DNA of 64,000 bases from Natronorubrum tibetense GA33. GTDB lineage: Archaea > Halobacteriota > Halobacteria > Halobacteriales > Natrialbaceae. How positions within the stretch are numbered: the first letter of the stretch is position 1; each line of letters opens with the position of its first letter. The notes beneath the pieces are model-generated. The model was not told the DNA's origin. It searched no databases and saw only the letters and a list, made by a program, of their open reading frames with translations. A program made the translations under genes and the position numbers. Of the stretch, positions 1-64,000 are shown one piece after another. The stretch is taken from assembly GCF_000383975.1 (NCBI RefSeq), contig NZ_KB913019.1:124001-188000 (forward strand). Direction: 5' to 3'.

Positions 1-184
1 CGGCGGCCGCGACCGCTTCGTCGCCGTCGTAGCGCGCGAACAGTCGGTACCCCTCCTCGCGCATCTCCTCGAACAGCTCGAGATACGTCTCGAGATCGAG
101 GTGATCGCGCAGTTCCGTAACGAGCGGGAACAGTTCGCGCCGGCCGGACTCGGTGGTGATCTCTCGGATATTGGTTGTCGTCAT
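1..184 (-). CDS. GNAT family N-acetyltransferase, N-terminal part, cut by window edge
   Basis: Reading leftward from an ATG at 184, 61 codons stay open to the edge of the window. The product begins MTTTNIREITTE and continues through RRELFPLVTELRDHL and EEGYRLFARYDGDE. This matches in order the complete GNAT protein at 58194-58646 (RREAFPILNELRTHL, EEGYRLFGLYEDGE), about half of the residues being the same by eye. GNAT enzymes move an acetyl group from acetyl-CoA to an amine; the substrate is unknown. The acetyl-CoA-binding motif would lie beyond the window. The paralogue near the second aminotransferase module suggests that GNAT genes travel with that module. The reading frame is well supported by the paralogue; the function is known only at family level. 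Confidence 0.75.
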   Translation of the reverse strand, partial: MTTTNIREITTESGRRELFPLVTELRDHLDLETYLELFEEMREEGYRLFARYDGDEAVAAA

Positions 185-357
185 CGCTCGCAGTTAGGTA
201 TCGCTACGACGTAAATTCCGGGGATAGAACGAATCGCCCCGCCCTTCTGTGGCGGTTCGGCCGTCGGAGCGGTCGTCGTCCACCCGTTCGACTGGTCGAC
301 GAGAGGGCGTCCACGCCTTCGCACACCCGTATGAAGTGCCCCGAAAATCGTGCGGAT

Positions 358-594
358 ATGGTCGTGAATATCGACGACATCGAGACCGTCGCAGTGGTCG
401 GTGCGGGACAGATAGGGCGCGGGATCGGTGCCGTCGCCGTGCTGACCGGGTACGGGACGACGATCACTTCGTCCATCTCCCACAGCGGCGACGCGGACTT
501 CGTCACCGAAGCGGCGGTCGAACAGCAGGCGGTCAAGCAGTACATCTTCGCGGACCTCGCGAAGAACCGGCCTGAAGGGTCTATCGGGGGATGA
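358..594 (+). pseudogene. 3-hydroxyacyl-CoA dehydrogenase remnant with internal deletion
   Basis: From the ATG at 358 the frame reads ETVAVVGAGQIGRGIGAVAVLTGY, a Rossmann GxGxxG start typical of 3-hydroxyacyl-CoA dehydrogenases. After about 12 unrelated residues it resumes at DADFVTEAAVEQQAVKQYIFADL, the segment normally found about 40-50 residues further on, and it ends after 78 codons, before the catalytic NTSS and MHWFHP motifs. An intact member (15284-16291) is about 335 residues. I read this as a relic that lost the middle of its NAD-binding domain and its whole C-terminal part. A small expressed protein cannot be excluded, but it could not be a working dehydrogenase. Confidence 0.6.
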
Positions 595-675
595 TGACGA
601 ACGTCGACGACTGATGGATCGTTCGCGTTCTTCGGTTAGAAAATCGAACCGTACTGGTCTGGATACTGCGCGCGG

Positions 676-1686
676 TTATTCCGACGGGAGCCGGCCGGTC
701 AGCGCCTCGCTGGCGGGGGCGATCGGAAGTTCGGTTCCCAGCCCCTCCTCGAGAGCCTTCTCGTAGAGCATGTAGCCGGCGGCGACCGTCTCGATCCCCG
801 TTCCGCCGCTGTCGAACACCGTGATTTCGCCGTCGCCCGTTCGACCGGGAGCGGTCCCTGCGACGACTTCACCGAGTTCCGCGTGGACGTGATCCTCGTC
901 GACGACGCCCTCTTCGAGCGCCGCGAGGAACGATCCCGCGTCCTGTGTCACGCGGTCGCGGAGGTCGGGGACGTACGTCGCGCGCTCGATGGTCGTCGTG
1001 TCGAGTTCGCGGCGGCCGGGGGTGTACTGACCCATCGCCGTCACGTGCGTCCCGGGCTCGAGGTCGTCGCCGTCGAAGACCGGATCGGCCGCCTTCGTCG
1101 CCGTAATGACGACGTCGGCACCGGTTACGGCGGCCTCGCTCGAGTCGACGGCCTCGACGGACGCGTCGAGGTGGTCGTCGAACTCCGCGGCGAATGTCTC
1201 TCGATTCTCCGGCGTCGGTGAGAAGACGCGGACCGACTCGAAGTCGCGGACGGTCGTCGTCGCGTGGAGTTGGCCGCGGGCCTGTGCGCCACTACCGATG
1301 ACGGCGAGGGTGCTCGCGTCATCCCGCGAGAGCGCGTCGACGGCGACCGCACCGGCGGCGCCCGTCTTGAACGGATTCATGCTCGCACCGTCGATCAGCG
1401 CGATGGGTTCGCCGCTTTCGGCGTCGAACAGCGGCGTCACGAACCAGGCGTTGGGTCCGCTAAAGCCCGACGTGTACATGTAGCCACCCATCGCACCCGT
1501 CTCGGGGAGGATCGTCGAGTAGTTCGTGAGCTTTCCGTCCGGGTTCTCGTTGCGGAACGTCTGTCGCGGCAGGGCCGGGGCACCCTCTCCTCGTTGGCGG
1601 TAGCCCTCTCGGACGACGTCGACGTATTCGGCCGGCGTTGCGAGTCCGTCGACTTCGTCGCTGGTGAGAAACAGCGTGTCTGTCAT
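676..1686 (-). CDS. Ornithine cyclodeaminase / mu-crystallin family protein
   Basis: A 336-residue protein of the usual family length. It has the family's N-terminal substrate domain (LTSDEVDGLATPAEYVDVV at the start, then MGGYMYTSGF near residue 70 and NPFKTGAAGAVAVDALSR near 110) and an NAD(P)-binding Rossmann core near residue 130 (TLAVIGSGAQARGQL). Members act as ornithine cyclodeaminase, alanine dehydrogenase or ketimine reductase, or have lost activity. The conserved K of NPFKTGA is present. It lies beside an Lrp regulator and an aminotransferase on the same strand, which suggests amino acid or imino acid metabolism, but the substrate cannot be assigned. The ATG at 1686 is the natural start; the 87-bp gap to the Lrp gene is upstream of it. 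Confidence 0.85.
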   Translation of the reverse strand: MTDTLFLTSDEVDGLATPAEYVDVVREGYRQRGEGAPALPRQTFRNENPDGKLTNYSTILPETGAMGGYMYTSGFSGPNAWFVTPLFDAESGEPIALIDGASMNPFKTGAAGAVAVDALSRDDASTLAVIGSGAQARGQLHATTTVRDFESVRVFSPTPENRETFAAEFDDHLDASVEAVDSSEAAVTGADVVITATKAADPVFDGDDLEPGTHVTAMGQYTPGRRELDTTTIERATYVPDLRDRVTQDAGSFLAALEEGVVDEDHVHAELGEVVAGTAPGRTGDGEITVFDSGGTGIETVAAGYMLYEKALEEGLGTELPIAPASEALTGRLPSE

Positions 1687-1773
1687 ACTCGATCCATCAC
1701 AGGCAGGGTAGAAAAAGGCAACCGTTAGGCGAGAGTTCTCACGCGCGGAGTGCTCGCGGCGCGTGCGGATCGC

Positions 1774-2289
1774 TTACTCGGTCTCGAGGACGTTGCCGAT
1801 CATCTCGTCGGACATGTTCTCCAGTATCCTGTTTTCGTTCTTGAGTTCGCGCATGACGAATCGGGACGACGTTTCGTTGACGCCGTCGATGGCGACGATA
1901 TCGTCGACGACCTCGTTCATCTGATCGTGGTTTTGGACGCGGGAGATGACGACGAAGTCGACGTCTCCCATGGTGTAGTAGACCTGCTGTACGCCCTCGA
2001 CATTGACCAATCCGTCACCGATCTCGTCGGCGTAGCCGCGCTCGTGCGAGACGTTCACTTCGGTGATAACGACCATCGCGAGCCCCAGCGACTGGGGATT
2101 GATATCGGCGGAGATGTCGGTTATCACGCCGTTCTCCTTGAGCCGATTCAGTCGGTAGTGGATCGTCGACTTCGAGAGATCGAGTTCAGCCGCGAGCTCC
2201 TCGAGGTTCTTCTCGTCGTTTTGCTCGAGTTCTCTGATGATCTCGAGATCGTTTTCGTCCAGATCCGGAAGCGATTTTGTTGGTTTCAT
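1774..2289 (-). CDS. Lrp/AsnC family transcriptional regulator, copy 1
   Basis: 171 residues: an N-terminal winged helix-turn-helix (residues 10-60; LDENDLEIIRELEQND, LAAELDLSKSTIHYRLNRLK) and a C-terminal RAM-type effector domain (MVVITEVNVSHERGYADEIG, VYYTMGDVDFVVISRV). Lrp/AsnC proteins bind amino acids and control amino acid genes. It sits downstream of a class III aminotransferase on the same strand and divergently controlled neighbours include a semialdehyde dehydrogenase, so it probably regulates this omega-amino acid module. A clear paralogue in the same context is at 60259-60774 (VYYTMGDVDFVV, DGVNET and FVMREL are shared). Confidence 0.9.
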   Translation of the reverse strand: MKPTKSLPDLDENDLEIIRELEQNDEKNLEELAAELDLSKSTIHYRLNRLKENGVITDISADINPQSLGLAMVVITEVNVSHERGYADEIGDGLVNVEGVQQVYYTMGDVDFVVISRVQNHDQMNEVVDDIVAIDGVNETSSRFVMRELKNENRILENMSDEMIGNVLETE

Positions 2290-2419
2290 ACTGTTTGCTA
2301 CGAGTCTCCGTAGTAATAAGGCTCGATACTTCGCGACGAACTCCTTGGGTTCAATACGCCGCGTTGATCGCAGCGTCAGGAGCCGTCACAGCGCCGTCGG
2401 TCCCATATCCGTGGGAGGT

Positions 2420-3757
2420 TCACCGATCCATTGCTGCGTCGGACACTTCGAGCGCGTCGTCGAGAACCGCGACGGCCTCGTCGATGTCGTCCTCCGTGAT
2501 GGGCAGCGGTGGCGCGATGATGAGCGTGTTGATCATGTTGGCAACGTAGACGCCGTCGTCGGAGGCGGCTGCGGCGACCTCGTCGACGACCGTCGATCCC
2601 GTCGAGATCTTGTCCTCGCGTTCCCCGAACGGGACGCGCTCGTCGGGGTCTTTCGTCAGTTCGATCCCGCGGAAGAGACCGACACCCCGCGTCTGTCCGA
2701 CGCTGGGATGATCTTCGGCGAGTTCCTCGAGGCGGTCGCCGAGGTAGTCGCCGACCTCGCTCGCGTGTTCGATGAGGTTCTCCTCCTGATAGGTCTCGAC
2801 GGCGGCGAGCCCGGCGGCACAGGCGACGGGATGTCCCGCGTAGGTGTGGCCGTGACAGAACATCTCGTCCTCGAAGTGGTCGGCGATCTCGTCGGTCACT
2901 ATTGTCGCACCGAGTGGTGCGTAGGCACCCGAGAGTCCCTTTGCCATCGTCATAATATCTGGCGTGACGCCGAAGACATCGCTGCCGAACCACTCGCCCG
3001 TGCGGCCGAAGCCGGCCATCACTTCGTCACAGATCAAGAGTGCGCCGTGGTCGTGAGCGATCTCCTTGAGCCGAGGGAGGTACTCTTCGGGCGGAACGAG
3101 GATTCCGTTCGAGCCGACGACCGGTTCGACGAGGATTCCCGCAACCGTATCGCCCTCGAGCATCAGCATCTCGTCGATGTACTCGAGGCTCTCCATCGGC
3201 TCGAGGGTGGAGCCGTAGGCGTAGGGATCGGGGGCTTTGATCGTCCCCGGGACGCCGGGTTCTGCCATCAGTCGTCGCGGGTCGCCGGTGACGCTGATCG
3301 AACCCGCGGTAGCGCCGTGGTAGGAACGGTACCGCGAGATGATCTTTTGTTTCCCGGTGTACATGCGGGCGATCTTGATTGCGGCCTCGACGGCTTCGGT
3401 ACCGCTGGTCGAGAAGAACGTCTTCGAGAGGTTCCCCGGCGTCACCTCCGCGAGTTTTTCGCCGAGGCGGGCGCGGGCCTCCGTCGCGAAGCCGGGCGCG
3501 AAGTACGCTCCTTCCCGGGCCTGTTCGGCGATCGCATCGGCGACCGCGTCGGCGGAGTGTCCGAGGTTCGAACACATGAGTTGGCCCGAAAAGTCGATAT
3601 ACTCGCTTCCCGCGGCGTCCGTGAATCTGACGCCCTCGCCGCCGACGACCTCGGTCGGGTCGACCTCGCTCTGGAACGACCACGTTCCGAACACGTACTC
3701 CTTGTCGAGGCGTTCTATCTCGGTTCGATCGTCCGACAACGCTGTCTCGTTTGCCAT
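2420..3757 (-). CDS. Class III (omega) aminotransferase, copy 1; probably omega-amino acid:pyruvate type
   Basis: 445 residues, normal for class III PLP aminotransferases. Visible motifs: SGTEAVEAAIKIAR (119-131), SYHGAT (145-150), [14 protein letters not shown] with the PLP-interacting Asp244, and the Schiff-base Lys273 in MTMAKGLSGAY. The enzyme should move the amino group of an omega-amino acid to a keto acid. The divergent MmsA-type dehydrogenase points to beta-alanine or a related amine giving malonate semialdehyde; taurine is another possibility. The ATG at 3757 lies 30 nt from an A/T-rich TATA-like element, so the transcript is probably leaderless. The paralogue at 60886-62235 is almost identical in its central part. 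Confidence 0.88.
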   Translation of the reverse strand: MANETALSDDRTEIERLDKEYVFGTWSFQSEVDPTEVVGGEGVRFTDAAGSEYIDFSGQLMCSNLGHSADAVADAIAEQAREGAYFAPGFATEARARLGEKLAEVTPGNLSKTFFSTSGTEAVEAAIKIARMYTGKQKIISRYRSYHGATAGSISVTGDPRRLMAEPGVPGTIKAPDPYAYGSTLEPMESLEYIDEMLMLEGDTVAGILVEPVVGSNGILVPPEEYLPRLKEIAHDHGALLICDEVMAGFGRTGEWFGSDVFGVTPDIMTMAKGLSGAYAPLGATIVTDEIADHFEDEMFCHGHTYAGHPVACAAGLAAVETYQEENLIEHASEVGDYLGDRLEELAEDHPSVGQTRGVGLFRGIELTKDPDERVPFGEREDKISTGSTVVDEVAAAASDDGVYVANMINTLIIAPPLPITEDDIDEAVAVLDDALEVSDAAMDR

Positions 3758-3934
3758 CCTTTCGCAGGGGTTTGCAGTCCGACTACATTAATCTTTCTGA
3801 CGGTCTCATCATTCCACAACTGTTATTCTGAAATAATCAACTCAATTAGAATCAAGTGTTGTATATCGCCCATCTATTCGAACATCCTCCTGATCTACCG
3901 AAGATTTTATTTCATCACTTACGGTAATCCCCCT
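3758..3934. promoter_or_regulatory. Divergent promoter region between aminotransferase and mmsA, copy 1
   Basis: A 177-bp A/T-rich spacer in an otherwise G+C-rich region. For the minus-strand aminotransferase, attaatcttt at 3787-3796 lies 30 nt before the ATG. For mmsA, ttatttca at 3907-3914 lies 20 nt before the ATG and is preceded by ccgaag. The same two elements occur at the same distances in the second module (62236-62411), although the middle of the spacer differs. This supports them as TATA boxes of leaderless transcripts. An Lrp operator is likely in the middle but I cannot define it. Confidence 0.7.
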
Positions 3935-5416
3935 ATGGTCGAACTAGAGTCGATCGGTCAGAGCAGCATAGTCCGCAACTACGTAGACGGTGACTGGCGG
4001 GACGCCGCAGGCACAGACGAGTTGACGAGCGTGAACCCGGCAACGGGAGAGGAGTTGGCAACGGTTCCGTTCAGTTCGTCCGACGACGTCGACGAAATCG
4101 TCCGAACCGGCAACGAAGCGTTCGAGGAGTGGTCGGCCCGTCCGGTCGAAGAACGGATTCAACCACTGTTCGAACTGAAGCAACTGCTCGAGGACCACCA
4201 GGACGAGCTCGCGGAACTGCTCGTTCAGGATCACGGGAAGACCCTCGCGGAGGCCCGGGGTGAACTTCGCCGCGGCATCGAGAACGTCGAAGTCGCCTGC
4301 GGTATCCCGTCGATGATGCAGAGCGGCTCCCTGCTGAACGCCGCTCCAGAAATCGATGAGAGCGCCGTTCGCAAGCCGCTGGGCGTCTTCACCGCGATTA
4401 CCCCCTTCAATTTCCCCGGCATGATTCCGCTGTGGTTCCTGCCGTACGCCGTCGCGACCGGTAACAGTTTCATCCTCAAGCCCAGCGAGCAGAACCCGCT
4501 CGTCGCACAGCGACTGTTCGAACTCGTCGACGAGGCGGGCTTCCCCGACGGCGTCCTCCAACTCGTCAACGGCGGCCCCGATACCGTCAACGCGCTCCTC
4601 GACCACGAGGGCGTCGAGGGTGCGTCCTTCGTCGGCAGCACCCCCATCGCGAAGCTCGTCTACGAACGCGCGGCGAAAAACGGTAAGCGCGCCCAGGCCC
4701 AGGGTGGGGCGAAAAACCACATCATCGTCACGGAAACCGCTGATCTCGAGTTCGCAGCGGAGAAGACCGTTTCCTCCGCCTTCGCGTGCGGCGGCGAACG
4801 CTGTCTCGCCAACGACATCGCCCTGATCGAAGAGTCGGTGTACGAGGAGTTCACCGATCTCGTCGTCGACGAGGCCGCCTCACAGGTCGTGGGGTACGGC
4901 CTCGACGAGGAGACCGATATCGGGGCGCTCATCAGCCCCGAACACGAGCAGACGGTTCGAAACTACATCCAGACCGGTATCGAAGAAGGCGCGGAGCTCC
5001 TCCTCGACGGTCGCGACGTCACCGTCGAGGGCTACGAGGACGGCAACTTCCTCGCCCCGACGGTCTTCGGCGATGTCACCGAGGACATGGTAATCTCTCA
5101 GGAGGAGATCTTCGGTCCGGTGCTCGGTCTCGCAGCCGTCTCGGACGTCGACGAGGCGATCGAACGGATGAACCAGAGTCGGTTCGGCAACGCGGCGAGT
5201 CTGTTCACCGGCAGCGGTGCAGACGCACGAAAATTCCGCCACGAGGGCGAAATTGGTAACCTCGGCGTCAACGTTGGCACCTCGGCTCCGATGGCCTTTT
5301 TCCACTTCGGCGGCTGGAAGGATTCGTTCTTCGGCGACCTCCACGCCCAGGGCGAGGATATGATCCACTTCTACACCGACAAAGCCGTCTACATCGAGCG
5401 CTGGCCGGACGCCTAA
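3935..5416 (+). CDS. mmsA: Methylmalonate/malonate-semialdehyde dehydrogenase (CoA-acylating), copy 1
   Basis: 493 residues from the ATG at 3935; an upstream extension of the frame to 2237 is not used because it runs antisense through the aminotransferase and lacks the family start. Features of CoA-dependent aldehyde dehydrogenases of the MmsA family: ITPFNFPGMIPLWFLPYA (155-172), LKPSE, FVGSTPIAK, the GGAKNH motif (257-262, in place of the ELGGK of other aldehyde dehydrogenases) and catalytic Cys290 in GERCLAND. It should oxidise malonate or methylmalonate semialdehyde with CoA and NAD to acetyl- or propionyl-CoA with loss of CO2. It completes the route begun by the divergent aminotransferase. 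The second copy is 62412-63893. Confidence 0.9.
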   Translation: MVELESIGQSSIVRNYVDGDWRDAAGTDELTSVNPATGEELATVPFSSSDDVDEIVRTGNEAFEEWSARPVEERIQPLFELKQLLEDHQDELAELLVQDHGKTLAEARGELRRGIENVEVACGIPSMMQSGSLLNAAPEIDESAVRKPLGVFTAITPFNFPGMIPLWFLPYAVATGNSFILKPSEQNPLVAQRLFELVDEAGFPDGVLQLVNGGPDTVNALLDHEGVEGASFVGSTPIAKLVYERAAKNGKRAQAQGGAKNHIIVTETADLEFAAEKTVSSAFACGGERCLANDIALIEESVYEEFTDLVVDEAASQVVGYGLDEETDIGALISPEHEQTVRNYIQTGIEEGAELLLDGRDVTVEGYEDGNFLAPTVFGDVTEDMVISQEEIFGPVLGLAAVSDVDEAIERMNQSRFGNAASLFTGSGADARKFRHEGEIGNLGVNVGTSAPMAFFHFGGWKDSFFGDLHAQGEDMIHFYTDKAVYIERWPDA

Positions 5417-5420
5417 CTCG

Positions 5421-6734
5421 ATGACTAACCCAACAGACCCGACGGATGAGACGGTCGTTTCGGCCGAGGTCCGGGAGTCGTACGAACGCGCGACGCCGCA
5501 GTCTAGAGCCCTGGCCGAGCGGGCTCGGTCGGTGATGCCCGGCGGCGACACGCGATCGGTCACCTACCACCGGCCGTATCCCTCGTTCGTCGACTCTGCG
5601 AGCGGCGCGTCCCTGCGGATGGTCGACGGCGAGACGTTGCTCGACGTCCTCAACAACTACACCCAGAGCGTCCTCGGGCACGCGCCCGATCCGGTTGTTG
5701 AGGCAGTCTGTGACCGATTTCGCGCGGGAAACGGGGTTGCCGCTCCGACCGAACCCGCCGTCGAACTGGCCGAACTGCTCGTTGACCGTGTCGATTCGAT
5801 CGATCGGGTTCGCTTCTGCAACTCCGGAACCGAGGCGACGATGAACGCGATTCGAGCAGCGATGGCCTGGACCGGAGAGGAGCGAATCTGCAAGATCGAC
5901 GGCGGCTATCACGGCACCCACGATATCGTCGAAATCGGCGTTTCGGGCGACGGTCGAGCGCACAAGGGGATCCCGCGCTCCGCCGAACGTCGGGTCCAAA
6001 CGGTGAGCTACAACGACACCGAGCAGCTCAAGGCGACGTTCGAGGCCGTCGGCGACGAGATGGCGTGTCTCATTCTCGAGCCGATACTCGGGGCCGGCGG
6101 CATGATTCCGGCGACGGACGAATTCCTGCGGACGGCTCGCGACGTGACGACGGACGCCGATGTACCGCTGATCTTCGACGAGGTGATGTCGTTCCGGCTC
6201 GCTCCCGGTGGCGCACAAGAGCGACGCGACGTCGAACCGGACTTGACGGCGCTCGGCAAACTGATCGGCGGCGGATTGCCGGTCGGCGCCGTCGCCGGAC
6301 GCGAGCAGTTGATGGCACAGTTTCACCCCGAAACCGGCTCGATCGATCACTCGGGGACGTTCAACGCGAACCCTGCGACGATGATCGGTGGCGTAGCGAC
6401 ACTCGAGGAACTCGACGAGGACGCTATCGTCGAACTGAACCGCCGCGGCAACGAACTGCGAGAGCGTCTTCAGCAGGTCGGCGACGCCTCGAGCCAGCAG
6501 ATCACGATCACCGGTGAGGGATCGCTATTCCAGATTCACTTCACGGACGGTCCGGTTCGAGACTGGCGTTCGTCCGGTGCGGGTGGCTCCCTCTCCGAAC
6601 CGCTCTTTCACGCGATGCGGCGCGAAGGTATCTTCCTCGCACCGCGCGGGATGGGCAACCTCTCGACGGCGATGGACGACGAGGACATCGTAACGATCTC
6701 GGCGGCCTTCGAACGGGCACTCGAATCGCTCTAA
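5421..6734 (+). CDS. Class III aminotransferase, glutamate-1-semialdehyde aminomutase-like
   Basis: 437 residues, starting 4 bp after mmsA, so it is probably co-transcribed with it. The order is that of the HemL/glutamate-1-semialdehyde aminomutase branch: ARSVMPGGDTRSVTYHRPYPSF near the start, FCNSGTEATMNAIRAA (132-147), GGYHGTHD (161-168), FDEVMSFRL (252-260) and Lys280 in ALGKLIGGGLPVGAVAG. Such proteins are either true HemL or amino-acid aminotransferases and aminomutases. Its catabolic operon argues against a role in tetrapyrrole synthesis and for a beta- or omega-amino acid. The substrate is unknown. Confidence 0.85.
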   Translation: MTNPTDPTDETVVSAEVRESYERATPQSRALAERARSVMPGGDTRSVTYHRPYPSFVDSASGASLRMVDGETLLDVLNNYTQSVLGHAPDPVVEAVCDRFRAGNGVAAPTEPAVELAELLVDRVDSIDRVRFCNSGTEATMNAIRAAMAWTGEERICKIDGGYHGTHDIVEIGVSGDGRAHKGIPRSAERRVQTVSYNDTEQLKATFEAVGDEMACLILEPILGAGGMIPATDEFLRTARDVTTDADVPLIFDEVMSFRLAPGGAQERRDVEPDLTALGKLIGGGLPVGAVAGREQLMAQFHPETGSIDHSGTFNANPATMIGGVATLEELDEDAIVELNRRGNELRERLQQVGDASSQQITITGEGSLFQIHFTDGPVRDWRSSGAGGSLSEPLFHAMRREGIFLAPRGMGNLSTAMDDEDIVTISAAFERALESL

Positions 6735-6791
6735 GACGAGGTGCCCGGTTCGAGGGTAACACTATTGGTGCGTTCCTGCGATCGTACGTGT

Positions 6792-7535
6792 ATGCCTGCA
6801 GCACTCGTTACGGGAGCGTCTCGAGGCATCGGCCGCGCAATCGCGGAACAGTTCGCCGCCGACGGCTACGACGTCGCGGTAAACTACCGGAGCAGCGAAT
6901 CGGCCGCACGCGAGGTCGTCGAAACGATCGAGAGCGAAACCGACCAGTCCGCCCTCGCGGTACAGGCCGATGTCGCCGATCCGGACGCTGTCGAGGCGTG
7001 TGTCGACGACGCGGTCGACGCGTTCGGCTCTCTCGACCACGTGATCAACAACGCCGGAATCAACCAGCACCGATACACCCCCGAGCTCTCGCCCGAAGAC
7101 TTCCAGCGACTGCTGAACATCAACGTCGCCGGGACGTTCGCAGTGACGAAGGCCGCACTCCCGCATCTCGAGGAGTCGACCGTCTCCGAGGGGCCCTCGG
7201 TGATCAACCTCTCGTCGCGACTCGCGTACAGCGGCGCGGACTACGAACCGCACTACGCGACGTCGAAGGTCGGCATCATCGGGCTCACGAAGAGCCACGC
7301 GCTCGAGTTCGGGCCGACGATTCGCGTGAACGCCATCGCGCCGGGGTTCATCGAGACGGATATGACCGACGCGACGACCTCGGAAGAAGAGAAGGAGCGC
7401 AAGCGCCAGGAGGTGATTCCGGTCGGCCGATTGGGGAAGCCCGAGGATATCGGACAGGCGGCCGCGTACCTTCGGGACGCTTCCTTTGTCACCGGCGAAA
7501 CGCTGAACATCAACGGCGGTCAGCGGATGCAGTAG
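6792..7535 (+). CDS. SDR family oxidoreductase (FabG-like), 1
   Basis: 247 residues from the ATG at 6792, chosen because the cofactor motif TGASRGIG then sits at residues 6-13, as in classical short-chain dehydrogenases; 17 codons of upstream open frame look non-coding. Other motifs: NNAGI, the catalytic NLSSRLAYSG serine region, and the YATSK active-site Tyr/Lys. The C-terminus has DASFVTGETLNINGG, the usual FabG ending. It reduces or oxidises a keto/hydroxy group with NAD(P). It lies 57 bp after the aminotransferase on the same strand, possibly in the same transcript. Confidence 0.88.
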   Translation: MPAALVTGASRGIGRAIAEQFAADGYDVAVNYRSSESAAREVVETIESETDQSALAVQADVADPDAVEACVDDAVDAFGSLDHVINNAGINQHRYTPELSPEDFQRLLNINVAGTFAVTKAALPHLEESTVSEGPSVINLSSRLAYSGADYEPHYATSKVGIIGLTKSHALEFGPTIRVNAIAPGFIETDMTDATTSEEEKERKRQEVIPVGRLGKPEDIGQAAAYLRDASFVTGETLNINGGQRMQ

Positions 7536-7582
7536 TTGGTTCCGTCGGCCGGTCGCTTCCGTTAGTCGATCGGTCGCTTCCG

Positions 7583-9154
7583 TCAGTCCGTCGTCACCGA
7601 CTCGAGGAGTGCCCGACGGTCGATTTTGTCGCTGCTCGTCTTCGGCAACTCCTGTTCGAAGACGTACTGACGGGGACGTTTGAACGACTCGAGTTCGTCG
7701 GACGCAACGAAGAAGGCCTCGAGGTCGTCGCTCGATAGGTCCTCGGTCGCCGGAACGACGAACGCGGTGACGACTTCTCCCCACTCGTCGTCGGGGACGC
7801 CGACGACCGCACCCGAGACGACGTCCGGATGGCCGTGGAGGAGGTCCTCGACTTCCGCCGGATAGATGTTCTCGCCGCCGCTGACGATCATGTCGTCCTT
7901 TCGGTCGACGAAGTAGAGGAAGCCGTCCTCGTCTCTACGCCCGAGGTCTCCGGTTCGATACCAGCCGTCGACGATCGCCACGTCAGTCGCCTCCGGGTCT
8001 CGCCAGTACTCGAGCATACAGGTGGACGCGTTCACGAGGAGTTCGCCCACCTCGTCGGTGTCGACGACGGCGTTCGGAACGGGGTTCTCCGAATCGACGA
8101 CCCGAACGGCCGCGTTCGGGGCGGCCTGTCCGATACTTCCCAACTTGTCGTCGTGGAACTCCGGGTAGATCAGCGTCCCGAAGACGATCTCCGTCGTTCC
8201 GTACGCGTTCACGAACTCGCAGTCCGACACGTGGTCCCGCGCTCGCTTCGCGACGGCGGCGGGCATCGCCGCGCCGGAGTACTGGATCATTCGCACGTGT
8301 TCGATGTCGCGATCCTCGATCGAGGGCTCGTCGACCAGCGCTCGCACGTGCGTCGGCACTCCCCACATGGTCGTGATTCCCTCCGATTCGATCCGCTCGA
8401 GCGTCGTCGCCGGATCGAACTCGTGCTGGACGACGTTGCACGCGCCGACGTTCAGCGCCGGCAGGACGTTACAGAGCAGCGGCCCGACGTGATAGAGCGG
8501 GCCGAGCGCGACGTTGACGTCCGTCGGCCGGAGCCGATTGTACGGGAGCGAGACGAGCGCGGCGTTCACGACGGTCCGGTGGGAGTGGAGGACGCCTTTC
8601 GGACGCCCGGTCGTCCCCGAGGTGTAGAGGAGTAGCGCGGGGTCGGACTCGTCGACGGTGACGTCGACCTCGTCGGCGTCTCGCATCCGGTCCGTGTCAG
8701 CATCATCGCCTTCCTCGAGTTGCCCGTACGACACGTCGACCGATTCGGCGTCGACACCGACTCCGACGACCAGGTTCGGCAACTCTTCGGCCTCGAGCGC
8801 ATCGACGGTCTCCAGACACTCCTTGTCGAAGACGAGTCCGGCCGATTCGGCGTGCTCGAGGACGTACGACAGCCGCTTCGGTGGGACTCGGTAACTGATC
8901 GGGTTGAATACGAGTCCGGCGTACGCCGACGCGAACAGGAGTTCGACGAACTCGATCGAATCGGTCAACAGGGCCGAGAGGTGCGCTCCGGGTTCGAAGC
9001 CGGCCTCGAGCAGTCCGCTTGCGATATCCCGCGCACGCTCGTCCAGTTCCGCGAAGGATACCGTCTCGTCGCGTGCCGGCTCTCGGAGCGCGGCTCGATC
9101 CGGAAACCGGGCCGCGGCCTGTCCCAGAAGGTCGGCAGTGGTTGGCTGTGTCAC
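7583..9154 (-). CDS. AMP-dependent acyl-CoA synthetase/ligase
   Basis: 523 residues from a GTG at 9154 (VTQPTTADLLGQAAARFPDR). That start aligns with the family and leaves room for a divergent promoter; the 60 codons further upstream are Arg/Cys rich and do not look coding. Motifs: the AMP-binding P-loop LLYTSGTTGRPKGVLHSHRTV, NAYGTTE (A5 motif), GWYRTGDLGRRDEDGFLYFVDRKDDMI (A7/A8) and SSDKIDRRALL near the end with the catalytic Lys. It activates a carboxylic acid to acyl-AMP and then acyl-CoA. A divergent acyl-CoA dehydrogenase suggests a shared pathway, for example a short or branched acid, or a carnitine-type acid. Confidence 0.9.
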   Translation of the reverse strand: MTQPTTADLLGQAAARFPDRAALREPARDETVSFAELDERARDIASGLLEAGFEPGAHLSALLTDSIEFVELLFASAYAGLVFNPISYRVPPKRLSYVLEHAESAGLVFDKECLETVDALEAEELPNLVVGVGVDAESVDVSYGQLEEGDDADTDRMRDADEVDVTVDESDPALLLYTSGTTGRPKGVLHSHRTVVNAALVSLPYNRLRPTDVNVALGPLYHVGPLLCNVLPALNVGACNVVQHEFDPATTLERIESEGITTMWGVPTHVRALVDEPSIEDRDIEHVRMIQYSGAAMPAAVAKRARDHVSDCEFVNAYGTTEIVFGTLIYPEFHDDKLGSIGQAAPNAAVRVVDSENPVPNAVVDTDEVGELLVNASTCMLEYWRDPEATDVAIVDGWYRTGDLGRRDEDGFLYFVDRKDDMIVSGGENIYPAEVEDLLHGHPDVVSGAVVGVPDDEWGEVVTAFVVPATEDLSSDDLEAFFVASDELESFKRPRQYVFEQELPKTSSDKIDRRALLESVTTD

Positions 9155-9226
9155 ACACGACGATATCGAAGTACACCGTAATAATGCTGCTGTCCGTCGC
9201 TCGGACTGAGCGTGTGGTGGCGGGCC

Positions 9227-9253
9227 ATCCCACGGAATTATGTGGGATCCCAC
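9227..9253. promoter_or_regulatory. Inverted repeat atcccac-N8-gtgggatcccac in divergent promoter
   Basis: Between the acyl-CoA ligase start (9154) and the acyl-CoA dehydrogenase start (9293) lies atcccac (9227-9233), an 8-nt spacer, then gtgggatcccac (9242-9253), which is itself a perfect 12-bp palindrome. The three half sites form two overlapping dyads. The position between two divergently transcribed catabolic genes fits an operator controlling both. No matching repressor can be named. Confidence 0.5.
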
Positions 9254-9292
9254 CAAGGTACGACTGCGATCGTCCCGGTCGCACGTGATACC

Positions 9293-10429
9293 ATGATAAC
9301 AACGCTCGAGCTCTCGGAGTCCCACCAGGAACACCGAGAGTCAGTACGCCAGTTCTGCAAAGCGGAGGTCGAACCGCACGTCGACGAGTACGAATCGTCC
9401 GGCACGTTTCCGACGGACGTCGTCGAACGGGTCGCCGAGGCCGGATTCCACGGGGTCCAGTACGGGACGGAGTACGACGGGCTCGGCCTCGATTACCGCT
9501 CTTACGCCATCACCATCGAGGAGCTCTCCCGAAGCTGGAAGCTCCTCGCCGGAACCGCCTCGGTCGCCGGCAGTCTCGTCGGCTATCCGATCCACGAGTT
9601 CGGCGCGGAGTGGCAACGCGAGGAGTGGCTCGGAAACATCTGCTCGGGAGCGTGGATTCCGGCGCTCTCGCTGACCGAACCGAACGCCGGCAGCGACGCC
9701 GGCTCGCTCGAGACCACGGCGACTCGAGACGGCGACGAGTACGTCCTCGACGGCGAGAAGGTATGGACGACGAACGGAAGCATCGCGAATTTCCTGGTCG
9801 TCGGCGTCCGAACGGACGAGGGAGTCAGCCTGATCGGCGTCCCAAAGCCGGCCGAGCGAGACGGCCTCGAGTTCGTTCGCGACATCCCGTGTATGGAAGG
9901 CGACGCCTCGATCGAGACCGAAATACGGTTCGACGACGTTCGGGTTCCGGCGGAGAACGTCATTGGGGAATCGGGGAAGGGCCTCCGATACGTCCTCGAG
10001 GGGCTGGACATCGGTCGAATCGGAACGGCCGCGCAAGGCGTCGGCGTGGCGCAGGGATCGTTCGAGGACAGCGTGGCGTTCGCCGACGAGCGCGAGCAGT
10101 TCGGACAGCCGATCCGGGAGTTTCAGGGGATCTCGTTCAAGCTCGCGGATATGGCGATCGAGATCGAAGCGTCGCGGCTGCTCACCCTCTCCGCCGCGGC
10201 GAAGCGGGACCGCGGCGAGCGAGTCACCTCCGAGGCGGCGATGGCGAAGACGAAGGCGACGGATGTCGCGATGGACGTGACGACCGAAGCCGTCCAGGTT
10301 CACGGCTCCCGGGGCTACTCGAAGGGCTACCCACTCGAACGGCGTATGCGCGTCGCGAAGGGGATGCAGATCTACGAGGGAACGAACGAAATCAACCGGA
10401 TCGTGGTCGCGAACGGGCTCTATGACTGA
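9293..10429 (+). CDS. Acyl-CoA dehydrogenase, 1
   Basis: 378 residues from ATG 9293 (MITTLELSESHQEHRESVRQF). The frame extends upstream, but those residues overlap the putative operator and are not family-like. Motifs: LTEPNAGSDAGS (FAD/substrate contact), KVWTTNGS, EREQFGQPIREFQGISFKLADM, and IYEGTNEINR, where the Glu of YEGT is the usual catalytic base. It oxidises an acyl-CoA to the enoyl-CoA and passes electrons to ETF. It is divergent from the acyl-CoA ligase, which would supply its substrate. Confidence 0.92.
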   Translation: MITTLELSESHQEHRESVRQFCKAEVEPHVDEYESSGTFPTDVVERVAEAGFHGVQYGTEYDGLGLDYRSYAITIEELSRSWKLLAGTASVAGSLVGYPIHEFGAEWQREEWLGNICSGAWIPALSLTEPNAGSDAGSLETTATRDGDEYVLDGEKVWTTNGSIANFLVVGVRTDEGVSLIGVPKPAERDGLEFVRDIPCMEGDASIETEIRFDDVRVPAENVIGESGKGLRYVLEGLDIGRIGTAAQGVGVAQGSFEDSVAFADEREQFGQPIREFQGISFKLADMAIEIEASRLLTLSAAAKRDRGERVTSEAAMAKTKATDVAMDVTTEAVQVHGSRGYSKGYPLERRMRVAKGMQIYEGTNEINRIVVANGLYD

Positions 10430-10470
10430 TCGTGAGAACAGTTATTAGCTGACCGGTCACACGTGTTATC

Positions 10471-11196
10471 GTGTCTCAACTGATCGACCTGACTGCAGAG
10501 ATCACGGAAGAGATGGCGAACCATCCGAATCACGGGCGAAGCCCGCTGTTCCTCTCCGGCACTCGAATGAACCACGAGCAGGCCGAAGACACCTGGCGCG
10601 GAAAGGGGGTCGACGACCTGTCGCTGGTCAACGGCTTCGTCTACATCGCCGAACACAACGGGACGCACATCGACGCGCCGTTTCACCTCCATCCGGACGG
10701 CAAAACGATCGACGAGATCGGTCTCGAGGAGTGTCACGGCCCGGCCGTCTGGCTCGACGTCTCCGACGTTGGACCGAAGGGGGAGATCGGCCCCGAAGTG
10801 CTCGAAGACGCTGCATCCGATGCCGGCATCGAGGTCGAACGCGGTGACTCGGTGTTGTTGTACACCGGCTGGGACGACTACCTGCCGGACGACGAAGCGA
10901 CGTACCTCGGGGAGCACCCGGGGCTTTCGGAAGCTGGCGCGGAGTGGCTCTACGAGCGTGACGTGAGCGTCGTCGGCATCGACTGCGGGAACGTCGACAT
11001 CGCCGGCGACGTCTCAATGCCGGCTCACCGCGTCCTCCTCAGAGAAGGGGCCCCGGACTCCTACACGCTCATCGTCGAAAACCTCCGGAATATCGACGAG
11101 ATTCCGTCCCACCGATTCGTCTTCAGCGCGACGCCCCTTCCGCTCAGCGGGGCGACGGCGAGTCCGATCCGCGCGTTCGCTATCGTCGACGACTGA
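10471..11196 (+). CDS. Cyclase family protein (kynurenine formamidase-like hydrolase)
   Basis: 241 residues from a GTG at 10471. The core metal-binding motif HNGTHIDAPFHL (near residues 57-68) is the HxGTHxDxPxHF signature of this family, followed by VLLYTGWDDY and VGIDCGNVDIAGD. Members hydrolyse N-formylkynurenine, cyclic amides or lactones, or isatin, with bound divalent metal. The gene follows the acyl-CoA dehydrogenase by 41 bp on the same strand. With several amide-opening enzymes elsewhere in the window, an amide or lactone substrate is plausible, but it cannot be named. Confidence 0.87.
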   Translation: MSQLIDLTAEITEEMANHPNHGRSPLFLSGTRMNHEQAEDTWRGKGVDDLSLVNGFVYIAEHNGTHIDAPFHLHPDGKTIDEIGLEECHGPAVWLDVSDVGPKGEIGPEVLEDAASDAGIEVERGDSVLLYTGWDDYLPDDEATYLGEHPGLSEAGAEWLYERDVSVVGIDCGNVDIAGDVSMPAHRVLLREGAPDSYTLIVENLRNIDEIPSHRFVFSATPLPLSGATASPIRAFAIVDD

Positions 11197-11336
11197 ACGG
11201 GACGCGTTACGCACCGGTATCGGGCAATAGTATCGGAGTCTTCACGAACCAACGGACGGCCGATTTCGGATTCGATTCTCACTCGCCGACCATCGCAGAC
11301 GACGGGGGGAGCGTCCGCGCCGTCCGGGCCCCCTCG

Positions 11337-12569
11337 CTACTGCTTTCGGTGTTCCTCGACGACGTCCCAATCGAGTTCGATCCCGAGCCCCGGCTCGTCG
11401 GGAACCTCGATACGACCGTCCTGGATGAGCGGTTCGTCGGCGGCGACGAGGTCGTCCCACCACGGGACGTCTCGAGCGTGGAACTCGAGCGCGAGGAAGT
11501 TCGGGACCGTCGCCCCGACGTGAACGCCGGCCATCGTCGCGACGGGACTGCCGATATTGTGGGGACACATCGTCAGGTAGTAGGTGTCGGCCAGTTCGGC
11601 GATCTTCTTCGTCTCCGCGATGCCGCCGGTCTTCGGCACGTCGGGTGCGACGAAGGAGACGGCTTCCTCCTCGACGAGGTCGCGAAAGCCGTGGCGGCCG
11701 TATCGGTTCTCCCCGGTGAGCAGCGGCTGCTCGACGCTTCGGTTGAGCGTCGCCAGCGCGTCGGCGTTTTCCGGCGGCAGCGGGTCCTCGATCCACGCGA
11801 GGTCGTACGGCTCGAGGGCCGCACACAGCTTTTCGGTCGCCTCGACGCTGAAGTTCCAGTGGAGGTCGACTGCGACTTCCGCTTCGTCGCCGACTTCCTC
11901 CGTCACGGCTTCGACCAGCCCGCGCTTGTGTTCGATCTCGGGACCGTCGAAGTGGCGCGCGAGCGTGTCGATATCGCGGCCCGACGGGACGTCGAGGTCG
12001 AACTTGATGATCTCGTAGCCGTCGTCGACCGCCGCCCGTGCCGCCCGGGCGTAGGCCTGCGCCTCGTACGTTTCTTCCGGCTGTTCGTTGAGGGCCGACT
12101 CGACCATCCCCTCGCCGGCGTGGCAGTCCGCGTACATCCGGACCTCTTCGCGCATCTTGCCGCCCAGCAGTTGGTACACCGGCTGTTCGAGGATCTTCCC
12201 GGCGGCGTCCCAGAGCGCGAGTTCGATCCCGCTGATCGCGATCGTGCCGATCCCCTGCTGCGAGCCGCGGCCCGAGAGGCTCTCGCGCATGAGATGGTAG
12301 AGTCGCTCGACGTCCAGCGGGTTCTCGCCGACGAGTACGGGTTCGAAGTAGTCGGTGATCACCTCGTGGACGCCCGGCGAGGGATAGGACTCGCCGATAC
12401 CGACGACGCCGGCGTCGGTCTCGAGCCGAACGATCGTCCACGGGAAGTTTCCGTCGACGACGATCGTCTCGAGACCGGTGATCTCGGGTGTCTCGGTCGA
12501 GCGACCTGGCGTTTGACCGAAGTCGGGCCAGATGCTCGAGGCTAACCGCGACGCGAAGTCTGCATACAT
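11337..12569 (-). CDS. Enolase superfamily protein, galactonate dehydratase-like
   Basis: 410 residues from ATG 12569; five further upstream codons are possible. The sequence follows the mandelate racemase/galactonate dehydratase plan. Metal ligands are VAVDLHW (Asp, with the following His at D-x-H), WIEDPL (Glu) and TGENRYGRHGF (Glu). A distal His in MCPHNIGSPVA and a late Glu in NFLALEFH complete an acid-sugar dehydratase pattern. The D-x-H and PHN positions match D-galactonate dehydratase rather than muconate cycloisomerase. It probably dehydrates a sugar or hydroxy acid. A neighbouring GlcD-type dehydrogenase on the same strand is consistent with hydroxy acid metabolism. Confidence 0.87.
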   Translation of the reverse strand: MYADFASRLASSIWPDFGQTPGRSTETPEITGLETIVVDGNFPWTIVRLETDAGVVGIGESYPSPGVHEVITDYFEPVLVGENPLDVERLYHLMRESLSGRGSQQGIGTIAISGIELALWDAAGKILEQPVYQLLGGKMREEVRMYADCHAGEGMVESALNEQPEETYEAQAYARAARAAVDDGYEIIKFDLDVPSGRDIDTLARHFDGPEIEHKRGLVEAVTEEVGDEAEVAVDLHWNFSVEATEKLCAALEPYDLAWIEDPLPPENADALATLNRSVEQPLLTGENRYGRHGFRDLVEEEAVSFVAPDVPKTGGIAETKKIAELADTYYLTMCPHNIGSPVATMAGVHVGATVPNFLALEFHARDVPWWDDLVAADEPLIQDGRIEVPDEPGLGIELDWDVVEEHRKQ

Positions 12570-12645
12570 GGTACCACAAAACACATTCCCGGTCGGTCAT
12601 ATTAATCTATGGGCGCACTGACTGAGGGGCAACTCGCGGTTCGTG

Positions 12646-14055
12646 TTACCGCTCGTCGGTCGGCAGTTCGGGGAGGACCTTTCCGGGGTTCAAGATTCCG
12701 TTCGGGTCGAACGTGTCCTTTATCGAACGCATGAGATCGATCGCCGGGCCGTGTTCCTCGTCCATGAACTTGCGCTTCCCGATGCCGACCCCGTGTTCGC
12801 CGGTCGCGCTGCCGCCGAGCGCGATCGCTTTTCTGACGACGCGCTCGTTCAGTTCGTTCGCTCGTGCGACCATCTCCTCGTCCTCGGGATCGACGAGCGA
12901 GGTGAAGTGAAGATTTCCGTCGCCCGCGTGACCGACACAGGAGGTCAGCAGATCGAGTTCCTCGCTGGCTTGGGAGACCTCCTCGACGATTTCCGGATAC
13001 CGGGAGATCGGGACGACCACGTCACCAACGAGCGCGACCTCCCACCCCTCGCGGTAGGACTGGGTCGCCGGGTACTTGTCCCGGCGAGCCTGCCAGATAT
13101 CGCCCAGGTTCTCCTCGGCCGCGGCCTCCCACGAGAGCATCCCGTGGTCCTCACAGATGGCCTTCGCGAACTCGAGGTCCTCCTCGATCCCGGCGTTGTT
13201 CGCGTGTAGCTCGATGATCAGCGTCGGCCGTTCCTCGAAGGAGACATCGTCGTGGTAGGCGTTCAGCATCTTCATCGCCGTCGTGTCGATGAACTCGATC
13301 GCACCGGGGACCAGCGCCGATCCGATGGCGTCCGCGACGGCCCGCGATGCGGCGGCGCGCGACGGGAACGTCACCAGTGCCGCCCGGCGATACTCGGGGA
13401 TGCCGACCAGCCCGAGCGTTACTTCGGTGACGACGCCGAGGGTGCCCTCGCTCCCGACGAAGAGGTCCTTCAGACTGTACCCCGCGGACGTCTTGACGAC
13501 GTCTCTGCCGCACTCCACGATGCGTCCGTCGGCGGTGACGACCTCGAGCCGCCGAACGTGGTCGCGCGTTTCGCCGTAGCGGACCGCGTTGAACCCGCTC
13601 GCGTTCGTCGCGACCATTCCCCCGATCGTTGCCACCTCCCCGCTCGAGATACCGGGCGCGAACCGCAGTCCGTTCGAAGCCAGTTTGTCGTTCAAGTCGT
13701 CGTAGACGACGCCCGCGCCGACCGTCGCCTGCAAGTCAGCCGGCGACACCTCGACGTGTTCGATCTCGGCCGTGCTGAGGACGATGCCGCCGGCGGACGG
13801 AATCGCGTTTCCCTCGAGACCCGAACCGCCCGACCGCGGCGTCACGGGGATGTCGCGATCGTTGGCTTCCGCGAGGACGGCTGCGACCTCGTCGGCCGAC
13901 GCCGGCCAGACGACGGCGTCCGGCGTGCGGCCGGCGTGCGGGCTCTCGTCGGTCGCGTACTGTTCGCGCACGCTCTCGGTGTGGGCGACCCGTCCGTCGG
14001 TGACTGCGTCGTCCAGAAACGCGCAGTCGGAGCTCGAATCGGGGTTCCGTTGCAT
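12646..14055 (-). CDS. FAD-linked oxidase, glycolate/D-lactate dehydrogenase GlcD type
   Basis: 469 residues from ATG 14055 (MQRNPDSSSDCAF); nine upstream codons are unlikely. It has an FAD-binding type 4 domain (PVTPRSGGSGLEGNAIP, TVGAGVVYDDLN, TIGGMVATNASGFNAVRYG) and the FAD-linked oxidase C-terminal domain ending GEHGVGIGKRKFM then SIKDTFDPNGILNPGK. It oxidises a 2-hydroxy acid such as D-lactate, glycolate or 2-hydroxyglutarate to the keto acid. No iron-sulfur partner (GlcF) is adjacent and none is fused, so the electron acceptor is unclear. It lies 76 bp upstream of the enolase-superfamily gene on the same strand. Confidence 0.9.
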   Translation of the reverse strand: MQRNPDSSSDCAFLDDAVTDGRVAHTESVREQYATDESPHAGRTPDAVVWPASADEVAAVLAEANDRDIPVTPRSGGSGLEGNAIPSAGGIVLSTAEIEHVEVSPADLQATVGAGVVYDDLNDKLASNGLRFAPGISSGEVATIGGMVATNASGFNAVRYGETRDHVRRLEVVTADGRIVECGRDVVKTSAGYSLKDLFVGSEGTLGVVTEVTLGLVGIPEYRRAALVTFPSRAAASRAVADAIGSALVPGAIEFIDTTAMKMLNAYHDDVSFEERPTLIIELHANNAGIEEDLEFAKAICEDHGMLSWEAAAEENLGDIWQARRDKYPATQSYREGWEVALVGDVVVPISRYPEIVEEVSQASEELDLLTSCVGHAGDGNLHFTSLVDPEDEEMVARANELNERVVRKAIALGGSATGEHGVGIGKRKFMDEEHGPAIDLMRSIKDTFDPNGILNPGKVLPELPTDER

Positions 14056-14144
14056 GATACCGCATGGTACGCGAACTGGCATAAAATCTCTCCGGTCCCC
14101 ACACTACCAGTAGCTATTCGTAGATCGGCCGTCTGGGTGGAACC

Positions 14145-14327
14145 ATGGCCTGTCCGTACCTCTCGTACCGACGATCCGACGGTGACCTGGAGTTCGATAC
14201 CGAACGCGCCTACTGCGGCGTCGTCGAGGAGTTCGTCTCGCCGATGCGAGCGGACGTCTGCAACGACCGCCACGAACTGGACCACGAGCGAGACTGCGAG
14301 TTTTACCTCGACGCCGAATCCGATTAA
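14145..14327 (+). CDS. Small Cys-rich haloarchaeal protein, 60 aa
   Basis: A 60-residue acidic protein beginning MACPYLSYRRSDGDLEFD. It has four cysteines (3, 24, 39, 51) and two histidines (43, 47) in the stretch CNDRHELDHERDC, suitable for one bound zinc. I recall similar short proteins in many haloarchaea, all unnamed; the function is unknown. It stands alone between minus-strand genes. Its small size would normally make it doubtful, but the composition is typical of real haloarchaeal proteins and the Cys spacing is orderly. Confidence 0.65.
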   Translation: MACPYLSYRRSDGDLEFDTERAYCGVVEEFVSPMRADVCNDRHELDHERDCEFYLDAESD

Positions 14328-14376
14328 CTCGCCCGAAAATCGACGGCGACCGTCGTTCACCGAACGGAGCCCACGA

Positions 14377-15222
14377 TTACTCCGACGACATGCCGAGGAG
14401 TTCACGCGCTTCCGCGGGGCTCGCGAGGTCCCGATCGAGCTGGTCGGCGATTCGCACCGTTCGTTCGACGAGTTGTGCGTTGCTTTCGGCGGGTTCTCCG
14501 CGGCGGTAGTAGAGGTTGTCTTCCATCCCGATGCGGACGTGACCGCCCATCACGATCCCCATCGTCGTCAGCGGGAGCTGGTGTGGGCCGATCGCGAGCA
14601 CGTTGAAAATCGAGTTCTCCGGGAGGTTGTTCACCATGTTGACCATGTTCTCCGGCGTCGGCGGCGTGAGCGTCCCCGGTCCGAAGATGAGATTGATGTA
14701 GTACGGTTCGTCCAGCAACCCCTTCTCGATGAGGCGGTGTACTTCGTTGAGGTGACCGTTGTTGAACACCTCCATCTCCGGCTTTATCCCCTTCTCCTGC
14801 ATCTCCTCGGCCAGCGAGTCGATCATGTGGCGGGTGTTCTCCGAGGTGATGTGCTGGTACCGATTCATCGGCCCCATATCGAGCGACGCCATCTCCGGGA
14901 GCGGATCGGTTCGGATTCCGGTCACTCGCTCCTCGAGCGGGATCCCCGTCCCGCCGGTCGTGTTCTGGATGATGATATCGTCGCAGCGATCTCGAACGGC
15001 CTCGTTGACCGCCTGGAGCCGACCGGCGTCTCGCTCGCCGTGTTCGTCACGCCCGTGGAGGTGGACGATAGCCGCACCGAGTTGCTCGCACTCGGAGGCC
15101 GCTTCGGCGATCTCCTCGGGCTGTTCCGGGAGGTTCGGGTTCGCTTCCTTTCCTTGGACGCCGCCCGTCGTCGGGACGGTCAGGATCAACTTCCCGCCCT
15201 CGAGGTAGTTCTGGTAACTCAT
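14377..15222 (-). CDS. BKACE (DUF849) beta-keto acid cleavage enzyme
   Basis: 281 residues, normal for the family. The TIM-barrel metal site shows as IVHLHGRDEHGE (His54 and His56), with QNTTGGTG, SLDMGPMN, EVFNNGHL and GHVRIGMEDNLYY following in family order. BKACE enzymes use acetyl-CoA and a beta-keto acid to give acetoacetate and a new CoA thioester; known substrates include 3-keto-5-aminohexanoate and 3-dehydrocarnitine. The gene is divergent, with a 61-bp spacer, from a 3-hydroxyacyl-CoA dehydrogenase homologue that could make the beta-keto acid from a 3-hydroxy acid, as L-carnitine dehydrogenase does. The substrate is inferred only. Confidence 0.88.
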   Translation of the reverse strand: MSYQNYLEGGKLILTVPTTGGVQGKEANPNLPEQPEEIAEAASECEQLGAAIVHLHGRDEHGERDAGRLQAVNEAVRDRCDDIIIQNTTGGTGIPLEERVTGIRTDPLPEMASLDMGPMNRYQHITSENTRHMIDSLAEEMQEKGIKPEMEVFNNGHLNEVHRLIEKGLLDEPYYINLIFGPGTLTPPTPENMVNMVNNLPENSIFNVLAIGPHQLPLTTMGIVMGGHVRIGMEDNLYYRRGEPAESNAQLVERTVRIADQLDRDLASPAEARELLGMSSE

Positions 15223-15283
15223 CTACCACCTTCCAGACGGGCCACCACGAAAGCATTAATGGACGCCCCCGAAACGGTCGACC

Positions 15284-16291
15284 ATGGAAGGACACTCTTC
15301 CGGCGACAGCGAGGCCGTTTCCCGTCCTGCGATCATCGGCGCTGGTACGATGGGCCGTAATATCGCCGTCGCCAGCGCGGTCGGCGGCCAACCCGTGACG
15401 TTGTTCGACATCGACGACGAGGCACTGAGCGACGCGGAGTCGGAGGTTCGATCGACCGTTCGGACCCTCACCGACCGCGGGGTCGCGGACGTGACCGACG
15501 TCTCCGAGGTCCGCGAGCGCGTGACGTACGTGAGTAATCTCGAGACTGCCGTGGCGGACGCGCCGCTGATCATCGAAGCGGTCACCGAGGATCGCGAGAC
15601 GAAAGCGGCCGTCTACGAACGGATCGAACGCCACGCATCGCCGTCCGCGACGCTGGCGACGAACACCTCTTCGCTGTCGATCACCGAACTCGCCGCGTCG
15701 CTCACCCACCCGGAGCGATTCTGCGGCATGCACTGGTTCCACCCGGCGCACATCGTTCCGGTCGTCGAAGTCGTCTACGGCGAGCACACCACGGACGAAC
15801 CCGTCGCCGTCGCCACGGCGTTTCTCGAGGCAATCGGGAAGGACCCCGTCGTCGTCGAAGAAGACATTCCCGGGTTCATCGCCAACCGGATCCAGTCGGC
15901 GATGGCCCGCGAGGCGTGGGCGCTGCTCGGGGCGGGCGTCGCGAGCGCCGAGGACATCGATCGCGCGGTAAAAGGCACGTTCGGCTTTCGCCTGCCGACG
16001 CTCGGCGTTCTCGAGAAGGGGGATCACTCCGGTCTCGACGTTCATCATACGGTCCTCTCGGAACTGCTCGAGGAGATCGACCGGCAGACGACGCCGCCGT
16101 CGGTGCTGTCCGATCTCGTCGCCGAGGGACGGCTCGGCGTGAAGACCGACCGCGGCGTCTACGACTGGTCCGAGGCCGACCTCGAGCGAACGATGGCCGA
16201 ACGTGATCAACGACTCCTCGATCAACTCGAGGTCTACCGGGCCGCCCGCGGGCCGCCCGAGTCCCCCGACGAGTTCGAGCCCGGTTCCTGA
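15284..16291 (+). CDS. 3-hydroxyacyl-CoA dehydrogenase family protein (possibly a 3-hydroxy acid dehydrogenase)
   Basis: 335 residues. N-terminal NAD domain: IIGAGTMGRNIAVASAVGG near residue 17. Active-site motifs: NTSSLSITELA, then MHWFHPAHIVPVVEVV with the catalytic His/Glu pair. C-terminal dimerisation domain: DIPGFIANRIQSAMAREAW and GRLGVKTDRGVYDW. It lacks an enoyl-CoA hydratase fusion. Family members include hydroxybutyryl-CoA dehydrogenase and L-carnitine dehydrogenase. Divergence from the BKACE gene favours a free 3-hydroxy acid oxidised to a beta-keto acid and then cleaved. A TATA-like gcattaatg lies at about 15252-15260, and the ATG at 15284 is well placed for it. Confidence 0.9.
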   Translation: MEGHSSGDSEAVSRPAIIGAGTMGRNIAVASAVGGQPVTLFDIDDEALSDAESEVRSTVRTLTDRGVADVTDVSEVRERVTYVSNLETAVADAPLIIEAVTEDRETKAAVYERIERHASPSATLATNTSSLSITELAASLTHPERFCGMHWFHPAHIVPVVEVVYGEHTTDEPVAVATAFLEAIGKDPVVVEEDIPGFIANRIQSAMAREAWALLGAGVASAEDIDRAVKGTFGFRLPTLGVLEKGDHSGLDVHHTVLSELLEEIDRQTTPPSVLSDLVAEGRLGVKTDRGVYDWSEADLERTMAERDQRLLDQLEVYRAARGPPESPDEFEPGS

Positions 16292-16331
16292 GGCGGGTTT
16301 GCCGGTCGGTACTCGGGGAAATCGCGAGTAC

Positions 16332-16340
16332 GGTTATATA
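16332..16340 (+). promoter_or_regulatory. TATA-like element for the UspA gene
   Basis: ggttatata lies 28 nt before the ATG at 16368, the usual spacing for a leaderless haloarchaeal transcript. Confidence 0.6.
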
Positions 16341-16367
16341 GCTGGAATCCAAACATACGTTGAAACC

Positions 16368-16805
16368 ATGTACCAGTTCGTCATCCCGGTGGACGAAGAC
16401 GAGACGCGAGCGAAGAACGCAGCCGAGTACGTCACGGAACTGATCGGCGAATCGGGGCTCGACGTGGGCCCGGAGAGTCTCTCGGTATCGGTGGTGAACG
16501 TCTTCAAGGAGTTCAAAGCGATCGACGACGGGGGCAACGTCAAGTCGAAGGACCTCTACGACGAAGACGCACTTCCGGAATCGATGGTGACCGTTCGGGA
16601 TTTGCTCACCGCGGCCGGCGTGTCGGTCGACCTGGAGCGCCGTCACGGCGATCCTGCGGACGAAATCGTCGAATACGCCGACTCGGTCGACGCCGATACC
16701 ATCATCGTCCCCGGTCGGAAGCGGTCTCCGGTCGGCAAGGCGGTGTTCGGAAGCGTCACGCAGGACGTTATTCTCGACTCCGATCGGCCCGTTACAATCG
16801 TCTAG
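16368..16805 (+). CDS. Universal stress protein UspA family
   Basis: 145 residues from ATG 16368 (MYQFVIPVDEDETRAKNAAEYV). Upstream open codons run into the preceding gene's end and hold the TATA box. It is a single Usp domain with the ATP-binding glycine loop at the end: DTIIVPGRKRSPVGKAVFGSVTQDVI, then PVTIV. Usp proteins bind ATP or AMP and act in stress survival or as partners of transporters; in halophiles they are often beside catabolic or transport genes. Its own promoter and the 76-bp gap suggest independent expression. Confidence 0.9.
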   Translation: MYQFVIPVDEDETRAKNAAEYVTELIGESGLDVGPESLSVSVVNVFKEFKAIDDGGNVKSKDLYDEDALPESMVTVRDLLTAAGVSVDLERRHGDPADEIVEYADSVDADTIIVPGRKRSPVGKAVFGSVTQDVILDSDRPVTIV

Positions 16806-16870
16806 CTGTTGCAGTCGGTTAGAACGATCAGAGGATTTCTCGTTTCTCGACCCGGAGTCGCCGATTAACG

Positions 16871-17270
16871 TTAGACGAGCCCGTCCGACGGAAGTCGGTC
16901 GCGCTCGGACTCGTCGAACCCGAGTTCCGCAAGTACCTCCTCAGTGTGTTCGCCGAGACGAGGTGGTTGGCCGTTCGCGTCGGTCTCGAGCGAGGAGAAG
17001 TTGACCGGGTTAGCCGGCGACTTGAACTCTCGAGCTCCGGGTGTTCCATCTCCGCGACCATGCCGCGCGTCTCGATGTGCGGATGGTCGACCAGCGTTTC
17101 GACGTCCCGTACCGGCGTGCAGGGAGCGTTTTCGTCCTGGAGGATCGTCATCCACTCGTCGGTCGCTCCGAGAACACGTCGTCGAGGACGGGGTCGAGTG
17201 CCTCGAAACGACAACGGCCTCTCGTCATCACGTGACCGTGAAGCGATCGCGGACAGCGAGGGATCTTTGA
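16871..17270 (-). pseudogene. CaiB/BaiF family (family III) CoA-transferase, C-terminal relic with frameshifts
   Basis: Family III C-terminal sequence is recognisable only by joining frames. FEALDPVLDDVFSERPT is in one frame (about 17165-17220). TDEWMTILQDENAPCTPVRDVETL and HIETRGMVAEMEHPE are in a second. FKSPANPVNFSS, then PPRLGEHTEEVLAELGF, are in a third down to the stop at 16871. Frameshifts lie near 17165 and near 17030, and nothing of the N-terminal two thirds, with the catalytic Asp, remains. CaiB-type enzymes transfer CoA between acids. The relic sits next to ligase, dehydrogenase and BKACE genes, so it may be the lost CoA-transferase of that pathway. Confidence 0.8.
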
Positions 17271-17488
17271 TCCCTCGAACAGCTACTCGCGTCCAGCTAT
17301 CCGGGTGGCGGTACCCGTTCACACTCATTACTCAGCTACCGGTGTTCGTAGAGTTATTCCATTCAGCTGATCGTATATGGTTCATACATATTGGACGCTT
17401 TCACAACTATGTTCGACTAGTATCTCGGAATATTGCTATCTGTCCGCCCCACTTTTAATAGGGGGCGAAGTAAGCGTAGTCTTCGGGG

Positions 17489-17497
17489 AAAGTTTTA
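17489..17497 (+). promoter_or_regulatory. TATA-like element for the TAXI-TRAP operon
   Basis: agttttaaa is centred about 33 nt before the ATG at 17526, in a 255-bp A/T-rich spacer that otherwise holds no gene. A G-rich/C-rich dyad (gcccc and ggggc around cttttaata, near 17446-17466) lies just upstream and could be part of the control region. Confidence 0.55.
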
Positions 17498-17525
17498 AAT
17501 AAGGTTGGCTATATCATCTATTACA

Positions 17526-18575
17526 ATGGTTGAGAATGGTAATCAGTCACGAAGGGATGTGTTAAAGGGTACCGCTGGAATCGGGACGATCGCTCTCGCA
17601 GGGTGTCTGGGTGGGGACGACGATTCGATCGACATGACCGTCGGCTCCTCGTCCTCAGGGTCGTCGACGTACGGGAACTCACAGGCGATTCAGCGGGTAG
17701 TTAGCCAAGAGTCCGATACCGTCAATTTCATCACGCAAGACGCGGGTGGTGACCCACAGTCGATTCGACTGTTCGCCGACGGCGAACTGAACTCCTACTC
17801 GGCGGGGAACTACATCTTGAACCAGGCCCTCGAACAGACGGGTCCGTTCGAAGAGCCGGACGATGTTTCGGAGTTCCCACAGCACGGCTTCGGTCACCTC
17901 TCGCTCAACCTCTACTGGATGGCCCTCGAGGACAGCGATATCGAGACGACCGACGACCTCCCCGGACAGGATATCTACGCACTCCCCGCAGGATGGGGAC
18001 TGCGTGCGATGACCGAGGAGATGTACGGTAATGCCGGCCTCTGGGAGGATCTGGAGGAGGGTGTCGTTAACTTCGAAACCAGCGAGGCAGCGAGTGCACT
18101 CGAGGAGGGCCGAGTCGATGCGTTTGTCACCTACAGTTCGAACTACGACCAGTTACCGTCGTGGGCGGTCGAAATCGACTCGCGTGCCGATGTCAGGGCG
18201 ATCGAGATGACCGACGACTACATCGAGGCGGCCGAAGATTTCGCCGGCGCAGGTTACGAGGAAGTCGACGAAATCGGCGGGTGGGATCAGGACGTTCAGG
18301 GAGGCGACTTCCCGAAACATACCTGGACGGAGACCTACCCGTATCTCTTCAGCTCCGAGATTCCAGCAGATGCAGTGTACGAGCTAATGGAAATCTGTCA
18401 TGAGCACTACCAGTCGATGCAGGATGCGAATCCGACGATCCTCGACTGGGACGATCCGGATAACTTCACGTTCGCGCTGACGCACACGGACGAAATTCCG
18501 ATTCATCCCGGCGCTGCAGACTGGTACGAAGACAACGGCGTTTGGGACGATAGCTGGACTCGCGGCGACGAATAG
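17526..18575 (+). CDS. TAXI family TRAP transporter solute-binding lipoprotein
   Basis: 349 residues from ATG 17526 (MVENGNQSRRDVLKG). The N-terminus has a twin-arginine SRRDVLKG, a hydrophobic stretch, and the lipobox LAGC, so it should be exported folded by Tat and lipid-anchored. The mature protein begins with an acidic linker, then the TAXI-type domain (VGSSSSGSSTYGNSQAIQRVVSQ, LYWMALEDSDIETTDDLPGQDIYALPAGWG). TAXI receptors capture small dicarboxylates, amino acids or similar solutes for a sodium- or proton-driven TRAP permease. The permease follows 32 bp later in the same operon. The ligand is not predictable. Confidence 0.92.
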   Translation: MVENGNQSRRDVLKGTAGIGTIALAGCLGGDDDSIDMTVGSSSSGSSTYGNSQAIQRVVSQESDTVNFITQDAGGDPQSIRLFADGELNSYSAGNYILNQALEQTGPFEEPDDVSEFPQHGFGHLSLNLYWMALEDSDIETTDDLPGQDIYALPAGWGLRAMTEEMYGNAGLWEDLEEGVVNFETSEAASALEEGRVDAFVTYSSNYDQLPSWAVEIDSRADVRAIEMTDDYIEAAEDFAGAGYEEVDEIGGWDQDVQGGDFPKHTWTETYPYLFSSEIPADAVYELMEICHEHYQSMQDANPTILDWDDPDNFTFALTHTDEIPIHPGAADWYEDNGVWDDSWTRGDE

Positions 18576-18607
18576 CTCACGGCCACATCCGCTACGGGCA
18601 ACAAACT

Positions 18608-20614
18608 ATGGTTTACTCAATTTCAAACAAAGACCGATTAGAGGTCGCCAACGACCTAGTAACGGCATTAGCAATTATAACGTGGGTCTGGGTCCTGTAC
18701 TATGCGTTCACGCAACGAATGGATCGCATCCTGTTCACGGTGATTTTCCTCGGGGCCATCATCGTCGTCTACCTCGGTAGCGAAATGATCGAGGCGTACA
18801 GGGACGAAAGAATGCTGGAGGTCGCGGGTCTCGGTGTCTCCGCGGTCGTCACCATTGTGACGACTGTCTACATGACGGCGTTCTATAACACGCTGTTATC
18901 GGTCCGTGTTGGCACCGCGCTACCTCGAGAGTACGCATTAGCTGCAGCGTTCGTCCTCGTCATCCTCTATCTCTCGTATCGTGCCTACGGTTTCACGTTC
19001 CTGGCCGTGATCGTTGCCGCGTTGCTTTACGGACTCTACGGCGATCTCGCTCCGGGTATCCTCCGCCACGGTGGGTTCAGTCTCAACCGTACGGCAAACA
19101 TCATGGTCCTCGACTTTCAGGGGGTATACGGATCGATATCGAGGATTATCGCGACGTGGGTCGCGTTATTCCTGCTGTACGCCGGATTAATGCGCGGCTT
19201 CGGGGCGTTCGATCTCATCATGCGCGTCGCGTTTCGGATGGCGACGTACGTCCGCTCCGGAATTGCGCTGTCCGCGGTGACCTCGAGCATCATCATCGGT
19301 TCGATTACCGGAAGTCAAGCGGCAAACACGGCTATCACTGGATCGTTCACCATTCCGCTGATGAAAGAGAGCGGAATGAAGAGCGAAACAGCTGGCGGTA
19401 TCGAATCCGTCGCATCGACCGGCGGGCAGATCATGCCCCCTATCATGGGAGCGGCCGCATTCGTGATGGCCTCGCTGCTCGGCATTACCTACGTGGAAGT
19501 CATGGTCGCAGGTATCGTTCCTGCCCTCATTTTCTATGGCTCCGTCGTTATCGCCGTTCACTACAAGGGCGTCGGCGAACTTCAGGGCAAATCGATCGAA
19601 CTCGATGCTGCAGATAAGTTCGACGAAACGATGTCGACGAAAGAGTTTGCGGTCCAGTGTCTCCGATTCGGCATTCCGTTCGCCGTCCTGATCTATATGC
19701 TCGGCGTGCTCCAGTACACCGTGCTTACGTCCGCACTCTACACCATCATCGTGATGTTCATCACCGGCTTCGGGTTCCCGTTAGCGACGGCGGCTTCGGA
19801 AGGAGACGACGTCAAGGAGGAGTTCGTTTCCCTCCTTCACGATACGGCATTCGGCTTCAGAGAGGGCGCGATGATTCTCGCACCGATCGCGATCATCATT
19901 GCGGCGATTAACGGCGTCGTCGACGTCTTCGAGGCCTCGGGTATTCCGGGCGTTCTCTCACTCGCCCTCCTCGATATTTCTGGCGGCGTCATGCTGTACG
20001 CAGTGATCCTCGCGATGGTTATCTCGATCATTCTGGGACTCGGAATGCCGACCGTCGCGGCGTACGTCATCGTCGCGTCGTTGATTGCCCCCGCGCTGGT
20101 CCAGCAGTTCTTCGTTCCGGATCTGGCAGCCCACTTCTTCGTGCTGTACGCGGCGATCCTGTCAGGGCTGACGCCCCCAATCGCGATCGCAGTCGTGGTT
20201 GCGACAGGGATTGCGGGAAGCAATTTCTGGCGGACGGTCCACGAGGCGCTGAAGATCTCTGCGCCGATCTACGTCTTGCCGTTCGCGTTCATCTACAATC
20301 CAGAAATCGTCGTCGGTGGCTGGGGAATGGAGACGTTCTTCTCGGGACTCATCGCCCTGCTTGGCGCGCTCGGCATCGCTCACGGTCTCAACTATTACGG
20401 GAAGTTCTTCCACGAGAGCCCGTTCGTCAAGTTCCCTGTCAAGGGTGTCTTCTTCGTGCTCGGTGTGCTCGCGATGGTCTATCCTGACATGCTGGTCCGT
20501 CTCGTCTGCATTGCAGTCATCTTGACGATGATGGCAGTGCAACTTCGGAGCCACATCTGGAAACGATTCGGTCAAAAATCCACGACGGAGAGCGTCCAAA
20601 CGGCCGAAGATTGA
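18608..20614 (+). CDS. TRAP transporter fused DctQ/DctM permease
   Basis: 668 residues with about 16 hydrophobic segments: a four-helix small-subunit part followed by the twelve-helix large subunit. The TRAP large-subunit signature is clear near residues 235-290 (GSITGSQAANTAITGSFTIPLMKE, then STGGQIMPPIMGAAAFVMA), and a second half repeat has GLGMPTVAAYVI and GLTPPIAIAVVVA. It is the fused 4TM/12TM form usually paired with TAXI receptors, as here. It carries out cation-coupled uptake of the solute bound by the receptor. Base composition is slightly less G+C-rich than in the hydantoinase region. Confidence 0.93.
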   Translation: MVYSISNKDRLEVANDLVTALAIITWVWVLYYAFTQRMDRILFTVIFLGAIIVVYLGSEMIEAYRDERMLEVAGLGVSAVVTIVTTVYMTAFYNTLLSVRVGTALPREYALAAAFVLVILYLSYRAYGFTFLAVIVAALLYGLYGDLAPGILRHGGFSLNRTANIMVLDFQGVYGSISRIIATWVALFLLYAGLMRGFGAFDLIMRVAFRMATYVRSGIALSAVTSSIIIGSITGSQAANTAITGSFTIPLMKESGMKSETAGGIESVASTGGQIMPPIMGAAAFVMASLLGITYVEVMVAGIVPALIFYGSVVIAVHYKGVGELQGKSIELDAADKFDETMSTKEFAVQCLRFGIPFAVLIYMLGVLQYTVLTSALYTIIVMFITGFGFPLATAASEGDDVKEEFVSLLHDTAFGFREGAMILAPIAIIIAAINGVVDVFEASGIPGVLSLALLDISGGVMLYAVILAMVISIILGLGMPTVAAYVIVASLIAPALVQQFFVPDLAAHFFVLYAAILSGLTPPIAIAVVVATGIAGSNFWRTVHEALKISAPIYVLPFAFIYNPEIVVGGWGMETFFSGLIALLGALGIAHGLNYYGKFFHESPFVKFPVKGVFFVLGVLAMVYPDMLVRLVCIAVILTMMAVQLRSHIWKRFGQKSTTESVQTAED

Positions 20615-20794
20615 GAACGGATCGGTTGGACTTCGACCGGTTTGCGCTCGTTCGCGGTTTCTTTTCGCGTTTCGGTAGGATACTGGTCACGGTAACGGAG
20701 TAGTCGATTCGGATTCAGCTATCCGTTTGGCCTCTCGAAGTTCTTCCGACGGTCCCATCGGAGCAATCGTTATGTACACTGAGGATAGTTACCT

Positions 20795-21547
20795 ATGAGC
20801 ATGTCATCGTCCCTATCCGAGAAAACGGCCGTAGTTACCGGTGCAAGCGCCGGTATCGGCGAAGCGACTGCAGAGATACTGGCCAAGTGCGGAGCAAACG
20901 TCGCGATGGTCGCTCGTCGAGAAGCAAAATTACAGACGATAGCTGACCGTATCGAGGCAGAAACGGAGGGTTCAGCCCTCGTCCTTCCCGCGGATGTCAG
21001 CAACGAGGACGAAGTTCAGGCCGCAGTAGAACACACCGTCGAGGCCTTCGATGGAATCGACGTGCTGGTCAACAACGCCGGAATAGCGACCGGCCACGAG
21101 ACGGTAGCGAACACGCCCACCGAACAGTATCGGACCGTGATGGGTGTAAACGTGGACGGGGTCTTTTTCATGACTCGAGCTACACTTCCGTACCTTCGCG
21201 AGACGGCCGGGAATGCGATCTTCCTCGGCAGCTTTGCCGGACAGTATCCGCGACCAGGTGCACCAGTGTACGCCGCGTCGAAGTGGTGGGTACGGGGGTT
21301 TGCACTTAGTTTGGCTGGAGCGGTTGGTAGCGACGGGATCGGTGTCAGCATCATCAATCCGACCGAAGTACGAACGGAATTCGGGAAGGAGTACAGGGAC
21401 GAGATATCCCAGGAACGGTTCGATCCGGACGAAGTCACTAATCCGAAAGCGATAGCGGAAGCGATCGCTTTTGCAGCCGAACAGGAACCGCCGAACGTCG
21501 TCAACGAACTCGACCTGTATCGGCGGGATAAATTCACTCCCTTTTAG
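20795..21547 (+). CDS. SDR family oxidoreductase, 2
   Basis: 250 residues. Cofactor motif TGASAGIG near residue 15, NNAGIA, and active-site YAASK (VYAASKWWVRGFALSLAGAV). The ending (PPNVVNELDLYRRDKFTPF) is that of the classical NADP-dependent SDRs related to 3-oxoacyl and serine-type dehydrogenases (YdfG-like). Two candidate starts, at 20795 and 20801, differ by two codons. It lies between the TRAP transporter and the IclR regulator on the same strand, 180 bp after the permease, so it may process the imported solute, for example a hydroxy acid. Confidence 0.87.
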   Translation: MSMSSSLSEKTAVVTGASAGIGEATAEILAKCGANVAMVARREAKLQTIADRIEAETEGSALVLPADVSNEDEVQAAVEHTVEAFDGIDVLVNNAGIATGHETVANTPTEQYRTVMGVNVDGVFFMTRATLPYLRETAGNAIFLGSFAGQYPRPGAPVYAASKWWVRGFALSLAGAVGSDGIGVSIINPTEVRTEFGKEYRDEISQERFDPDEVTNPKAIAEAIAFAAEQEPPNVVNELDLYRRDKFTPF

Positions 21548-21680
21548 CGGATCGAATCCGACCGTTGCGGCCGGGAAAACCCGCTTTTTCCGGGAACGAC
21601 ACCGACTCGTTCAGCTTCGGTTGTGGTGGTATGGAGTCCGGAGTGTACGCTATCTATTGCGGGCCGTCATCGTCTCACGT

Positions 21681-21730
21681 CCTCTCTCAGAGAACGCAGA
21701 CTAGAACTTTCCTCTCACAGCGAACAGACT
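21681..21730. repeat. Imperfect direct repeat upstream of the IclR gene
   Basis: cctctctcagagaacgcag (with act following, 21681-21702) is repeated 30 bp later as cctctcacagcgaacagact (21711-21730). A period of 30 bp is close to three helical turns, which would put both copies on one face of DNA. The repeat is 94-143 bp before the IclR start, so it could be a regulator site, perhaps autoregulatory. Evidence is only the repetition. Confidence 0.35.
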
Positions 21731-21823
21731 TAGATTCGGCCTGTGAAAAAACTGGCAGACATAGCGGACCTCTTGGATAACTGTGCGAATGATTAATTAA
21801 CGCGGAAATCGTCAACACGCTGT

Positions 21824-22597
21824 ATGACTGATAACACAGGGGCGAGCGAGTTCGTGAAGTCCGATCAAACGATGTTCTCTATCATCGAATGCATTCATCA
21901 GCACGACGAGATGGGGGTTACGGAGTTGGCGGAAGCAGTTGACTTTTCGAAAAGTGCCGTTCATAAACACCTAAAAACGCTGGAAGAACACGGGTACGTC
22001 GTCAACAACGGCGGGCGATATCAACTCGGACTGAAGCTGCTAACGCTCGGGGGTCATATCCGTGACCGGAACTCGTTCTGTCGATGCGCACGCTCTACGG
22101 TTGAGGATCTGGCCGAAGAGAGTAATCAAATGGCGTCGTTCATTCTCCGTGACCGGACACACGGCGTCTTCGTTTTCATCGAAAACGATCGCTATGGCCT
22201 CCGAAAACCGGTTCCACTCGGGAACCGGTACGTTATTCACCAGAACGCCGCAGGAAAAGCGATCCTCGCCGAACTCCCCGACGAGACGGTTCAGGAAATC
22301 ATCGAAGAAACGCAACTCCCGCGTGAGACGGACAACACTGTTACCGATGCAACCGAGCTATGGAACGAACTCGAGGAGATACGCGATCAGCGATACGCGA
22401 CGAGCACGGGGGAGCGAATCGAGGATATTCAGTCGATCGCTGCTGCGGTCAAGAGTCCCGATACGGATCAGATCGGTGCGATCAGTATTACTGGCCCAGC
22501 CGATCATCTATCGCAAGATACTGTACACACCGAGTGCGCGGAACTGGTACGGGAGGCAGCGAACGAACTCGAACTGCGAATGCGGTACGTCGAATAG
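21824..22597 (+). CDS. IclR family transcriptional regulator
   Basis: 257 residues. An N-terminal winged helix-turn-helix occupies residues 12-70 (MFSIIECIHQHDEMGVTELAEAVDFSKSAVHKHLKTLEEHGYV), followed by YQLGLKLLTLGGHIRDR and a C-terminal effector domain (HGVFVFIENDRYGLRKPVPLGNRYVIHQNAAGKAILAELP, IAAAVKSPDTDQIGAISITGPA). IclR proteins bind small organic acids and repress or activate catabolic genes. A palindromic ttaattaa at 21793-21800, 24 nt before the ATG, is its likely TATA box. It lies between a transporter/SDR set and a CitE-like lyase/dehydrogenase set, so either may be its target. Two copies of a 20-bp palindrome follow within 130 bp. Confidence 0.9.
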   Translation: MTDNTGASEFVKSDQTMFSIIECIHQHDEMGVTELAEAVDFSKSAVHKHLKTLEEHGYVVNNGGRYQLGLKLLTLGGHIRDRNSFCRCARSTVEDLAEESNQMASFILRDRTHGVFVFIENDRYGLRKPVPLGNRYVIHQNAAGKAILAELPDETVQEIIEETQLPRETDNTVTDATELWNELEEIRDQRYATSTGERIEDIQSIAAAVKSPDTDQIGAISITGPADHLSQDTVHTECAELVREAANELELRMRYVE

Positions 22598-22636
22598 CGA
22601 CCGCGAACAGTCTCCGTGACCTCTTTCATAGAGTGA

Positions 22637-22656
22637 TTACAAAGGTACCTCTGTAA
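22637..22656. promoter_or_regulatory. 20-bp palindrome TTACA-N10-TGTAA, copy 1
   Basis: A near-perfect dyad with arms ttaca and tgtaa and centre ggtacc; only one base pair of the dyad is mismatched. It lies 40 bp after the IclR stop. It shares its plan with three other sites (22707, 46339, 46425) and looks like a protein binding site. Confidence 0.7.
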
Positions 22657-22706
22657 ATTAATGATAGGCTATTCGCCGACCGCTACTGAGTCTCATCCGA
22701 AGAAAA

Positions 22707-22726
22707 TTACAAAGATCCTTCTGTAA
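22707..22726. promoter_or_regulatory. 20-bp palindrome TTACA-N10-TGTAA, copy 2
   Basis: ttacaaagatccttctgtaa, 70 bp after copy 1 and differing from it at three positions. Both copies are followed by aatgat a few bases on. The pair is upstream of the CitE-like lyase gene, but 590 bp away, which is far for a direct operator. Confidence 0.7.
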
Positions 22727-23318
22727 ACAATGATGACTAACTCATCGTCCTATTCGGAGGTACCCTGCCGTAGCTGTCGATCACTCGCGTGGCGATGGCT
22801 ATCCGTGTCACACGCCGTTGAAACCGGGATATCTACGTCTGCTTCGGCCGGGCGTGGTACTCTCGACGGGATAGATCTTTTTAGCACATGAGTCAGTTCC
22901 TGGTTGACACACCTACCGTTTTAGTGGCGTGTTACGTAGTGGCAGTGACTGAGTACTACGTTCTCTGTGAGCGAACAGCGGGGGCGATTCGAGGTCCGAT
23001 AGCGGCTGATTCGGACTCCCGGATCGGTGAGATCGGCGCTTCGGAGTGGATTCGGATTCGAACTGAGATCCAATCCGAAACTGCTGGTTCTCGTCGGGCC
23101 CGGGGCTGGCAAACTCTGGGAGGGTCACCCGGTGACGGAGTCGTACTTGGGCTGCAGCGGATCACTGTCCGCTCATCGGAGGGACTCGTTCTGGTTGCTC
23201 TCGTCGACAGGGCGTATGCTCGAGTCGATGGGACGGACCTACGACACACGGAAACCGACCGGCGGAAGCGATCTCGAGATTGGGGAACATATAAGAACGC
23301 ATCGGACGACGTCAGCGT
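22727..23318. other. Gene-free stretch upstream of the CitE-like gene
   Basis: No convincing gene is seen. An inverted repeat acgtagt (22934-22940) and actacgt (22955-22961) encloses a short inner dyad and may be a binding site. A TATA-like acatataaga at 23288-23297 lies 21 nt before the ATG at 23319 and should drive the lyase gene. A 172-codon open frame from 22888 overlaps that start in another frame and has no recognisable domain. Confidence 0.5.
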
Positions 23319-24251
23319 ATGGAACCGGTCAGATCCGCGCTGTTCGTCCCGGGGAACCGCGAAGAGTGGGTCGCGAACGCCCACACGAACGACGCCGACG
23401 TCGTGATCCTCGATCTCGAGGACTCGGTCCCGCCGGGGGAGAAAGAGGCCGCGAGGGAGATCGTCGCCGACAACGTCTCGGCGCTCGCCGACGAGGGACA
23501 GCGCATCCACGTGCGCGTCAACGCACACCCGAACGCGAGCCAGGGATTCGCCGAACACGACTACGAAGCGGTCGTCCGCGCTGGCGTCGAGGCGATCACC
23601 GTCCCGAAGGTCAGGAACCCAGAAGATCTCGAGCGACTCGATTCGGTGTTGACCCACATCGAGCGCCGCGAGGGACTGCCCGAAAACAGCGTCGAACTGC
23701 TGGTCAACATCGAGACGGCACAGGCGATGCGGCAGGTGTACGATATCTGCACTGCCGCGGAGCGAGTCGCGACGATCGGCTGTGGCGCCGTGAAGGGGAC
23801 CGATACCAATCGAGCGCTCGGCTTCGAGTGGACCGGACCCGGACGGGAGGGGTTAGAAACGATTCACCTCCGCCAACAGGCGCTAATGGACGCTCGAGCG
23901 GCGGGTATCGAACACCCGCTCGCCGGCCCGTACGTCGACGTCGGCGACATCGAGGGACTCAGAGAGGACATGCAGTTCTCGCGGGAGATGGGCTATACGG
24001 GCTACATCGTGATCCACCCTTCCCACGTCGAACACGCGAACGAACTGTTCCTCCCCGATGCCGAGACCGTCGAGTACTGGATCGGCGCGCTCGAGGCGCT
24101 CCAGGAGGCCGAACGGGAGAACAAGAGCGCGATCACCTACAAAGGGGAGATGATCGATATCGCGAACATTTCGACGGCGGAACGCTACCTCGAGTACGCG
24201 AAAGCGTTCGAGGACGACCTCGAGATCGAGACCGATCTCGACGCGTACTGA
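23319..24251 (+). CDS. HpcH/HpaI aldolase / citrate lyase beta (CitE-like) family lyase
   Basis: 310 residues. CitE-like motifs in order: RSALFVPGNREEW (5-17), VVILDLEDSVPPGEKEAAR (metal-binding Asp/Glu region), VRVNAHPN with the substrate Arg, LLVNIETAQAM with the metal-ligand Glu, and GYIVIHPSHVEHAN near the end. Family members cleave malyl-CoA, beta-methylmalyl-CoA, citramalyl-CoA or 3-hydroxy-3-methylglutaryl-type substrates. An acyl-CoA dehydrogenase follows on the same strand. A MaoC hydratase and a Cat1-type CoA-transferase elsewhere in the window would complete an itaconate/citramalate-like route. The substrate is inferred. Confidence 0.88.
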   Translation: MEPVRSALFVPGNREEWVANAHTNDADVVILDLEDSVPPGEKEAAREIVADNVSALADEGQRIHVRVNAHPNASQGFAEHDYEAVVRAGVEAITVPKVRNPEDLERLDSVLTHIERREGLPENSVELLVNIETAQAMRQVYDICTAAERVATIGCGAVKGTDTNRALGFEWTGPGREGLETIHLRQQALMDARAAGIEHPLAGPYVDVGDIEGLREDMQFSREMGYTGYIVIHPSHVEHANELFLPDAETVEYWIGALEALQEAERENKSAITYKGEMIDIANISTAERYLEYAKAFEDDLEIETDLDAY

Positions 24252-24397
24252 CGAGAGCCCCGACGGATTATGACTCACTCACTCGCGTTCATGCCATCTC
24301 CACGAGTTCCGAGAATGGGGTGGCGGCCGCTTTGTGGAGTCTGTACCGAATCGCTCTTCGTCCATCTCCTGTCACGACCTCTTCAGTAGTGAGAACG

Positions 24398-24406
24398 CTT
24401 AATAAC
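24398..24406 (+). promoter_or_regulatory. TATA-like element for acyl-CoA dehydrogenase 2
   Basis: cttaataac lies 23-31 nt before the ATG at 24429, between two copies of aacgctt. The 177-bp spacer suggests that this gene has its own promoter apart from the lyase gene. Confidence 0.5.
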
Positions 24407-24428
24407 GCTTGTCAGTTGAGTATAGACA

Positions 24429-25589
24429 ATGACTGGGATCTCAAACGTCCTTCTGGATCAAGAACACCAACTGTTTCGAGACGAGACGAAACGGTTCGTC
24501 GAGAACGAGGTGCTGCCGGAGGCGAGCGAACGGGACCCGAACCGAGAAGAGATGTCGGCCGAACTCGTCGACAATCTCCGCGAGATGGGTTTTTTCGGCA
24601 TTCTCATCGACGAGGAGTACGACGGTCTCGGGCTGGATCTCAAAGCCTACGCGGTGATCGCTGAGGAACTCTCTCGAGGCTGGCTCAGCGTCGGCAGCAT
24701 CATCGCTCGCGGCCAGAGTCTCGCGGGGGCGACCGAGGAACAAAAACGGGAGTATCTCCCGAAGATGGCGAGGGGAGAACTGCTCAAGAGCATCGCGATC
24801 AGCGAACCCGACGCCGGAAGCGACGTCTCAAACATGCGACTGCAGGCGGAGCGAGACGGCGACGAGTACGTCCTCAACGGCCAGAAGATGTGGTGTACGT
24901 TCGCGAAGGGGTCGGATTTCATCCTGACGTACGCCGTCACCGACTCCGATGCGGAGCCGTCCTATCGCGGCATCTCGGGATTCATCGTCGAAAAACCGGC
25001 TGGAACGTTCGACCGAGAGGGGCTGAGCGGAACTGCGATCGACAAGATCGGTTACCACGGCTGGAAGACCTGGGAAGTCAACTTCGACGACGTCCGGGTC
25101 GACGCGGACAAACTCGTCGGCGGCGAGGAGGGGCAAGGGTTCTACCAGATTATGGAGTTCTTCGAGGAAGGCCGGGTTCACACGGCGGCCAGAGCGGTCG
25201 GACTGGCTCGCGGCGCGCTCGAGGACTCCCTGGGATACGCGGAGGAACGAGTGCAGTTCGACGAACCCATCTCGGAGTTCCAGGCGATCCGGTTCAAACT
25301 GGCCGATATGGCGACCGAGGTCGAAGCCGCTCGAGCGTTGACGCTCCTCGTCGCCGACGCCGTGGACCAAGGCGAGGGCGCGGACGCCGAGGCCGCGATG
25401 GCGAAACTGTTCGCGAGCGAAGTCGCGGAGCGCGTCACGAGTGAGGGCATTCAGATCCACGGCGGCTACGGATACACCACTGACTTCGACGTCGAGCGCT
25501 ACTGGCGAGACGCCCGACTCACCCGAATCTTCGAGGGGACGAGCGAGATTCAGAAACGGATCATCGCCGATAAACTGCTCTCGTCGTAG
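24429..25589 (+). CDS. Acyl-CoA dehydrogenase, 2
   Basis: 386 residues. Motifs: ISEPDAGSDVSNM, QKMWCTFA, AEERVQFDEPISEFQAIRFKLADM, IQIHGGYGYTTDFDVERYWRDARL, and IFEGTSEIQKRI with the usual catalytic Glu in FEGT. It should desaturate a short-chain acyl-CoA and deliver electrons to ETF. It follows a CitE-like lyase on the same strand, suggesting one acyl-CoA pathway. It is closer in plan to acyl-CoA dehydrogenase 1 (9293-10429) than to dehydrogenase 3 (46985-48190), which lacks the FEGT motif. Confidence 0.92.
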   Translation: MTGISNVLLDQEHQLFRDETKRFVENEVLPEASERDPNREEMSAELVDNLREMGFFGILIDEEYDGLGLDLKAYAVIAEELSRGWLSVGSIIARGQSLAGATEEQKREYLPKMARGELLKSIAISEPDAGSDVSNMRLQAERDGDEYVLNGQKMWCTFAKGSDFILTYAVTDSDAEPSYRGISGFIVEKPAGTFDREGLSGTAIDKIGYHGWKTWEVNFDDVRVDADKLVGGEEGQGFYQIMEFFEEGRVHTAARAVGLARGALEDSLGYAEERVQFDEPISEFQAIRFKLADMATEVEAARALTLLVADAVDQGEGADAEAAMAKLFASEVAERVTSEGIQIHGGYGYTTDFDVERYWRDARLTRIFEGTSEIQKRIIADKLLSS

Positions 25590-25761
25590 TTCTCGCCCGA
25601 ACTTTCTCGCCGTTATCGCTCGACGGGCACTGCCCGCAACGATCAGGCCTCTGAACAAGTCCGAAAATCACCATTTTAGCGGAGCGTGTTCGGTTAGTCA
25701 ACAACCCACCGGCTCGTACTGTAATTTCGATCACAGAAACGATGATAACGTGTACCATAGA

Positions 25762-26718
25762 ATGAGTACGTACTCAATGACTACCGCGACCGCCTCTCCT
25801 GACGGTGCACCTCGCCCTCGAACCGTGCACAACGAAGCGACGCAGACGATCGAATTCGGAGTCGTCACGATGGGACTGCTCGTCGTCTGGCTCGTCTGGG
25901 TGTCCGACGGCCACTCGCCGATGCCCGGCCTGGGTGCCGATTTCTCTCCCGTCGAACTCGGGACCCTCGTCGCCAGTAGCTCCATCCCTGCGGCGAGAAC
26001 CGCCGTCGATCGGGAGCGCGAGCAACTGATTCAGGAGCGCGACGGCTTCCACCAGTTCACGACGGAGGTCGACTCGATTCCCGTCTCAGCCGACGGTGGC
26101 GCGGGTCTCCCGCCGGTCGGCGTGAGGCAAGCGAACGCGGTCGTGGGCGAACTCGATAGCGTTCGGGCCGCCTACCGCGAGTGCATCATGGAACTCGAGC
26201 ATTTCGATCAGTTGTACGGCGAACAACTGTACGACAACATGGCGTCCGAACTCTCGGAAGACGTCGCGATGGCCGTCGTCCACGGCGACCGGTTCTCGCT
26301 TCCGGTAAAACGAGCGACGATCCAGCGGGCGACCGAGGCCAGTCTCCGCCGCGAGCGACTGTTACAGACGGTCGACGCCGAACGTGATTCGCTCGACCGC
26401 GCGGAACGCGAGCTCCGTGCGCTCGCATCTGATCTCGAGGCCGAACCGTCGCTGTCCGAGTTCACGCTCACCGAACTCTTCGAACACGAGCGACGGTTGT
26501 CCCGGTGGAAAGTTCGGTGCGAACGATCGCTGCGACGTCGCCAACAGCACATTCACGCCGAGAGCACGTTCCGATCGAACCCCGACCTGCTGTTCGTTCA
26601 GCCCTATCTGTACGCCGAACTCGAGACTCACTTTCCGGTGTTAGACGCCTGTCTTCGACTGCACTCGCGACTCGAAACGCGCCAGCAGGCGGTCCACCGC
26701 GCGATCACGTATCGGTGA
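25762..26718 (+). CDS. Predicted membrane-anchored coiled-coil protein, DUF7260-like
   Basis: 318 residues from ATG 25762; a second ATG at 25777 is possible. One hydrophobic segment (EFGVVTMGLLVVWLVWV, about residues 31-47) is followed by a 260-residue charged, mostly helical region (AARTAVDREREQLIQERDGFHQF, LRRERLLQTVDAERDSLDRAERELRAL) with a conserved-looking core (YREICIM-type segment YRECIMELEHFDQLYGEQLYDNMASELSED). This is the layout of a haloarchaeal family I recall as DUF7260, of unknown function. A transposase relic separates it from the RdfA-like and SMC-related genes on the same strand. A perfect palindrome tgagtacgtactca overlaps the start. Confidence 0.7.
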   Translation: MSTYSMTTATASPDGAPRPRTVHNEATQTIEFGVVTMGLLVVWLVWVSDGHSPMPGLGADFSPVELGTLVASSSIPAARTAVDREREQLIQERDGFHQFTTEVDSIPVSADGGAGLPPVGVRQANAVVGELDSVRAAYRECIMELEHFDQLYGEQLYDNMASELSEDVAMAVVHGDRFSLPVKRATIQRATEASLRRERLLQTVDAERDSLDRAERELRALASDLEAEPSLSEFTLTELFEHERRLSRWKVRCERSLRRRQQHIHAESTFRSNPDLLFVQPYLYAELETHFPVLDACLRLHSRLETRQQAVHRAITYR

Positions 26719-26840
26719 TCCGGTTACCCACTTACAGCGGCGTCCCCGCACGGGTTGGCGAAGCTCGGTGTCCTGTACTGCGGTGGTTACCTATCTCCGC
26801 CGAATACTACTCGATAACCCGCTATTTTCGCGACACTCGA

Positions 26841-27447
26841 AATCAGATCGAGATCAACTTGGAATTTGTAGAGCGAAAAGCAACATCACGGCAGTTGATA
26901 ACGCCCTGTATTCAGGTTCAACGCGCTCGACTCTCGCTTTCAAATACTGTTCGGAATCCCGAGACATCTGGCGTTTTTCGGGCTCGGTCAACGGTCTATA
27001 ATTGAGTTCACAAGGCCAATCTACAGTTGAAAACGGGTGCAACCCGAATCACTTACGGTTACCGAGACTGTGATACAACTCAATTATAACCAGGACTGGT
27101 TGTACGCTGCTATTGATCTTGGGTCAAACAAATCGCTTCATACAACGCTTGAAACGCGTATAACGAAGCTTATAGCGAATGCATTGGTTCGGGAACTACG
27201 CGAGAAGCACGATCTCTTTGACATCGTGTTTCTTACTGGTGACAATCACTCACCGAACTATGCATGTGAACGTCACTATCTTGATTTCAGATACGAACGA
27301 GACGGAACCATAAATCGCGTTGAATGTCTATTTAGAGAGGTAACACGACGCACCTAACTGTTTTCAAACTGCTTTACCAGCGCTAAAGAAACAACTGTTG
27401 ACCAGTGGCTCTACTTATTCTTGGTCATTCGGAATCTGGTAATCTGA
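26841..27447 (+). pseudogene. IS6-type transposase relic
   Basis: Pieces follow the order of haloarchaeal IS6-type transposases. EFVERKATSRQLITP and LSLSNTVRNPE to RSTVYN (26841-27002) end in a stop where WVHKA is expected. After a frameshift come ETVIQLNYNQDWLYAAIDLGS, ALVRELREKHDLFDIVFLTGD, LDFRYERDG and NRVECLFREVTRRT (27037-27354). Past an in-frame stop at 27355, LFSNCFTSAKETTVDQWL continues to the stop at 27447. The first catalytic Asp of the DDE triad (VDET in active members) reads VTET. It is certainly inactive. Terminal inverted repeats were not found by eye. Confidence 0.88.
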
Positions 27448-27802
27448 ACACGATCCAAATTATCGTAGCCATTGAACGTCATTGTACACCTGATCGTACG
27501 AGGGCTGTGCGGTTCGGAGCGTGCGCGGTTCGGAGCGAGCGCGGTTCAGAGCGAACGGGAGAGACGACCCGCGAACTGTACGATCGGTGTGTCAATCGCT
27601 TCATCTGTCACTATTGGAAGCAGGAGGTTTTAGGCCCAAATGGATATACTGTTCACACATCATGCAAAATTCATATCGAGGATGTAGTTATTTTACAAAA
27701 TCGCATTTCACCACCACGTGGACGGGTATTGTTACAACCATACTACCGTAAATCGGCCGGCAATCCGAACGCTTTTTGCGTGGCGGTCTGTAAAACGGGA
27801 TA
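27448..27802. other. Gene-free stretch after the transposase relic
   Basis: No gene is convincing in these 355 bases. The stretch holds a three-unit 16-bp tandem repeat (27509-27556) and A/T-rich sequence. A 132-codon open frame starting at 27405 reads through the repeat and has no recognisable domain. The ATG of the RdfA-like gene at 27803 follows immediately. Confidence 0.5.
27509..27556. repeat. 16-bp tandem repeat, three copies
   Basis: Units gcggttcggagcgtgc, gcggttcggagcgagc and gcggttcagagcgaac follow each other without gaps at 27509, 27525 and 27541; adjacent units differ at one or two positions. It lies between the IS relic and the RdfA-like gene. Confidence 0.75.
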
Positions 27803-28453
27803 ATGACTGAACGCAGACAGCCGGCCGATTCGAACGACTCCTGTGGATGTAAGCTCGGACGCGTCGCCGGAGAGTACGGGCTCCAGCGCCTCGACGACCA
27901 ACTGGTCGAATACTGGACCGGCGAGCGGGACGAAAAGATGAGCACGCGCCAGCTCGCGACCTATGTGAACCAGCGGGTGCTCGAGACCGCACTCGAGGAC
28001 GCGAATATCCTCCTCAAAGACGGGGAGATCGAGAACACCTACCGGCTGTTGACCGACGACGACGTCAGTAGCGGGACACAGGTCCAGACGCGAAACGAAC
28101 TCGAGCGTGACGGCGTCGCGATCGACGATGTCGAATCGAACTTCGTCTCACACCAGACGGTCTACAACCACCTGACGGACTGTCTCGAAGCGACGCTCGA
28201 GACGCCGAGCGACGATGAACGAGTGGAACGAAGCGCCGACAAACTCGGGGCGCTGCAGAACAGAACTGAGGCAGTGACATCGGACACGGTCGCCCAACTC
28301 AAGCGAAACGATATCCTCGACGTCGGCGAATTTAACGTGACCGTCTCCGTAACCGTGACCTGTGAGGACTGCCTCCAAGAGTATCCGATTCGGACGCTGT
28401 TGGACGAACGGTCCTGTGACTGTCAGGACGCGGCCGCGGAGGATACGTCATAA
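27803..28453 (+). CDS. RdfA family protein (rod-determining factor-like)
   Basis: 216 residues. N-terminal SCGCKLGRVAGEYGLQRLDDQLVEYWTG (Cys14, Cys16) and STRQLATYVNQRVLETAL are the hallmark of the haloarchaeal RdfA family; a member was identified as a cell-shape (rod) determinant in Haloferax volcanii. The middle part (DVESNFVSHQTVYNHLTDCL) resembles helix-rich DNA-binding folds. The C-terminus has a possible zinc site (CEDC at 187-190 and CDC at 205-207). It is immediately followed by an SMC-related gene, the pairing known for this family. Whether this copy controls shape or is an accessory paralogue cannot be told. Confidence 0.85.
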   Translation: MTERRQPADSNDSCGCKLGRVAGEYGLQRLDDQLVEYWTGERDEKMSTRQLATYVNQRVLETALEDANILLKDGEIENTYRLLTDDDVSSGTQVQTRNELERDGVAIDDVESNFVSHQTVYNHLTDCLEATLETPSDDERVERSADKLGALQNRTEAVTSDTVAQLKRNDILDVGEFNVTVSVTVTCEDCLQEYPIRTLLDERSCDCQDAAAEDTS

Positions 28454-28505
28454 CAGGGGTCCAAATCGACGATTTCGCAACCAGTTCGCCGCGTACCGAA
28501 GGGGC

Positions 28506-28516
28506 AAAATATTTTT
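28506..28516 (+). promoter_or_regulatory. TATA-like element for the SMC-related gene
   Basis: aaaatattttt lies 24-34 nt before the ATG at 28540, so the SMC-related gene can be transcribed apart from the RdfA-like gene. Confidence 0.55.
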
Positions 28517-28539
28517 GATGGGAGCGAGAACGCGGTGAT

Positions 28540-30528
28540 ATGGAAAGTGAACTGGATAGGGCGGAACGTGATACTCCAGAGCGAGCGACGCTCTTCGTCG
28601 ACAATATCGGCGGGATCGACGAGACGGAGGTCTCGTTTCAGCCAGGGGCGACAGTGCTTTCGGGACGAAACGCAACCAATCGGACATCGCTGTTGCAGGC
28701 GATTATGGCCGCACTGGGGAGCGATCAAGTCAGTCTCAAAGCCGACGCCGAGGAGGGGCGGGCGGAGCTCGAGCTCGGCGACGAAACCTACCGACGGACG
28801 CTGCAGCGTCGAAACGGCACTATCGTTACCGACGGCGAGCCCTATCTCGACGATCCCGAACTCGCGGACCTCTTTGCGTTCCTGCTCGAATCCAACGAGG
28901 CGCGACGCGCCGTCGCTCGCGGCGACGATCTCCGCGAACTGATCATGCGTCCGGTCGACACCGACGCGATTAAGGCCGAAATCGAACAGTGTCAGCGACG
29001 GAAACAGGAGATCGACGACCAGCTTGCGGAGTTGGACGAGCTCGAAGGCAAGCTCCCCGACCTCGAGGCAAAGCGGACGCGAGTGACCGACGAGATCGAA
29101 GAGCTCGAAGAAGAGCTCGAGGACGCACAGGCGGAACTCGAGGAGACCAATGTCGACGTCGACGAACGGCGGGAAGAGCAGTCCGAACTCGAGGCGAAAC
29201 TCGAGGAACTCCGTGATACCCGCTCCGATCTCGAACGCGTCCGCGATCGCATCGAAACCGAACGCGAAAGCATCGACGCGCTCGAGGAAGAGCGCGAGGA
29301 GGTCGAGGAGCGCCTCGACTCGCTCTCGTCCGGCGACGAGTCGGAGGTTAGCCGACTCGAGGCCGAGATCGAGACGCTTCAGGACGAGAAGGCGGCGCTC
29401 TCCGACGAGATCTCACAGCTCCAGAGCACGATCCAGTTCAACGAACAGCTCTTGGACGAGCAGGAGTCGGTGCTTCCGGACGCCGACGGGGGCACCGGTG
29501 GGGACGGCGAACCGGTGACGGACCAGCTTTTGGCTGACTCGGAGACGGTCACCTGCTGGACCTGCGGTTCGTCGGTCGCACGCGATCAGATCGAAACGAC
29601 GATCGAACAGCTTCGAACCGCGCGCCAGGAGCGACTCGAGGAGCGATCGGGGATCAGCGCCGAACTCGACGAGAAACGGGAGACGCTGTCCACGATCAAC
29701 GAGAACCGCACCGAGTACCGCCAGACGCAGCGACGCCTCGACTCGGTCGACGACGAGATCGAGCGCCGACGCGAGCGTATCGAGGCGTCGACTGCCGACC
29801 GCGAAGAGCTCACCGACGAGGTCGACGACCTCGAGGCTACGATCGACGACCTCGAGGCCGACGACTACAGCGGGGTTCTCGACCAGCACAAGGAGGTCAA
29901 TCAGCTCGAGTTCAAACTGGAGCGAAAGGAACGCGAACGAGACGATCTCGACGATCGAATGGCATCGATCGAGGAGCGCCTCGACGAGCGCGAGACGCTC
30001 GAGGCCCGTCGCGACGATATCACCGACGAACTGACCGATCTGCGCACGCGGATCGACCAGATCGAGGGCGACGCCGTCGAGGCCTTCAACGAGCACATGG
30101 AGAACCTCCTCGAGGTGCTCGAGTACGGCAACCTCGATCGGATCTGGATCGATCGGACCACCCGCGAGGTCCGCGAAGGTCGTCGGAAGGTCTCGCGCTC
30201 GTCGTTCGATCTCAAGATCGTACGCAGCACCGACGACGGCGCGGCGTACGAAGACACGATCGACCACCTGAGCGAAAGTGAGCGGGAGGTGACGGGGCTC
30301 GTCTTCGCCCTCGCAGGCTACCTCGTCCACGACGTCTACGAGACGGTGCCGTTCATGCTTCTGGACTCGCTCGAGGCGATCGACTCCGAACGGATCGCGA
30401 TGCTCGTCGAGTACTTCGAGTCCTACGTGCCGTATCTCGTCGTGGCGCTGCTCGACGAGGACGCACAGGCCGTCGAAGTGGACCACGGCGTGATCACGGA
30501 AATCGACTCGGCGTCGGCGGCCCAGTAA
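28540..30528 (+). CDS. Archaea-specific SMC-related protein (Sph/Rad50-like)
   Basis: 662 residues. An N-terminal ATPase half has a P-loop-like LSGRNATNRTSLLQAIMAALGS (about 40-61) in which the usual GKS/T reads NRTS, so the Walker A Lys is Arg. Long coiled coils (150-310 and 350-560, rich in Glu/Leu/Arg) flank a CWTC motif (Cys339, Cys342) that resembles the Rad50 zinc hook. The C-terminal half has the ABC signature-like HLSESEREVTGLVFALAGYLVHDVY and the Walker B-like FMLLDSLEAID. The CxxC and the changed P-loop are shared, as I recall, by the Sph-like SMC-related proteins of haloarchaea. It should act with the RdfA-like protein on DNA or cell architecture. Confidence 0.87.
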   Translation: MESELDRAERDTPERATLFVDNIGGIDETEVSFQPGATVLSGRNATNRTSLLQAIMAALGSDQVSLKADAEEGRAELELGDETYRRTLQRRNGTIVTDGEPYLDDPELADLFAFLLESNEARRAVARGDDLRELIMRPVDTDAIKAEIEQCQRRKQEIDDQLAELDELEGKLPDLEAKRTRVTDEIEELEEELEDAQAELEETNVDVDERREEQSELEAKLEELRDTRSDLERVRDRIETERESIDALEEEREEVEERLDSLSSGDESEVSRLEAEIETLQDEKAALSDEISQLQSTIQFNEQLLDEQESVLPDADGGTGGDGEPVTDQLLADSETVTCWTCGSSVARDQIETTIEQLRTARQERLEERSGISAELDEKRETLSTINENRTEYRQTQRRLDSVDDEIERRRERIEASTADREELTDEVDDLEATIDDLEADDYSGVLDQHKEVNQLEFKLERKERERDDLDDRMASIEERLDERETLEARRDDITDELTDLRTRIDQIEGDAVEAFNEHMENLLEVLEYGNLDRIWIDRTTREVREGRRKVSRSSFDLKIVRSTDDGAAYEDTIDHLSESEREVTGLVFALAGYLVHDVYETVPFMLLDSLEAIDSERIAMLVEYFESYVPYLVVALLDEDAQAVEVDHGVITEIDSASAAQ

Positions 30529-30544
30529 CGGGGTTCGGTCCCGG

Positions 30545-30557
30545 GCTGGCTTTTTTT
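30545..30557 (+). terminator. T-tract terminator after the SMC-related gene
   Basis: ggctggc followed by seven T (30551-30557), 23 nt after the stop codon. Archaeal termination at U-rich tracts makes this the likely end of the transcript. Confidence 0.6.
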
Positions 30558-30664
30558 GCGCCTCAGCGGTCGGTTGGCGGCAGTGGAAACCGGAACCGTC
30601 TGTCCCGTTGCCGGTGCGGCGAACCGTGTGTGGCGGGTGGATTTTTCAACAGGTTAACTGGGCC

Positions 30665-30709
30665 CAATAGATACAATAGGTCCAGTAGGTGCAATAGCTA
30701 CAATAGAAA
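30665..30709. repeat. 9-bp tandem repeat, five copies
   Basis: caatagata, caataggtc, cagtaggtg, caatagcta and caatagaaa follow each other exactly every 9 bp (starts 30665, 30674, 30683, 30692, 30701). The first six bases are fixed except for one A/G change; the last three vary. It is in the gene-poor stretch after the SMC-related gene. Confidence 0.8.
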
Positions 30710-31443
30710 CACTGTTCACCGAGTATACGATTCCACGATGGACACTACTGTGAATTTGAATGGTTCGGGTACTGGGCTTTCTCCTATACTAGTTTCACAA
30801 TGATAGGTTCTAACTTTCCAGTACTGATCTCGGATCGAACTGGTGCCGGCGTCCACGAATACCGACGAGATGGAACTCTGTCCGCGAATGAAACGCATTT
30901 TTGACCGTGCTATCCGTATCAACCGATACAGCCGACAGAAGACTCACGTCCACGGGTAAAGCGCCTGAAAATGCCGTAATCGTGCGTTATACTTGATATG
31001 AGTGATAGGTCGTTTCGCTTGAGACCGTATCACTAACCGACGAGCAGAACGACGGCATCGTCACGTTCGACACGAACTGGAAATCATATCGTTGATCGAC
31101 TGTCACGCTCGCAGACCCGTCCGAAAGCGAGTATTTTAATGTTTTCGACGCCGGAAGTGACTGACTCCAGAGTAGTACTTGAAACCGGTACGATACCGAG
31201 CCGAAAATCGAATACGGAGTACAACGGGAGTCACCCGACGGCTGCCCGAACCGTGTAACGTCGGTTCGTCGAGGGTGACAGATCCCGACTCAATCGTACA
31301 TCTCAACCCGGTTTCGACCGCAGTCGCTCGACTCGAGCGAACCGTCATCGACGAGAGCGGTCCAGAAGTCCTTCATGATCGCTCTCTCGCCCGACCCGCT
31401 CGAGGGGGTAGAGCTAAATGCTCGCTACACACAGTGTGCAGTG

Positions 31444-32571
31444 ATGACGGCTACCGCAATAGCGATCGAGTCAGTGACCAAATCGTTCCGCAGCGAGACG
31501 GTGCTCCGCGATATCGAACTGGAGGTCGAGGACGGCGAGTTCTGCGTCGTGCTCGGCCCGAGCGGTTGTGGGAAGAGTACGCTTCTCAAGTGCATCGCCG
31601 GATTGATCGAGTCCGACGACGGGACGATCACGCTCGATGGTCGTGACGCGGCCGAGCTGTCCGTCCAGGAACGGAACCTCGGCTACGTGTTCCAGGAGTT
31701 CGAAGAGACGTTGTTCCCCCACAAGAGCGTCGCGGAGAACATCGCGTTCGGTCTCGAGCAACGGGACGACCCGCCCACTCAGTCGGAGATCGACGAGACG
31801 ATCGACGAGATGTTGACCTTGTTAGCGATCGAGGAGACGCGGGACGATCTCCCGGGAGCGCTCTCGGGCGGGCAACAACAGCGCGTGGAGTTGGCACGAC
31901 AGCTGTGTCGCAACTGCGAGGTGATGCTCTTCGACGATCCCTTGGCCGACCTCGACTACAAGCTACAGAAACGCATGGAACTCGAGATGCGGAGCCTCCA
32001 TGCAGACCTCGGGAGTACGTTCCTCTACATCACACACAATCAGGATCAGGCACTCAAACTCGCCGACAAGCTGGTCGTGATGAACCGCGGCATGATCGAA
32101 CAGATCGGCACTCCGGAATCGGTGTATCACGATCCTCAGAACGCGTTCGTCTGCCGATTCGTCGGCGACTCGAACGCGCTCGTGACGAACGGGAAGCCGA
32201 CCGAGGTCGGCGACGGCGTCGTGGACGTCCAGACCGAGGCCGGTCCGATGCGGGCGACCGCACAGAACGGTGCCGAAAAGGAGACGGGGATGGTGATCGT
32301 CCGACCCGAAGCCGTATCGCTCGAGACGGACGACTGTGACGTGACAGTCACGGGCGTTCTCGAAGGTCGAACGTACACTGGCGAAACCACCGAGTTCGCG
32401 GTGTCGCTCGATGGAACCGACCGCGAGTTCTACGTCGTCGTTCCGGACAGCCCCGAGATCGGTGCGATCGGTGATTCGATCGAGCTCGGCTGGAACGTCG
32501 ACGACGCGCTCTACTTCGACGAACTCAGCGTAACCGACACCGTTACCATCACGGATCTCATTGAAGAATGA
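31444..32571 (+). CDS. ABC transporter ATPase, spermidine/putrescine-type, with atypical catalytic site
   Basis: 375 residues from ATG 31444 (MTATAIAIESVTKSF); 23 upstream codons lack family sequence. Walker A GPSGCGKST (38-46), Q-loop VFQEFEETLFPH, signature LSGGQ (140-144), Walker B MLFDDPLADLD (161-171) and switch His198 (ITHNQDQA). The residue after the Walker B Asp, normally the catalytic Glu, is Asp165. A C-terminal TOBE-like beta domain follows (PEAVSLETDDCDVTVTGVLEGRTYTG). It overlaps the next ATPase gene by four bases (ATGA), so the two are translated together and probably form one heterodimer energising the importer whose other parts lie at 36210-41339. Confidence 0.92.
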   Translation: MTATAIAIESVTKSFRSETVLRDIELEVEDGEFCVVLGPSGCGKSTLLKCIAGLIESDDGTITLDGRDAAELSVQERNLGYVFQEFEETLFPHKSVAENIAFGLEQRDDPPTQSEIDETIDEMLTLLAIEETRDDLPGALSGGQQQRVELARQLCRNCEVMLFDDPLADLDYKLQKRMELEMRSLHADLGSTFLYITHNQDQALKLADKLVVMNRGMIEQIGTPESVYHDPQNAFVCRFVGDSNALVTNGKPTEVGDGVVDVQTEAGPMRATAQNGAEKETGMVIVRPEAVSLETDDCDVTVTGVLEGRTYTGETTEFAVSLDGTDREFYVVVPDSPEIGAIGDSIELGWNVDDALYFDELSVTDTVTITDLIEE

Positions 32572-33773
32572 CAATGTCTGACATAGAATCCACCGAGGCG
32601 GACGTATCGCCGCCCGAACCAACGGCCGACGAATCGCAATCGGTCGCGCTCGAAGTCGACGAACTGACGAAGATCTACCCCGACGGAACCGTCGCCGTCG
32701 AAGATATCAGCTTCAGTATCAGGGAGGGAGATTTCTGCGTGCTGATCGGCCCCAGCGGCTGTGGGAAGTCGACGACGCTGCACTCGCTCGTCGGTAAAAT
32801 CCCGGTGACTAAGGGAGCAATACGGCTCGGGGGCGAAGACATCACCGACGAGCCGACCTACGAGCGCGACATCGGACTCGTCTTCCAGGACTTCCAGCTG
32901 TTTCCACACCTGACGGTCGAGGAGAACATCGGCTACGGACTGGAACGTCTGCAGGTCGACGCAGACGACCGCACGGCTCGTGTCGACGACATGATCGAGA
33001 TGATGCGCCTCGAGGAGCTGGTCGATCGCCACCCCGAGGAGCTCTCGGCCGGGCAGAAACAGCGCGTCGCACTCGCCCGGAGCATGGTCCTCAAGCCGAA
33101 ACTTCTCTTGCTGGACGAACCGCTGGGAGATATGGACTACAAGCTTCAGAAACACATGGAGCGAGAGTTGCTCCGGCTCCACCGCCAGCTCGACACGACG
33201 TTCGTCTACGTCACGCACGACCAGACGCAAGCGATGCGGCTGGCCGATCAGATCGTCGTCATGAACGACGGCAAAATCGAGCAATCCGACTCCGTCGAGC
33301 GCGTCTACAACGATCCGGCGACGGCGTTCGTCTCGGCGTTCGTCGGTGACTCGAACATCCTCACGGGCGAGCTGACCGAGGTCAGCAACAACGGCAGCTA
33401 CGCGCACATCGAAACGCCGCTCGGAACGTTCCTCGTAACCACGGAAAACCTTCGATCCGAACCGACATCCCTCGTGGGGGAACGGATCCCCTTCTCGGTC
33501 CGGCCGCAGTATCTCGAGGTCACCGACGACCTCGATAACAGCGTCAGTTGTCGGGTCGAAGACGTTATTCACCAGCCCGGATCGGGGACGCAGGTAATCC
33601 TCGAGGCGACCACGTCCGAGGGGACGGCCCACGAACTCCAGTTGAAGTCGTTCGACCGCATCGACCCGTCAGACACCGTCACTGTCGGCTGGAGCGCGGA
33701 TCACGCGACGCTGCTCGAGCAAACGAGTATCGTCGACGGGATCGATCTCGAGACCGATATTCTCGGCGAATGA
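32568..33773 (+). CDS. ABC transporter ATPase, spermidine/putrescine-type, second subunit
   Basis: 401 residues from the overlapping ATG at 32568, or 399 from 32574 (MSDIEST). Walker A GPSGCGKST (61-69), Q-loop VFQDFQLFPHL, signature LSAGQ (159-163; third residue Ala for the usual Gly), normal Walker B LLLLDEPLGDMD with Glu184, and switch His in VTHDQTQA. A TOBE-like C-terminal domain follows. Together with the upstream ATPase it gives one composite site with normal Glu and LSGGQ and one with Asp and LSAGQ. The two proteins are clearly homologous (DYKLQK after Walker B in both), so they probably arose by tandem duplication. Confidence 0.92.
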   Translation: MTMSDIESTEADVSPPEPTADESQSVALEVDELTKIYPDGTVAVEDISFSIREGDFCVLIGPSGCGKSTTLHSLVGKIPVTKGAIRLGGEDITDEPTYERDIGLVFQDFQLFPHLTVEENIGYGLERLQVDADDRTARVDDMIEMMRLEELVDRHPEELSAGQKQRVALARSMVLKPKLLLLDEPLGDMDYKLQKHMERELLRLHRQLDTTFVYVTHDQTQAMRLADQIVVMNDGKIEQSDSVERVYNDPATAFVSAFVGDSNILTGELTEVSNNGSYAHIETPLGTFLVTTENLRSEPTSLVGERIPFSVRPQYLEVTDDLDNSVSCRVEDVIHQPGSGTQVILEATTSEGTAHELQLKSFDRIDPSDTVTVGWSADHATLLEQTSIVDGIDLETDILGE

Positions 33774-33821
33774 GCGTGCGACCGCGGGGTCGTGACCGAC
33801 CCTCCCGCTGCGATCTTCCCA

Positions 33822-34268
33822 TTACGATCGATCTTCGTCCGACCCCCGGATTCGTACGGTAACCGGCTGAACCCCGTCTCTGAGCGTCAGTTCTTCCAGT
33901 GCGGTGAGTTCCTCTCGCGTCGCCTCGAGCGTGCCGACGTGGTTTCCGGCGAGTTCGCCGGCCGGGCTCTTGAAACAGGTCGGGCCACAGGCGACCAGGA
34001 TTTCCTGTTCGTTCCTGTAGCCGGGGTACAGCAGAATATCGCCTCGAGACGGGTAGACGGTGTGGTTCTCTCGGGGGAGCTCCGGGAGGTCGATCTCGTC
34101 GATGTTGATCCACGTCGCGTGGCCGCTCCACCGGACGTGCATCAGCTCCGAGGTCAGCGGGAGGAATTCTTGCAGCGCACGAACCGACTCGGGGGCCTCC
34201 GACTCGAGCAGCGGTGCCACGTACGTGTTCTCGCCGACGGTGAGGTGGAGTTCGCTCACGACGTTCAC
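33822..34268 (-). CDS. DUF3830 family protein
   Basis: 148 residues from a GTG at 34268 that overlaps the stop of the upstream SDR gene (GTGA), indicating translational coupling; a second GTG three codons later could also serve. The sequence (MHVRWSGHATWINI, HTVYPSRGDILLYPG, NEQEILVACGPTCFKSPAGELAGNHVGTL) follows the DUF3830 family, which is predicted to have a cyclophilin-like beta-barrel fold. The biochemical role is unknown. These genes often lie beside amide hydrolases, racemases and transporters, and here the asparaginase and ABC importer are next to it. A function in amino compound use is the best guess. Confidence 0.82.
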   Translation of the reverse strand: MNVVSELHLTVGENTYVAPLLESEAPESVRALQEFLPLTSELMHVRWSGHATWINIDEIDLPELPRENHTVYPSRGDILLYPGYRNEQEILVACGPTCFKSPAGELAGNHVGTLEATREELTALEELTLRDGVQPVTVRIRGSDEDRS

Positions 34269-35038
34269 CTCGCCGTCCAGCCGCCGTCGACGCGCAGGAC
34301 GTGGCCGGTGACGAACTCGCTTTCTTCGCCCGCCAGAAACAGCGCGGCGTCCGCGACGTCATCGGGGGTCCCGAACCGGGGCCACGGCGTCGACGCCTGC
34401 CAGTCGGCGAGAAGTTCCTCGTCCGTCTCTCGCCACTCGACGTTTTGTGCGGTCTCGATGATGCCCGGCGCCAGCGCGTTGACGTTAATCTCGTCCGCCG
34501 CGTAGTCGAGGGCCATCTGACGCGTCAAATTGGAGACGCCCCCTTTCGACGCGCAGTAGGCCGCACTGTTTTCCCCGCCGACCAGCCCGTAGATCGACGA
34601 GAGGTTGATAATTTTCCCGTGATCGCTCTCTTTCAGGAGCGGGAGCGCGTGTTTGCTCGCGAGGAACACCCCCCGGAGGTTGACGTCCATGATGGCGTCG
34701 TACTCGTCGGCGGGCGTCTCGTGGGCCTGATTCTGGAAGTAGATCCCCGCGTTGTTCACGAGGATATCGAGTCCGCCGAACTCGGTCGCCGCCGTCTCGA
34801 GCGCCGCTTCGATGTCGTCCTCGTCGGTCACGTCCAGTTCGACGTACTCGTAGTCGGCGTCGACCGCGTCGAGACGGTCGAAGACGGACTCCTCGTCCTC
34901 GAGTTTCGGCTCGCGTCTGACGTCGGTGACGACGACGCTCGCGCCTTCGGCGCCGAACGTTGCTGCGATCGCGTTTCCGATGCCCGAACTCGCACCCGTA
35001 ACGATTGCGACACGGCCGTCTAGGCGTCCTTCTGTCAT
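34265..35038 (-). CDS. SDR family oxidoreductase, 3
   Basis: 257 residues. Cofactor loop TGASSGIG (15-22), NNAGIYFQ, catalytic NLSSIYGLVGG and YCASK (AAYCASKGGVSNLTRQMALDYA), ending GHVLRVDGGWTAR as in FabG-like dehydrogenases. An Asp at the end of beta-2 (VTDVRREP) suggests NAD preference. It is coupled to the DUF3830 gene by a four-base overlap and preceded by asparaginase (gap 33 bp), so the three minus-strand genes are probably one operon. The substrate is unknown. Confidence 0.9.
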   Translation of the reverse strand: MTEGRLDGRVAIVTGASSGIGNAIAATFGAEGASVVVTDVRREPKLEDEESVFDRLDAVDADYEYVELDVTDEDDIEAALETAATEFGGLDILVNNAGIYFQNQAHETPADEYDAIMDVNLRGVFLASKHALPLLKESDHGKIINLSSIYGLVGGENSAAYCASKGGVSNLTRQMALDYAADEINVNALAPGIIETAQNVEWRETDEELLADWQASTPWPRFGTPDDVADAALFLAGEESEFVTGHVLRVDGGWTAR

Positions 35039-35071
35039 ACGTCAACAGCATCCACGGCCGGGGAGAAATAG

Positions 35072-36055
35072 CTACCGCTCGGCTCGCTCGCCGGCGAACA
35101 GTCGCCGTCGCTCCTCTACGTCGTCGGCGACCGAACAGACGACGGCCAGTTTGATTCGCGCCTTGTGAGCCGGCAGGTCGTCGCCGTGGATCGCCCCGTG
35201 TGAACGCAGGGTGCTCCCGCCGCCGTCGCCGCCGTACACCGGGGCCGTCGTCCCAGCCTGACAGCGCGACGTGACGACGACGGGGGTGTCGTCGGCGACC
35301 GCATCGGCGATCGCATCGCCGAGGGCGCTCGTCGTGTTACCGAGTCCCGTTCCGTCGACGACGAGTCCGTCGACGCCGCCCTCGAGCGCTCGTTCGACCG
35401 GGCGACGCCCGACGCCGGCGCCGCTGGGAACGATCGCGATGTCGCTCGTCACCTCCCCCACGTCGAACGTCGCCGAGTAACTCCTCGGCTCGCGGACGAT
35501 TCGAATCTCCGACCGCGTCACGGTGGCGACCGGTGCCGTACTCGGCGAGTCGAAGGTCTCGAGTGCGCTAGTGTGGGTCTTCGTCACGTCGCGTGCGGCG
35601 TGAATTTCGTCGTTGGTGACTACGTAGACGCCGTCGTCGAACCGTTCGTGAGTAACGGCCCTGACCGCTGCCAGCAGATTCGCCGGTCCGTCCGGACTGA
35701 CCTCGTCGGGTCGTCGCTGTGCACCCGTGAACGCGACCGGAATCTCGCCGTCGAGGACGAGATCGAGAAAGTACGCTGACTCCTCGATCGTATCGGTTCC
35801 GTGGGTGACGACGACGCCGTCCGCGCCGTCGGCCGCGACGCGCCGGACGGCCGCCGTCAACTCAGCCATCGTCTCGAACCCCATATCGTAGCTCGGAATC
35901 TGGGCGACCTCCTCGACCTCGATCTCGGCGTGGCTCTCGGGTTCCGGGACGGCCTCGACCAGTTCCGCCCCGCGTTTGCTGGGCGTTGCACCGCCGGTCG
36001 CACTCGTGCTCGCGATGGTCCCGCCCGTGCTGAAGACGACGACAGTTGGTGGCAT
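35072..36055 (-). CDS. ansA: L-asparaginase type I/II family
   Basis: 327 residues. Both threonine active-site motifs are present: VVFSTGGTIASTSA (first Thr near residue 12) and VVTHGTDTIEESAYFLDL with the Thr-Asp pair, then PVAFTGAQRRPDEVSPDGPANLLAAVR. C-terminal GTGLGNTT and RCQAGTTAPVYGG fit the family. It hydrolyses asparagine, or related amides, to the acid and ammonia. It is cytosolic, with no signal peptide. It leads the minus-strand SDR/DUF3830 operon, and a polyamine-type receptor gene is divergent. Given the neighbours, the true substrate could be another beta-amide. Confidence 0.88.
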   Translation of the reverse strand: MPPTVVVFSTGGTIASTSATGGATPSKRGAELVEAVPEPESHAEIEVEEVAQIPSYDMGFETMAELTAAVRRVAADGADGVVVTHGTDTIEESAYFLDLVLDGEIPVAFTGAQRRPDEVSPDGPANLLAAVRAVTHERFDDGVYVVTNDEIHAARDVTKTHTSALETFDSPSTAPVATVTRSEIRIVREPRSYSATFDVGEVTSDIAIVPSGAGVGRRPVERALEGGVDGLVVDGTGLGNTTSALGDAIADAVADDTPVVVTSRCQAGTTAPVYGGDGGGSTLRSHGAIHGDDLPAHKARIKLAVVCSVADDVEERRRLFAGERAER

Positions 36056-36175
36056 ACACCATGATCGTCCGGGGATTGGTTATCTCTTTCGCACGACTGA
36101 TTACCGTTACGGAATGTTCAACTGAATGCGGCCTTATGGTGTAACATCTCTTCTTCTGATGCCCCTAAGAGGAAC

Positions 36176-36184
36176 GTTTAATAC
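36176..36184 (+). promoter_or_regulatory. TATA-like element for the ABC receptor gene
   Basis: gtttaatac lies 26-34 nt before the ATG at 36210 in the 154-bp spacer shared with the divergent asparaginase gene. Confidence 0.55.
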
Positions 36185-36209
36185 GGCTGGGTGTGTGTGA
36201 CAGCCTGTA

Positions 36210-37538
36210 ATGCCAGACGGTATCAGTAGACGAAACTTTGTTGCGTACGGTGGAGCAGCAGCGGGTGCCGCGCTCGCGGGATGTGTGGGTGGCGACGACG
36301 GACCGGCACGACCGCTCGAATGGATCGGCCCGGACTGGGCAGTCAGCGACGAACAGGCCGCGAAGATGGAGGAGATGTCCGACGTCGAAGTAAACACGAC
36401 GATCGCGACGATCGGTGACACGCAGGCAAACCTCCTCGGCGGCGGCTCCCAGAACACGGACGTGTTCACCTCGGACACGACCGGCTCCGGGGCGCTCACT
36501 CGAGACAACCCGGTGACGATTCCGATGCCGGTCGAGGACCTGGACAACTGGGACGAAGAGCAGATTTCCGACCTGTTCACGAACCCTCAAGAGCGGCTGA
36601 GCCACCTCGGCGAGCAGGTCGAGACGGTCAATCGTGAGCTGTGGGTCGACGGGGACAGCCGCGACGAGATCCTGTTCTCGCCGTACGCCTACAACTTCGA
36701 CGCGATGGGGTACAACCCGTCGTTCGTCGACGATGTCTCCCTGTGGAGTGCACAGTTCGACGAACAGTACGAGGGGGAGGTGATCGTCGGCGAGACGGCG
36801 GCGATCACCATTCCGCAGGCAATCATGCACCTGCTCGACAACGACATGATCGACGGGGAGATCGGCGAGTTGAACGACCCGACTGAAGACCAGCTCGATA
36901 CGGCGATCGACTTCCTTATCGAACAGAAAGAGGCCGGACAGTTCCGCTCGACCTGGGAAGCGTACGGAGAGTCCGTGACGCTTATGGCCGGCGAGGAAGC
37001 GGTCATCGGCGACATCTGGCAGCCGGCGGCGATGGACGTTCGCCGGGAGGGAACGCCGTGTACCTACGCGACGATGAGCGAGGGCATTCAGGGCTACCGG
37101 TACTGGTACGGCGGGATGGCGACGCTCGAGGGCGCACGGGAGCGCCAGAACGTCGATCAGGTCACATTCCTGTACGACAAGGTTCACCTCGGCGCGTGGT
37201 TCCCCGGCTTCGTGCAGGGTCGCGGCTACTCGGTTCCCCACTACGAGAACGAGGAACTCGTCCGCGACGGCTCGGACGACTCCGGCGAAGGGATGGGGCC
37301 GGAGTACTACGATTGGGCGTACCGCGGCGAGGCCACCTACGAGGAGATCGACGAACCGGCACTGTTCGATCCGCTCGACTACGATTGGTCGATGGAGGAG
37401 GGCGACCCCGACTCGGACGGCGGCACCCGCGACAGCGGACCGATCGAGGAACGGATCGACCGCATCGGGTTCTTCCAGATCTGGCCCAGTGAGGCGGACT
37501 ACATGGTCTCGCGTTGGGAAGACTTCCAGGCCGCCTGA
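36210..37538 (+). CDS. ABC transporter substrate-binding lipoprotein, spermidine/putrescine-type
   Basis: 442 residues. N-terminal twin-arginine SRRNFVAYGG, hydrophobic AAAGAALAG and lipobox LAGC, so Tat export and lipid anchoring at the cell surface. The mature domain resembles PotD/FutA-type receptors (YAYNFDAMGYNPSFVDDVSLWSAQFDEQYEGEVIVGE, IGDIWQPAAMDVRREGTPCTYATMSEGIQGY). It should deliver a polyamine, amino acid or iron-like ligand to the permeases encoded at 37587 and 40491, with ATPases from 31444-33773. The ligand is not predictable. At 442 residues it is longer than a typical PotD (about 350). Confidence 0.9.
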   Translation: MPDGISRRNFVAYGGAAAGAALAGCVGGDDGPARPLEWIGPDWAVSDEQAAKMEEMSDVEVNTTIATIGDTQANLLGGGSQNTDVFTSDTTGSGALTRDNPVTIPMPVEDLDNWDEEQISDLFTNPQERLSHLGEQVETVNRELWVDGDSRDEILFSPYAYNFDAMGYNPSFVDDVSLWSAQFDEQYEGEVIVGETAAITIPQAIMHLLDNDMIDGEIGELNDPTEDQLDTAIDFLIEQKEAGQFRSTWEAYGESVTLMAGEEAVIGDIWQPAAMDVRREGTPCTYATMSEGIQGYRYWYGGMATLEGARERQNVDQVTFLYDKVHLGAWFPGFVQGRGYSVPHYENEELVRDGSDDSGEGMGPEYYDWAYRGEATYEEIDEPALFDPLDYDWSMEEGDPDSDGGTRDSGPIEERIDRIGFFQIWPSEADYMVSRWEDFQAA

Positions 37539-37586
37539 ACAGACTATGCTTTCGACACTTTCGACACAACCAGCGAGACGAATCAA

Positions 37587-38495
37587 ATGAGTTCAGAACC
37601 GAAAACCGGAGTTTTGAGTCGGCTACGAATCGATAAAGACGATCTGAACAACGAGGTAACCGGCCTGGTAGCACCGACGGTCATCTGGTTTACCGTCTTC
37701 TTGCTCCTGCCATTGCTGGTTATCTTCTACTACAGCTTCCTCACCTACTCGTCGTTCAACGTGATCCACGAGTTCACGCTCTCGGCCTGGATCGATGACG
37801 TGTTCGCCTCCGGAGCAGTCCGCGGCGCGTTCGTCCGAACGATCGGGGTCGGAGTCGTCGTCACCTTCATCACGCTCGTGTTCGGCTACCCGCTCGCGTA
37901 CTATCTTCGATTCCACACCACGCCCATGGTCGGGCTCGTCCTGCTGTTGTTCCTCGTCATCCCGTTCTGGACGTCGGAACTGATCCGGACGTTCGGCTGG
38001 TTCCCGATTCTCGGTCGAAACGGAGTCATCAACGGGCTGTTGATGAACCTCGGGATCATCGACGGGGCGATCGGCTGGCTCCTGTTCTCGTCGTTCTCGC
38101 AGGCGGTCGGCTACCTGCAGAACTACGTGGTGTTCATGGCCGCACCGATCTACATCTCGCTCTCGCAGATCGACGAGGGGCTGCTCAACGCGTCTGAAAC
38201 GCTTCGGGGCAATCCCATCGAAACGTTCCGGAACGTCACGTGGCCGCTGAGCCTGCCAGGGGTCGCGATCGGCTGTATGTTCACGTTCGTCCTCACGATC
38301 GGGAACTTCACCGTTCCGTCGTTCCTCAGCGGCGGTGCCAACACCGTTCCCACCCTGATCTACAGCCGCTACAGCCAGGGGCTGAACTACCCATCGGCCG
38401 CCGCGCTCTCGATCACGCTACTCGTCGTGATCTTCGCGTTCGTGTTCCTTCTGTTCCGCGTCGTCGACATCACCGAGATCGCGAGCCAGGAGTAA
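37587..38495 (+). CDS. ABC transporter permease, PotB-like
   Basis: 302 residues with six predicted membrane helices; the first follows a short cytoplasmic tail (VTGLVAPTVIWFTVFLLLPLLVIFYY). The EAA-type coupling loop is EGLLNASETLRGNPIETFRNVTWPLSLPGV near residue 195-225. It is the first membrane subunit of the polyamine-type importer, 48 bp after the receptor gene. The second permease gene is separated from it by a minus-strand chaperonin-like gene, which is unusual for this transporter class. Confidence 0.92.
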   Translation: MSSEPKTGVLSRLRIDKDDLNNEVTGLVAPTVIWFTVFLLLPLLVIFYYSFLTYSSFNVIHEFTLSAWIDDVFASGAVRGAFVRTIGVGVVVTFITLVFGYPLAYYLRFHTTPMVGLVLLLFLVIPFWTSELIRTFGWFPILGRNGVINGLLMNLGIIDGAIGWLLFSSFSQAVGYLQNYVVFMAAPIYISLSQIDEGLLNASETLRGNPIETFRNVTWPLSLPGVAIGCMFTFVLTIGNFTVPSFLSGGANTVPTLIYSRYSQGLNYPSAAALSITLLVVIFAFVFLLFRVVDITEIASQE

Positions 38496-38583
38496 CTCGA
38501 GCCCCACGACTTTTGCTGTCGGGTCAAAATTCCGCCCGGTAGTCGACAACTCGAACGCTACGTCGTCCTCCCCGCAAAACCGC

Positions 38584-40371
38584 TCACTCGTGCCAGATCG
38601 TATCGTCTTGCTCGTCGAGATACGCCTGGTGGTTCTCCGCGTGTTCGTCATAGATCGCCTCACCCGGTTGCGTCGGCTCCTCGCTGAAGGTCGCATCGAG
38701 CGCGTCGTCGACGCGGAGCACGAGCGACGCGACATCGACCGCGTGCTGATAACACCGGAGCCGGACCGCCGTCGGATCGAGCAGGCCGGCCTCGAGCACG
38801 TCGTCGATCTCACCGGCCGGGAAGACGAGCCCCGGCGCGGTGCCGTTCGTCGCGTTCGTCGTCGCCTCTCGAAGCGAGGTGAGCGTCGTCAGGGTATCCA
38901 TCCCCGCGTTCCGGGCGAGCGTCGACACGAATCGGTCCGTTGCGTCGGCGAACGCTTGGACGGCGAGCTGTTCCCGTCCGTCCGCCTCGAGGGCGGCGTC
39001 GCGGAGCGAGTCCGCGAGTTCGAGCTCCGTCGCCCCGCCGCCGGGGAGAACCCCCGCCGGACCGGTCGTCTCACCCATCGCCGTCGCGACCGCGGCGACG
39101 GCCTTCCGTATCTCCGTCGCGGCCTGCGCGCCGAGCTGGCCGTGAACGCCGCGGAGGAGGAAGGTGACCGACGCTGGGTCGGAACACTCATCGAACACAA
39201 CCATCCGTCGGCGCTTTCGCCGACCCTGTCGCTTGTCGATCGTCTGCTGTTCGACCAGCCCCGCGTGGCCGAGATCCGCCGGCGTCACGTCGGTCGGGTC
39301 GACGACCGGCGTCGCGCCGGTTGCACTCGCCAGCTGCGCGAGTTTGAGGCGGTTGACGCCGCGGATCCCGACGATCCCGTGTTCGACGAGGAGCTCCTGA
39401 TACGCGTCGTTGATGCCGGTTCTGGTCACGACGACGTCGACGCCGGCCTCGACGAGACCCGCGACGACTTCCTCGCGGCGGGTCGCGAATACGTCGTCGA
39501 ACGCGTCGATCTCGTCGGGCGATTCGATGACGAGTCGCTCGCCGTCCTGCTGGAAGTCCGGGTCCTGCAAGCCGCCGGTCTTGCCGTCGTTGGCCTTCCC
39601 GCGCTTGAACCCGCTGATGACGAGGACGTTCGCGTCCGTCACCCGGTGTGGCATCCGCTCGTCACAGATATCGTTTCGATCGAGCACCGTACCGAAGACG
39701 AGTCGCGAGTCGTCGATCGAGCCCGAGCGAATCTGCCGGATGGCGAGCGTCTCCTCGTCCGGCATCCCGATCTGTCTTGCGGCCTCGACGGCACCGCTCG
39801 CCCACGTCTCCCGTGCGTTTCCGACGTCGTTGCCCGTCATCGCCGATCGCGCGACCATCTCCGCGGCGGCCGTCGGATCGTCGAACGACTCGAGCGGCCG
39901 CGAGAGCGTCTCCATCGTTTGTTCGACACAGTCGAGTGCGGCGCTGTAGCCGTCCTCGATGGTCGTCGGATGGACACCCATCTCGAGCAGGCGTTCCCCC
40001 TCGTCCAGCAGCGCGCCGAGCAGTACTACGGTGGTCGCGATTCCGTCGGGGACCAGTTCACCCTCGACGTCCGTCGTTCCCGGGCGTTCCGGGGCGACGA
40101 GCCGTCGGATAATCGGGCCCATCGGGTGTTCGACCGGAAGCTCCTCGAGGATCGTTGCCCCGTCGCTGCTGACCGTATCGACCCGCGTTTCGGGCTCCCC
40201 GGGTTCCCGTTCGGTCTTCCCCGCGCGGCTCTCGATCAGCGTGTCGTGGGAGAGCGGCCCCAGCGAGCTCTCGAGGACGCCGCGGATCGCTCGAGCGGCG
40301 ACGATATTTGCGTGTGGAAACTGTAATTCCGCCTCCGAATCGGTTGTCTCTCCCATCTTCGATACTGTCAT
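38584..40371 (-). CDS. Divergent thermosome (TCP-1/cpn60 group II chaperonin)-like protein
   Basis: 595 residues from ATG 40371 (MTVSKMGETT); an upstream extension of 43 codons has no family character. The chaperonin plan is recognisable: ANIVAARAIRGVLESSLGPLSHD, VSSDGATILEELPVEHP (normally NDGATIL), VPDGIATTVVLLGALLDEG (normally GDGTTTAVVLAG), MPHRVTDANVLVISG, VLPGGGATELELADSLRDAA and ending YQHAVDVASLVLRVDDAL. The phosphate-binding GDGTT loop reads PDGIATT, so ATPase activity may be weak or changed. True thermosome subunits are about 550 residues with intact motifs. It lies on the opposite strand between the two permease genes of the ABC importer. Role unknown. Confidence 0.85.
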   Translation of the reverse strand: MTVSKMGETTDSEAELQFPHANIVAARAIRGVLESSLGPLSHDTLIESRAGKTEREPGEPETRVDTVSSDGATILEELPVEHPMGPIIRRLVAPERPGTTDVEGELVPDGIATTVVLLGALLDEGERLLEMGVHPTTIEDGYSAALDCVEQTMETLSRPLESFDDPTAAAEMVARSAMTGNDVGNARETWASGAVEAARQIGMPDEETLAIRQIRSGSIDDSRLVFGTVLDRNDICDERMPHRVTDANVLVISGFKRGKANDGKTGGLQDPDFQQDGERLVIESPDEIDAFDDVFATRREEVVAGLVEAGVDVVVTRTGINDAYQELLVEHGIVGIRGVNRLKLAQLASATGATPVVDPTDVTPADLGHAGLVEQQTIDKRQGRRKRRRMVVFDECSDPASVTFLLRGVHGQLGAQAATEIRKAVAAVATAMGETTGPAGVLPGGGATELELADSLRDAALEADGREQLAVQAFADATDRFVSTLARNAGMDTLTTLTSLREATTNATNGTAPGLVFPAGEIDDVLEAGLLDPTAVRLRCYQHAVDVASLVLRVDDALDATFSEEPTQPGEAIYDEHAENHQAYLDEQDDTIWHE

Positions 40372-40458
40372 TCCGTCGGGCAGCAGGTAAAAACCTATCC
40401 CGCATAGCCGTCGTCGGAGATCTCGCGCAGTCGCGTCCCACGGTCTCCGCGCAGCATC

Positions 40459-40468
40459 TTTATATAAT
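40459..40468 (+). promoter_or_regulatory. TATA-like element for the second permease gene
   Basis: tttatataat lies 23-32 nt before the ATG at 40491. The second permease therefore seems to have its own promoter, as needed because the chaperonin-like gene on the other strand separates it from the first permease. Confidence 0.65.
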
Positions 40469-40490
40469 ATGCCACCAGTACTCAAGGTAG

Positions 40491-41339
40491 ATGGCGACAA
40501 AGCACACTTCGGTCGACAAGCAGATGGATCGATCTGCGCTCACGCGTGTCGTGCAGTGGGTCGATATGAAACGCCTGTTGGCAGCGTACTTTATCCTGAT
40601 TTCACTGTATATCTACGCGCCGATGCTCGCGCTGATCGTCTTTTCGTTCAACTCGGGCGGAATCTCGCCGCCGTATCAGGGGTTCACGCTGGCGTGGTAC
40701 AGCGAGCTAGCGGCGAATCAAGGGATCATCAACTCGGTGATGCGGTCGATTCAGCTCGCACTCGTTGTGACGGTGATCACGACGGTACTGGGGACCGCTG
40801 CGGCGCTCGCGTATCGCTTTGATTTCCGCGGCCGGAAGCTGTTCCTCTACCTGATCGTGCTCGGGATCATCACCCCCGGGATCGCGTTCAGCGTCGGTTC
40901 GACGCTGTTGCTCAACGAGGTACTCGGTCTGTCGCGGTCGATGTGGGTCGCCCTGCCGGCACACGTCGTCTGGACGCTCCCGTTTGCGGTGATCGTGCTG
41001 CTCGCCGGCTTCCCGCCGAATCTGGCCCAGAACGAGGAGGCCGCGCGAGTGATGGGGGCGAGTCGAGTGACCACGTTCCGCGAGATCGTGTTGCCACAGA
41101 TCGCCCCGACCGTTCTCGGTGCGGCCGTCTTCGCGTTCACGCTCTCGTACAACGAGGCCGAACGCGGGCTGCTCCTCGTCGGTCGTGACCGAACGATGCC
41201 CATGGAGGTATTCAGTATCGCGTCCGCCGAGCGGGCGACTCCGGAGTTGTTCGCCCTCGGGAGCGTGACCACCATCTTCTCGACGATCCTCCTCCTCGTC
41301 GCGGGGGGTCTCGTCGTCTACGGCGCCAGGCAGTCCTGA
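40491..41339 (+). CDS. ABC transporter permease, PotC-like
   Basis: 282 residues, six predicted membrane helices (first RLLAAYFILISLYIYAPMLALIVFSF). The segment SFNSGGISPPYQGFTLAWYSEL after the first helix is typical of PotC-type permeases, and the coupling loop is NEEAARVMGASRVTTFREIVLPQIAPTV. It is the second membrane subunit of the importer whose receptor and PotB-like subunit lie just upstream. A NodB-fold hydrolase follows 103 bp later on the same strand. Confidence 0.92.
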   Translation: MATKHTSVDKQMDRSALTRVVQWVDMKRLLAAYFILISLYIYAPMLALIVFSFNSGGISPPYQGFTLAWYSELAANQGIINSVMRSIQLALVVTVITTVLGTAAALAYRFDFRGRKLFLYLIVLGIITPGIAFSVGSTLLLNEVLGLSRSMWVALPAHVVWTLPFAVIVLLAGFPPNLAQNEEAARVMGASRVTTFREIVLPQIAPTVLGAAVFAFTLSYNEAERGLLLVGRDRTMPMEVFSIASAERATPELFALGSVTTIFSTILLLVAGGLVVYGARQS

Positions 41340-41442
41340 CGGCGTGCTCTCGGAGCCACGCTCCTGCGGTCCGAGAATGCGTGTTACTATCAACCAACCA
41401 CAAGAAAAGGCTTTTTAGATACCCATCTAACCACAATTCGCA

Positions 41443-42279
41443 ATGACGTCCAAAGTTTGCCTTACGTACGACTTCGACGCAGTATCGACGTGGCTCTGGT
41501 CATACGACTCCTGGGACATGCCGACCAGACACTCCCGCGGCGTGTACGGTGCGAACGTCGGCGCCCCGCGCTTGCTCGACCTCCACGACAAACACGACAT
41601 CCCGGCGACGTGGTTCGTTCCCGGCCACACGATCGACAGCTTCCCGGAGATCAGCGCCGAGGTCTGGGACCGCGGCTACGACATTCAACATCACGGTTGG
41701 AGTCACACCGGACCCGCAACTTATGAGACGAAAGAGGACGAGAAGGCCGACGTCGACCGAGCGATCGACTCGATCGTCGACCTCACTGGGCGCAAGCCGA
41801 CCGGCTATCGCTCTCCCGCCTGGGATTACTCCGAGAACACCCTCGACATCTTAGACGAGGTCGGCATCGAGTGGGACTCGAGCAAGATGGCCTCCGACTT
41901 CGAACCCCACTGGCTCTACGGCGGCTGGAGCGCCCCCGAGGACGGTGCGTACGACCGCGGAGAGCCGACCGATATCGTCGAACTCCCCGTCTCCTGGCAG
42001 CGCGACGACTGGCCCGCGCTGACGTTCACCTGGGCACGGCCACACCGCATGGGCTACGTGAGCGAGGACTCGCTGTTCCAGCGCTACTACGACCAGTTCG
42101 ACTGGATGCACGAGAACGTCGACGACGGCGTGTTCATTCTGACCCTCCACCCGCAAGTCATCGGCCAGGCCCACCGCATCTCGCGACTCGAGGAACTGAT
42201 CGAGCACATGAACAGCAAGGATGACGTCGAGTTCGAAGAGATGGACGCCGTCGCGACCGAGTTCCGCGAGAACAACTGA
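41443..42279 (+). CDS. NodB-fold (polysaccharide deacetylase family) hydrolase, possibly cyclic-imide hydrolase
   Basis: 278 residues, no signal peptide, so cytosolic. NodB motifs: catalytic Asp in LTYDFDA (near 8-14), metal ligands in HHGWSHT (near 85-91), the YRSPAWDYS loop (Arg/Pro) and the distal LTLHPQVIGQAHR. The cytosolic subgroup of this family includes PgdA-like proteins and bacterial cyclic-imide hydrolases, rather than true cell-wall deacetylases. Archaea lack peptidoglycan, and hydantoinases, amidase and racemase are nearby, so ring-opening of a cyclic imide or ureide is a reasonable guess. A TATA-like tttttagata at 41412-41421 precedes it. Confidence 0.85.
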   Translation: MTSKVCLTYDFDAVSTWLWSYDSWDMPTRHSRGVYGANVGAPRLLDLHDKHDIPATWFVPGHTIDSFPEISAEVWDRGYDIQHHGWSHTGPATYETKEDEKADVDRAIDSIVDLTGRKPTGYRSPAWDYSENTLDILDEVGIEWDSSKMASDFEPHWLYGGWSAPEDGAYDRGEPTDIVELPVSWQRDDWPALTFTWARPHRMGYVSEDSLFQRYYDQFDWMHENVDDGVFILTLHPQVIGQAHRISRLEELIEHMNSKDDVEFEEMDAVATEFRENN

Positions 42280-42359
42280 TACGGATTACTGTACCGATTT
42301 ACCGGCGCAACCGCCGCCCGGATCGCGGTTGCACCGGAAATGACTTACAGTGAACCGTA
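42280..42359. repeat. Long imperfect inverted repeat, 34-nt arms
   Basis: Two 34-nt arms (42280-42313 and 42326-42359) around a 12-nt loop pair at about 25 of 34 positions. The ends are perfect: tacgg/ccgta outside, actgta/tacagt, and ccgg with gcaaccg/cggttgc inside. It begins at the base after the hydrolase stop codon, between convergent genes. It may serve as a bidirectional terminator or be a dispersed palindromic element; I recall similar sequences in other haloarchaeal intergenic regions but cannot confirm it. Confidence 0.65.
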
Positions 42360-42406
42360 TGAGACGGCGGTTCCGTACCGGGTTTTCGAACCGCCTGCCG
42401 ATCCCT

Positions 42407-43060
42407 CTACTCCAGCAACTCCCGTTTCATCGTCTCGAACTCGCGTTCCGTGAGATGGCCCTGCTCGAATAAGGCCTCGAGTCGCTCGAGCGAATCGAAG
42501 GAGTCGTCGTCCGATTCGGTCTCTATCTGTTGGCGAATCGTCGAGCAGGCTGCGGTTGTGTCGTCGGTGGAGGTTCGCCCGACGTCGATATAGTACCGTT
42601 TCGGTCCACGGAGCACGAGTCGTTGGTTACCGTTCGCCGTCTCCAGCTTCGCCCCCCTCAGTTCGTCGTAGGATATCGATCGGTACTCGTGATCGGCGGG
42701 TGCCTCGCGCTGAATCACGACCAACAGCCGTCGGTCCGTGACGAGCGTCAGCAGGTCGCGACCGCGACTCGCCATCTTGCGGGTTCGGCTCTCCTCGCGA
42801 CGGTCGCGGTCGTCATCGTTCGTCTCGTAATCCATGATCCGCCCGCGGAGCGCGTACTGAACCCGTTCGTCGCTGTCCAGTCGCTCACGGAGTCGCCGAC
42901 GTTCCGGCCCTTTGATCTCGAGCCCGTCCATCTCCTCGGCAGCCGACTCGGATCCTTTGTCAGTAGCCGACTCGGAACCACCGTCGGCAGCCGGCCTAGA
43001 GCCCTCGTTGTCGGTCGCTGAAGCATCGCCCCGTCGGCCCGTTTGCTCGTCGAATGGCAT
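42407..43060 (-). CDS. PH-like and SHOCT domain protein
   Basis: 217 residues. A low-complexity acidic head (residues 1-45) is followed by a bacterial-PH/YokE-like beta domain (VQYALRGRIMDYE, LLTLVTDRRLLVVIQ, YRSISYDELRGAKLE, RLVLRGPKRYYIDVG) and a C-terminal SHOCT motif (LERLEALFEQGHLTEREFETMKRELLE, about 190-217). Such proteins are common in haloarchaea; SHOCT is thought to mediate oligomerisation, and the function is unknown. It is cytosolic and convergent with the NodB-fold gene. Confidence 0.8.
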   Translation of the reverse strand: MPFDEQTGRRGDASATDNEGSRPAADGGSESATDKGSESAAEEMDGLEIKGPERRRLRERLDSDERVQYALRGRIMDYETNDDDRDRREESRTRKMASRGRDLLTLVTDRRLLVVIQREAPADHEYRSISYDELRGAKLETANGNQRLVLRGPKRYYIDVGRTSTDDTTAACSTIRQQIETESDDDSFDSLERLEALFEQGHLTEREFETMKRELLE

Positions 43061-43080
43061 ACGAATCGATGATCGCGAAC

Positions 43081-43092
43081 ACGTATATACGT
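43081..43092 (-). promoter_or_regulatory. Palindromic TATA-like element for the PH/SHOCT gene
   Basis: acgtatatacgt is a perfect 12-bp palindrome 20-32 nt before the ATG at 43060 and should hold the TATA box. Its symmetry also leaves the other direction possible, but the nearest plus-strand gene starts at 43277. Confidence 0.55.
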
Positions 43093-43276
43093 TCTCGAGC
43101 GACCACCCGACACTGGGGTAGTCGCCGCCGCCGGGACGCCACGTTGCAGTTCGTAGCGATAACAGCTATGGCGATTCGCCGAGAACGAGTATTACTCTCA
43201 GAACTCGGCGTCCGGCCGCCGGCAATACCGTCGGAACGGTCAGGATCGCCGTCGTACACCGCCTCGAGAGGACCCT

Positions 43277-43843
43277 ATGACAACAGACGACCAAACGGAC
43301 GGAGAGACACGCATCGTCGAGGGATGGCACGGCCGATACTACGAGGAGTTCGAGGTCGGCGATATCTACAAGCATCCCTTCGGACGCACCGTCACCGAGA
43401 CGGACAACGTTTGGCTGACGAACGTCACGATGAATCTCAACCCGATGCACTTCAATGAAGCGTACGCCGCCGAGACGGAGTTCGGCGAACGGCTCGTCGA
43501 CGGCACGTTCGTCATCGCGCTGGTCGTCGGGATGAGCGTGATCGACGTCTCCGTGAACGCGACTGCAAACCTCGGCTACGACGATATCCGCCACCACGCT
43601 CCCGTCTATCACGGCGATACGCTCTTCGCCGAGAGCGAAGTGATCGACAAACGCGAGAGCGGTTCCCGAGATCACGTCGGGATCGTGACGACCGAACTGC
43701 GCGGCTACAATCAGGACGGCGACCTCGTGATCTCCCTCGAGCGCACGCCGATGGTGCTCAAACGCGAGCACGCCCAGCCCAGCCCGGCGAAGCCACCCGG
43801 CTGGCCGGAGGGGATCGGAACGCAGCCGGAGAACGACTCATGA
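43277..43843 (+). CDS. MaoC family dehydratase (enoyl/mesaconyl-CoA hydratase-like)
   Basis: 188 residues with one hot-dog domain. WHGRYYEEFEVGDIYKHPFGRTVTETDN opens the domain as in mesaconyl-CoA hydratase-like MaoC proteins, and MNLNPMHFNEAYAAET carries the Asn/His hydratase dyad position. LGYDDIRHHAPVYHGDTLFAESEVIDKRES follows. It hydrates or dehydrates a short unsaturated or 3-hydroxy acyl-CoA. It overlaps the CoA-transferase gene by four bases (ATGA), so the two are made together. A CoA-transferase that activates an unsaturated dicarboxylate, followed by its hydratase, is the simplest reading. Confidence 0.88.
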   Translation: MTTDDQTDGETRIVEGWHGRYYEEFEVGDIYKHPFGRTVTETDNVWLTNVTMNLNPMHFNEAYAAETEFGERLVDGTFVIALVVGMSVIDVSVNATANLGYDDIRHHAPVYHGDTLFAESEVIDKRESGSRDHVGIVTTELRGYNQDGDLVISLERTPMVLKREHAQPSPAKPPGWPEGIGTQPENDS

Positions 43844-45282
43844 GCGGCGGACTCGAGAAGACGGATGCGCCGGTCGACGCCGCGTCGGCCGCCACCTACG
43901 TCGATCCCGAGGCGGTCGTCGCCGTGAGCGGGTTCGGCGCGGTCGGCTACCCGAAGGCTCTCCCGCTGGCCCTCGCGGCCGACGACCGCGACCTCGCGCT
44001 GACGGTCATCAGCGGGGGCAGCGTCGGTAAGGAGATCGATACGGCGCTCGTCGAAGCGGACGCGATCGCCCGTCGCTATCCCTACCAGGCGAGAGCTGCG
44101 GCGCGAGAGGCGGTCAACGACGAAACGATCGCGTTTCAGGACCGATTTATTTCCAAACTGGGCGACGAGGTCGAACTCGGGCACGTTCCGACGCCCGACG
44201 TCGCGATCGTCGAGGCGGTAGCCGTCGGCGACGGCTGGTTTGTCCCCTCGCTCTCGATCGGTCACACCGTTGCGTACGTTAGGGCCGCGGAGAAGTTGAT
44301 CATCGAGGTGAACGACTCGATCCCTCGCGATATCGGTCGGTTTCACGATGTCTACGAGCGGTCGCTGCCCCCGGATCGGGGGCCGATTCCGCTCGAGGAG
44401 CCGGCGGACCGAATCGGTGGGTCGCGGATCGAGTTCGATCCGGCGGCTCTCCTCGCCGTCGTCGAGACCGAGGCGGCCGACGATCCGTACGACTTCCGCG
44501 AGCCGTCGGCGACCGACCGGGAGATCGCCGCGAACCTCGCGACGTTCCTCGAGGCCGAACTCGACCGTTGCTCGATGTTCGACGACCGGATCGCCCTTCA
44601 GTTCGGCGTCGGAAGCCTTGGCAACGCGCTCATGGGCGCGCTGTCGTCGATCGACTTCGGCGACCGGGACGTCTACTACTTCGGCGAGGTGTTCCAGGAC
44701 GGTCTGCTCGAGATGATCGAGAACGGGACGCTCGCGGGTGCCAGCGCGACGGCGTTCGCCCTCTCCGCGGCGGGCCAGCAGCGGCTGTTCGACGACATCG
44801 ACGGTTACAGCGAGTCAATCGTCCTCCGCCCGGCGGACCTCTCGAACAGCCCGGCGTTGATCGACCGCTTCGGCGTCGTCGGGATCAACAGTGCCATCGA
44901 GGTCGATCTCTACGGCCACGCGAACTCGACGCACGTCGACGGCTCGCGCGTGCTGAACGGGGTCGGCGGCAGCGGCGACTTCAACCGCAATGGCGTGCTC
45001 TCGATCACTACGCTTCCCTCGAGACACGGCGCGGAGACATCGTGTATCGTGCCGATGTGTCCCCACGTCGATCACTCGGAACATGATATCTCGGTCGTGA
45101 TCACCGAACGGGGCGTCGCCGACCTCCGCGGGCGCTCCCCTCGCGAGCGCAGCCGACTGCTCATCGAACACTGTGCCCATCCGGAGGTCGTCGACGACCT
45201 CGAGGCGTACGTCGCTCGCGGCGAGACAGCGGGCGGCCACATCCCCCACCACCTCGAGTCGGCGTTCTCCTGGCGGTCCTGA
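43840..45282 (+). CDS. Acetyl-CoA hydrolase/transferase family CoA-transferase
   Basis: 480 residues, of the Cat1/acetyl-CoA hydrolase family. Motifs: VVAVSGFGAVGYPKALPLAL, IALQFGVGSLGNALMGAL (about 251-268), VYYFGEVFQDGLLEMIENG with Glu283 at the position of the catalytic CoA-binding glutamate, VGINSAIEVDLYGHANSTHV and VITERGVADLRGRSPRERSRLLIEHCAHP. It transfers CoA from succinyl- or acetyl-CoA to another acid. Itaconate CoA-transferase of bacteria belongs here. The overlapping MaoC gene should act on its product. Propionate, 4-hydroxybutyrate and mesaconate are other possible acceptors. Confidence 0.9.
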   Translation: MSGGLEKTDAPVDAASAATYVDPEAVVAVSGFGAVGYPKALPLALAADDRDLALTVISGGSVGKEIDTALVEADAIARRYPYQARAAAREAVNDETIAFQDRFISKLGDEVELGHVPTPDVAIVEAVAVGDGWFVPSLSIGHTVAYVRAAEKLIIEVNDSIPRDIGRFHDVYERSLPPDRGPIPLEEPADRIGGSRIEFDPAALLAVVETEAADDPYDFREPSATDREIAANLATFLEAELDRCSMFDDRIALQFGVGSLGNALMGALSSIDFGDRDVYYFGEVFQDGLLEMIENGTLAGASATAFALSAAGQQRLFDDIDGYSESIVLRPADLSNSPALIDRFGVVGINSAIEVDLYGHANSTHVDGSRVLNGVGGSGDFNRNGVLSITTLPSRHGAETSCIVPMCPHVDHSEHDISVVITERGVADLRGRSPRERSRLLIEHCAHPEVVDDLEAYVARGETAGGHIPHHLESAFSWRS

Positions 45283-45395
45283 CGCCGGGCTGCCGATACT
45301 GACGGCACAGCGCCGATACGGTGCCGGTGCGGCGCGGTTCGATCGCAGAAACAGCTTTGGCCGTCCCCGCCGACTTCCTCTCGTGGCGCGAGACT

Positions 45396-46127
45396 ATGAA
45401 AATCAAAGCCATCAATCCGAACACCACCCTCGAGATGACCGAGAACATCGGCGCAGTCGCGAACGAGTACACGGCTGACGATACCGAGGTCGTCGCCGTC
45501 TCCCCCGACCGTGGGCCGATCAGTATCGAATCCTACTACGACGACTACCTCGCCGTCCCCGGCATCCTCGACGAAATCCTCAAAGACGAGGATGACGAGT
45601 TCGATGCGTTCGTCAACTCGTGCTGGGGCGATCCGGGTCTCGACGCCTGCCGCGAAGTCACCGACAAGCCAGTCGTCGGCATCGCCGAAGGCTCGATGTA
45701 CGTCGCGAACATGCTGGGGGCGAACTTCTCGGTCGTCACGATCCTCCCTCGAGCGCGCGACTTCATCGAGGAAGCGGTCAGAAAGACGGGGTTGGACGGC
45801 CACTGTGCGTCAGTCCGCTGTACCGACCTGACCGTCGTCGAAACCGAAAACACGCGTGACGCGGCGGCAAAGGCGCTCCTCGAGGCGAGCTGGGAGGCTG
45901 TCGAGGAGGACGACGCCGAAGTGATCTGTCTCGGCTGTGCCGGGATGGGGGGTCTCGACGAACCCCTCGAGGCCGAACTTCCCGTCCCCGTTATCGACAG
46001 CGTTGGTGCGGGTGCCGTGCTCGCCGAAAGTCTCGTCCAACTCGGTAAACGCACGAGCACAGTCAGGACCTACAAACGGCCGGAGTCGAAGGAAATCGTC
46101 GGCTACCCCGAGCGCTACCAGCTGTAG
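45396..46127 (+). CDS. Asp/Glu/hydantoin racemase family protein
   Basis: 243 residues from ATG 45396 (MKIKAINPNTTLEMTENI), as the family begins; upstream codons are non-coding. Two active-site cysteines are in place: Cys76 in VNSCWGDPGLDA and Cys181 in CLGCAGMGGLDE, with GIAEGSMYVA between. The NPNTT start and the GDPGL form are those of hydantoin racemases rather than aspartate racemases. It would racemise 5-substituted hydantoins (or Asp/Glu) so that both enantiomers can be used. The hydantoinase A/B genes in the next 12 kb fit this. It is separated from the CoA-transferase by 113 bp. Confidence 0.9.
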   Translation: MKIKAINPNTTLEMTENIGAVANEYTADDTEVVAVSPDRGPISIESYYDDYLAVPGILDEILKDEDDEFDAFVNSCWGDPGLDACREVTDKPVVGIAEGSMYVANMLGANFSVVTILPRARDFIEEAVRKTGLDGHCASVRCTDLTVVETENTRDAAAKALLEASWEAVEEDDAEVICLGCAGMGGLDEPLEAELPVPVIDSVGAGAVLAESLVQLGKRTSTVRTYKRPESKEIVGYPERYQL

Positions 46128-46338
46128 GCACGGTCTCGAGCGACCGAACCTCTCTCGTTCTCGATTCGACGCAGCGTGTCGAGCGCCCGCCCTCGAGAAC
46201 ATTCGAGCGTCCAACGTGTGGAACGAAGGCCGACACAATTGACCAATCGTTCGTCATCGCCGAACGTTATATGTGATCAGGCAGCACTCATTGGATGTAT
46301 CGTGGCTCGAGAACGTTTCCGACCTACTGCCTGGTAAT

Positions 46339-46358
46339 TTACAAAAGTACTGCTGTAA
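46339..46358. promoter_or_regulatory. 20-bp palindrome TTACA-N10-TGTAA, copy 3
   Basis: ttaca and tgtaa arms around a centre containing agtact. Same design and length as copies 1 and 2 near the IclR gene, 24 kb away. It lies 212 bp after the racemase stop. Confidence 0.65.
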
Positions 46359-46424
46359 AAACTTGGATCACGATCGTCGTCGAAGCGGTTCGTTTGCATG
46401 TGCGGTATCGCTGTAATCTACTCA

Positions 46425-46444
46425 TTACACGAGTACTACTGTAA
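46425..46444. promoter_or_regulatory. 20-bp palindrome TTACA-N10-TGTAA, copy 4
   Basis: ttacacgagtactactgtaa, 86 bp after copy 3. Like the IclR-linked pair, the two sites here come as a close doublet (86 bp apart against 70 bp). Confidence 0.65.
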
Positions 46445-46984
46445 ATATCTGCGGAGAACTACCCTTCAGCGGGGAGACACGACTGACGGCGCGATCGGGC
46501 GTTTCGGTGATCTACAGCGCCACAGTACTGCAGTTTTCAACCTAGTCGGTGGTGGAACGGCCGTTCGATAACGCCGTCTTTTATATACTACTATTCGGAA
46601 AGCTGATAGGCTTTCGAGAATTGTTCCTATCGTAACTATATCCATTATATCGATCTATGTTCGCCTGTTTATCTACTTATGCGCGTTTGATATTCTGATA
46701 CAACAACCAATCGCGAAAATCCTATCGTAGTTTGACTATTCGGACAGTGATTATTGGAGAGTAACATCCCTGGTAGGTAAACACACCCACGATTTCGAAG
46801 CCAGGAATCGACTGCCCGAATGGGTTCGTGGCAAACACCTCACAGAAAAACACTGTCGTTCGGTGACAGCGAACCTTTTATACTCCGGCAACGATTATCG
46901 CTGTCGATTCGTCTCTGAAAAGCCGACGGCGTCGATCGCAGCACGAAGATCGAAAAGGGATTGATCGCTCGAGCGATTCGTCGG

Positions 46985-48190
46985 TCAGTACGACCGCGGC
47001 AGTCCGAGCACGTTCTCTCCTACGTAGTTGAGTACGAGTTCCTGGGTAATCGGCACGAGTCGAGTGAGTCGCGCTTCCCTGAGGTACCGTTCGACATCGT
47101 ACTCCCGTGCGACGCCGAACCCGCCGTGGGCCTGGACGGCGGCGTCCGCGGCCGCGAAAGCGGCTTCGGCGGCCAGATACTTCGCCATGTTCGCCTGCGC
47201 GCCGACGGCCCGTCCCGACTCCTCGTCGACCGCGCTCGCGGCGCTGTAGGTCAGTTGCTTTGCGGCCTGTAGCTCCGCATAAGCTTTGGCTAACGGGTGC
47301 TGGATGGCCTGGTTCATCCCGATCGGGCGATCGAACACCACGCGCTCGTTCGCGTAGTCGACGCCCGTCTGAATCGCCAGTTCGCCGAGCCCGAGACACT
47401 CGGCTGCAATCACCAGTCGCTCCTCGTTGAGTCCGTCCAGCAGCTGATAGAAGCCGTTCCCGCGCTCGCCGACGAGATTGTCGGCGGGGGCGCGCAGGTC
47501 GTCGAACCAGAGTTCGTAGGCGTGGACGGCGTTGCTGGCGGTCTTCGGAATCGACCGCATCGTCAGCGTTCCGGCGTCGACGGCGTCGTCGATATCGACG
47601 AGGAACATCGAAATCCCCTTCGTTCGCTTTTCGGCCGCCGATTTCGGCGTCGTCCGGGCCACGACCAGCAGGTAGTCGCTCGCGTCGACCCGTGAGATCC
47701 AGATCTTCTGTCCGTTGATCACGTACTCCCCTTCCTGCTCTTCAGCGACCGTTTCGATGGAGGTCGAATCCGAACCCGCGTTCGGTTCGGTGAGTCCGAG
47801 CGACTGGATCGCGACGTCACCCTCCGCGACGGCCGGAAGCAGCCGTTCTTTGAGTTCCTCGCTCCCGTGACGGACGATCGGCACGGAGTTGTAGATCCCG
47901 CCGTGGATCGCCTGCGCCGCGGCGAACCCGCCGCCGCTGGCCGCGATCTCTTCCATCATTACGACGACCTCCGCCGTTCCCATTCCCGCGCCGCCGTACG
48001 CCTCGGGGACGAGGATCCCTAGCCACCCGTGGTCGGCCAGTTCCGTCACGAACTCCGTCGGGTATTCGGCCGCGCGGTCTTTCTCCCGCCAGTACTCCTC
48101 GTCGAACTCGCTACAAATATCGCGGATGCTCTCCCTGACGAGTTCTTGCTGCGCAGTCAGCGCTACGGTATCCGTCGCTACTGTGGCCAT
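46985..48190 (-). CDS. Acyl-CoA dehydrogenase, 3 (atypical catalytic base)
   Basis: 401 residues from ATG 48190 (MATVATDTVALTAQQELV); 23 upstream codons look non-coding. Motifs: GLTEPNAGSDSTSIE, NGQKIWISR, NERVVFDRPIGMNQAIQHPLAKAYAEL, AVQAHGGFGVAREYDVERYLREARL. The usual YEGT/FEGT with the catalytic Glu is replaced by RLVPITQE. A Glu is present in LNEERLVIAAECLG, the helix that supplies the base in isovaleryl-CoA and long-chain dehydrogenases. It is divergent from a hydantoinase gene, with a 169-bp spacer that holds an inverted repeat. Confidence 0.9.
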   Translation of the reverse strand: MATVATDTVALTAQQELVRESIRDICSEFDEEYWREKDRAAEYPTEFVTELADHGWLGILVPEAYGGAGMGTAEVVVMMEEIAASGGGFAAAQAIHGGIYNSVPIVRHGSEELKERLLPAVAEGDVAIQSLGLTEPNAGSDSTSIETVAEEQEGEYVINGQKIWISRVDASDYLLVVARTTPKSAAEKRTKGISMFLVDIDDAVDAGTLTMRSIPKTASNAVHAYELWFDDLRAPADNLVGERGNGFYQLLDGLNEERLVIAAECLGLGELAIQTGVDYANERVVFDRPIGMNQAIQHPLAKAYAELQAAKQLTYSAASAVDEESGRAVGAQANMAKYLAAEAAFAAADAAVQAHGGFGVAREYDVERYLREARLTRLVPITQELVLNYVGENVLGLPRSY

Positions 48191-48279
48191 CACTATTCCT
48201 TGTGTGGTCGGCGAGATAAACCTACGCCTGCCCGGCGTTTGCTGGTCGACAGATCGCAAATTGAAACCGGCGAGAGTGA

Positions 48280-48299
48280 CTTATCATCGAATCGATAAG
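48280..48299. promoter_or_regulatory. Inverted repeat cttatc-N8-gataag in divergent promoter
   Basis: Six-base arms cttatc and gataag around eight bases, 61 bp before the hyuA ATG and 90 bp before the divergent acyl-CoA dehydrogenase ATG. The place and symmetry fit an operator shared by both genes. Confidence 0.45.
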
Positions 48300-48359
48300 A
48301 CCTGACTCGGCCACCGAGGGAAACGGTTAACTCCTCCAGCAGAGAGCTATTGGTTGTGC

Positions 48360-50453
48360 ATGGCTAGCAAGAGTAGTACCAGCGGCAGCGAGATCCGCGT
48401 CGGCGTCGACGTTGGTGGGACGAACACCGACGTGATCCTCGTCACCGACGAAGACGAGTTTACCTTCAAAACGCCGTCGACGGCGGATCCGTCGGAGTCG
48501 ACGATCACCGGGATCGTGGAGGTGTGTCGCCACGCCGGTATCGACCCCGGGGCGGTCGACCAGATCCTCCACGGGACGACGGTGGCGACGAACGCCCTCA
48601 TCGAACACGAGGGGGCGCGAACGGGACTCCTCACGACAGAGGGCTTTCGGGACGTGCTCCACATCGGTCGCCACCGGAAGCCCCACAGCTTCTCCCTCCA
48701 GCAGACGATTCCCTGGCAGGAACACCCGATCGTCGAGCGACGACACCGAAAGGAGGTCACGGAGCGCGTCTACCCGCCGGGTGACGTCATCACGCCGCTG
48801 GACGAGGACGAGGTGCTGGCACAAGCCGGCGAACTCGTCGACGACGGCGTCGAGTCGATCGCAGTCTGTTATCTTCACTCCTATCTGAACCGTGATCACG
48901 AGGATCGGACGAAAGAACTCCTCACAGAGGAGTTCCCCGACGTCAGCGTCTCGACCTCGAGCGACGTCGTCGCCCAGTTCCGGGAGTTCGAACGGTTCAC
49001 GACGACGGCGATCAACGCGCGGCTGGAACCCGTGCTATCGACGTACCTCAACCGCCTCAGCGACGGGCTCACCGACGAAGGGTTCGACGCGGAGGTACTC
49101 ATTATGCAGTCCAACGGCGGGATGGCGAGCGTCCGGAACGTGGCCGAACGGCCCGTCACGACGCTCGTCTCCGGACCGGCTGCTGGGGTGCTCTCGGCGG
49201 AGTTCGAGGGGAACCACGTCGACGACCCCAATATGATCATGCTCGACATGGGCGGCACCAGCGCCGACATCTCGGTGATTCCCGGGCGCGTGCTCGAGCG
49301 CGACCCCCGGGACAGCACCGTGGGGGGCTATCCGACGATCACCCCGATGCTCGATATCGAGACCATCGGCGCGGGCGGCGGCTCGATCGCCTGGTTCGAC
49401 GACGCGATGGGCTTCAACGTCGGACCGAAAAGCGCCGGCGCGGACCCGGGCCCGGCGTGTTACGCACAGGGGAACGACCAGCCGACGACGACCGACGCGC
49501 AGGTCGTCCTCGGACGGATCGACCCCAGCAGCTTCCTCGGTGGCGAACTCGACCTCGAGCCGGAGCGTTCGCGGGAGGCGCTACAGACGAAGCTCAGCAA
49601 TCGCACCGATCAGGCGCAGTTCGAGACGCCCGAACAGGCCGCACTCGCGACGCTCGAGGTCGCGAATACGAACATGTACCGGGCGATCCGCGAACAGACC
49701 GTCCAGCGGGGGTACGACCCGCGGGAGTACACGATGGTCGCCTTCGGCGGCGCCGGGCCGATGCACGGCGCAAGCATCGCCGAGAAGCTGGACGTATCGA
49801 CGGTGCTGGTTCCGCCGTCGCCCGGGATCGCGTCCGCCCGCGGGCTCCTGACGGGGAACGTCAAGTACGACTACCAGCAGACGGTCAGCAGTCCGCTCGA
49901 GGAGGTCGACGGCGAGTTCGTCGACGAGGCGTTCGACCGACTCGAGGCTCGCGGCCGCGAGCAGTTAGAGCGCGACGAGATCGATTCCTCGAACTGGACA
50001 TTCAGATCGTCGGTCGACTGTCTGTACGACGGGCAGGGATACGAGCTGAACATCGACTTCGACGATACGGACGGCGACTGGCACGCCAGACTCCGCGAGC
50101 AGTTCGAGGCGAAACACGAGGCCGAGTACGGCCACTACTTCGAGGACGATCCCGTCGAACTCCTCAACGTGCGCGTGACCGCGATCGGCGACGTACAGTC
50201 CTATGCACCCCCCGAAATTGCGGCAACGGGGGATCTCTCTGCGGCCCAGACGACGGAGTCGACGGTCGTCTTCGGAACCGCCGACGAGCCCGAGGAGGTG
50301 ACCGTTCCGCGATACGACCGCGCGAAACTGGCGACCGACCACGTGATCGGCGGGCCGGCCGTCATCGACGAGTTCGACAGCACGGTCGTCGTCAACCCCG
50401 GCTGGGAGGCCACCATCGGCGAGAACGGATCGATCAAATTGCGGACGGAGTGA
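48360..50453 (+). CDS. hyuA: Hydantoinase/oxoprolinase subunit A (HyuA family), 1
   Basis: 697 residues from ATG 48360 (MASKSSTSG). The N-terminal ASKHA-type fold has the phosphate motif VGVDVGGTNTDVILV near residue 14 and IDPGAVDQILHGTTVATNALIEHEGARTGLLTTEGFRD. A second phosphate motif (IMLDMGGTSADISVIPG) and GAGGGSIAWFD follow, then the C-terminal YTMVAFGGAGPMHGASIAE. HyuA works with HyuB to open a cyclic amide (hydantoin, N-methylhydantoin or 5-oxoproline) with ATP. The partner gene starts 6 bp later. The family also includes acetone carboxylase subunits, but the hydantoinase branch fits better here. Confidence 0.9.
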   Translation: MASKSSTSGSEIRVGVDVGGTNTDVILVTDEDEFTFKTPSTADPSESTITGIVEVCRHAGIDPGAVDQILHGTTVATNALIEHEGARTGLLTTEGFRDVLHIGRHRKPHSFSLQQTIPWQEHPIVERRHRKEVTERVYPPGDVITPLDEDEVLAQAGELVDDGVESIAVCYLHSYLNRDHEDRTKELLTEEFPDVSVSTSSDVVAQFREFERFTTTAINARLEPVLSTYLNRLSDGLTDEGFDAEVLIMQSNGGMASVRNVAERPVTTLVSGPAAGVLSAEFEGNHVDDPNMIMLDMGGTSADISVIPGRVLERDPRDSTVGGYPTITPMLDIETIGAGGGSIAWFDDAMGFNVGPKSAGADPGPACYAQGNDQPTTTDAQVVLGRIDPSSFLGGELDLEPERSREALQTKLSNRTDQAQFETPEQAALATLEVANTNMYRAIREQTVQRGYDPREYTMVAFGGAGPMHGASIAEKLDVSTVLVPPSPGIASARGLLTGNVKYDYQQTVSSPLEEVDGEFVDEAFDRLEARGREQLERDEIDSSNWTFRSSVDCLYDGQGYELNIDFDDTDGDWHARLREQFEAKHEAEYGHYFEDDPVELLNVRVTAIGDVQSYAPPEIAATGDLSAAQTTESTVVFGTADEPEEVTVPRYDRAKLATDHVIGGPAVIDEFDSTVVVNPGWEATIGENGSIKLRTE

Positions 50454-50459
50454 GTGTTA

Positions 50460-52295
50460 ATGACTGACAACCCCAACGAAACGGAGCAGGCGGCAGCAAC
50501 GGACGACGAACACGCGGAGACGACGGCGGCGGACGTCCTCCGCGAACGAGACATCGATCCGGTGACGATGCAGGTCATCGGCGGCGAACTCGACACGATC
50601 GCCCAGGAGATGGGGTACAAACTCATCCGCTCGTCGTACTCCTCGATCATCCGCGAGAGCGAGGATATGGGCGCAGGGATCTTCACCACCGACTGTCGCG
50701 AACTGTGTGAGAGCGACTCCACGCCGATGCACGTCGGCTCGCTCATCGGCTATCTCGACGGCATGTACAAAACGTTCGAGGAGCGCGGTGTCGATCGCGA
50801 GGACGTGATCAACGAGGGCGATGTCTTCATTCACAACCACCCCCACTACGGCGCGAGCCACTCGCCGGACATCGCCGTCGCGGTGCCGATCTTCTACGAA
50901 GGAGAACACATTGCCTGGGCGGCGAACACTGCCCACCACCTCGACATCGGCTCGGCGACGCCCGGCCTCGCGATCGACCTCGAGGACATGTACGCGGAGG
51001 GAAGCCTGTTCCGAGCGACGAAGGTGTACGAGGAGGGCGAACGGGTCGACGGCATCTGGGATTTCATCGAGGACAACGTTCGAACTCCCCGAGAGGTCAT
51101 CGGCGACCTGCAGGCCCAGATCTCGTCCTGTAACGTCGGTAAGGATCGCTACCTCGACCTCGTCGAGAAGTACGGACTCGAAGAGATCCAACACGCGGGC
51201 GAGGCGCTCATGGACTACGCCGAGGCGCTGTTGCGCAACGAGATTCGGACGATCCCCGACGGCACCTACTACGCCGAGGACTACCTCGACGACGACGGCC
51301 GCAACCGAGACGTACCGCTAAAAATCGCCGTCGAGGTGACCGTCGACGGCAGCGACATCACCGTCGACATGAGCGAGTCCGCCGATCAGACGCCGACGGG
51401 CTACAACATCCCGTTCCACGGCTCGACGGACGTCTGCATCTACTTCACGATCCGGTCGCTGCTGATGGACACGTTCGTCCGCGACGAGTACCTGCCACAG
51501 AACTCGGGGACGTTCGCGCCGGTCCACCCGAAGGCCCGACCGGGCTGTATGTTCAACCCGACGCCGCCCACGTCGGCGTTCGCCCGCATCAACCAGGTCG
51601 ACAAGATGAGCGACCTCATCATCAAGGCGCTCGCCGATGCGATCCCCGAGCGGGTCTGTGCGGGCACCTGCGGCCAGGTGTACTTCGTGAGCTACGGCGG
51701 GACGAACGACGCGGGCGAGTACTGGGTCTACCTCGAGGTGAACGAGGGCTCCTACGGCGGCCGACCCGGTGCGGACGGGCTCGACGCGGTCGACGCGCTC
51801 GTGCATAACACGAAAAACCGGCCCGTCGAAGACATCGAACTCTCGCATCCGATGCGACTCGAGCGCTACGGGCTCCGCGAGGACGGCCACGGTGCCGGAC
51901 GGACCCGCGGCGGCCACGGCATCGTTCGGGAGTCGCGCTTCCTCACGGACGCCGTGATGACGATGGAAGGGGACGGAAACAGCTACCGGCCGCACGGACT
52001 GTTCGGCGGCGGCGAGGGGACCCACGGCGACCTCAAGCACATCAAAGCCGACGGCGAGGTGCTCGACCTCCACTCGAAGGAGTCCGGCTACAAGTTCGAG
52101 GCCGACGACCGCGTGCTCATCAAGACGGCGAGCGGCGGCGGCTACGGCGACCCCCACGAGCGGCCGGCTGACACCGTCTACGAGGACTATCTCGACGGCC
52201 TAGTATCGGCGACCGACGCCCGCGAGGAGTATGGCGTCGTCATCGAGGACGGCACGCTCGATACGGCGGCGACGGCGGAACTGCGCGACGAGTAG
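50460..52295 (+). CDS. hyuB: Hydantoinase/oxoprolinase subunit B (HyuB family), 1
   Basis: 611 residues from ATG 50460; a GTG at 50454 is an alternative. Family features: DPVTMQVIGGELDTIAQEMGYKLIRSSYSSIIRESEDMGAGIF, FIHNHPHYGASHSPDIAVAVPIFY, NTAHHLDIGSATPGLAIDLEDMYAEGSLFRATKVYEEGE, and a C-terminal RTRGGHGIVRESRF with GGGEGTHGDL and ASGGGYGDP. It is the metal-binding catalytic partner of HyuA. The two genes are separated by 6 bp and form one operon with the divergent acyl-CoA dehydrogenase promoter upstream. The second HyuAB pair begins at 54050. Confidence 0.9.
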   Translation: MTDNPNETEQAAATDDEHAETTAADVLRERDIDPVTMQVIGGELDTIAQEMGYKLIRSSYSSIIRESEDMGAGIFTTDCRELCESDSTPMHVGSLIGYLDGMYKTFEERGVDREDVINEGDVFIHNHPHYGASHSPDIAVAVPIFYEGEHIAWAANTAHHLDIGSATPGLAIDLEDMYAEGSLFRATKVYEEGERVDGIWDFIEDNVRTPREVIGDLQAQISSCNVGKDRYLDLVEKYGLEEIQHAGEALMDYAEALLRNEIRTIPDGTYYAEDYLDDDGRNRDVPLKIAVEVTVDGSDITVDMSESADQTPTGYNIPFHGSTDVCIYFTIRSLLMDTFVRDEYLPQNSGTFAPVHPKARPGCMFNPTPPTSAFARINQVDKMSDLIIKALADAIPERVCAGTCGQVYFVSYGGTNDAGEYWVYLEVNEGSYGGRPGADGLDAVDALVHNTKNRPVEDIELSHPMRLERYGLREDGHGAGRTRGGHGIVRESRFLTDAVMTMEGDGNSYRPHGLFGGGEGTHGDLKHIKADGEVLDLHSKESGYKFEADDRVLIKTASGGGYGDPHERPADTVYEDYLDGLVSATDAREEYGVVIEDGTLDTAATAELRDE

Positions 52296-52364
52296 TCGGG
52301 TCTGTTCTTCGGTTTTCACTCGCGAACGTCAGCACGGCGAACGTCAGAACGGTGCGTCGATCGA

Positions 52365-53795
52365 TCAGTCTGCGACGCGCTCGAGTGCTCGCGCAACGCG
52401 CAGCGCCCGGTCGTCCTCGAACTGTGGGGCGACCGCCTGCGCGCTCACCGGCAGGCCGTCGACCGATGTCACCGGAACCGTCACGGCCGGCGTGCCGGCG
52501 ATGTTGAAGGGAGCGGTGTTGCCGAGGATCGGAAGGAGATCCGCTCGAGTCGTGACCGTCTCAACTGCCGGCGGCCGAACGCGAAGCGTCGGCGTGACGA
52601 GCGCGTCGACATCGCCGAACGCCGCCTCGAGTCGGGCGGAGAAGGCAAGCCCCTCCTCGCGAGCGGCGGCGTAAGAGGCCCCGCCGCTGGTCATGTCGAG
52701 GAACGCGGGCGGGAGGATGCGCCTCGCGACGTGTTCACCGAGCCCCGCCTCCCGAGCCGACTCGAACGCCCGGCGGAGAGTTTCGTCGTAGCCCGTCCCC
52801 TGTCCTCTGGTGACGCCGTTGCCGGAGACGAGCCAGGAGAACTCCGCCGCGCCGATGTTCAGGTAGGCCGCTTCGGTGTCACCCAGGTCGAGTTCGACGG
52901 GTACCGTCTCGATTCCGAGCGTCGACAGCCGATCGGTAACCGTCCGGACGACGTCGGCAATCTCGTCCGAGGAACGCTCGAACGGCGTGTCGGGGATGCC
53001 GACGGTCAGACCGTCGACGTCCTCGAGTTCGTCGGCCGTCTCGAACGCGAGCGACCGATCGGCCGAGGTCGGATCGCGGGGGTCCGGGCCGGCCATCGCC
53101 GCGAGCGCGGCGGCGGCCGTCGAGACGTCCTGCGTCATCGGGCCGATCGTGTCCAGCGAGGGGGCGAAGTCGACGAAGCCGTACCGCGGCACGAGCCGAT
53201 GAGACGGTTTGACGCCGACGATGCCACAGCAGGCCGACGGAATGCGGATGCTGCCGCCCGTATCGGAACCGAGTGCGAGATCGACGGTGCCAGCCGCGAC
53301 GGCCGCCGCGCTACCGCTCGAGGAGCCGCCAGCGACGATATTGGGGTCGAGCGGATTTGTGACGTGGCCGAAGTCGCTGAACTCGCCCGTGGGCCCCATC
53401 GCGAACGGCTCCATGTTGGCCTTGCCGACGAGTTCGATTCCGGCCTCGAGGAGGCGGTCGACCGCTGGCGCGGTGAACGACGGGACCACCGAGTAGGCTG
53501 CGGAGCCGCAGGTCATCTCGAGGTCGGCGACGGCGATGTTGTCCTTGACCGCGAGCGTTTTGCCCGAGAGCGGGCCCGAGTCGGTGCGGACCTGCGGCTC
53601 GTCGAAGACGGCGAGTAGCGCGTTCTCCTCGTCCTCTGAGCGGCGGCCGACGCCCTCGCTCGTCCGGACGGCGGCCGTCGCGTGCTCCTCGCCGACGGTC
53701 GCCGACTCGAGGATCTCCTCGAGGATCGAATCGGGAATGTCGAACCCGAGGCGGTCGGCCTGGGCTCGCATCTCGGCAAGGCCGGACTCGCTCAT
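52365..53795 (-). CDS. Amidase signature family amidase
   Basis: 476 residues. The Ser-cisSer-Lys triad region is visible: GKTLAVKDNIAVADLEMTCGS (Lys), GGSSSGSAAAVAAGTVDLALGSDTGGSIRIPSACCGIVGVKPS (the two Ser). The remainder (TFPFNIAGTPAVTVPVT-like PFNIAGTPAVTVPVTSVDGLP near the end) is typical. It hydrolyses a primary or cyclic-amide-derived linear amide to acid and ammonia; the closest relatives include AtzF/allophanate hydrolase-like and GatA-like enzymes. It lies between the two HyuAB pairs on the opposite strand and could act on carbamoyl or amide products of the hydantoinases. Confidence 0.9.
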   Translation of the reverse strand: MSESGLAEMRAQADRLGFDIPDSILEEILESATVGEEHATAAVRTSEGVGRRSEDEENALLAVFDEPQVRTDSGPLSGKTLAVKDNIAVADLEMTCGSAAYSVVPSFTAPAVDRLLEAGIELVGKANMEPFAMGPTGEFSDFGHVTNPLDPNIVAGGSSSGSAAAVAAGTVDLALGSDTGGSIRIPSACCGIVGVKPSHRLVPRYGFVDFAPSLDTIGPMTQDVSTAAAALAAMAGPDPRDPTSADRSLAFETADELEDVDGLTVGIPDTPFERSSDEIADVVRTVTDRLSTLGIETVPVELDLGDTEAAYLNIGAAEFSWLVSGNGVTRGQGTGYDETLRRAFESAREAGLGEHVARRILPPAFLDMTSGGASYAAAREEGLAFSARLEAAFGDVDALVTPTLRVRPPAVETVTTRADLLPILGNTAPFNIAGTPAVTVPVTSVDGLPVSAQAVAPQFEDDRALRVARALERVAD

Positions 53796-53917
53796 CGTCG
53801 ATCATCCTCGGCTCGACTCGGGTCAACGGTTGGACGCCATTGGTCGCCGCGCAGACGGTCGTTCGTGCTTCGAATCTGTCGGCCGTGCTGTCCGTGACAC
53901 TGGAAACCCAGGCTCAT
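53792..53917 (-). CDS. Possible 41-residue upstream reading frame coupled to the amidase gene
   Basis: An ATG at 53917 opens 41 codons (MSLGFQCHGQHGRQIRSTN and on) that end with ATGA overlapping the amidase start. Overlap of this kind is common between true neighbours, but the composition is basic and lacks the acid-rich signature of halophilic proteins, so it may be chance. I give it only as a possible leader or small gene. Nothing recognisable lies in the rest of the 254-bp spacer except the hyuA2 promoter. Confidence 0.2.
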   Translation of the reverse strand: MSLGFQCHGQHGRQIRSTNDRLRGDQWRPTVDPSRAEDDRR

Positions 53918-54009
53918 GCGTTCGACTCTCCCCAGTCGGTCTTAGTCGTATCGGCGTCGGCCGCGTCGGTCGTGTTGCCCGTCCAGTCCCGGCGTTCCTG
54001 ACTAAAACG

Positions 54010-54016
54010 TTATATA
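54010..54016 (+). promoter_or_regulatory. TATA-like element for the second hyuA gene
   Basis: ttatata lies 34-40 nt before the ATG at 54050, in the spacer after the divergent amidase gene. Confidence 0.55.
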
Positions 54017-54049
54017 CCACTTGCGTGTCCTACTACGTGGGATGATATC

Positions 54050-56074
54050 ATGACTCGAGCCGGTATCGATATCGGCGGGACGTTCACCGACCTCATCGTG
54101 TTCGACGAGGAGACCGGGACGATTGAGATTACGAAAACGCCGTCGACGCCGGAGAACTCCGCGAAGGGGGTGATCAACGGGTTGACCAAGGCGGAGACGG
54201 ATATCGCCGACCTGGATTTCTTCTCGCACGGCTCGACCGTCGGGACCAACGCGCTGATCGAACGGGAGCTACCCCGGACGGGCCTGATAACGACGGCAGG
54301 GTTTCGCGACGTCCACGAGATCCGTGACGCAACCAAGGAGGACGTCTGGGACGCCTACACGGATGTCGCAGACCCCTACGTGACGAGGCGGGATCGACTC
54401 GAGGTGACGGAGCGAATCGACTACAACGGGGACGTCCTGACGCCGCTGGACGAAGACGACGTTCGCGAGGCCGCTCGAGTCTTCGAGAAACGAGGTATCG
54501 ATACCATCGCGATCTCGCTGGTCAACGCCTACGTCAATGGCGATCACGAGCGTCGAGTCCAGGAAATCGTCGAAACAGAGCATCCCGGCGCGTTCGTCTG
54601 TTGTTCCCACGAGATCCTCCCCGAGATGTTCGAGCACGAGCGGACGAGCACGACGATCGTCAACGCGGCGCTGGTGCCCGTTGTCAGGGAGTACTTGACC
54701 GACCTTGCTCGACAGCTTTCCGAACGCGGCTACGACAACGACGTGCTCGCGATGCACTCCGGCGGGGGCGTGATGACCACGGACGCGATCGCCTACTACG
54801 CGGCCCGGATCGCCAACTCCGGGCCGACGGCGGGGGCGATCGCGGGGCAGTACATCGCCGAGCAGTGCGGGTTCGACAACGCGATCGGCTTCGACATGGG
54901 TGGCACCAGCGTCGACGTCTCGCTCACCTACGGCGGCGATATCGAGATGACCGACGAGTGGGCCGTCGAGTACGGCTATCCGATCATGTTTCCCTCGACG
55001 GACATCGAGACGATCGGTGCAGGCGGCGGCTCGATCGCCTGGATCGACGAAGGCGGCTCGCTCCGCGTCGGACCCCGAAGCCAGGGCGCGGACCCCGGCC
55101 CCGCCTGCTACATGCGCGGCGGGGACAAGCCGACGATCACCGACGCGAACGTGTTGCTGGGCTGGGTCGATCCCGACAAGTTCCTCGGCGGGGAGATGGA
55201 CGCGACCGCCGGCCCGTCTCGAGACGTGATCGAACGCGAAATCGCGGAGCCGCTGGATCTCGGTGTCACCGAGGCGGCCTCCGCGATCGAGCAGATCGCC
55301 ATCGCGAACATGTGCAACGCCGTCAGGCTCGTCTCGACGAGCAAGGGCTACGATCCCCGCGACTTCGCGATCGTCGCCTTTGGCGGCGCCGGACCGATGC
55401 ACGCCGCCCACGTGGCCGAGGAGATGAACATCCCAAACGTGATCGTTCCGCCGTACCCCGGGATCAACTCCGCGCTGGGCTGTCTGCTCGTCGATGTCGA
55501 ACACGATCTCTCGAAGACGTTCGTCGCGAACGCGACCGAAGAGGTTGCCGACGACTTAGCGGAGACGCTCGAAGAGGTCGAGGCCGAGATTCTCGACCGA
55601 CTGCGCGCCGAGGAGATCGAGGACGACGAGATCCGCCTCGATCACGAGGTCAAGATGCGCTACGCGGGCCAGTGGCGGTCGCTGGCCGTGCCGTGTTCGC
55701 TGCCGATCGAGAGTGTTGAGGCAATCCGCGAGCGGTTCCACGAGGAACACGAGCGCGTCTACGCCTACTCGGATCGCGACGCGACCGTCGAGATCTACGG
55801 CATCCGCGTCACGGGACGCGGCGTCGTCGAAAAGCCGTCGTTCCCGGAGATCGAATCGGGCGACCTCGAGGACGCCCACCTCGGCACGCGAGAGGTGTAC
55901 TTCGAATCGGCCGGCGAGTTCGTCGAGACCGACCTCTACCAGCGCGAGCGACTGGGCGCAGGCGAGACGTTCAGCGGCCCCGCGATCGTCGAGCAGATGG
56001 ACTCCACCGTGGTCGTCCCGCCAGCGGCCGAGGTAGAAGTCGAAGCGACGGGGAACCTGATCATCGAGATATAA
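54050..56074 (+). CDS. hyuA: Hydantoinase/oxoprolinase subunit A (HyuA family), 2
   Basis: 674 residues. Motifs in order: AGIDIGGTFTDLIVFDEETGTIEITKTPSTPENSAKGVING, FFSHGSTVGTNALIERELPRTGLITTAGFRDVHEIRDATKE, IGFDMGGTSVDVSLTYGGDIEM, IETIGAGGGSIAWIDEGGSLRVGPRSQGADPGPACYMRGG and FAIVAFGGAGPMHAAHVAEEM. It is shorter and has a different N-terminal motif (GGTFTD against GGTNTD) from the first HyuA, so the two pairs may use different cyclic substrates. It is followed after 2 bp by hyuB2. Confidence 0.9.
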   Translation: MTRAGIDIGGTFTDLIVFDEETGTIEITKTPSTPENSAKGVINGLTKAETDIADLDFFSHGSTVGTNALIERELPRTGLITTAGFRDVHEIRDATKEDVWDAYTDVADPYVTRRDRLEVTERIDYNGDVLTPLDEDDVREAARVFEKRGIDTIAISLVNAYVNGDHERRVQEIVETEHPGAFVCCSHEILPEMFEHERTSTTIVNAALVPVVREYLTDLARQLSERGYDNDVLAMHSGGGVMTTDAIAYYAARIANSGPTAGAIAGQYIAEQCGFDNAIGFDMGGTSVDVSLTYGGDIEMTDEWAVEYGYPIMFPSTDIETIGAGGGSIAWIDEGGSLRVGPRSQGADPGPACYMRGGDKPTITDANVLLGWVDPDKFLGGEMDATAGPSRDVIEREIAEPLDLGVTEAASAIEQIAIANMCNAVRLVSTSKGYDPRDFAIVAFGGAGPMHAAHVAEEMNIPNVIVPPYPGINSALGCLLVDVEHDLSKTFVANATEEVADDLAETLEEVEAEILDRLRAEEIEDDEIRLDHEVKMRYAGQWRSLAVPCSLPIESVEAIRERFHEEHERVYAYSDRDATVEIYGIRVTGRGVVEKPSFPEIESGDLEDAHLGTREVYFESAGEFVETDLYQRERLGAGETFSGPAIVEQMDSTVVVPPAAEVEVEATGNLIIEI

Positions 56075-56076
56075 TC

Positions 56077-58047
56077 ATGTCACAATCCAACGCACACACC
56101 GATATCGACCTCGACCCGGTCACCTTCGAGGTCCTGCGCAGCTCGTTTACGAACCTCGTCGACCGGATGGCCGAACAGATCCAGCGTACGTGTTACTCCT
56201 TCGTGATCTACAACCGCGACTTCAGCAACTGTCTGAACGACGCGGAGGGGAACACCGTGATGCAGGGCTCACAGGACATCGCCGTCCACGTGGGTACCCT
56301 CCACTACACCTGCAAGGAGACGCTCGAGTACTTCGAGGGGGACATCAATCCCGGCGACGTCTACATCGTCAACGACCCCTACCTCGGCGCGACCCACATC
56401 AACGACGTCCGTATCATGCGGCCGGTGTTCTACGACGACGAACTCATCGCCGTCACGCAGTCGAACGGCCACTGGGCGGACGTGGGCGGGCCGTCGCCGG
56501 GCTCGTTCAACATCGAGGCGAGCAGCTACTTCGCGGAGGGGCTACGCATTCCGCCGCTGAAGATCTGGGATCGCGGCGAGTTCCAGGAGGACGTCGCCAA
56601 CCTGCTGGTGTCGAACATGCGCCTCTCGGAGGACCGCTTGGGCGACATGCGAGCCCAGACCGAGGCGACCAGGATCGCCGAGAAGCGCCTCCTCGAACTC
56701 ATCGACAAGTACGGCATCGACACCGTCAAGACCGCGTTCGACGAGTCGAAGAACTACGTCGAGCGGATCATGCGCGAGCGGATCCGCGAGTTGCCGAACG
56801 GCACGTGGCGAACCCAGGACTACATCGACGGCGACCCCACCGAGGAGGAGGGGTTCGTCACGATCGACGTCGAAATGACGATTGACGACGACGAGGTCCA
56901 CTACGACCTGTCGGGCTCGGACGAGTACATCGGCAACTTCCTCAACTCCACGTACGGGACGTCGTTCTCCGCGGTGATCGCCGGGACGAAGATGTTCTTC
57001 CCGGACGTGCCGCTCAATTCGGGGATGTACCGGGTCGTGGACGCGACGCTTCCCGAGGGAACCGTGGTTAACGCGCCGGAGCCCGTCCCCGTCACCGGCT
57101 CGGTCGCGGGGGCCTACGAAAAGGTCATGAACGCCATCTTCGAGATGTGGTCGGAGGTGCTTCCGGAACGGGCGATGGCCTGCGCGTTCAACCTCGAGTA
57201 TCTGCTCTCGGGCGGCACCGACCGTCGCCCCGACCGCGACGGCGAGGAGTTCATGTGGTACGACTGGATGGCCGGCGGCTGGGGCGGACGGGACGGAATG
57301 GACGGCGCGAACGCGACCGCTCCGGTCTTCGGTGCGGGACTGGCCGTCCAGTCGCTCGAGGGACAGGAGCGGGACACGCCGCTGCTGACGAGCGAGCACT
57401 CGATCGTCACGGACTCCGCGGGTCCCGGCGAGTTCCGGGGCGGCTGCGGCGTCCGGAAGGGCGGCCGTCTCCTCGAGTGTGAGAACAGCGTGATCTCCTA
57501 CTGTTCAGATCGGTCCCGATCGATTACGTGGGGGCTCAACGGCGGGCTGCCGGGAATTCCACACGGCGTGTCGCTCACGCGGGACGGCGAAACCGAGGAT
57601 ATGGGGACCGTCTTCTCCAACCGCCCGATCGAGGAGGGCGACGCGTTCGTTCGGCCCTCCTCGGGCGGCGGCGGCTTCGGCGATCCGCTCGAGCGCGACC
57701 CCGAGGCAGTCCGTGAGGACGTCATCGACGACTACGTCTCGATCGAACGAGCCGAAACTGACTACGGCGTGGTGATCGACGCCGTCGATCCAGACCTCTG
57801 CGAGTACGAGATCGATCGCGAGGCGACGGAGCAAGCACGCGAACACATTCGAGAAAACCGGGAGTCCTGGCTCGAGGCGGACCCCGAATCGGTCGCCGAA
57901 CGCTACCGCGAGGGCGAACTCGACCAACACGATCTCGTCCGCCAGTACGGCGTCATCCTCGAGTGGGAGACGGAGGAGTTGCTCGAGCGTACGACCGAGC
58001 AGTTCCGCGAGATGCTCGGTCGGCGAGCCGCCGCGGAGTGGCAGTAG
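56077..58047 (+). CDS. hyuB: Hydantoinase/oxoprolinase subunit B (HyuB family), 2
   Basis: 656 residues. Family features: DPVTFEVLRSSFTNLVDRMAEQIQRTCYSFVIYNRDFSNCLND, VYIVNDPYLGATHINDVRIMRPVFYDDELIAVTQSNGHWADVGGPSPGSFN, ATLPEGTVVNAPEPVPVTGS, and GPGEFRGGCGVRKGGRLLE with PSSGGGGFGDPLERDPEAV. It is 45 residues longer than the first HyuB. It starts 2 bp after hyuA2, so the two subunits are made in equal amounts. No racemase or transporter is inside this operon. Confidence 0.9.
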   Translation: MSQSNAHTDIDLDPVTFEVLRSSFTNLVDRMAEQIQRTCYSFVIYNRDFSNCLNDAEGNTVMQGSQDIAVHVGTLHYTCKETLEYFEGDINPGDVYIVNDPYLGATHINDVRIMRPVFYDDELIAVTQSNGHWADVGGPSPGSFNIEASSYFAEGLRIPPLKIWDRGEFQEDVANLLVSNMRLSEDRLGDMRAQTEATRIAEKRLLELIDKYGIDTVKTAFDESKNYVERIMRERIRELPNGTWRTQDYIDGDPTEEEGFVTIDVEMTIDDDEVHYDLSGSDEYIGNFLNSTYGTSFSAVIAGTKMFFPDVPLNSGMYRVVDATLPEGTVVNAPEPVPVTGSVAGAYEKVMNAIFEMWSEVLPERAMACAFNLEYLLSGGTDRRPDRDGEEFMWYDWMAGGWGGRDGMDGANATAPVFGAGLAVQSLEGQERDTPLLTSEHSIVTDSAGPGEFRGGCGVRKGGRLLECENSVISYCSDRSRSITWGLNGGLPGIPHGVSLTRDGETEDMGTVFSNRPIEEGDAFVRPSSGGGGFGDPLERDPEAVREDVIDDYVSIERAETDYGVVIDAVDPDLCEYEIDREATEQAREHIRENRESWLEADPESVAERYREGELDQHDLVRQYGVILEWETEELLERTTEQFREMLGRRAAAEWQ

Positions 58048-58193
58048 TGGAGTCTACAGCCGCCAGCGGCCTGACAAAACGCTTTTGCCGGTACTCCGTG
58101 TGTACACCACTGCTATCGATCGATCGTCGTCGTCGACGACACCGAGCGGTGGAGTCAGTCGGCCAGCGGCGGGACCGTCGAGGCGAGAGACAG

Positions 58194-58646
58194 ATGAGTA
58201 AGATCACCATACAGCAGCTATCGACCGACGCGGAACGGCGCGAGGCGTTCCCGATTCTCAACGAACTGCGGACGCACTTGGACGAGGCGCTGTTCGAAGA
58301 ACAGTACGAGCAGATGTACGAGGAGGGGTACCGACTGTTCGGTCTCTACGAGGACGGCGAGATCGTCGCCGTCGCGGGGGCCAAAACAGCGACCAACTTC
58401 TACCTCGGCAAGCACGCCTACGTCTACGATCTGGTGACCACCGAGTCCCGCCGCTCGGAGGGGTTCGGCGAACAGCTCCTCTCGTTCGTCCACGACTGGG
58501 CGGCGACGGAGGGCTGTGTGGCGGTCGAACTCGAGTCGGGCCACTGGCGCGACGAGGCACACCGGTTCTACACCGACGTGCTCGGTTACGAGAAGTACTG
58601 CATCTCGTTTAAGTACGATCTCACGGCTGACGACGAGGAGGGGTGA
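58194..58646 (+). CDS. GNAT family N-acetyltransferase
   Basis: 150 residues from ATG 58194 (MSKITIQQLSTDAERREAF); upstream codons run into the preceding spacer without family sequence. GNAT features: YRLFGLYEDGEIVAVAGAKTATNFYLGKHAYVYDLVTTESRRSEGFGEQLLSFVHDWA, in which RRSEGFGEQL is the acetyl-CoA pyrophosphate loop (R-x-x-G-x-G/A), then HRFYTDVLGYEKYCISFKYDL. It acetylates an amine of unknown identity. The truncated gene at 1-184 is a paralogue. It sits just upstream of an aminotransferase gene, so acylation of an amino compound is possible. Confidence 0.9.
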   Translation: MSKITIQQLSTDAERREAFPILNELRTHLDEALFEEQYEQMYEEGYRLFGLYEDGEIVAVAGAKTATNFYLGKHAYVYDLVTTESRRSEGFGEQLLSFVHDWAATEGCVAVELESGHWRDEAHRFYTDVLGYEKYCISFKYDLTADDEEG

Positions 58647-58815
58647 GCGAGTAGACGGAGAGATCTCGATCGCGAACCGTCGAACGGACGACTTTCAGGT
58701 GGCTGCGACCGATGGGAAACCGTGACTCGAAGAGCGATCATCGAGTGACGTTTCGGGAAACGTGTATGCGTATAGTTAACAAAAGTCTTTAGGACGCTCC
58801 ACGAATCCCCTACCG

Positions 58816-60228
58816 ATGACCCGAGGACCACCCATAACAGAGCTCCACTTCGATGAAGCGCCGCACGTCGACACGTCGATTCCGGGACCGCGCTCACAGC
58901 AGTTACTCGAGCGACAGGCGGAGATCGACAGCAGCGCCGTCGCGTATCCCAAATCCGTGCCGCTGGCGTTCGCCGAGGGCCAGGGTGCGACGATCAAAGA
59001 CGCAGACGGGAACGTGTTTCTCGACTTCTTCGCCGGCATCGGCGTGTTGAACGTCGGCCACTCGAATCCCTACGTGCTCGAGGCGGTCAACGAGCAGACG
59101 AACGAACTCGTCCACACGATCGACTTCCCGACGGAAGCCCGACTGGACTTCATCGAGGCCATCGGCGAGATCGCGCCGCCGGGGCTGCGCGGGAACAGCA
59201 GGATGGTGTTCGGCGGTCCCTCGGGCAGCGACGCCATCGAGGGATCGATCAAGTTGGCGAAACACAACACCGGCCGCCACGGGCTCCTCGCGTTCGAGGG
59301 CTCCTACCACGGCGGGTCGGCCGGCGCCTTGAGTCTTACCGGCGGCCGGGGGTACAAGGCCGGCTACGAGCCGATGCTGCCCGACACGGTTCACGTACCG
59401 TATCCCGATCCCTATCGCGAGCGGCTCCCGAACGACGGCGCGACGGCGCTCTGTCCACAGGACGACTGCTGTGGACAGGTGTCCTGTGCGCGGTCGCTCG
59501 AGGCTGTCAAAGAGAAGTTCGAGGGGGCCTATAGTGGCCACGAGCCGCCGGCGGCGATCTGGGTCGAACCGATTCAGGGTGAGGGCGGCGTCGTCGTCCC
59601 ACCCGCGGGATTCCTACAGGGACTGCGCGACATCGCGGACGACAACGACGCCCTGTTGATCTTCGACGAGATTCAGTCCGGCTTCGGCCGCACCGGCGAG
59701 TGGTGGGGCGGCGAGCACGCCGGCGTGACTCCCGACGCGATGACGATGGCCAAAGGGATCGGTGGCGCGGGCTTACCACTCGGCGCGATGTTGTACCACG
59801 AGAAGTTCGACACGTGGGGGCCGGGCGGCCACCTCGGAACGTTCCGCGGGAACCTTCCGGCCATGCGCGGCGGGATCGCCGCGATCGAATACATTCAAGA
59901 GCACGACCTGCTCGACCACGCGACCCAACTCGGGGAGTACATCCGGGACCGAATCCGGGCGGTCGACAGCCCCCTGATCGGTGAGGTCCGCGGGCGCGGG
60001 CTGTTCATCGGCGTCGAACTGATCGACGAGGACGGCCGGCAGAACGCGGAGATGGTCAAGGCCGTCCAGACCAGCTGTTACGAGCAGGGCGTGCTCGTCT
60101 GGAAGGCCGGCCGAGAAAACGGCGTGCTCCGACTCCTGCCGCCGCTCGTCATGACGAACGAACAGGCCGAGATCGGGCTCGATATCATCACCAACGCGCT
60201 CGAGTCCTCTACCGACGATAATCGCTAA
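58816..60228 (+). CDS. Class III aminotransferase, 4-aminobutyrate/diaminobutyrate-like
   Basis: 470 residues. Motifs: [18 protein letters not shown] (68-85), [17 protein letters not shown] (134-150), SYHGGS (163-168), [15 protein letters not shown] with Asp284 and Schiff-base Lys313 in [14 protein letters not shown]. It has a Cys cluster not seen in the other two aminotransferases here: Cys213, Cys218, Cys219 and Cys224 ([19 protein letters not shown]), lying between the substrate and cofactor domains. The branch includes GABA, diaminobutyrate and 2,2-dialkylglycine enzymes. The gene is 170 bp after the GNAT gene on the same strand and 30 bp before the end of the convergent Lrp gene. Confidence 0.85.
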
Positions 60229-60258
60229 CCCAGGCGCCGCCGGTTTCGTCCGCAGAAA

Positions 60259-60774
60259 TCAGTCAGTGCCGTCGACGGCGTTTCGCACCATCTCTTCGGA
60301 CATATTCTCGACCGTCCGTGTACTCGTTTTCAGCTCTCTCATCACGAACTTCGAGGCCGTCTCGTTCACGCCGTCGATCGTGACAATTTCGTCGACGAGA
60401 TCGTTCATTTGATCCCGGTTTTGCACCCGCGAGTGGACGACGAAGTCGACGTCCCCCATCGTGTAGTACACCTGAAACACGCCGTCGATCGCGGTGAGCG
60501 ATTGTCCGATATCCTCGGCGTAGCCGCTCTCGTGGGCGACCGACACCTCCGTGATGACCACCATGTTGAGTCCCAGCGCGAGCGGGTCGATGTCCGCCGA
60601 CACGGCGGTGATGACGTTGGCGTCTTTGAGCTTGTTCAGCCTGTAGTGAACCGCAGATTTCGACAGCTCGAGCTCTTCCGCTAGCTCCGCGAGATTTACG
60701 TCGGCATCGCGTTCGACCCGTTCGAGGATCGCAACGTCCGTCTCGTCCAGGGCTGGGAATTCGTTCGTGTCCAT
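60259..60774 (-). CDS. Lrp/AsnC family transcriptional regulator, copy 2
   Basis: 171 residues, the same length as copy 1 (1774-2289) and about two thirds identical by eye. Winged helix-turn-helix (LDETDVAILERVERD, LAEELELSKSAVHYRLNKLK) and RAM effector domain (MVVITEVSVAHESGYAEDIG, VYYTMGDVDFVVHSRVQN). It lies downstream of aminotransferase copy 2 on the same strand, exactly as in the first module, and should control that aminotransferase and the divergent mmsA copy 2. Confidence 0.9.
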   Translation of the reverse strand: MDTNEFPALDETDVAILERVERDADVNLAELAEELELSKSAVHYRLNKLKDANVITAVSADIDPLALGLNMVVITEVSVAHESGYAEDIGQSLTAIDGVFQVYYTMGDVDFVVHSRVQNRDQMNDLVDEIVTIDGVNETASKFVMRELKTSTRTVENMSEEMVRNAVDGTD

Positions 60775-60885
60775 ACCAGTCAGTTCGTCGCCAGCGGGTT
60801 ACCCGTGCGATTCGCGTTCGACTGCGCTCGAGCGTCTGGCAACTGACGCCATCGGCGTCAGTCCGCACTCGAGGGACTCGAGGGC

Positions 60886-62235
60886 CTACCGATCCATCGC
60901 GGCGTCGGACACTTCGAGTGCGACGTCGAGCGCGGCGACGGCCTCGTCGACGTCGTCTTCGGTGATCGGGAGCGGCGGCGCGATGATGAGCGTGTTGATC
61001 ATGTTGCCGACGTAGACGCCTTCGTCCCACGCCGCGGCGCTTACCTTGTCGACGACGGTCGATCCCATCGAAATCTTGTCGGAGCGGTGGCCAAAGGGCA
61101 CGCGCTCGTCGGGGTCTTTCGTCAGTTCGATCCCGCGGAAGAGACCGACACCCCGCGTCTCGCCGACGCTCGGGTGGTCTTCGGCGAGTTCCTCGAGTCG
61201 ACCCTCGAGATAGGTGCCGACCTGCCGGGCGTGTGGGATCAGCTCCTGATCCTGGTAGCTCGTGACAGCGGCGAGTCCGGCGGCACAGGCAAGCGGGTGA
61301 CCCGCATAGGTGTGGCCGTGACAAAACATCTCGTCTTCGAAATGGTCGGCGATCTCGTCGGTGACGATCGTCGCGCCCAGCGGCGCGTACGCCCCGCTAA
61401 GCCCCTTCGCCATCGACATAATGTCGGGCGTCACGTCGAAGACGTCGCTGCCGAACCACTCCCCGGTGCGACCGAACCCGCTCATGACTTCGTCGCAGAT
61501 GAGCAACGCGCCGTGGTCGTGAGCGATTCTCTTGAGTCGCGGGAGGTACTCCTCCGGCGGGACCAGGATCCCGTTCGAGCCGACGACGGGTTCAACGAGC
61601 ACCGCCGCGACGGTGTCGCCCTCGAGCATCAGCATCTCGTCGATGTACTCGAGGCTCTCCATCGGTTCGAGGGTCGAACCGTAGGCGTACGGATCAGGTG
61701 CCTTGATCGTCCCCGGAACGCCAGGCTCAGCTAGGAGCCGCCGCGGGTCGCCGGTGACGCTGATCGAACCCGCAGTAGCGCCGTGGTAGGAGCGGTACCG
61801 CGAGATGATCTTCTGTTTCCCGGTGTACATGCGGGCGATCTTGATCGCGGCCTCGACGGCTTCGGTGCCGCTGGTCGAGAAGAACGTCTTCGAGAGGTTT
61901 CCCGGCGTCACCTCCGCGAGTTTTTCGCCGAGTCGCGCCCGCGGCTCGGTCGTAAAACCCGGCGCGAAGTACGCGCCCTCGTGGGCCTGTTCGGAGATCG
62001 CGTCCGCGACGGTGTCCGCGGAGTGACCGAGGTTCGAGCACATGAGCTGGCCCGAGAAATCGATGTACTCTCCGCCGTTAGCGGTGGTGAACCGAACGCC
62101 TTCGCCGCCGACGACCTCCGTCGGGGAGACCTCGCTCTGGAAGGACCAGGTCCCGAACACGTACTCCTTGTCGAGCCGTTCTATCTCCGTCGAATCGTCC
62201 GAAAGCACATCCTCCGTTGTCTGAGAATCTGACAT
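60886..62235 (-). CDS. Class III (omega) aminotransferase, copy 2
   Basis: 449 residues from ATG 62235 (MSDSQTTEDVLSDDS), chosen because it gives the same promoter spacing and the same aligned start as copy 1; eight further codons are possible. Motifs are the same as in copy 1, including [34 protein letters not shown] and the Schiff-base Lys in MSMAKGLSGAYAPLG. The central part is almost identical to copy 1, while the ends and the flanking spacer differ. It is the presumed omega-amino acid:pyruvate aminotransferase of the second module, divergent from mmsA copy 2. Confidence 0.88.
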   Translation of the reverse strand: MSDSQTTEDVLSDDSTEIERLDKEYVFGTWSFQSEVSPTEVVGGEGVRFTTANGGEYIDFSGQLMCSNLGHSADTVADAISEQAHEGAYFAPGFTTEPRARLGEKLAEVTPGNLSKTFFSTSGTEAVEAAIKIARMYTGKQKIISRYRSYHGATAGSISVTGDPRRLLAEPGVPGTIKAPDPYAYGSTLEPMESLEYIDEMLMLEGDTVAAVLVEPVVGSNGILVPPEEYLPRLKRIAHDHGALLICDEVMSGFGRTGEWFGSDVFDVTPDIMSMAKGLSGAYAPLGATIVTDEIADHFEDEMFCHGHTYAGHPLACAAGLAAVTSYQDQELIPHARQVGTYLEGRLEELAEDHPSVGETRGVGLFRGIELTKDPDERVPFGHRSDKISMGSTVVDKVSAAAWDEGVYVGNMINTLIIAPPLPITEDDVDEAVAALDVALEVSDAAMDR

Positions 62236-62411
62236 TGATACGTCCCACATCGTCGCCACGGGTGATTAATCTTTATCAAAGCTCTAGCTGAGAAGACTAT
62301 CTTCCAACTATTCCGAGCGTCGCAGAACACTGTCCAGTTGAAAGCGGTTCTAATTGAACGGAGTGGGGTGAATACCGAAGAGTTATTTCACCCGTCGTGG
62401 TATCCCTCCGC
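62236..62411. promoter_or_regulatory. Divergent promoter region between aminotransferase and mmsA, copy 2
   Basis: A 176-bp spacer. attaatcttt at 62265-62274 begins 30 nt before the aminotransferase ATG, as in copy 1. For mmsA, ccgaag (62375-62380) then ttatttca at 62383-62390 lies 21 nt before the ATG, again as in copy 1. The remaining sequence shares little with copy 1, so the two promoter elements have been kept by selection. Confidence 0.7.
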
Positions 62412-63893
62412 ATGGTCGAGTTACAATCACTCTCGGCGACGGGTGACGTACAGAACTACGTCGGCGGCACGTGGAAACGCGCGGACGGCGACGACGGACA
62501 GGATGTTATCAACCCGGCGACCGGCGAAGAGCTCGCGTTCGTCCCGTTCAGCTCCGAATCGGACGTCGACGACGCCGTCGCGTCCGGTCTCGAGGCCTTC
62601 GAGGAGTGGTCGACGACGCCCGTCGAAGCCCGCATTCAGCCGCTGTTCGAGTTGAAGCAGTTGCTCGAGGACCACCAGGAGGAACTGGCTGAGCTTCTCG
62701 TCCAGGAACACGGGAAGACGCTGCCGGAGGCGCGGGGCGAACTCCGCCGCGGCATCGAGAACGTCGAAGTTGCTTGTGGCATCCCGTCGATGATGCAGAG
62801 CGGTTCCCTCCTGAACGCCGCTCCCGGAATCGACGAGAGCGCCGTTCGCAAGCCGCTGGGCGTCTTCGCCGCAATCACCCCATTTAATTTCCCCGGCATG
62901 ATTCCGCTGTGGTTCCTGCCGTACGCCGTCGCGACCGGCAACAGCTTCATCTTGAAGCCGAGCGAACGCGATCCGTTGGTGGCCCAGCGCATGTTCGAGC
63001 TCATCGACGAGGCGGGCTTCCCCGACGGCGTCGTCCAGCTCGTCAACGGAAGCGTCGACACCGTCAACACGCTGCTCGAGCACGAGGACATCGCCGGCAT
63101 CTCCTTCGTCGGCAGCACCCCAGTCGCAAAACACGTCTACGAAACCGCAGCGGCCCACGGCAAACGGGTCCAGGCCCAGGGCGGCGCGAAGAATCACATC
63201 ATCGTCACCGAGACAGCGGACCTCGAGTTCGCCGCCCAGAAGACGGTCGCGTCGGCGTGTGCCTGCGCTGGCGAGCGGTGTCTCGCCAACGACGTCGTCG
63301 TCGTCGAGGAAGCCGTCTACGACGATTTTACCGACCTCGTCCTCGAGGAGGCCGAATCCCAGACGGTGGGGTACGGACTCGACGACAGCGTCGACATTGG
63401 CGCGCTCATTACGCCTGAACACGAGCAACACGTTCGCAACTTTATCGAGACAGGCATCAGCGAGGGTGCCGAACTGCTCCTCGACGGCCGCGACGTCACC
63501 GTCGAGGGTTACGAGGACGGCAACTTCCTGGCCCCGAGCGTCTTCGCCGGGCTAGAGACGGACATGGTGATCACCCGCGAGGAGATCTTCGGACCGGTGC
63601 TCGGACTGATGTCGGTCGCCGACATCGACGAGGCAATCGACGTCCTCAACGAGAGCCAGTTCGGGAACGCGGCGAGTCTATTCACCGGCAGCGGGCTCGA
63701 CGCCCGCAAGTTCCGCCACCGCGCCGACGTGGGGAACTTAGGCGTCAACGTCGGCACCTCCGCGCCGATGGCCTTTTTCCACTTCGGGGGCCAGCGCGAC
63801 TCGTTCTTCGGCGACCTCCACGCCCAGGGCGAGGACATGATCCACTTCTACACGGACAAGAACGTCTACATCGAACGCTGGCCGGACAACTGA
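62412..63893 (+). CDS. mmsA: Methylmalonate/malonate-semialdehyde dehydrogenase (CoA-acylating), copy 2
   Basis: 493 residues, the same length as copy 1, from ATG 62412; an upstream ATG five codons earlier (62397) is not favoured because the TATA element lies only a few bases before it. MmsA features are complete: ITPFNFPGMIPLWFLPYA, FVGSTPVAK, GGAKNH and GERCLAND with the catalytic Cys. Differences from copy 1 are scattered and mostly conservative. It should oxidise malonate or methylmalonate semialdehyde to acetyl- or propionyl-CoA. It is the outer end of the second Lrp/aminotransferase/MmsA module and is followed by a hairpin terminator. Confidence 0.9.
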   Translation: MVELQSLSATGDVQNYVGGTWKRADGDDGQDVINPATGEELAFVPFSSESDVDDAVASGLEAFEEWSTTPVEARIQPLFELKQLLEDHQEELAELLVQEHGKTLPEARGELRRGIENVEVACGIPSMMQSGSLLNAAPGIDESAVRKPLGVFAAITPFNFPGMIPLWFLPYAVATGNSFILKPSERDPLVAQRMFELIDEAGFPDGVVQLVNGSVDTVNTLLEHEDIAGISFVGSTPVAKHVYETAAAHGKRVQAQGGAKNHIIVTETADLEFAAQKTVASACACAGERCLANDVVVVEEAVYDDFTDLVLEEAESQTVGYGLDDSVDIGALITPEHEQHVRNFIETGISEGAELLLDGRDVTVEGYEDGNFLAPSVFAGLETDMVITREEIFGPVLGLMSVADIDEAIDVLNESQFGNAASLFTGSGLDARKFRHRADVGNLGVNVGTSAPMAFFHFGGQRDSFFGDLHAQGEDMIHFYTDKNVYIERWPDN

Positions 63894-63927
63894 GTCGCAC
63901 CGGCGAACATCGTTTCTGACGAAACAC

Positions 63928-63956
63928 CGACCGACGTTCGGTCGCGAACCGTTTTT
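63928..63956 (+). terminator. Hairpin and T-tract after mmsA copy 2
   Basis: cgaccga (63928-63934) and tcggtcg (63938-63944) form a hairpin with a 3-nt loop, followed within 8 nt by five T (63952-63956). It lies 35 nt after the stop codon. Confidence 0.55.
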
Positions 63957-64000
63957 GCGGCGCATTTTCGGCCGTTGCAACCGTCACGGCGGCAGCTCTC

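Follow-up and report, generated by a model that had tools for sequence, protein, structure and literature searches.

A tandem pair of haloarchaeal PotA/MalK-type importer ATPases with one predicted degenerate ATP site, and its co-inherited divergent chaperonin

The window, a 64,000-nucleotide stretch of the Natronorubrum tibetense GA33 contig NZ_KB913019.1, contains two adjacent genes for ABC transporter ATPases, NBD1 and NBD2, whose reading frames overlap by ATGA (Table 1). Each ATPase is composed of an ABC_tran domain and a C-terminal TOBE_2 domain, the arrangement of importer ATPases of the PotA/MalK (TOBE) type. The top matches of both are PotA, PhnT2, and UgpC-type importer ATPases, with scores short of the equivalog cut-off for each of the best matches listed. 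NBD1 and NBD2 score 296 and 289 bits against PotA (NF006987; cut-off 482) and are thus not PotA equivalogs; their scores of 265 and 283.5 bits against TIGR01187 are also short of the cut-off of 355.6. The counterpart of NBD1 in Natronorubrum texcoconense is 96% identical. Linked to the ATPase pair are genes for a substrate-binding protein and for one PotB-type and one PotC-type permease, as expected of an importer of this type. Orthologous loci contain one PotB, one PotC, and one substrate-binding protein each, save where the examined stretch ends earlier.

Table 1 Features of the importer locus and of the compared glycerol importer. Positions are those of the window unless a locus handle (L) is given.
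Feature	Position	Strand	Remark
NBD1, PotA/MalK-type ATPase, 375 aa	31444..32571	+	ABC_tran + TOBE_2
NBD1 signature LSGGQ, aa 140-144	31861..31875	+	predicted partner of NBD2 in the consensus site
NBD1 Walker B/D-loop FDDPLADLD, aa 163-171, Asp165 at the catalytic Glu position	31930..31956	+	
NBD2, PotA/MalK-type ATPase, 401 aa	32568..33773	+	ABC_tran + TOBE_2
NBD2 signature LSAGQ, aa 159-163, Ala161	33042..33056	+	predicted half of the degenerate site
NBD2 Walker B/D-loop LDEPLGDMD, aa 182-190, normal Glu184	33111..33137	+	
Substrate-binding protein, N-terminus like a Tat lipoprotein signal (RRNF...LAGC)	36210..37538	+	weak SBP_bac_8 match, below cut-off
PotB-type permease	37587..38495	+	family match
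Divergent group II chaperonin (TCP-1/cpn60), Lys423 at the catalytic Asp	38584..40371	-	between the two permease genes
PotC-type permease	40491..41339	+	syntenic permease in other loci
GlpS/GlpT tandem ATPases, proteobacterial glycerol importer	L075 3495-5654; L230-L239		

The Walker A motif, the Q-loop, and the H-loop histidine are intact in both ATPases. The original prediction paired Asp165 with LSGGQ in NBD1 and Glu184 with LSAGQ in NBD2, and its coordinates and residue numbers are exact. It also reasoned that a head-to-tail dimer would have one normal and one degenerate composite site. This logic holds, as Asp165 and LSAGQ fall together: judged from the sequences, both defects are predicted to meet in one composite site, which then has the residues of a degenerate site. 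The H-loop motif is THNQ (residues 197–200) in NBD1 and THDQ in NBD2. The Asn following the H-loop His is conserved within the NBD1 clade and yet occurs in 6/116 single NBDs as well, and we therefore rejected THNQ as a mark of degeneration.

NBD1 is present in 20 of 391 Halobacteria genomes, and NBD2 occurs in the identical 20 and is absent from the rest of the sample; the two genes adjoin each other in every one of these genomes. Together with the loci of N. bangense, a Salinirussus MAG, and three plasmids (Halarchaeum, Haloarcula litorea, and Haladaptatus halobius), the comparison covers 25 orthologous loci. The co-occurrence check suggested with the original prediction gave a clear outcome: NBD1 with Asp and LSGGQ lies beside NBD2 with Glu in 25/25 loci, and the NBD2 signature is LSAGQ in 24 of them and LSSGQ in one. 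Asp165 is invariant across the 25 loci, which include nine genera in the genome sample, at identities down to 54%. The background set was formed by 116 related NBDs drawn from 24 haloarchaeal genomes, all of which retain the catalytic Glu and both signature glycines; Asp at the catalytic position, an altered signature glycine, and a tandem NBD neighbor were each looked for and found in 0/116. The occurrence of the paired changes in 25/25 loci, as opposed to 0/116 background NBDs, argues that they are neither a product of chance nor a general haloarchaeal trait. Between NBD1 and NBD2, 24 alignment columns are fixed differently (two sets of 21), including D165/E184, G142/A161, and N199/D218. Single-NBD paralogs from the same genome were considered as alternative partners and rejected, as all have Glu and LSGGQ and none stands in tandem. 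In one genome (G323, L067 8837-9957), the NBD1 frame is broken and NBD2 is intact, which reflects either a pseudogene or an assembly error. A wider contig scan recovered few of the known loci, and the absence of the pair beyond Halobacteria is therefore not proven.

A tree of 60 NBDs built under a mixture model recovers NBD1 and NBD2 as two monophyletic sister clades (support 100/99), which together nest among single NBDs of haloarchaea. A 113-row tree gives the identical sister placement. The sister relationship fits a single tandem duplication followed by complementary loss.

We propose that a single PotA-type NBD gene was duplicated in tandem within haloarchaea, after which NBD1 would have lost the catalytic Glu (replaced by Asp165) and NBD2 the first signature glycine (replaced by Ala161). 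The two proteins would since function only as a heterodimer beneath one PotB/PotC channel. The consensus site, built from the Walker A, Walker B, and H-loop of NBD2 and the LSGGQ of NBD1, would hydrolyse ATP and power the import. The degenerate site, built from the Walker A, Walker B, and H-loop of NBD1 and the LSAGQ of NBD2, would bind ATP and hydrolyse it slowly or not at all, and may, as in exporters resembling TAP, keep the dimer associated from one turnover to the next. We assign a probability of roughly 75% to this reading, in which tandem duplication and complementary decay produced an obligate heterodimer with one consensus and one degenerate site and with hydrolysis mainly at the former. 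Both the physical association of NBD1 with NBD2 and the predominance of hydrolysis at one site of the pair are inferred from sequence patterns. The most common changes in human degenerate sites are a signature change in one NBD and a Glu-to-Asp change in the other, and sites with Asp do hydrolyse ATP, at a rate far below that of the transport cycle (PMC7756269). Hydrolysis is therefore expected mainly at the consensus site, and since Asp sites are described as slow hydrolysers, this wording is safer than the restriction to one site only that was originally suggested. Three features speak against the proposed asymmetry: the change to Asp is a conservative swap that may permit slow hydrolysis, the exchange of Gly for Ala in the signature is mild, and NBD1 retains the H-loop His, which is often lost as well in degenerate NBDs of the TAP1 type.

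The heterodimer could be real and both of its sites could hydrolyse ATP at similar rates, Asp and LSAGQ being tolerated variants that tune the rate in high salt. The described ability of Asp sites to hydrolyse ATP (PMC7756269) and the unbroken Walker A and H-loop of both ATPases agree with this possibility; we nevertheless regard it as unlikely, because neither change appears in any of the 116 haloarchaeal NBDs facing equal salt pressure and because the two changes share one composite site in 25/25 loci. It is still less probable that NBD1 and NBD2 form separate homodimers serving the same or different permeases, for example under different conditions. PotA-type NBDs do normally homodimerise (PMC11414716); however, each homodimer would here contain two defective sites, with either two Asp or two LSAGQ, the loci provide a single PotB and a single PotC, and the two ATPases strictly co-occur. 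A further reading, in which the asymmetric NBD gene is in decay with its substitutions as neutral relics, could draw support from the NBD1 frame break in 1/20 genomes, possibly an assembly error; it is scarcely credible given the invariance of Asp165 in 25/25 loci from nine genera down to 54% identity and the full length of NBD1 and NBD2 outside G323.

The importer bears a resemblance to the spermidine/putrescine importer PotABCD: PotA ranks first among the family matches of NBD1 and near the top for NBD2, one permease is PotB-like, and the gene set likewise consists of NBD, two permeases, and a substrate-binding protein. It differs in having two diverged NBDs, whereas a single gene encodes PotA, two copies of which pair symmetrically in the solved structure of the spermidine importer (PMC11414716), in keeping with the earlier statement that polyamine-type importers normally have two equal ATPases. 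The substrate of the haloarchaeal importer, moreover, is probably not a polyamine.

The asymmetry was originally likened to that of exporters. The parallel to TAP1/TAP2 and TM287/288 is close, as these also combine a signature change and a Glu-to-Asp change in different NBDs to give one altered composite site (PMC7756269), although they are exporters with fused TMD-NBD chains, and TAP1 has an H-loop change besides. The pattern is, however, not confined to exporters. For RbsA and NupO, fused ATPases of Bacillus subtilis importers, one degenerate site was reported (PMC11466899), so degenerate sites in importers as such are not new. RbsA and NupO share with NBD1/NBD2 the single degenerate ATP site of an importer ATPase but belong to another importer class, have two NBDs in one polypeptide, and lack the Walker A Lys in the second.

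A further importer case is the proteobacterial glycerol transporter GlpS/GlpT, whose identity was confirmed in Rhizobium phaseoli by the nearby glpD and glpK genes. GlpS keeps LSGGQ and has the H-loop His replaced by Thr or Ser (ATTEP) in 11/11 pairs, down to 48–58% identity. GlpT keeps the Glu and the His and has the signature LTADQ, LTADA, LAADA, or LSPDN, likewise in all 11 pairs, and in each pair all the changes land in one composite site. Similarly to NBD1/NBD2, GlpS and GlpT are tandem MalK-type NBD genes following the logic of one degenerate site; they differ in the residues lost, in their permeases, and in an additional DUF2160 protein. A tree grouping GlpS/GlpT with NBD1/NBD2 is rejected with an AU p of 0.015, to be read with caution given the long branches, and the asymmetry of GlpS/GlpT therefore looks independent. 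A surface search of the open-access literature found no report of it. As an independent case, GlpS/GlpT suggests that NBD genes have more than once been duplicated and then decayed in complementary fashion.

The reason why so many transporters retain an impaired ATP site has been sought almost only in exporters. In the present PotA/MalK-type importer, the NBD pair is soluble and separately encoded, which makes each half-site mutable or swappable alone, and single-NBD relatives within the same organisms offer a symmetric control.

The surroundings of the importer, at 33822-36055 and 41443-58047, are dense in genes of amide and ureide catabolism, encoding an asparaginase, a DUF3830 protein, two hydantoinase A/B pairs, an Asp/Glu racemase, an amidase, and a deacetylase. 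Recurring near the importer loci are genes of hydantoinase/oxoprolinase, Asp/Glu racemase, asparaginase, amidase, Zn-dependent hydrolase, and creatininase. These recurring amide and cyclic-ureide enzymes point to a substrate resembling cyclic ureides or amides, and suggest that the importer takes up a nitrogenous catabolic compound rather than a polyamine. The counterpart of the binding protein in N. bangense is annotated as a substrate-binding protein, and a profile search of the PDB with the binding protein found no relative. Structure models were built without plasmid-derived rows; that of the binding protein was too poor (pLDDT 45.6) to guide substrate assignment by fold and was set aside.

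The chaperonin start was taken as 40371, and the longest open reading frame extends to 40500. The predicted structure has the group II fold (pLDDT 76.8), and Foldseek matches it to Mm-Cpn (E 4.6e-37) and thermosomes. The protein resembles thermosomes in its fold, full length, and GGGA and DGAT motifs, but lies far under the thermosome equivalog cut-offs. An independent search (E 1e-75) finds the chaperonin gene in exactly the 20 of 391 haloarchaeal genomes that bear NBD1/NBD2, and the gene shares the same eight plasmid records with NBD1. In all orthologous loci, no more than about 12 kb separates it from the ATPase pair, even though gene order and strand are shuffled. The column of the catalytic Asp, D386 of Mm-Cpn, is occupied by Lys in 20/22 chaperonin orthologs and by Gln in 2/22, and no acidic residue is found there in either of two possible registers. 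The Mm-Cpn variant D386A binds ATP and cannot hydrolyse it (PMC5019054). The missing catalytic Asp and this precedent indicate that the chaperonin on its own probably lacks ATPase activity, although it might still join thermosome rings.

The chaperonin probably serves the importer, for example in importer assembly or in folding of the Tat-exported binding protein. Candidate clients are the NBD pair and this protein, which with its Tat signal has to reach its fold within the cytoplasm. The co-inheritance of chaperonin and importer could also stem from transfer of the genes as one block; however, the two ATPases, the substrate-binding protein, the two permeases, and the chaperonin are retained in all loci, whereas genes for asparaginase, SDR, DUF3830, and deacetylase are missing from some. 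We speculate, with the odds somewhat against it, that a catalytically dead group II chaperonin has become a factor devoted to the assembly or folding of a single ABC importer, which would make it the archaeal equivalent of the chaperonin-like BBS proteins, and that it partners an importer whose ATPase pair is reduced to one active site. No title or abstract returned by searches of the open-access literature reports an ABC-linked chaperonin in archaea. If real, a chaperonin tied to one transporter and devoid of the catalytic residue would represent a group II chaperonin function for which we found no report, and it may matter more than the asymmetry of the ATP sites. A second divergent chaperonin paralog (L081, G000:C2:30322-31752) was rejected as an importer partner, as no ABC genes were seen among the surrounding open reading frames. 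This paralog contains Ala in the column of the catalytic Asp.
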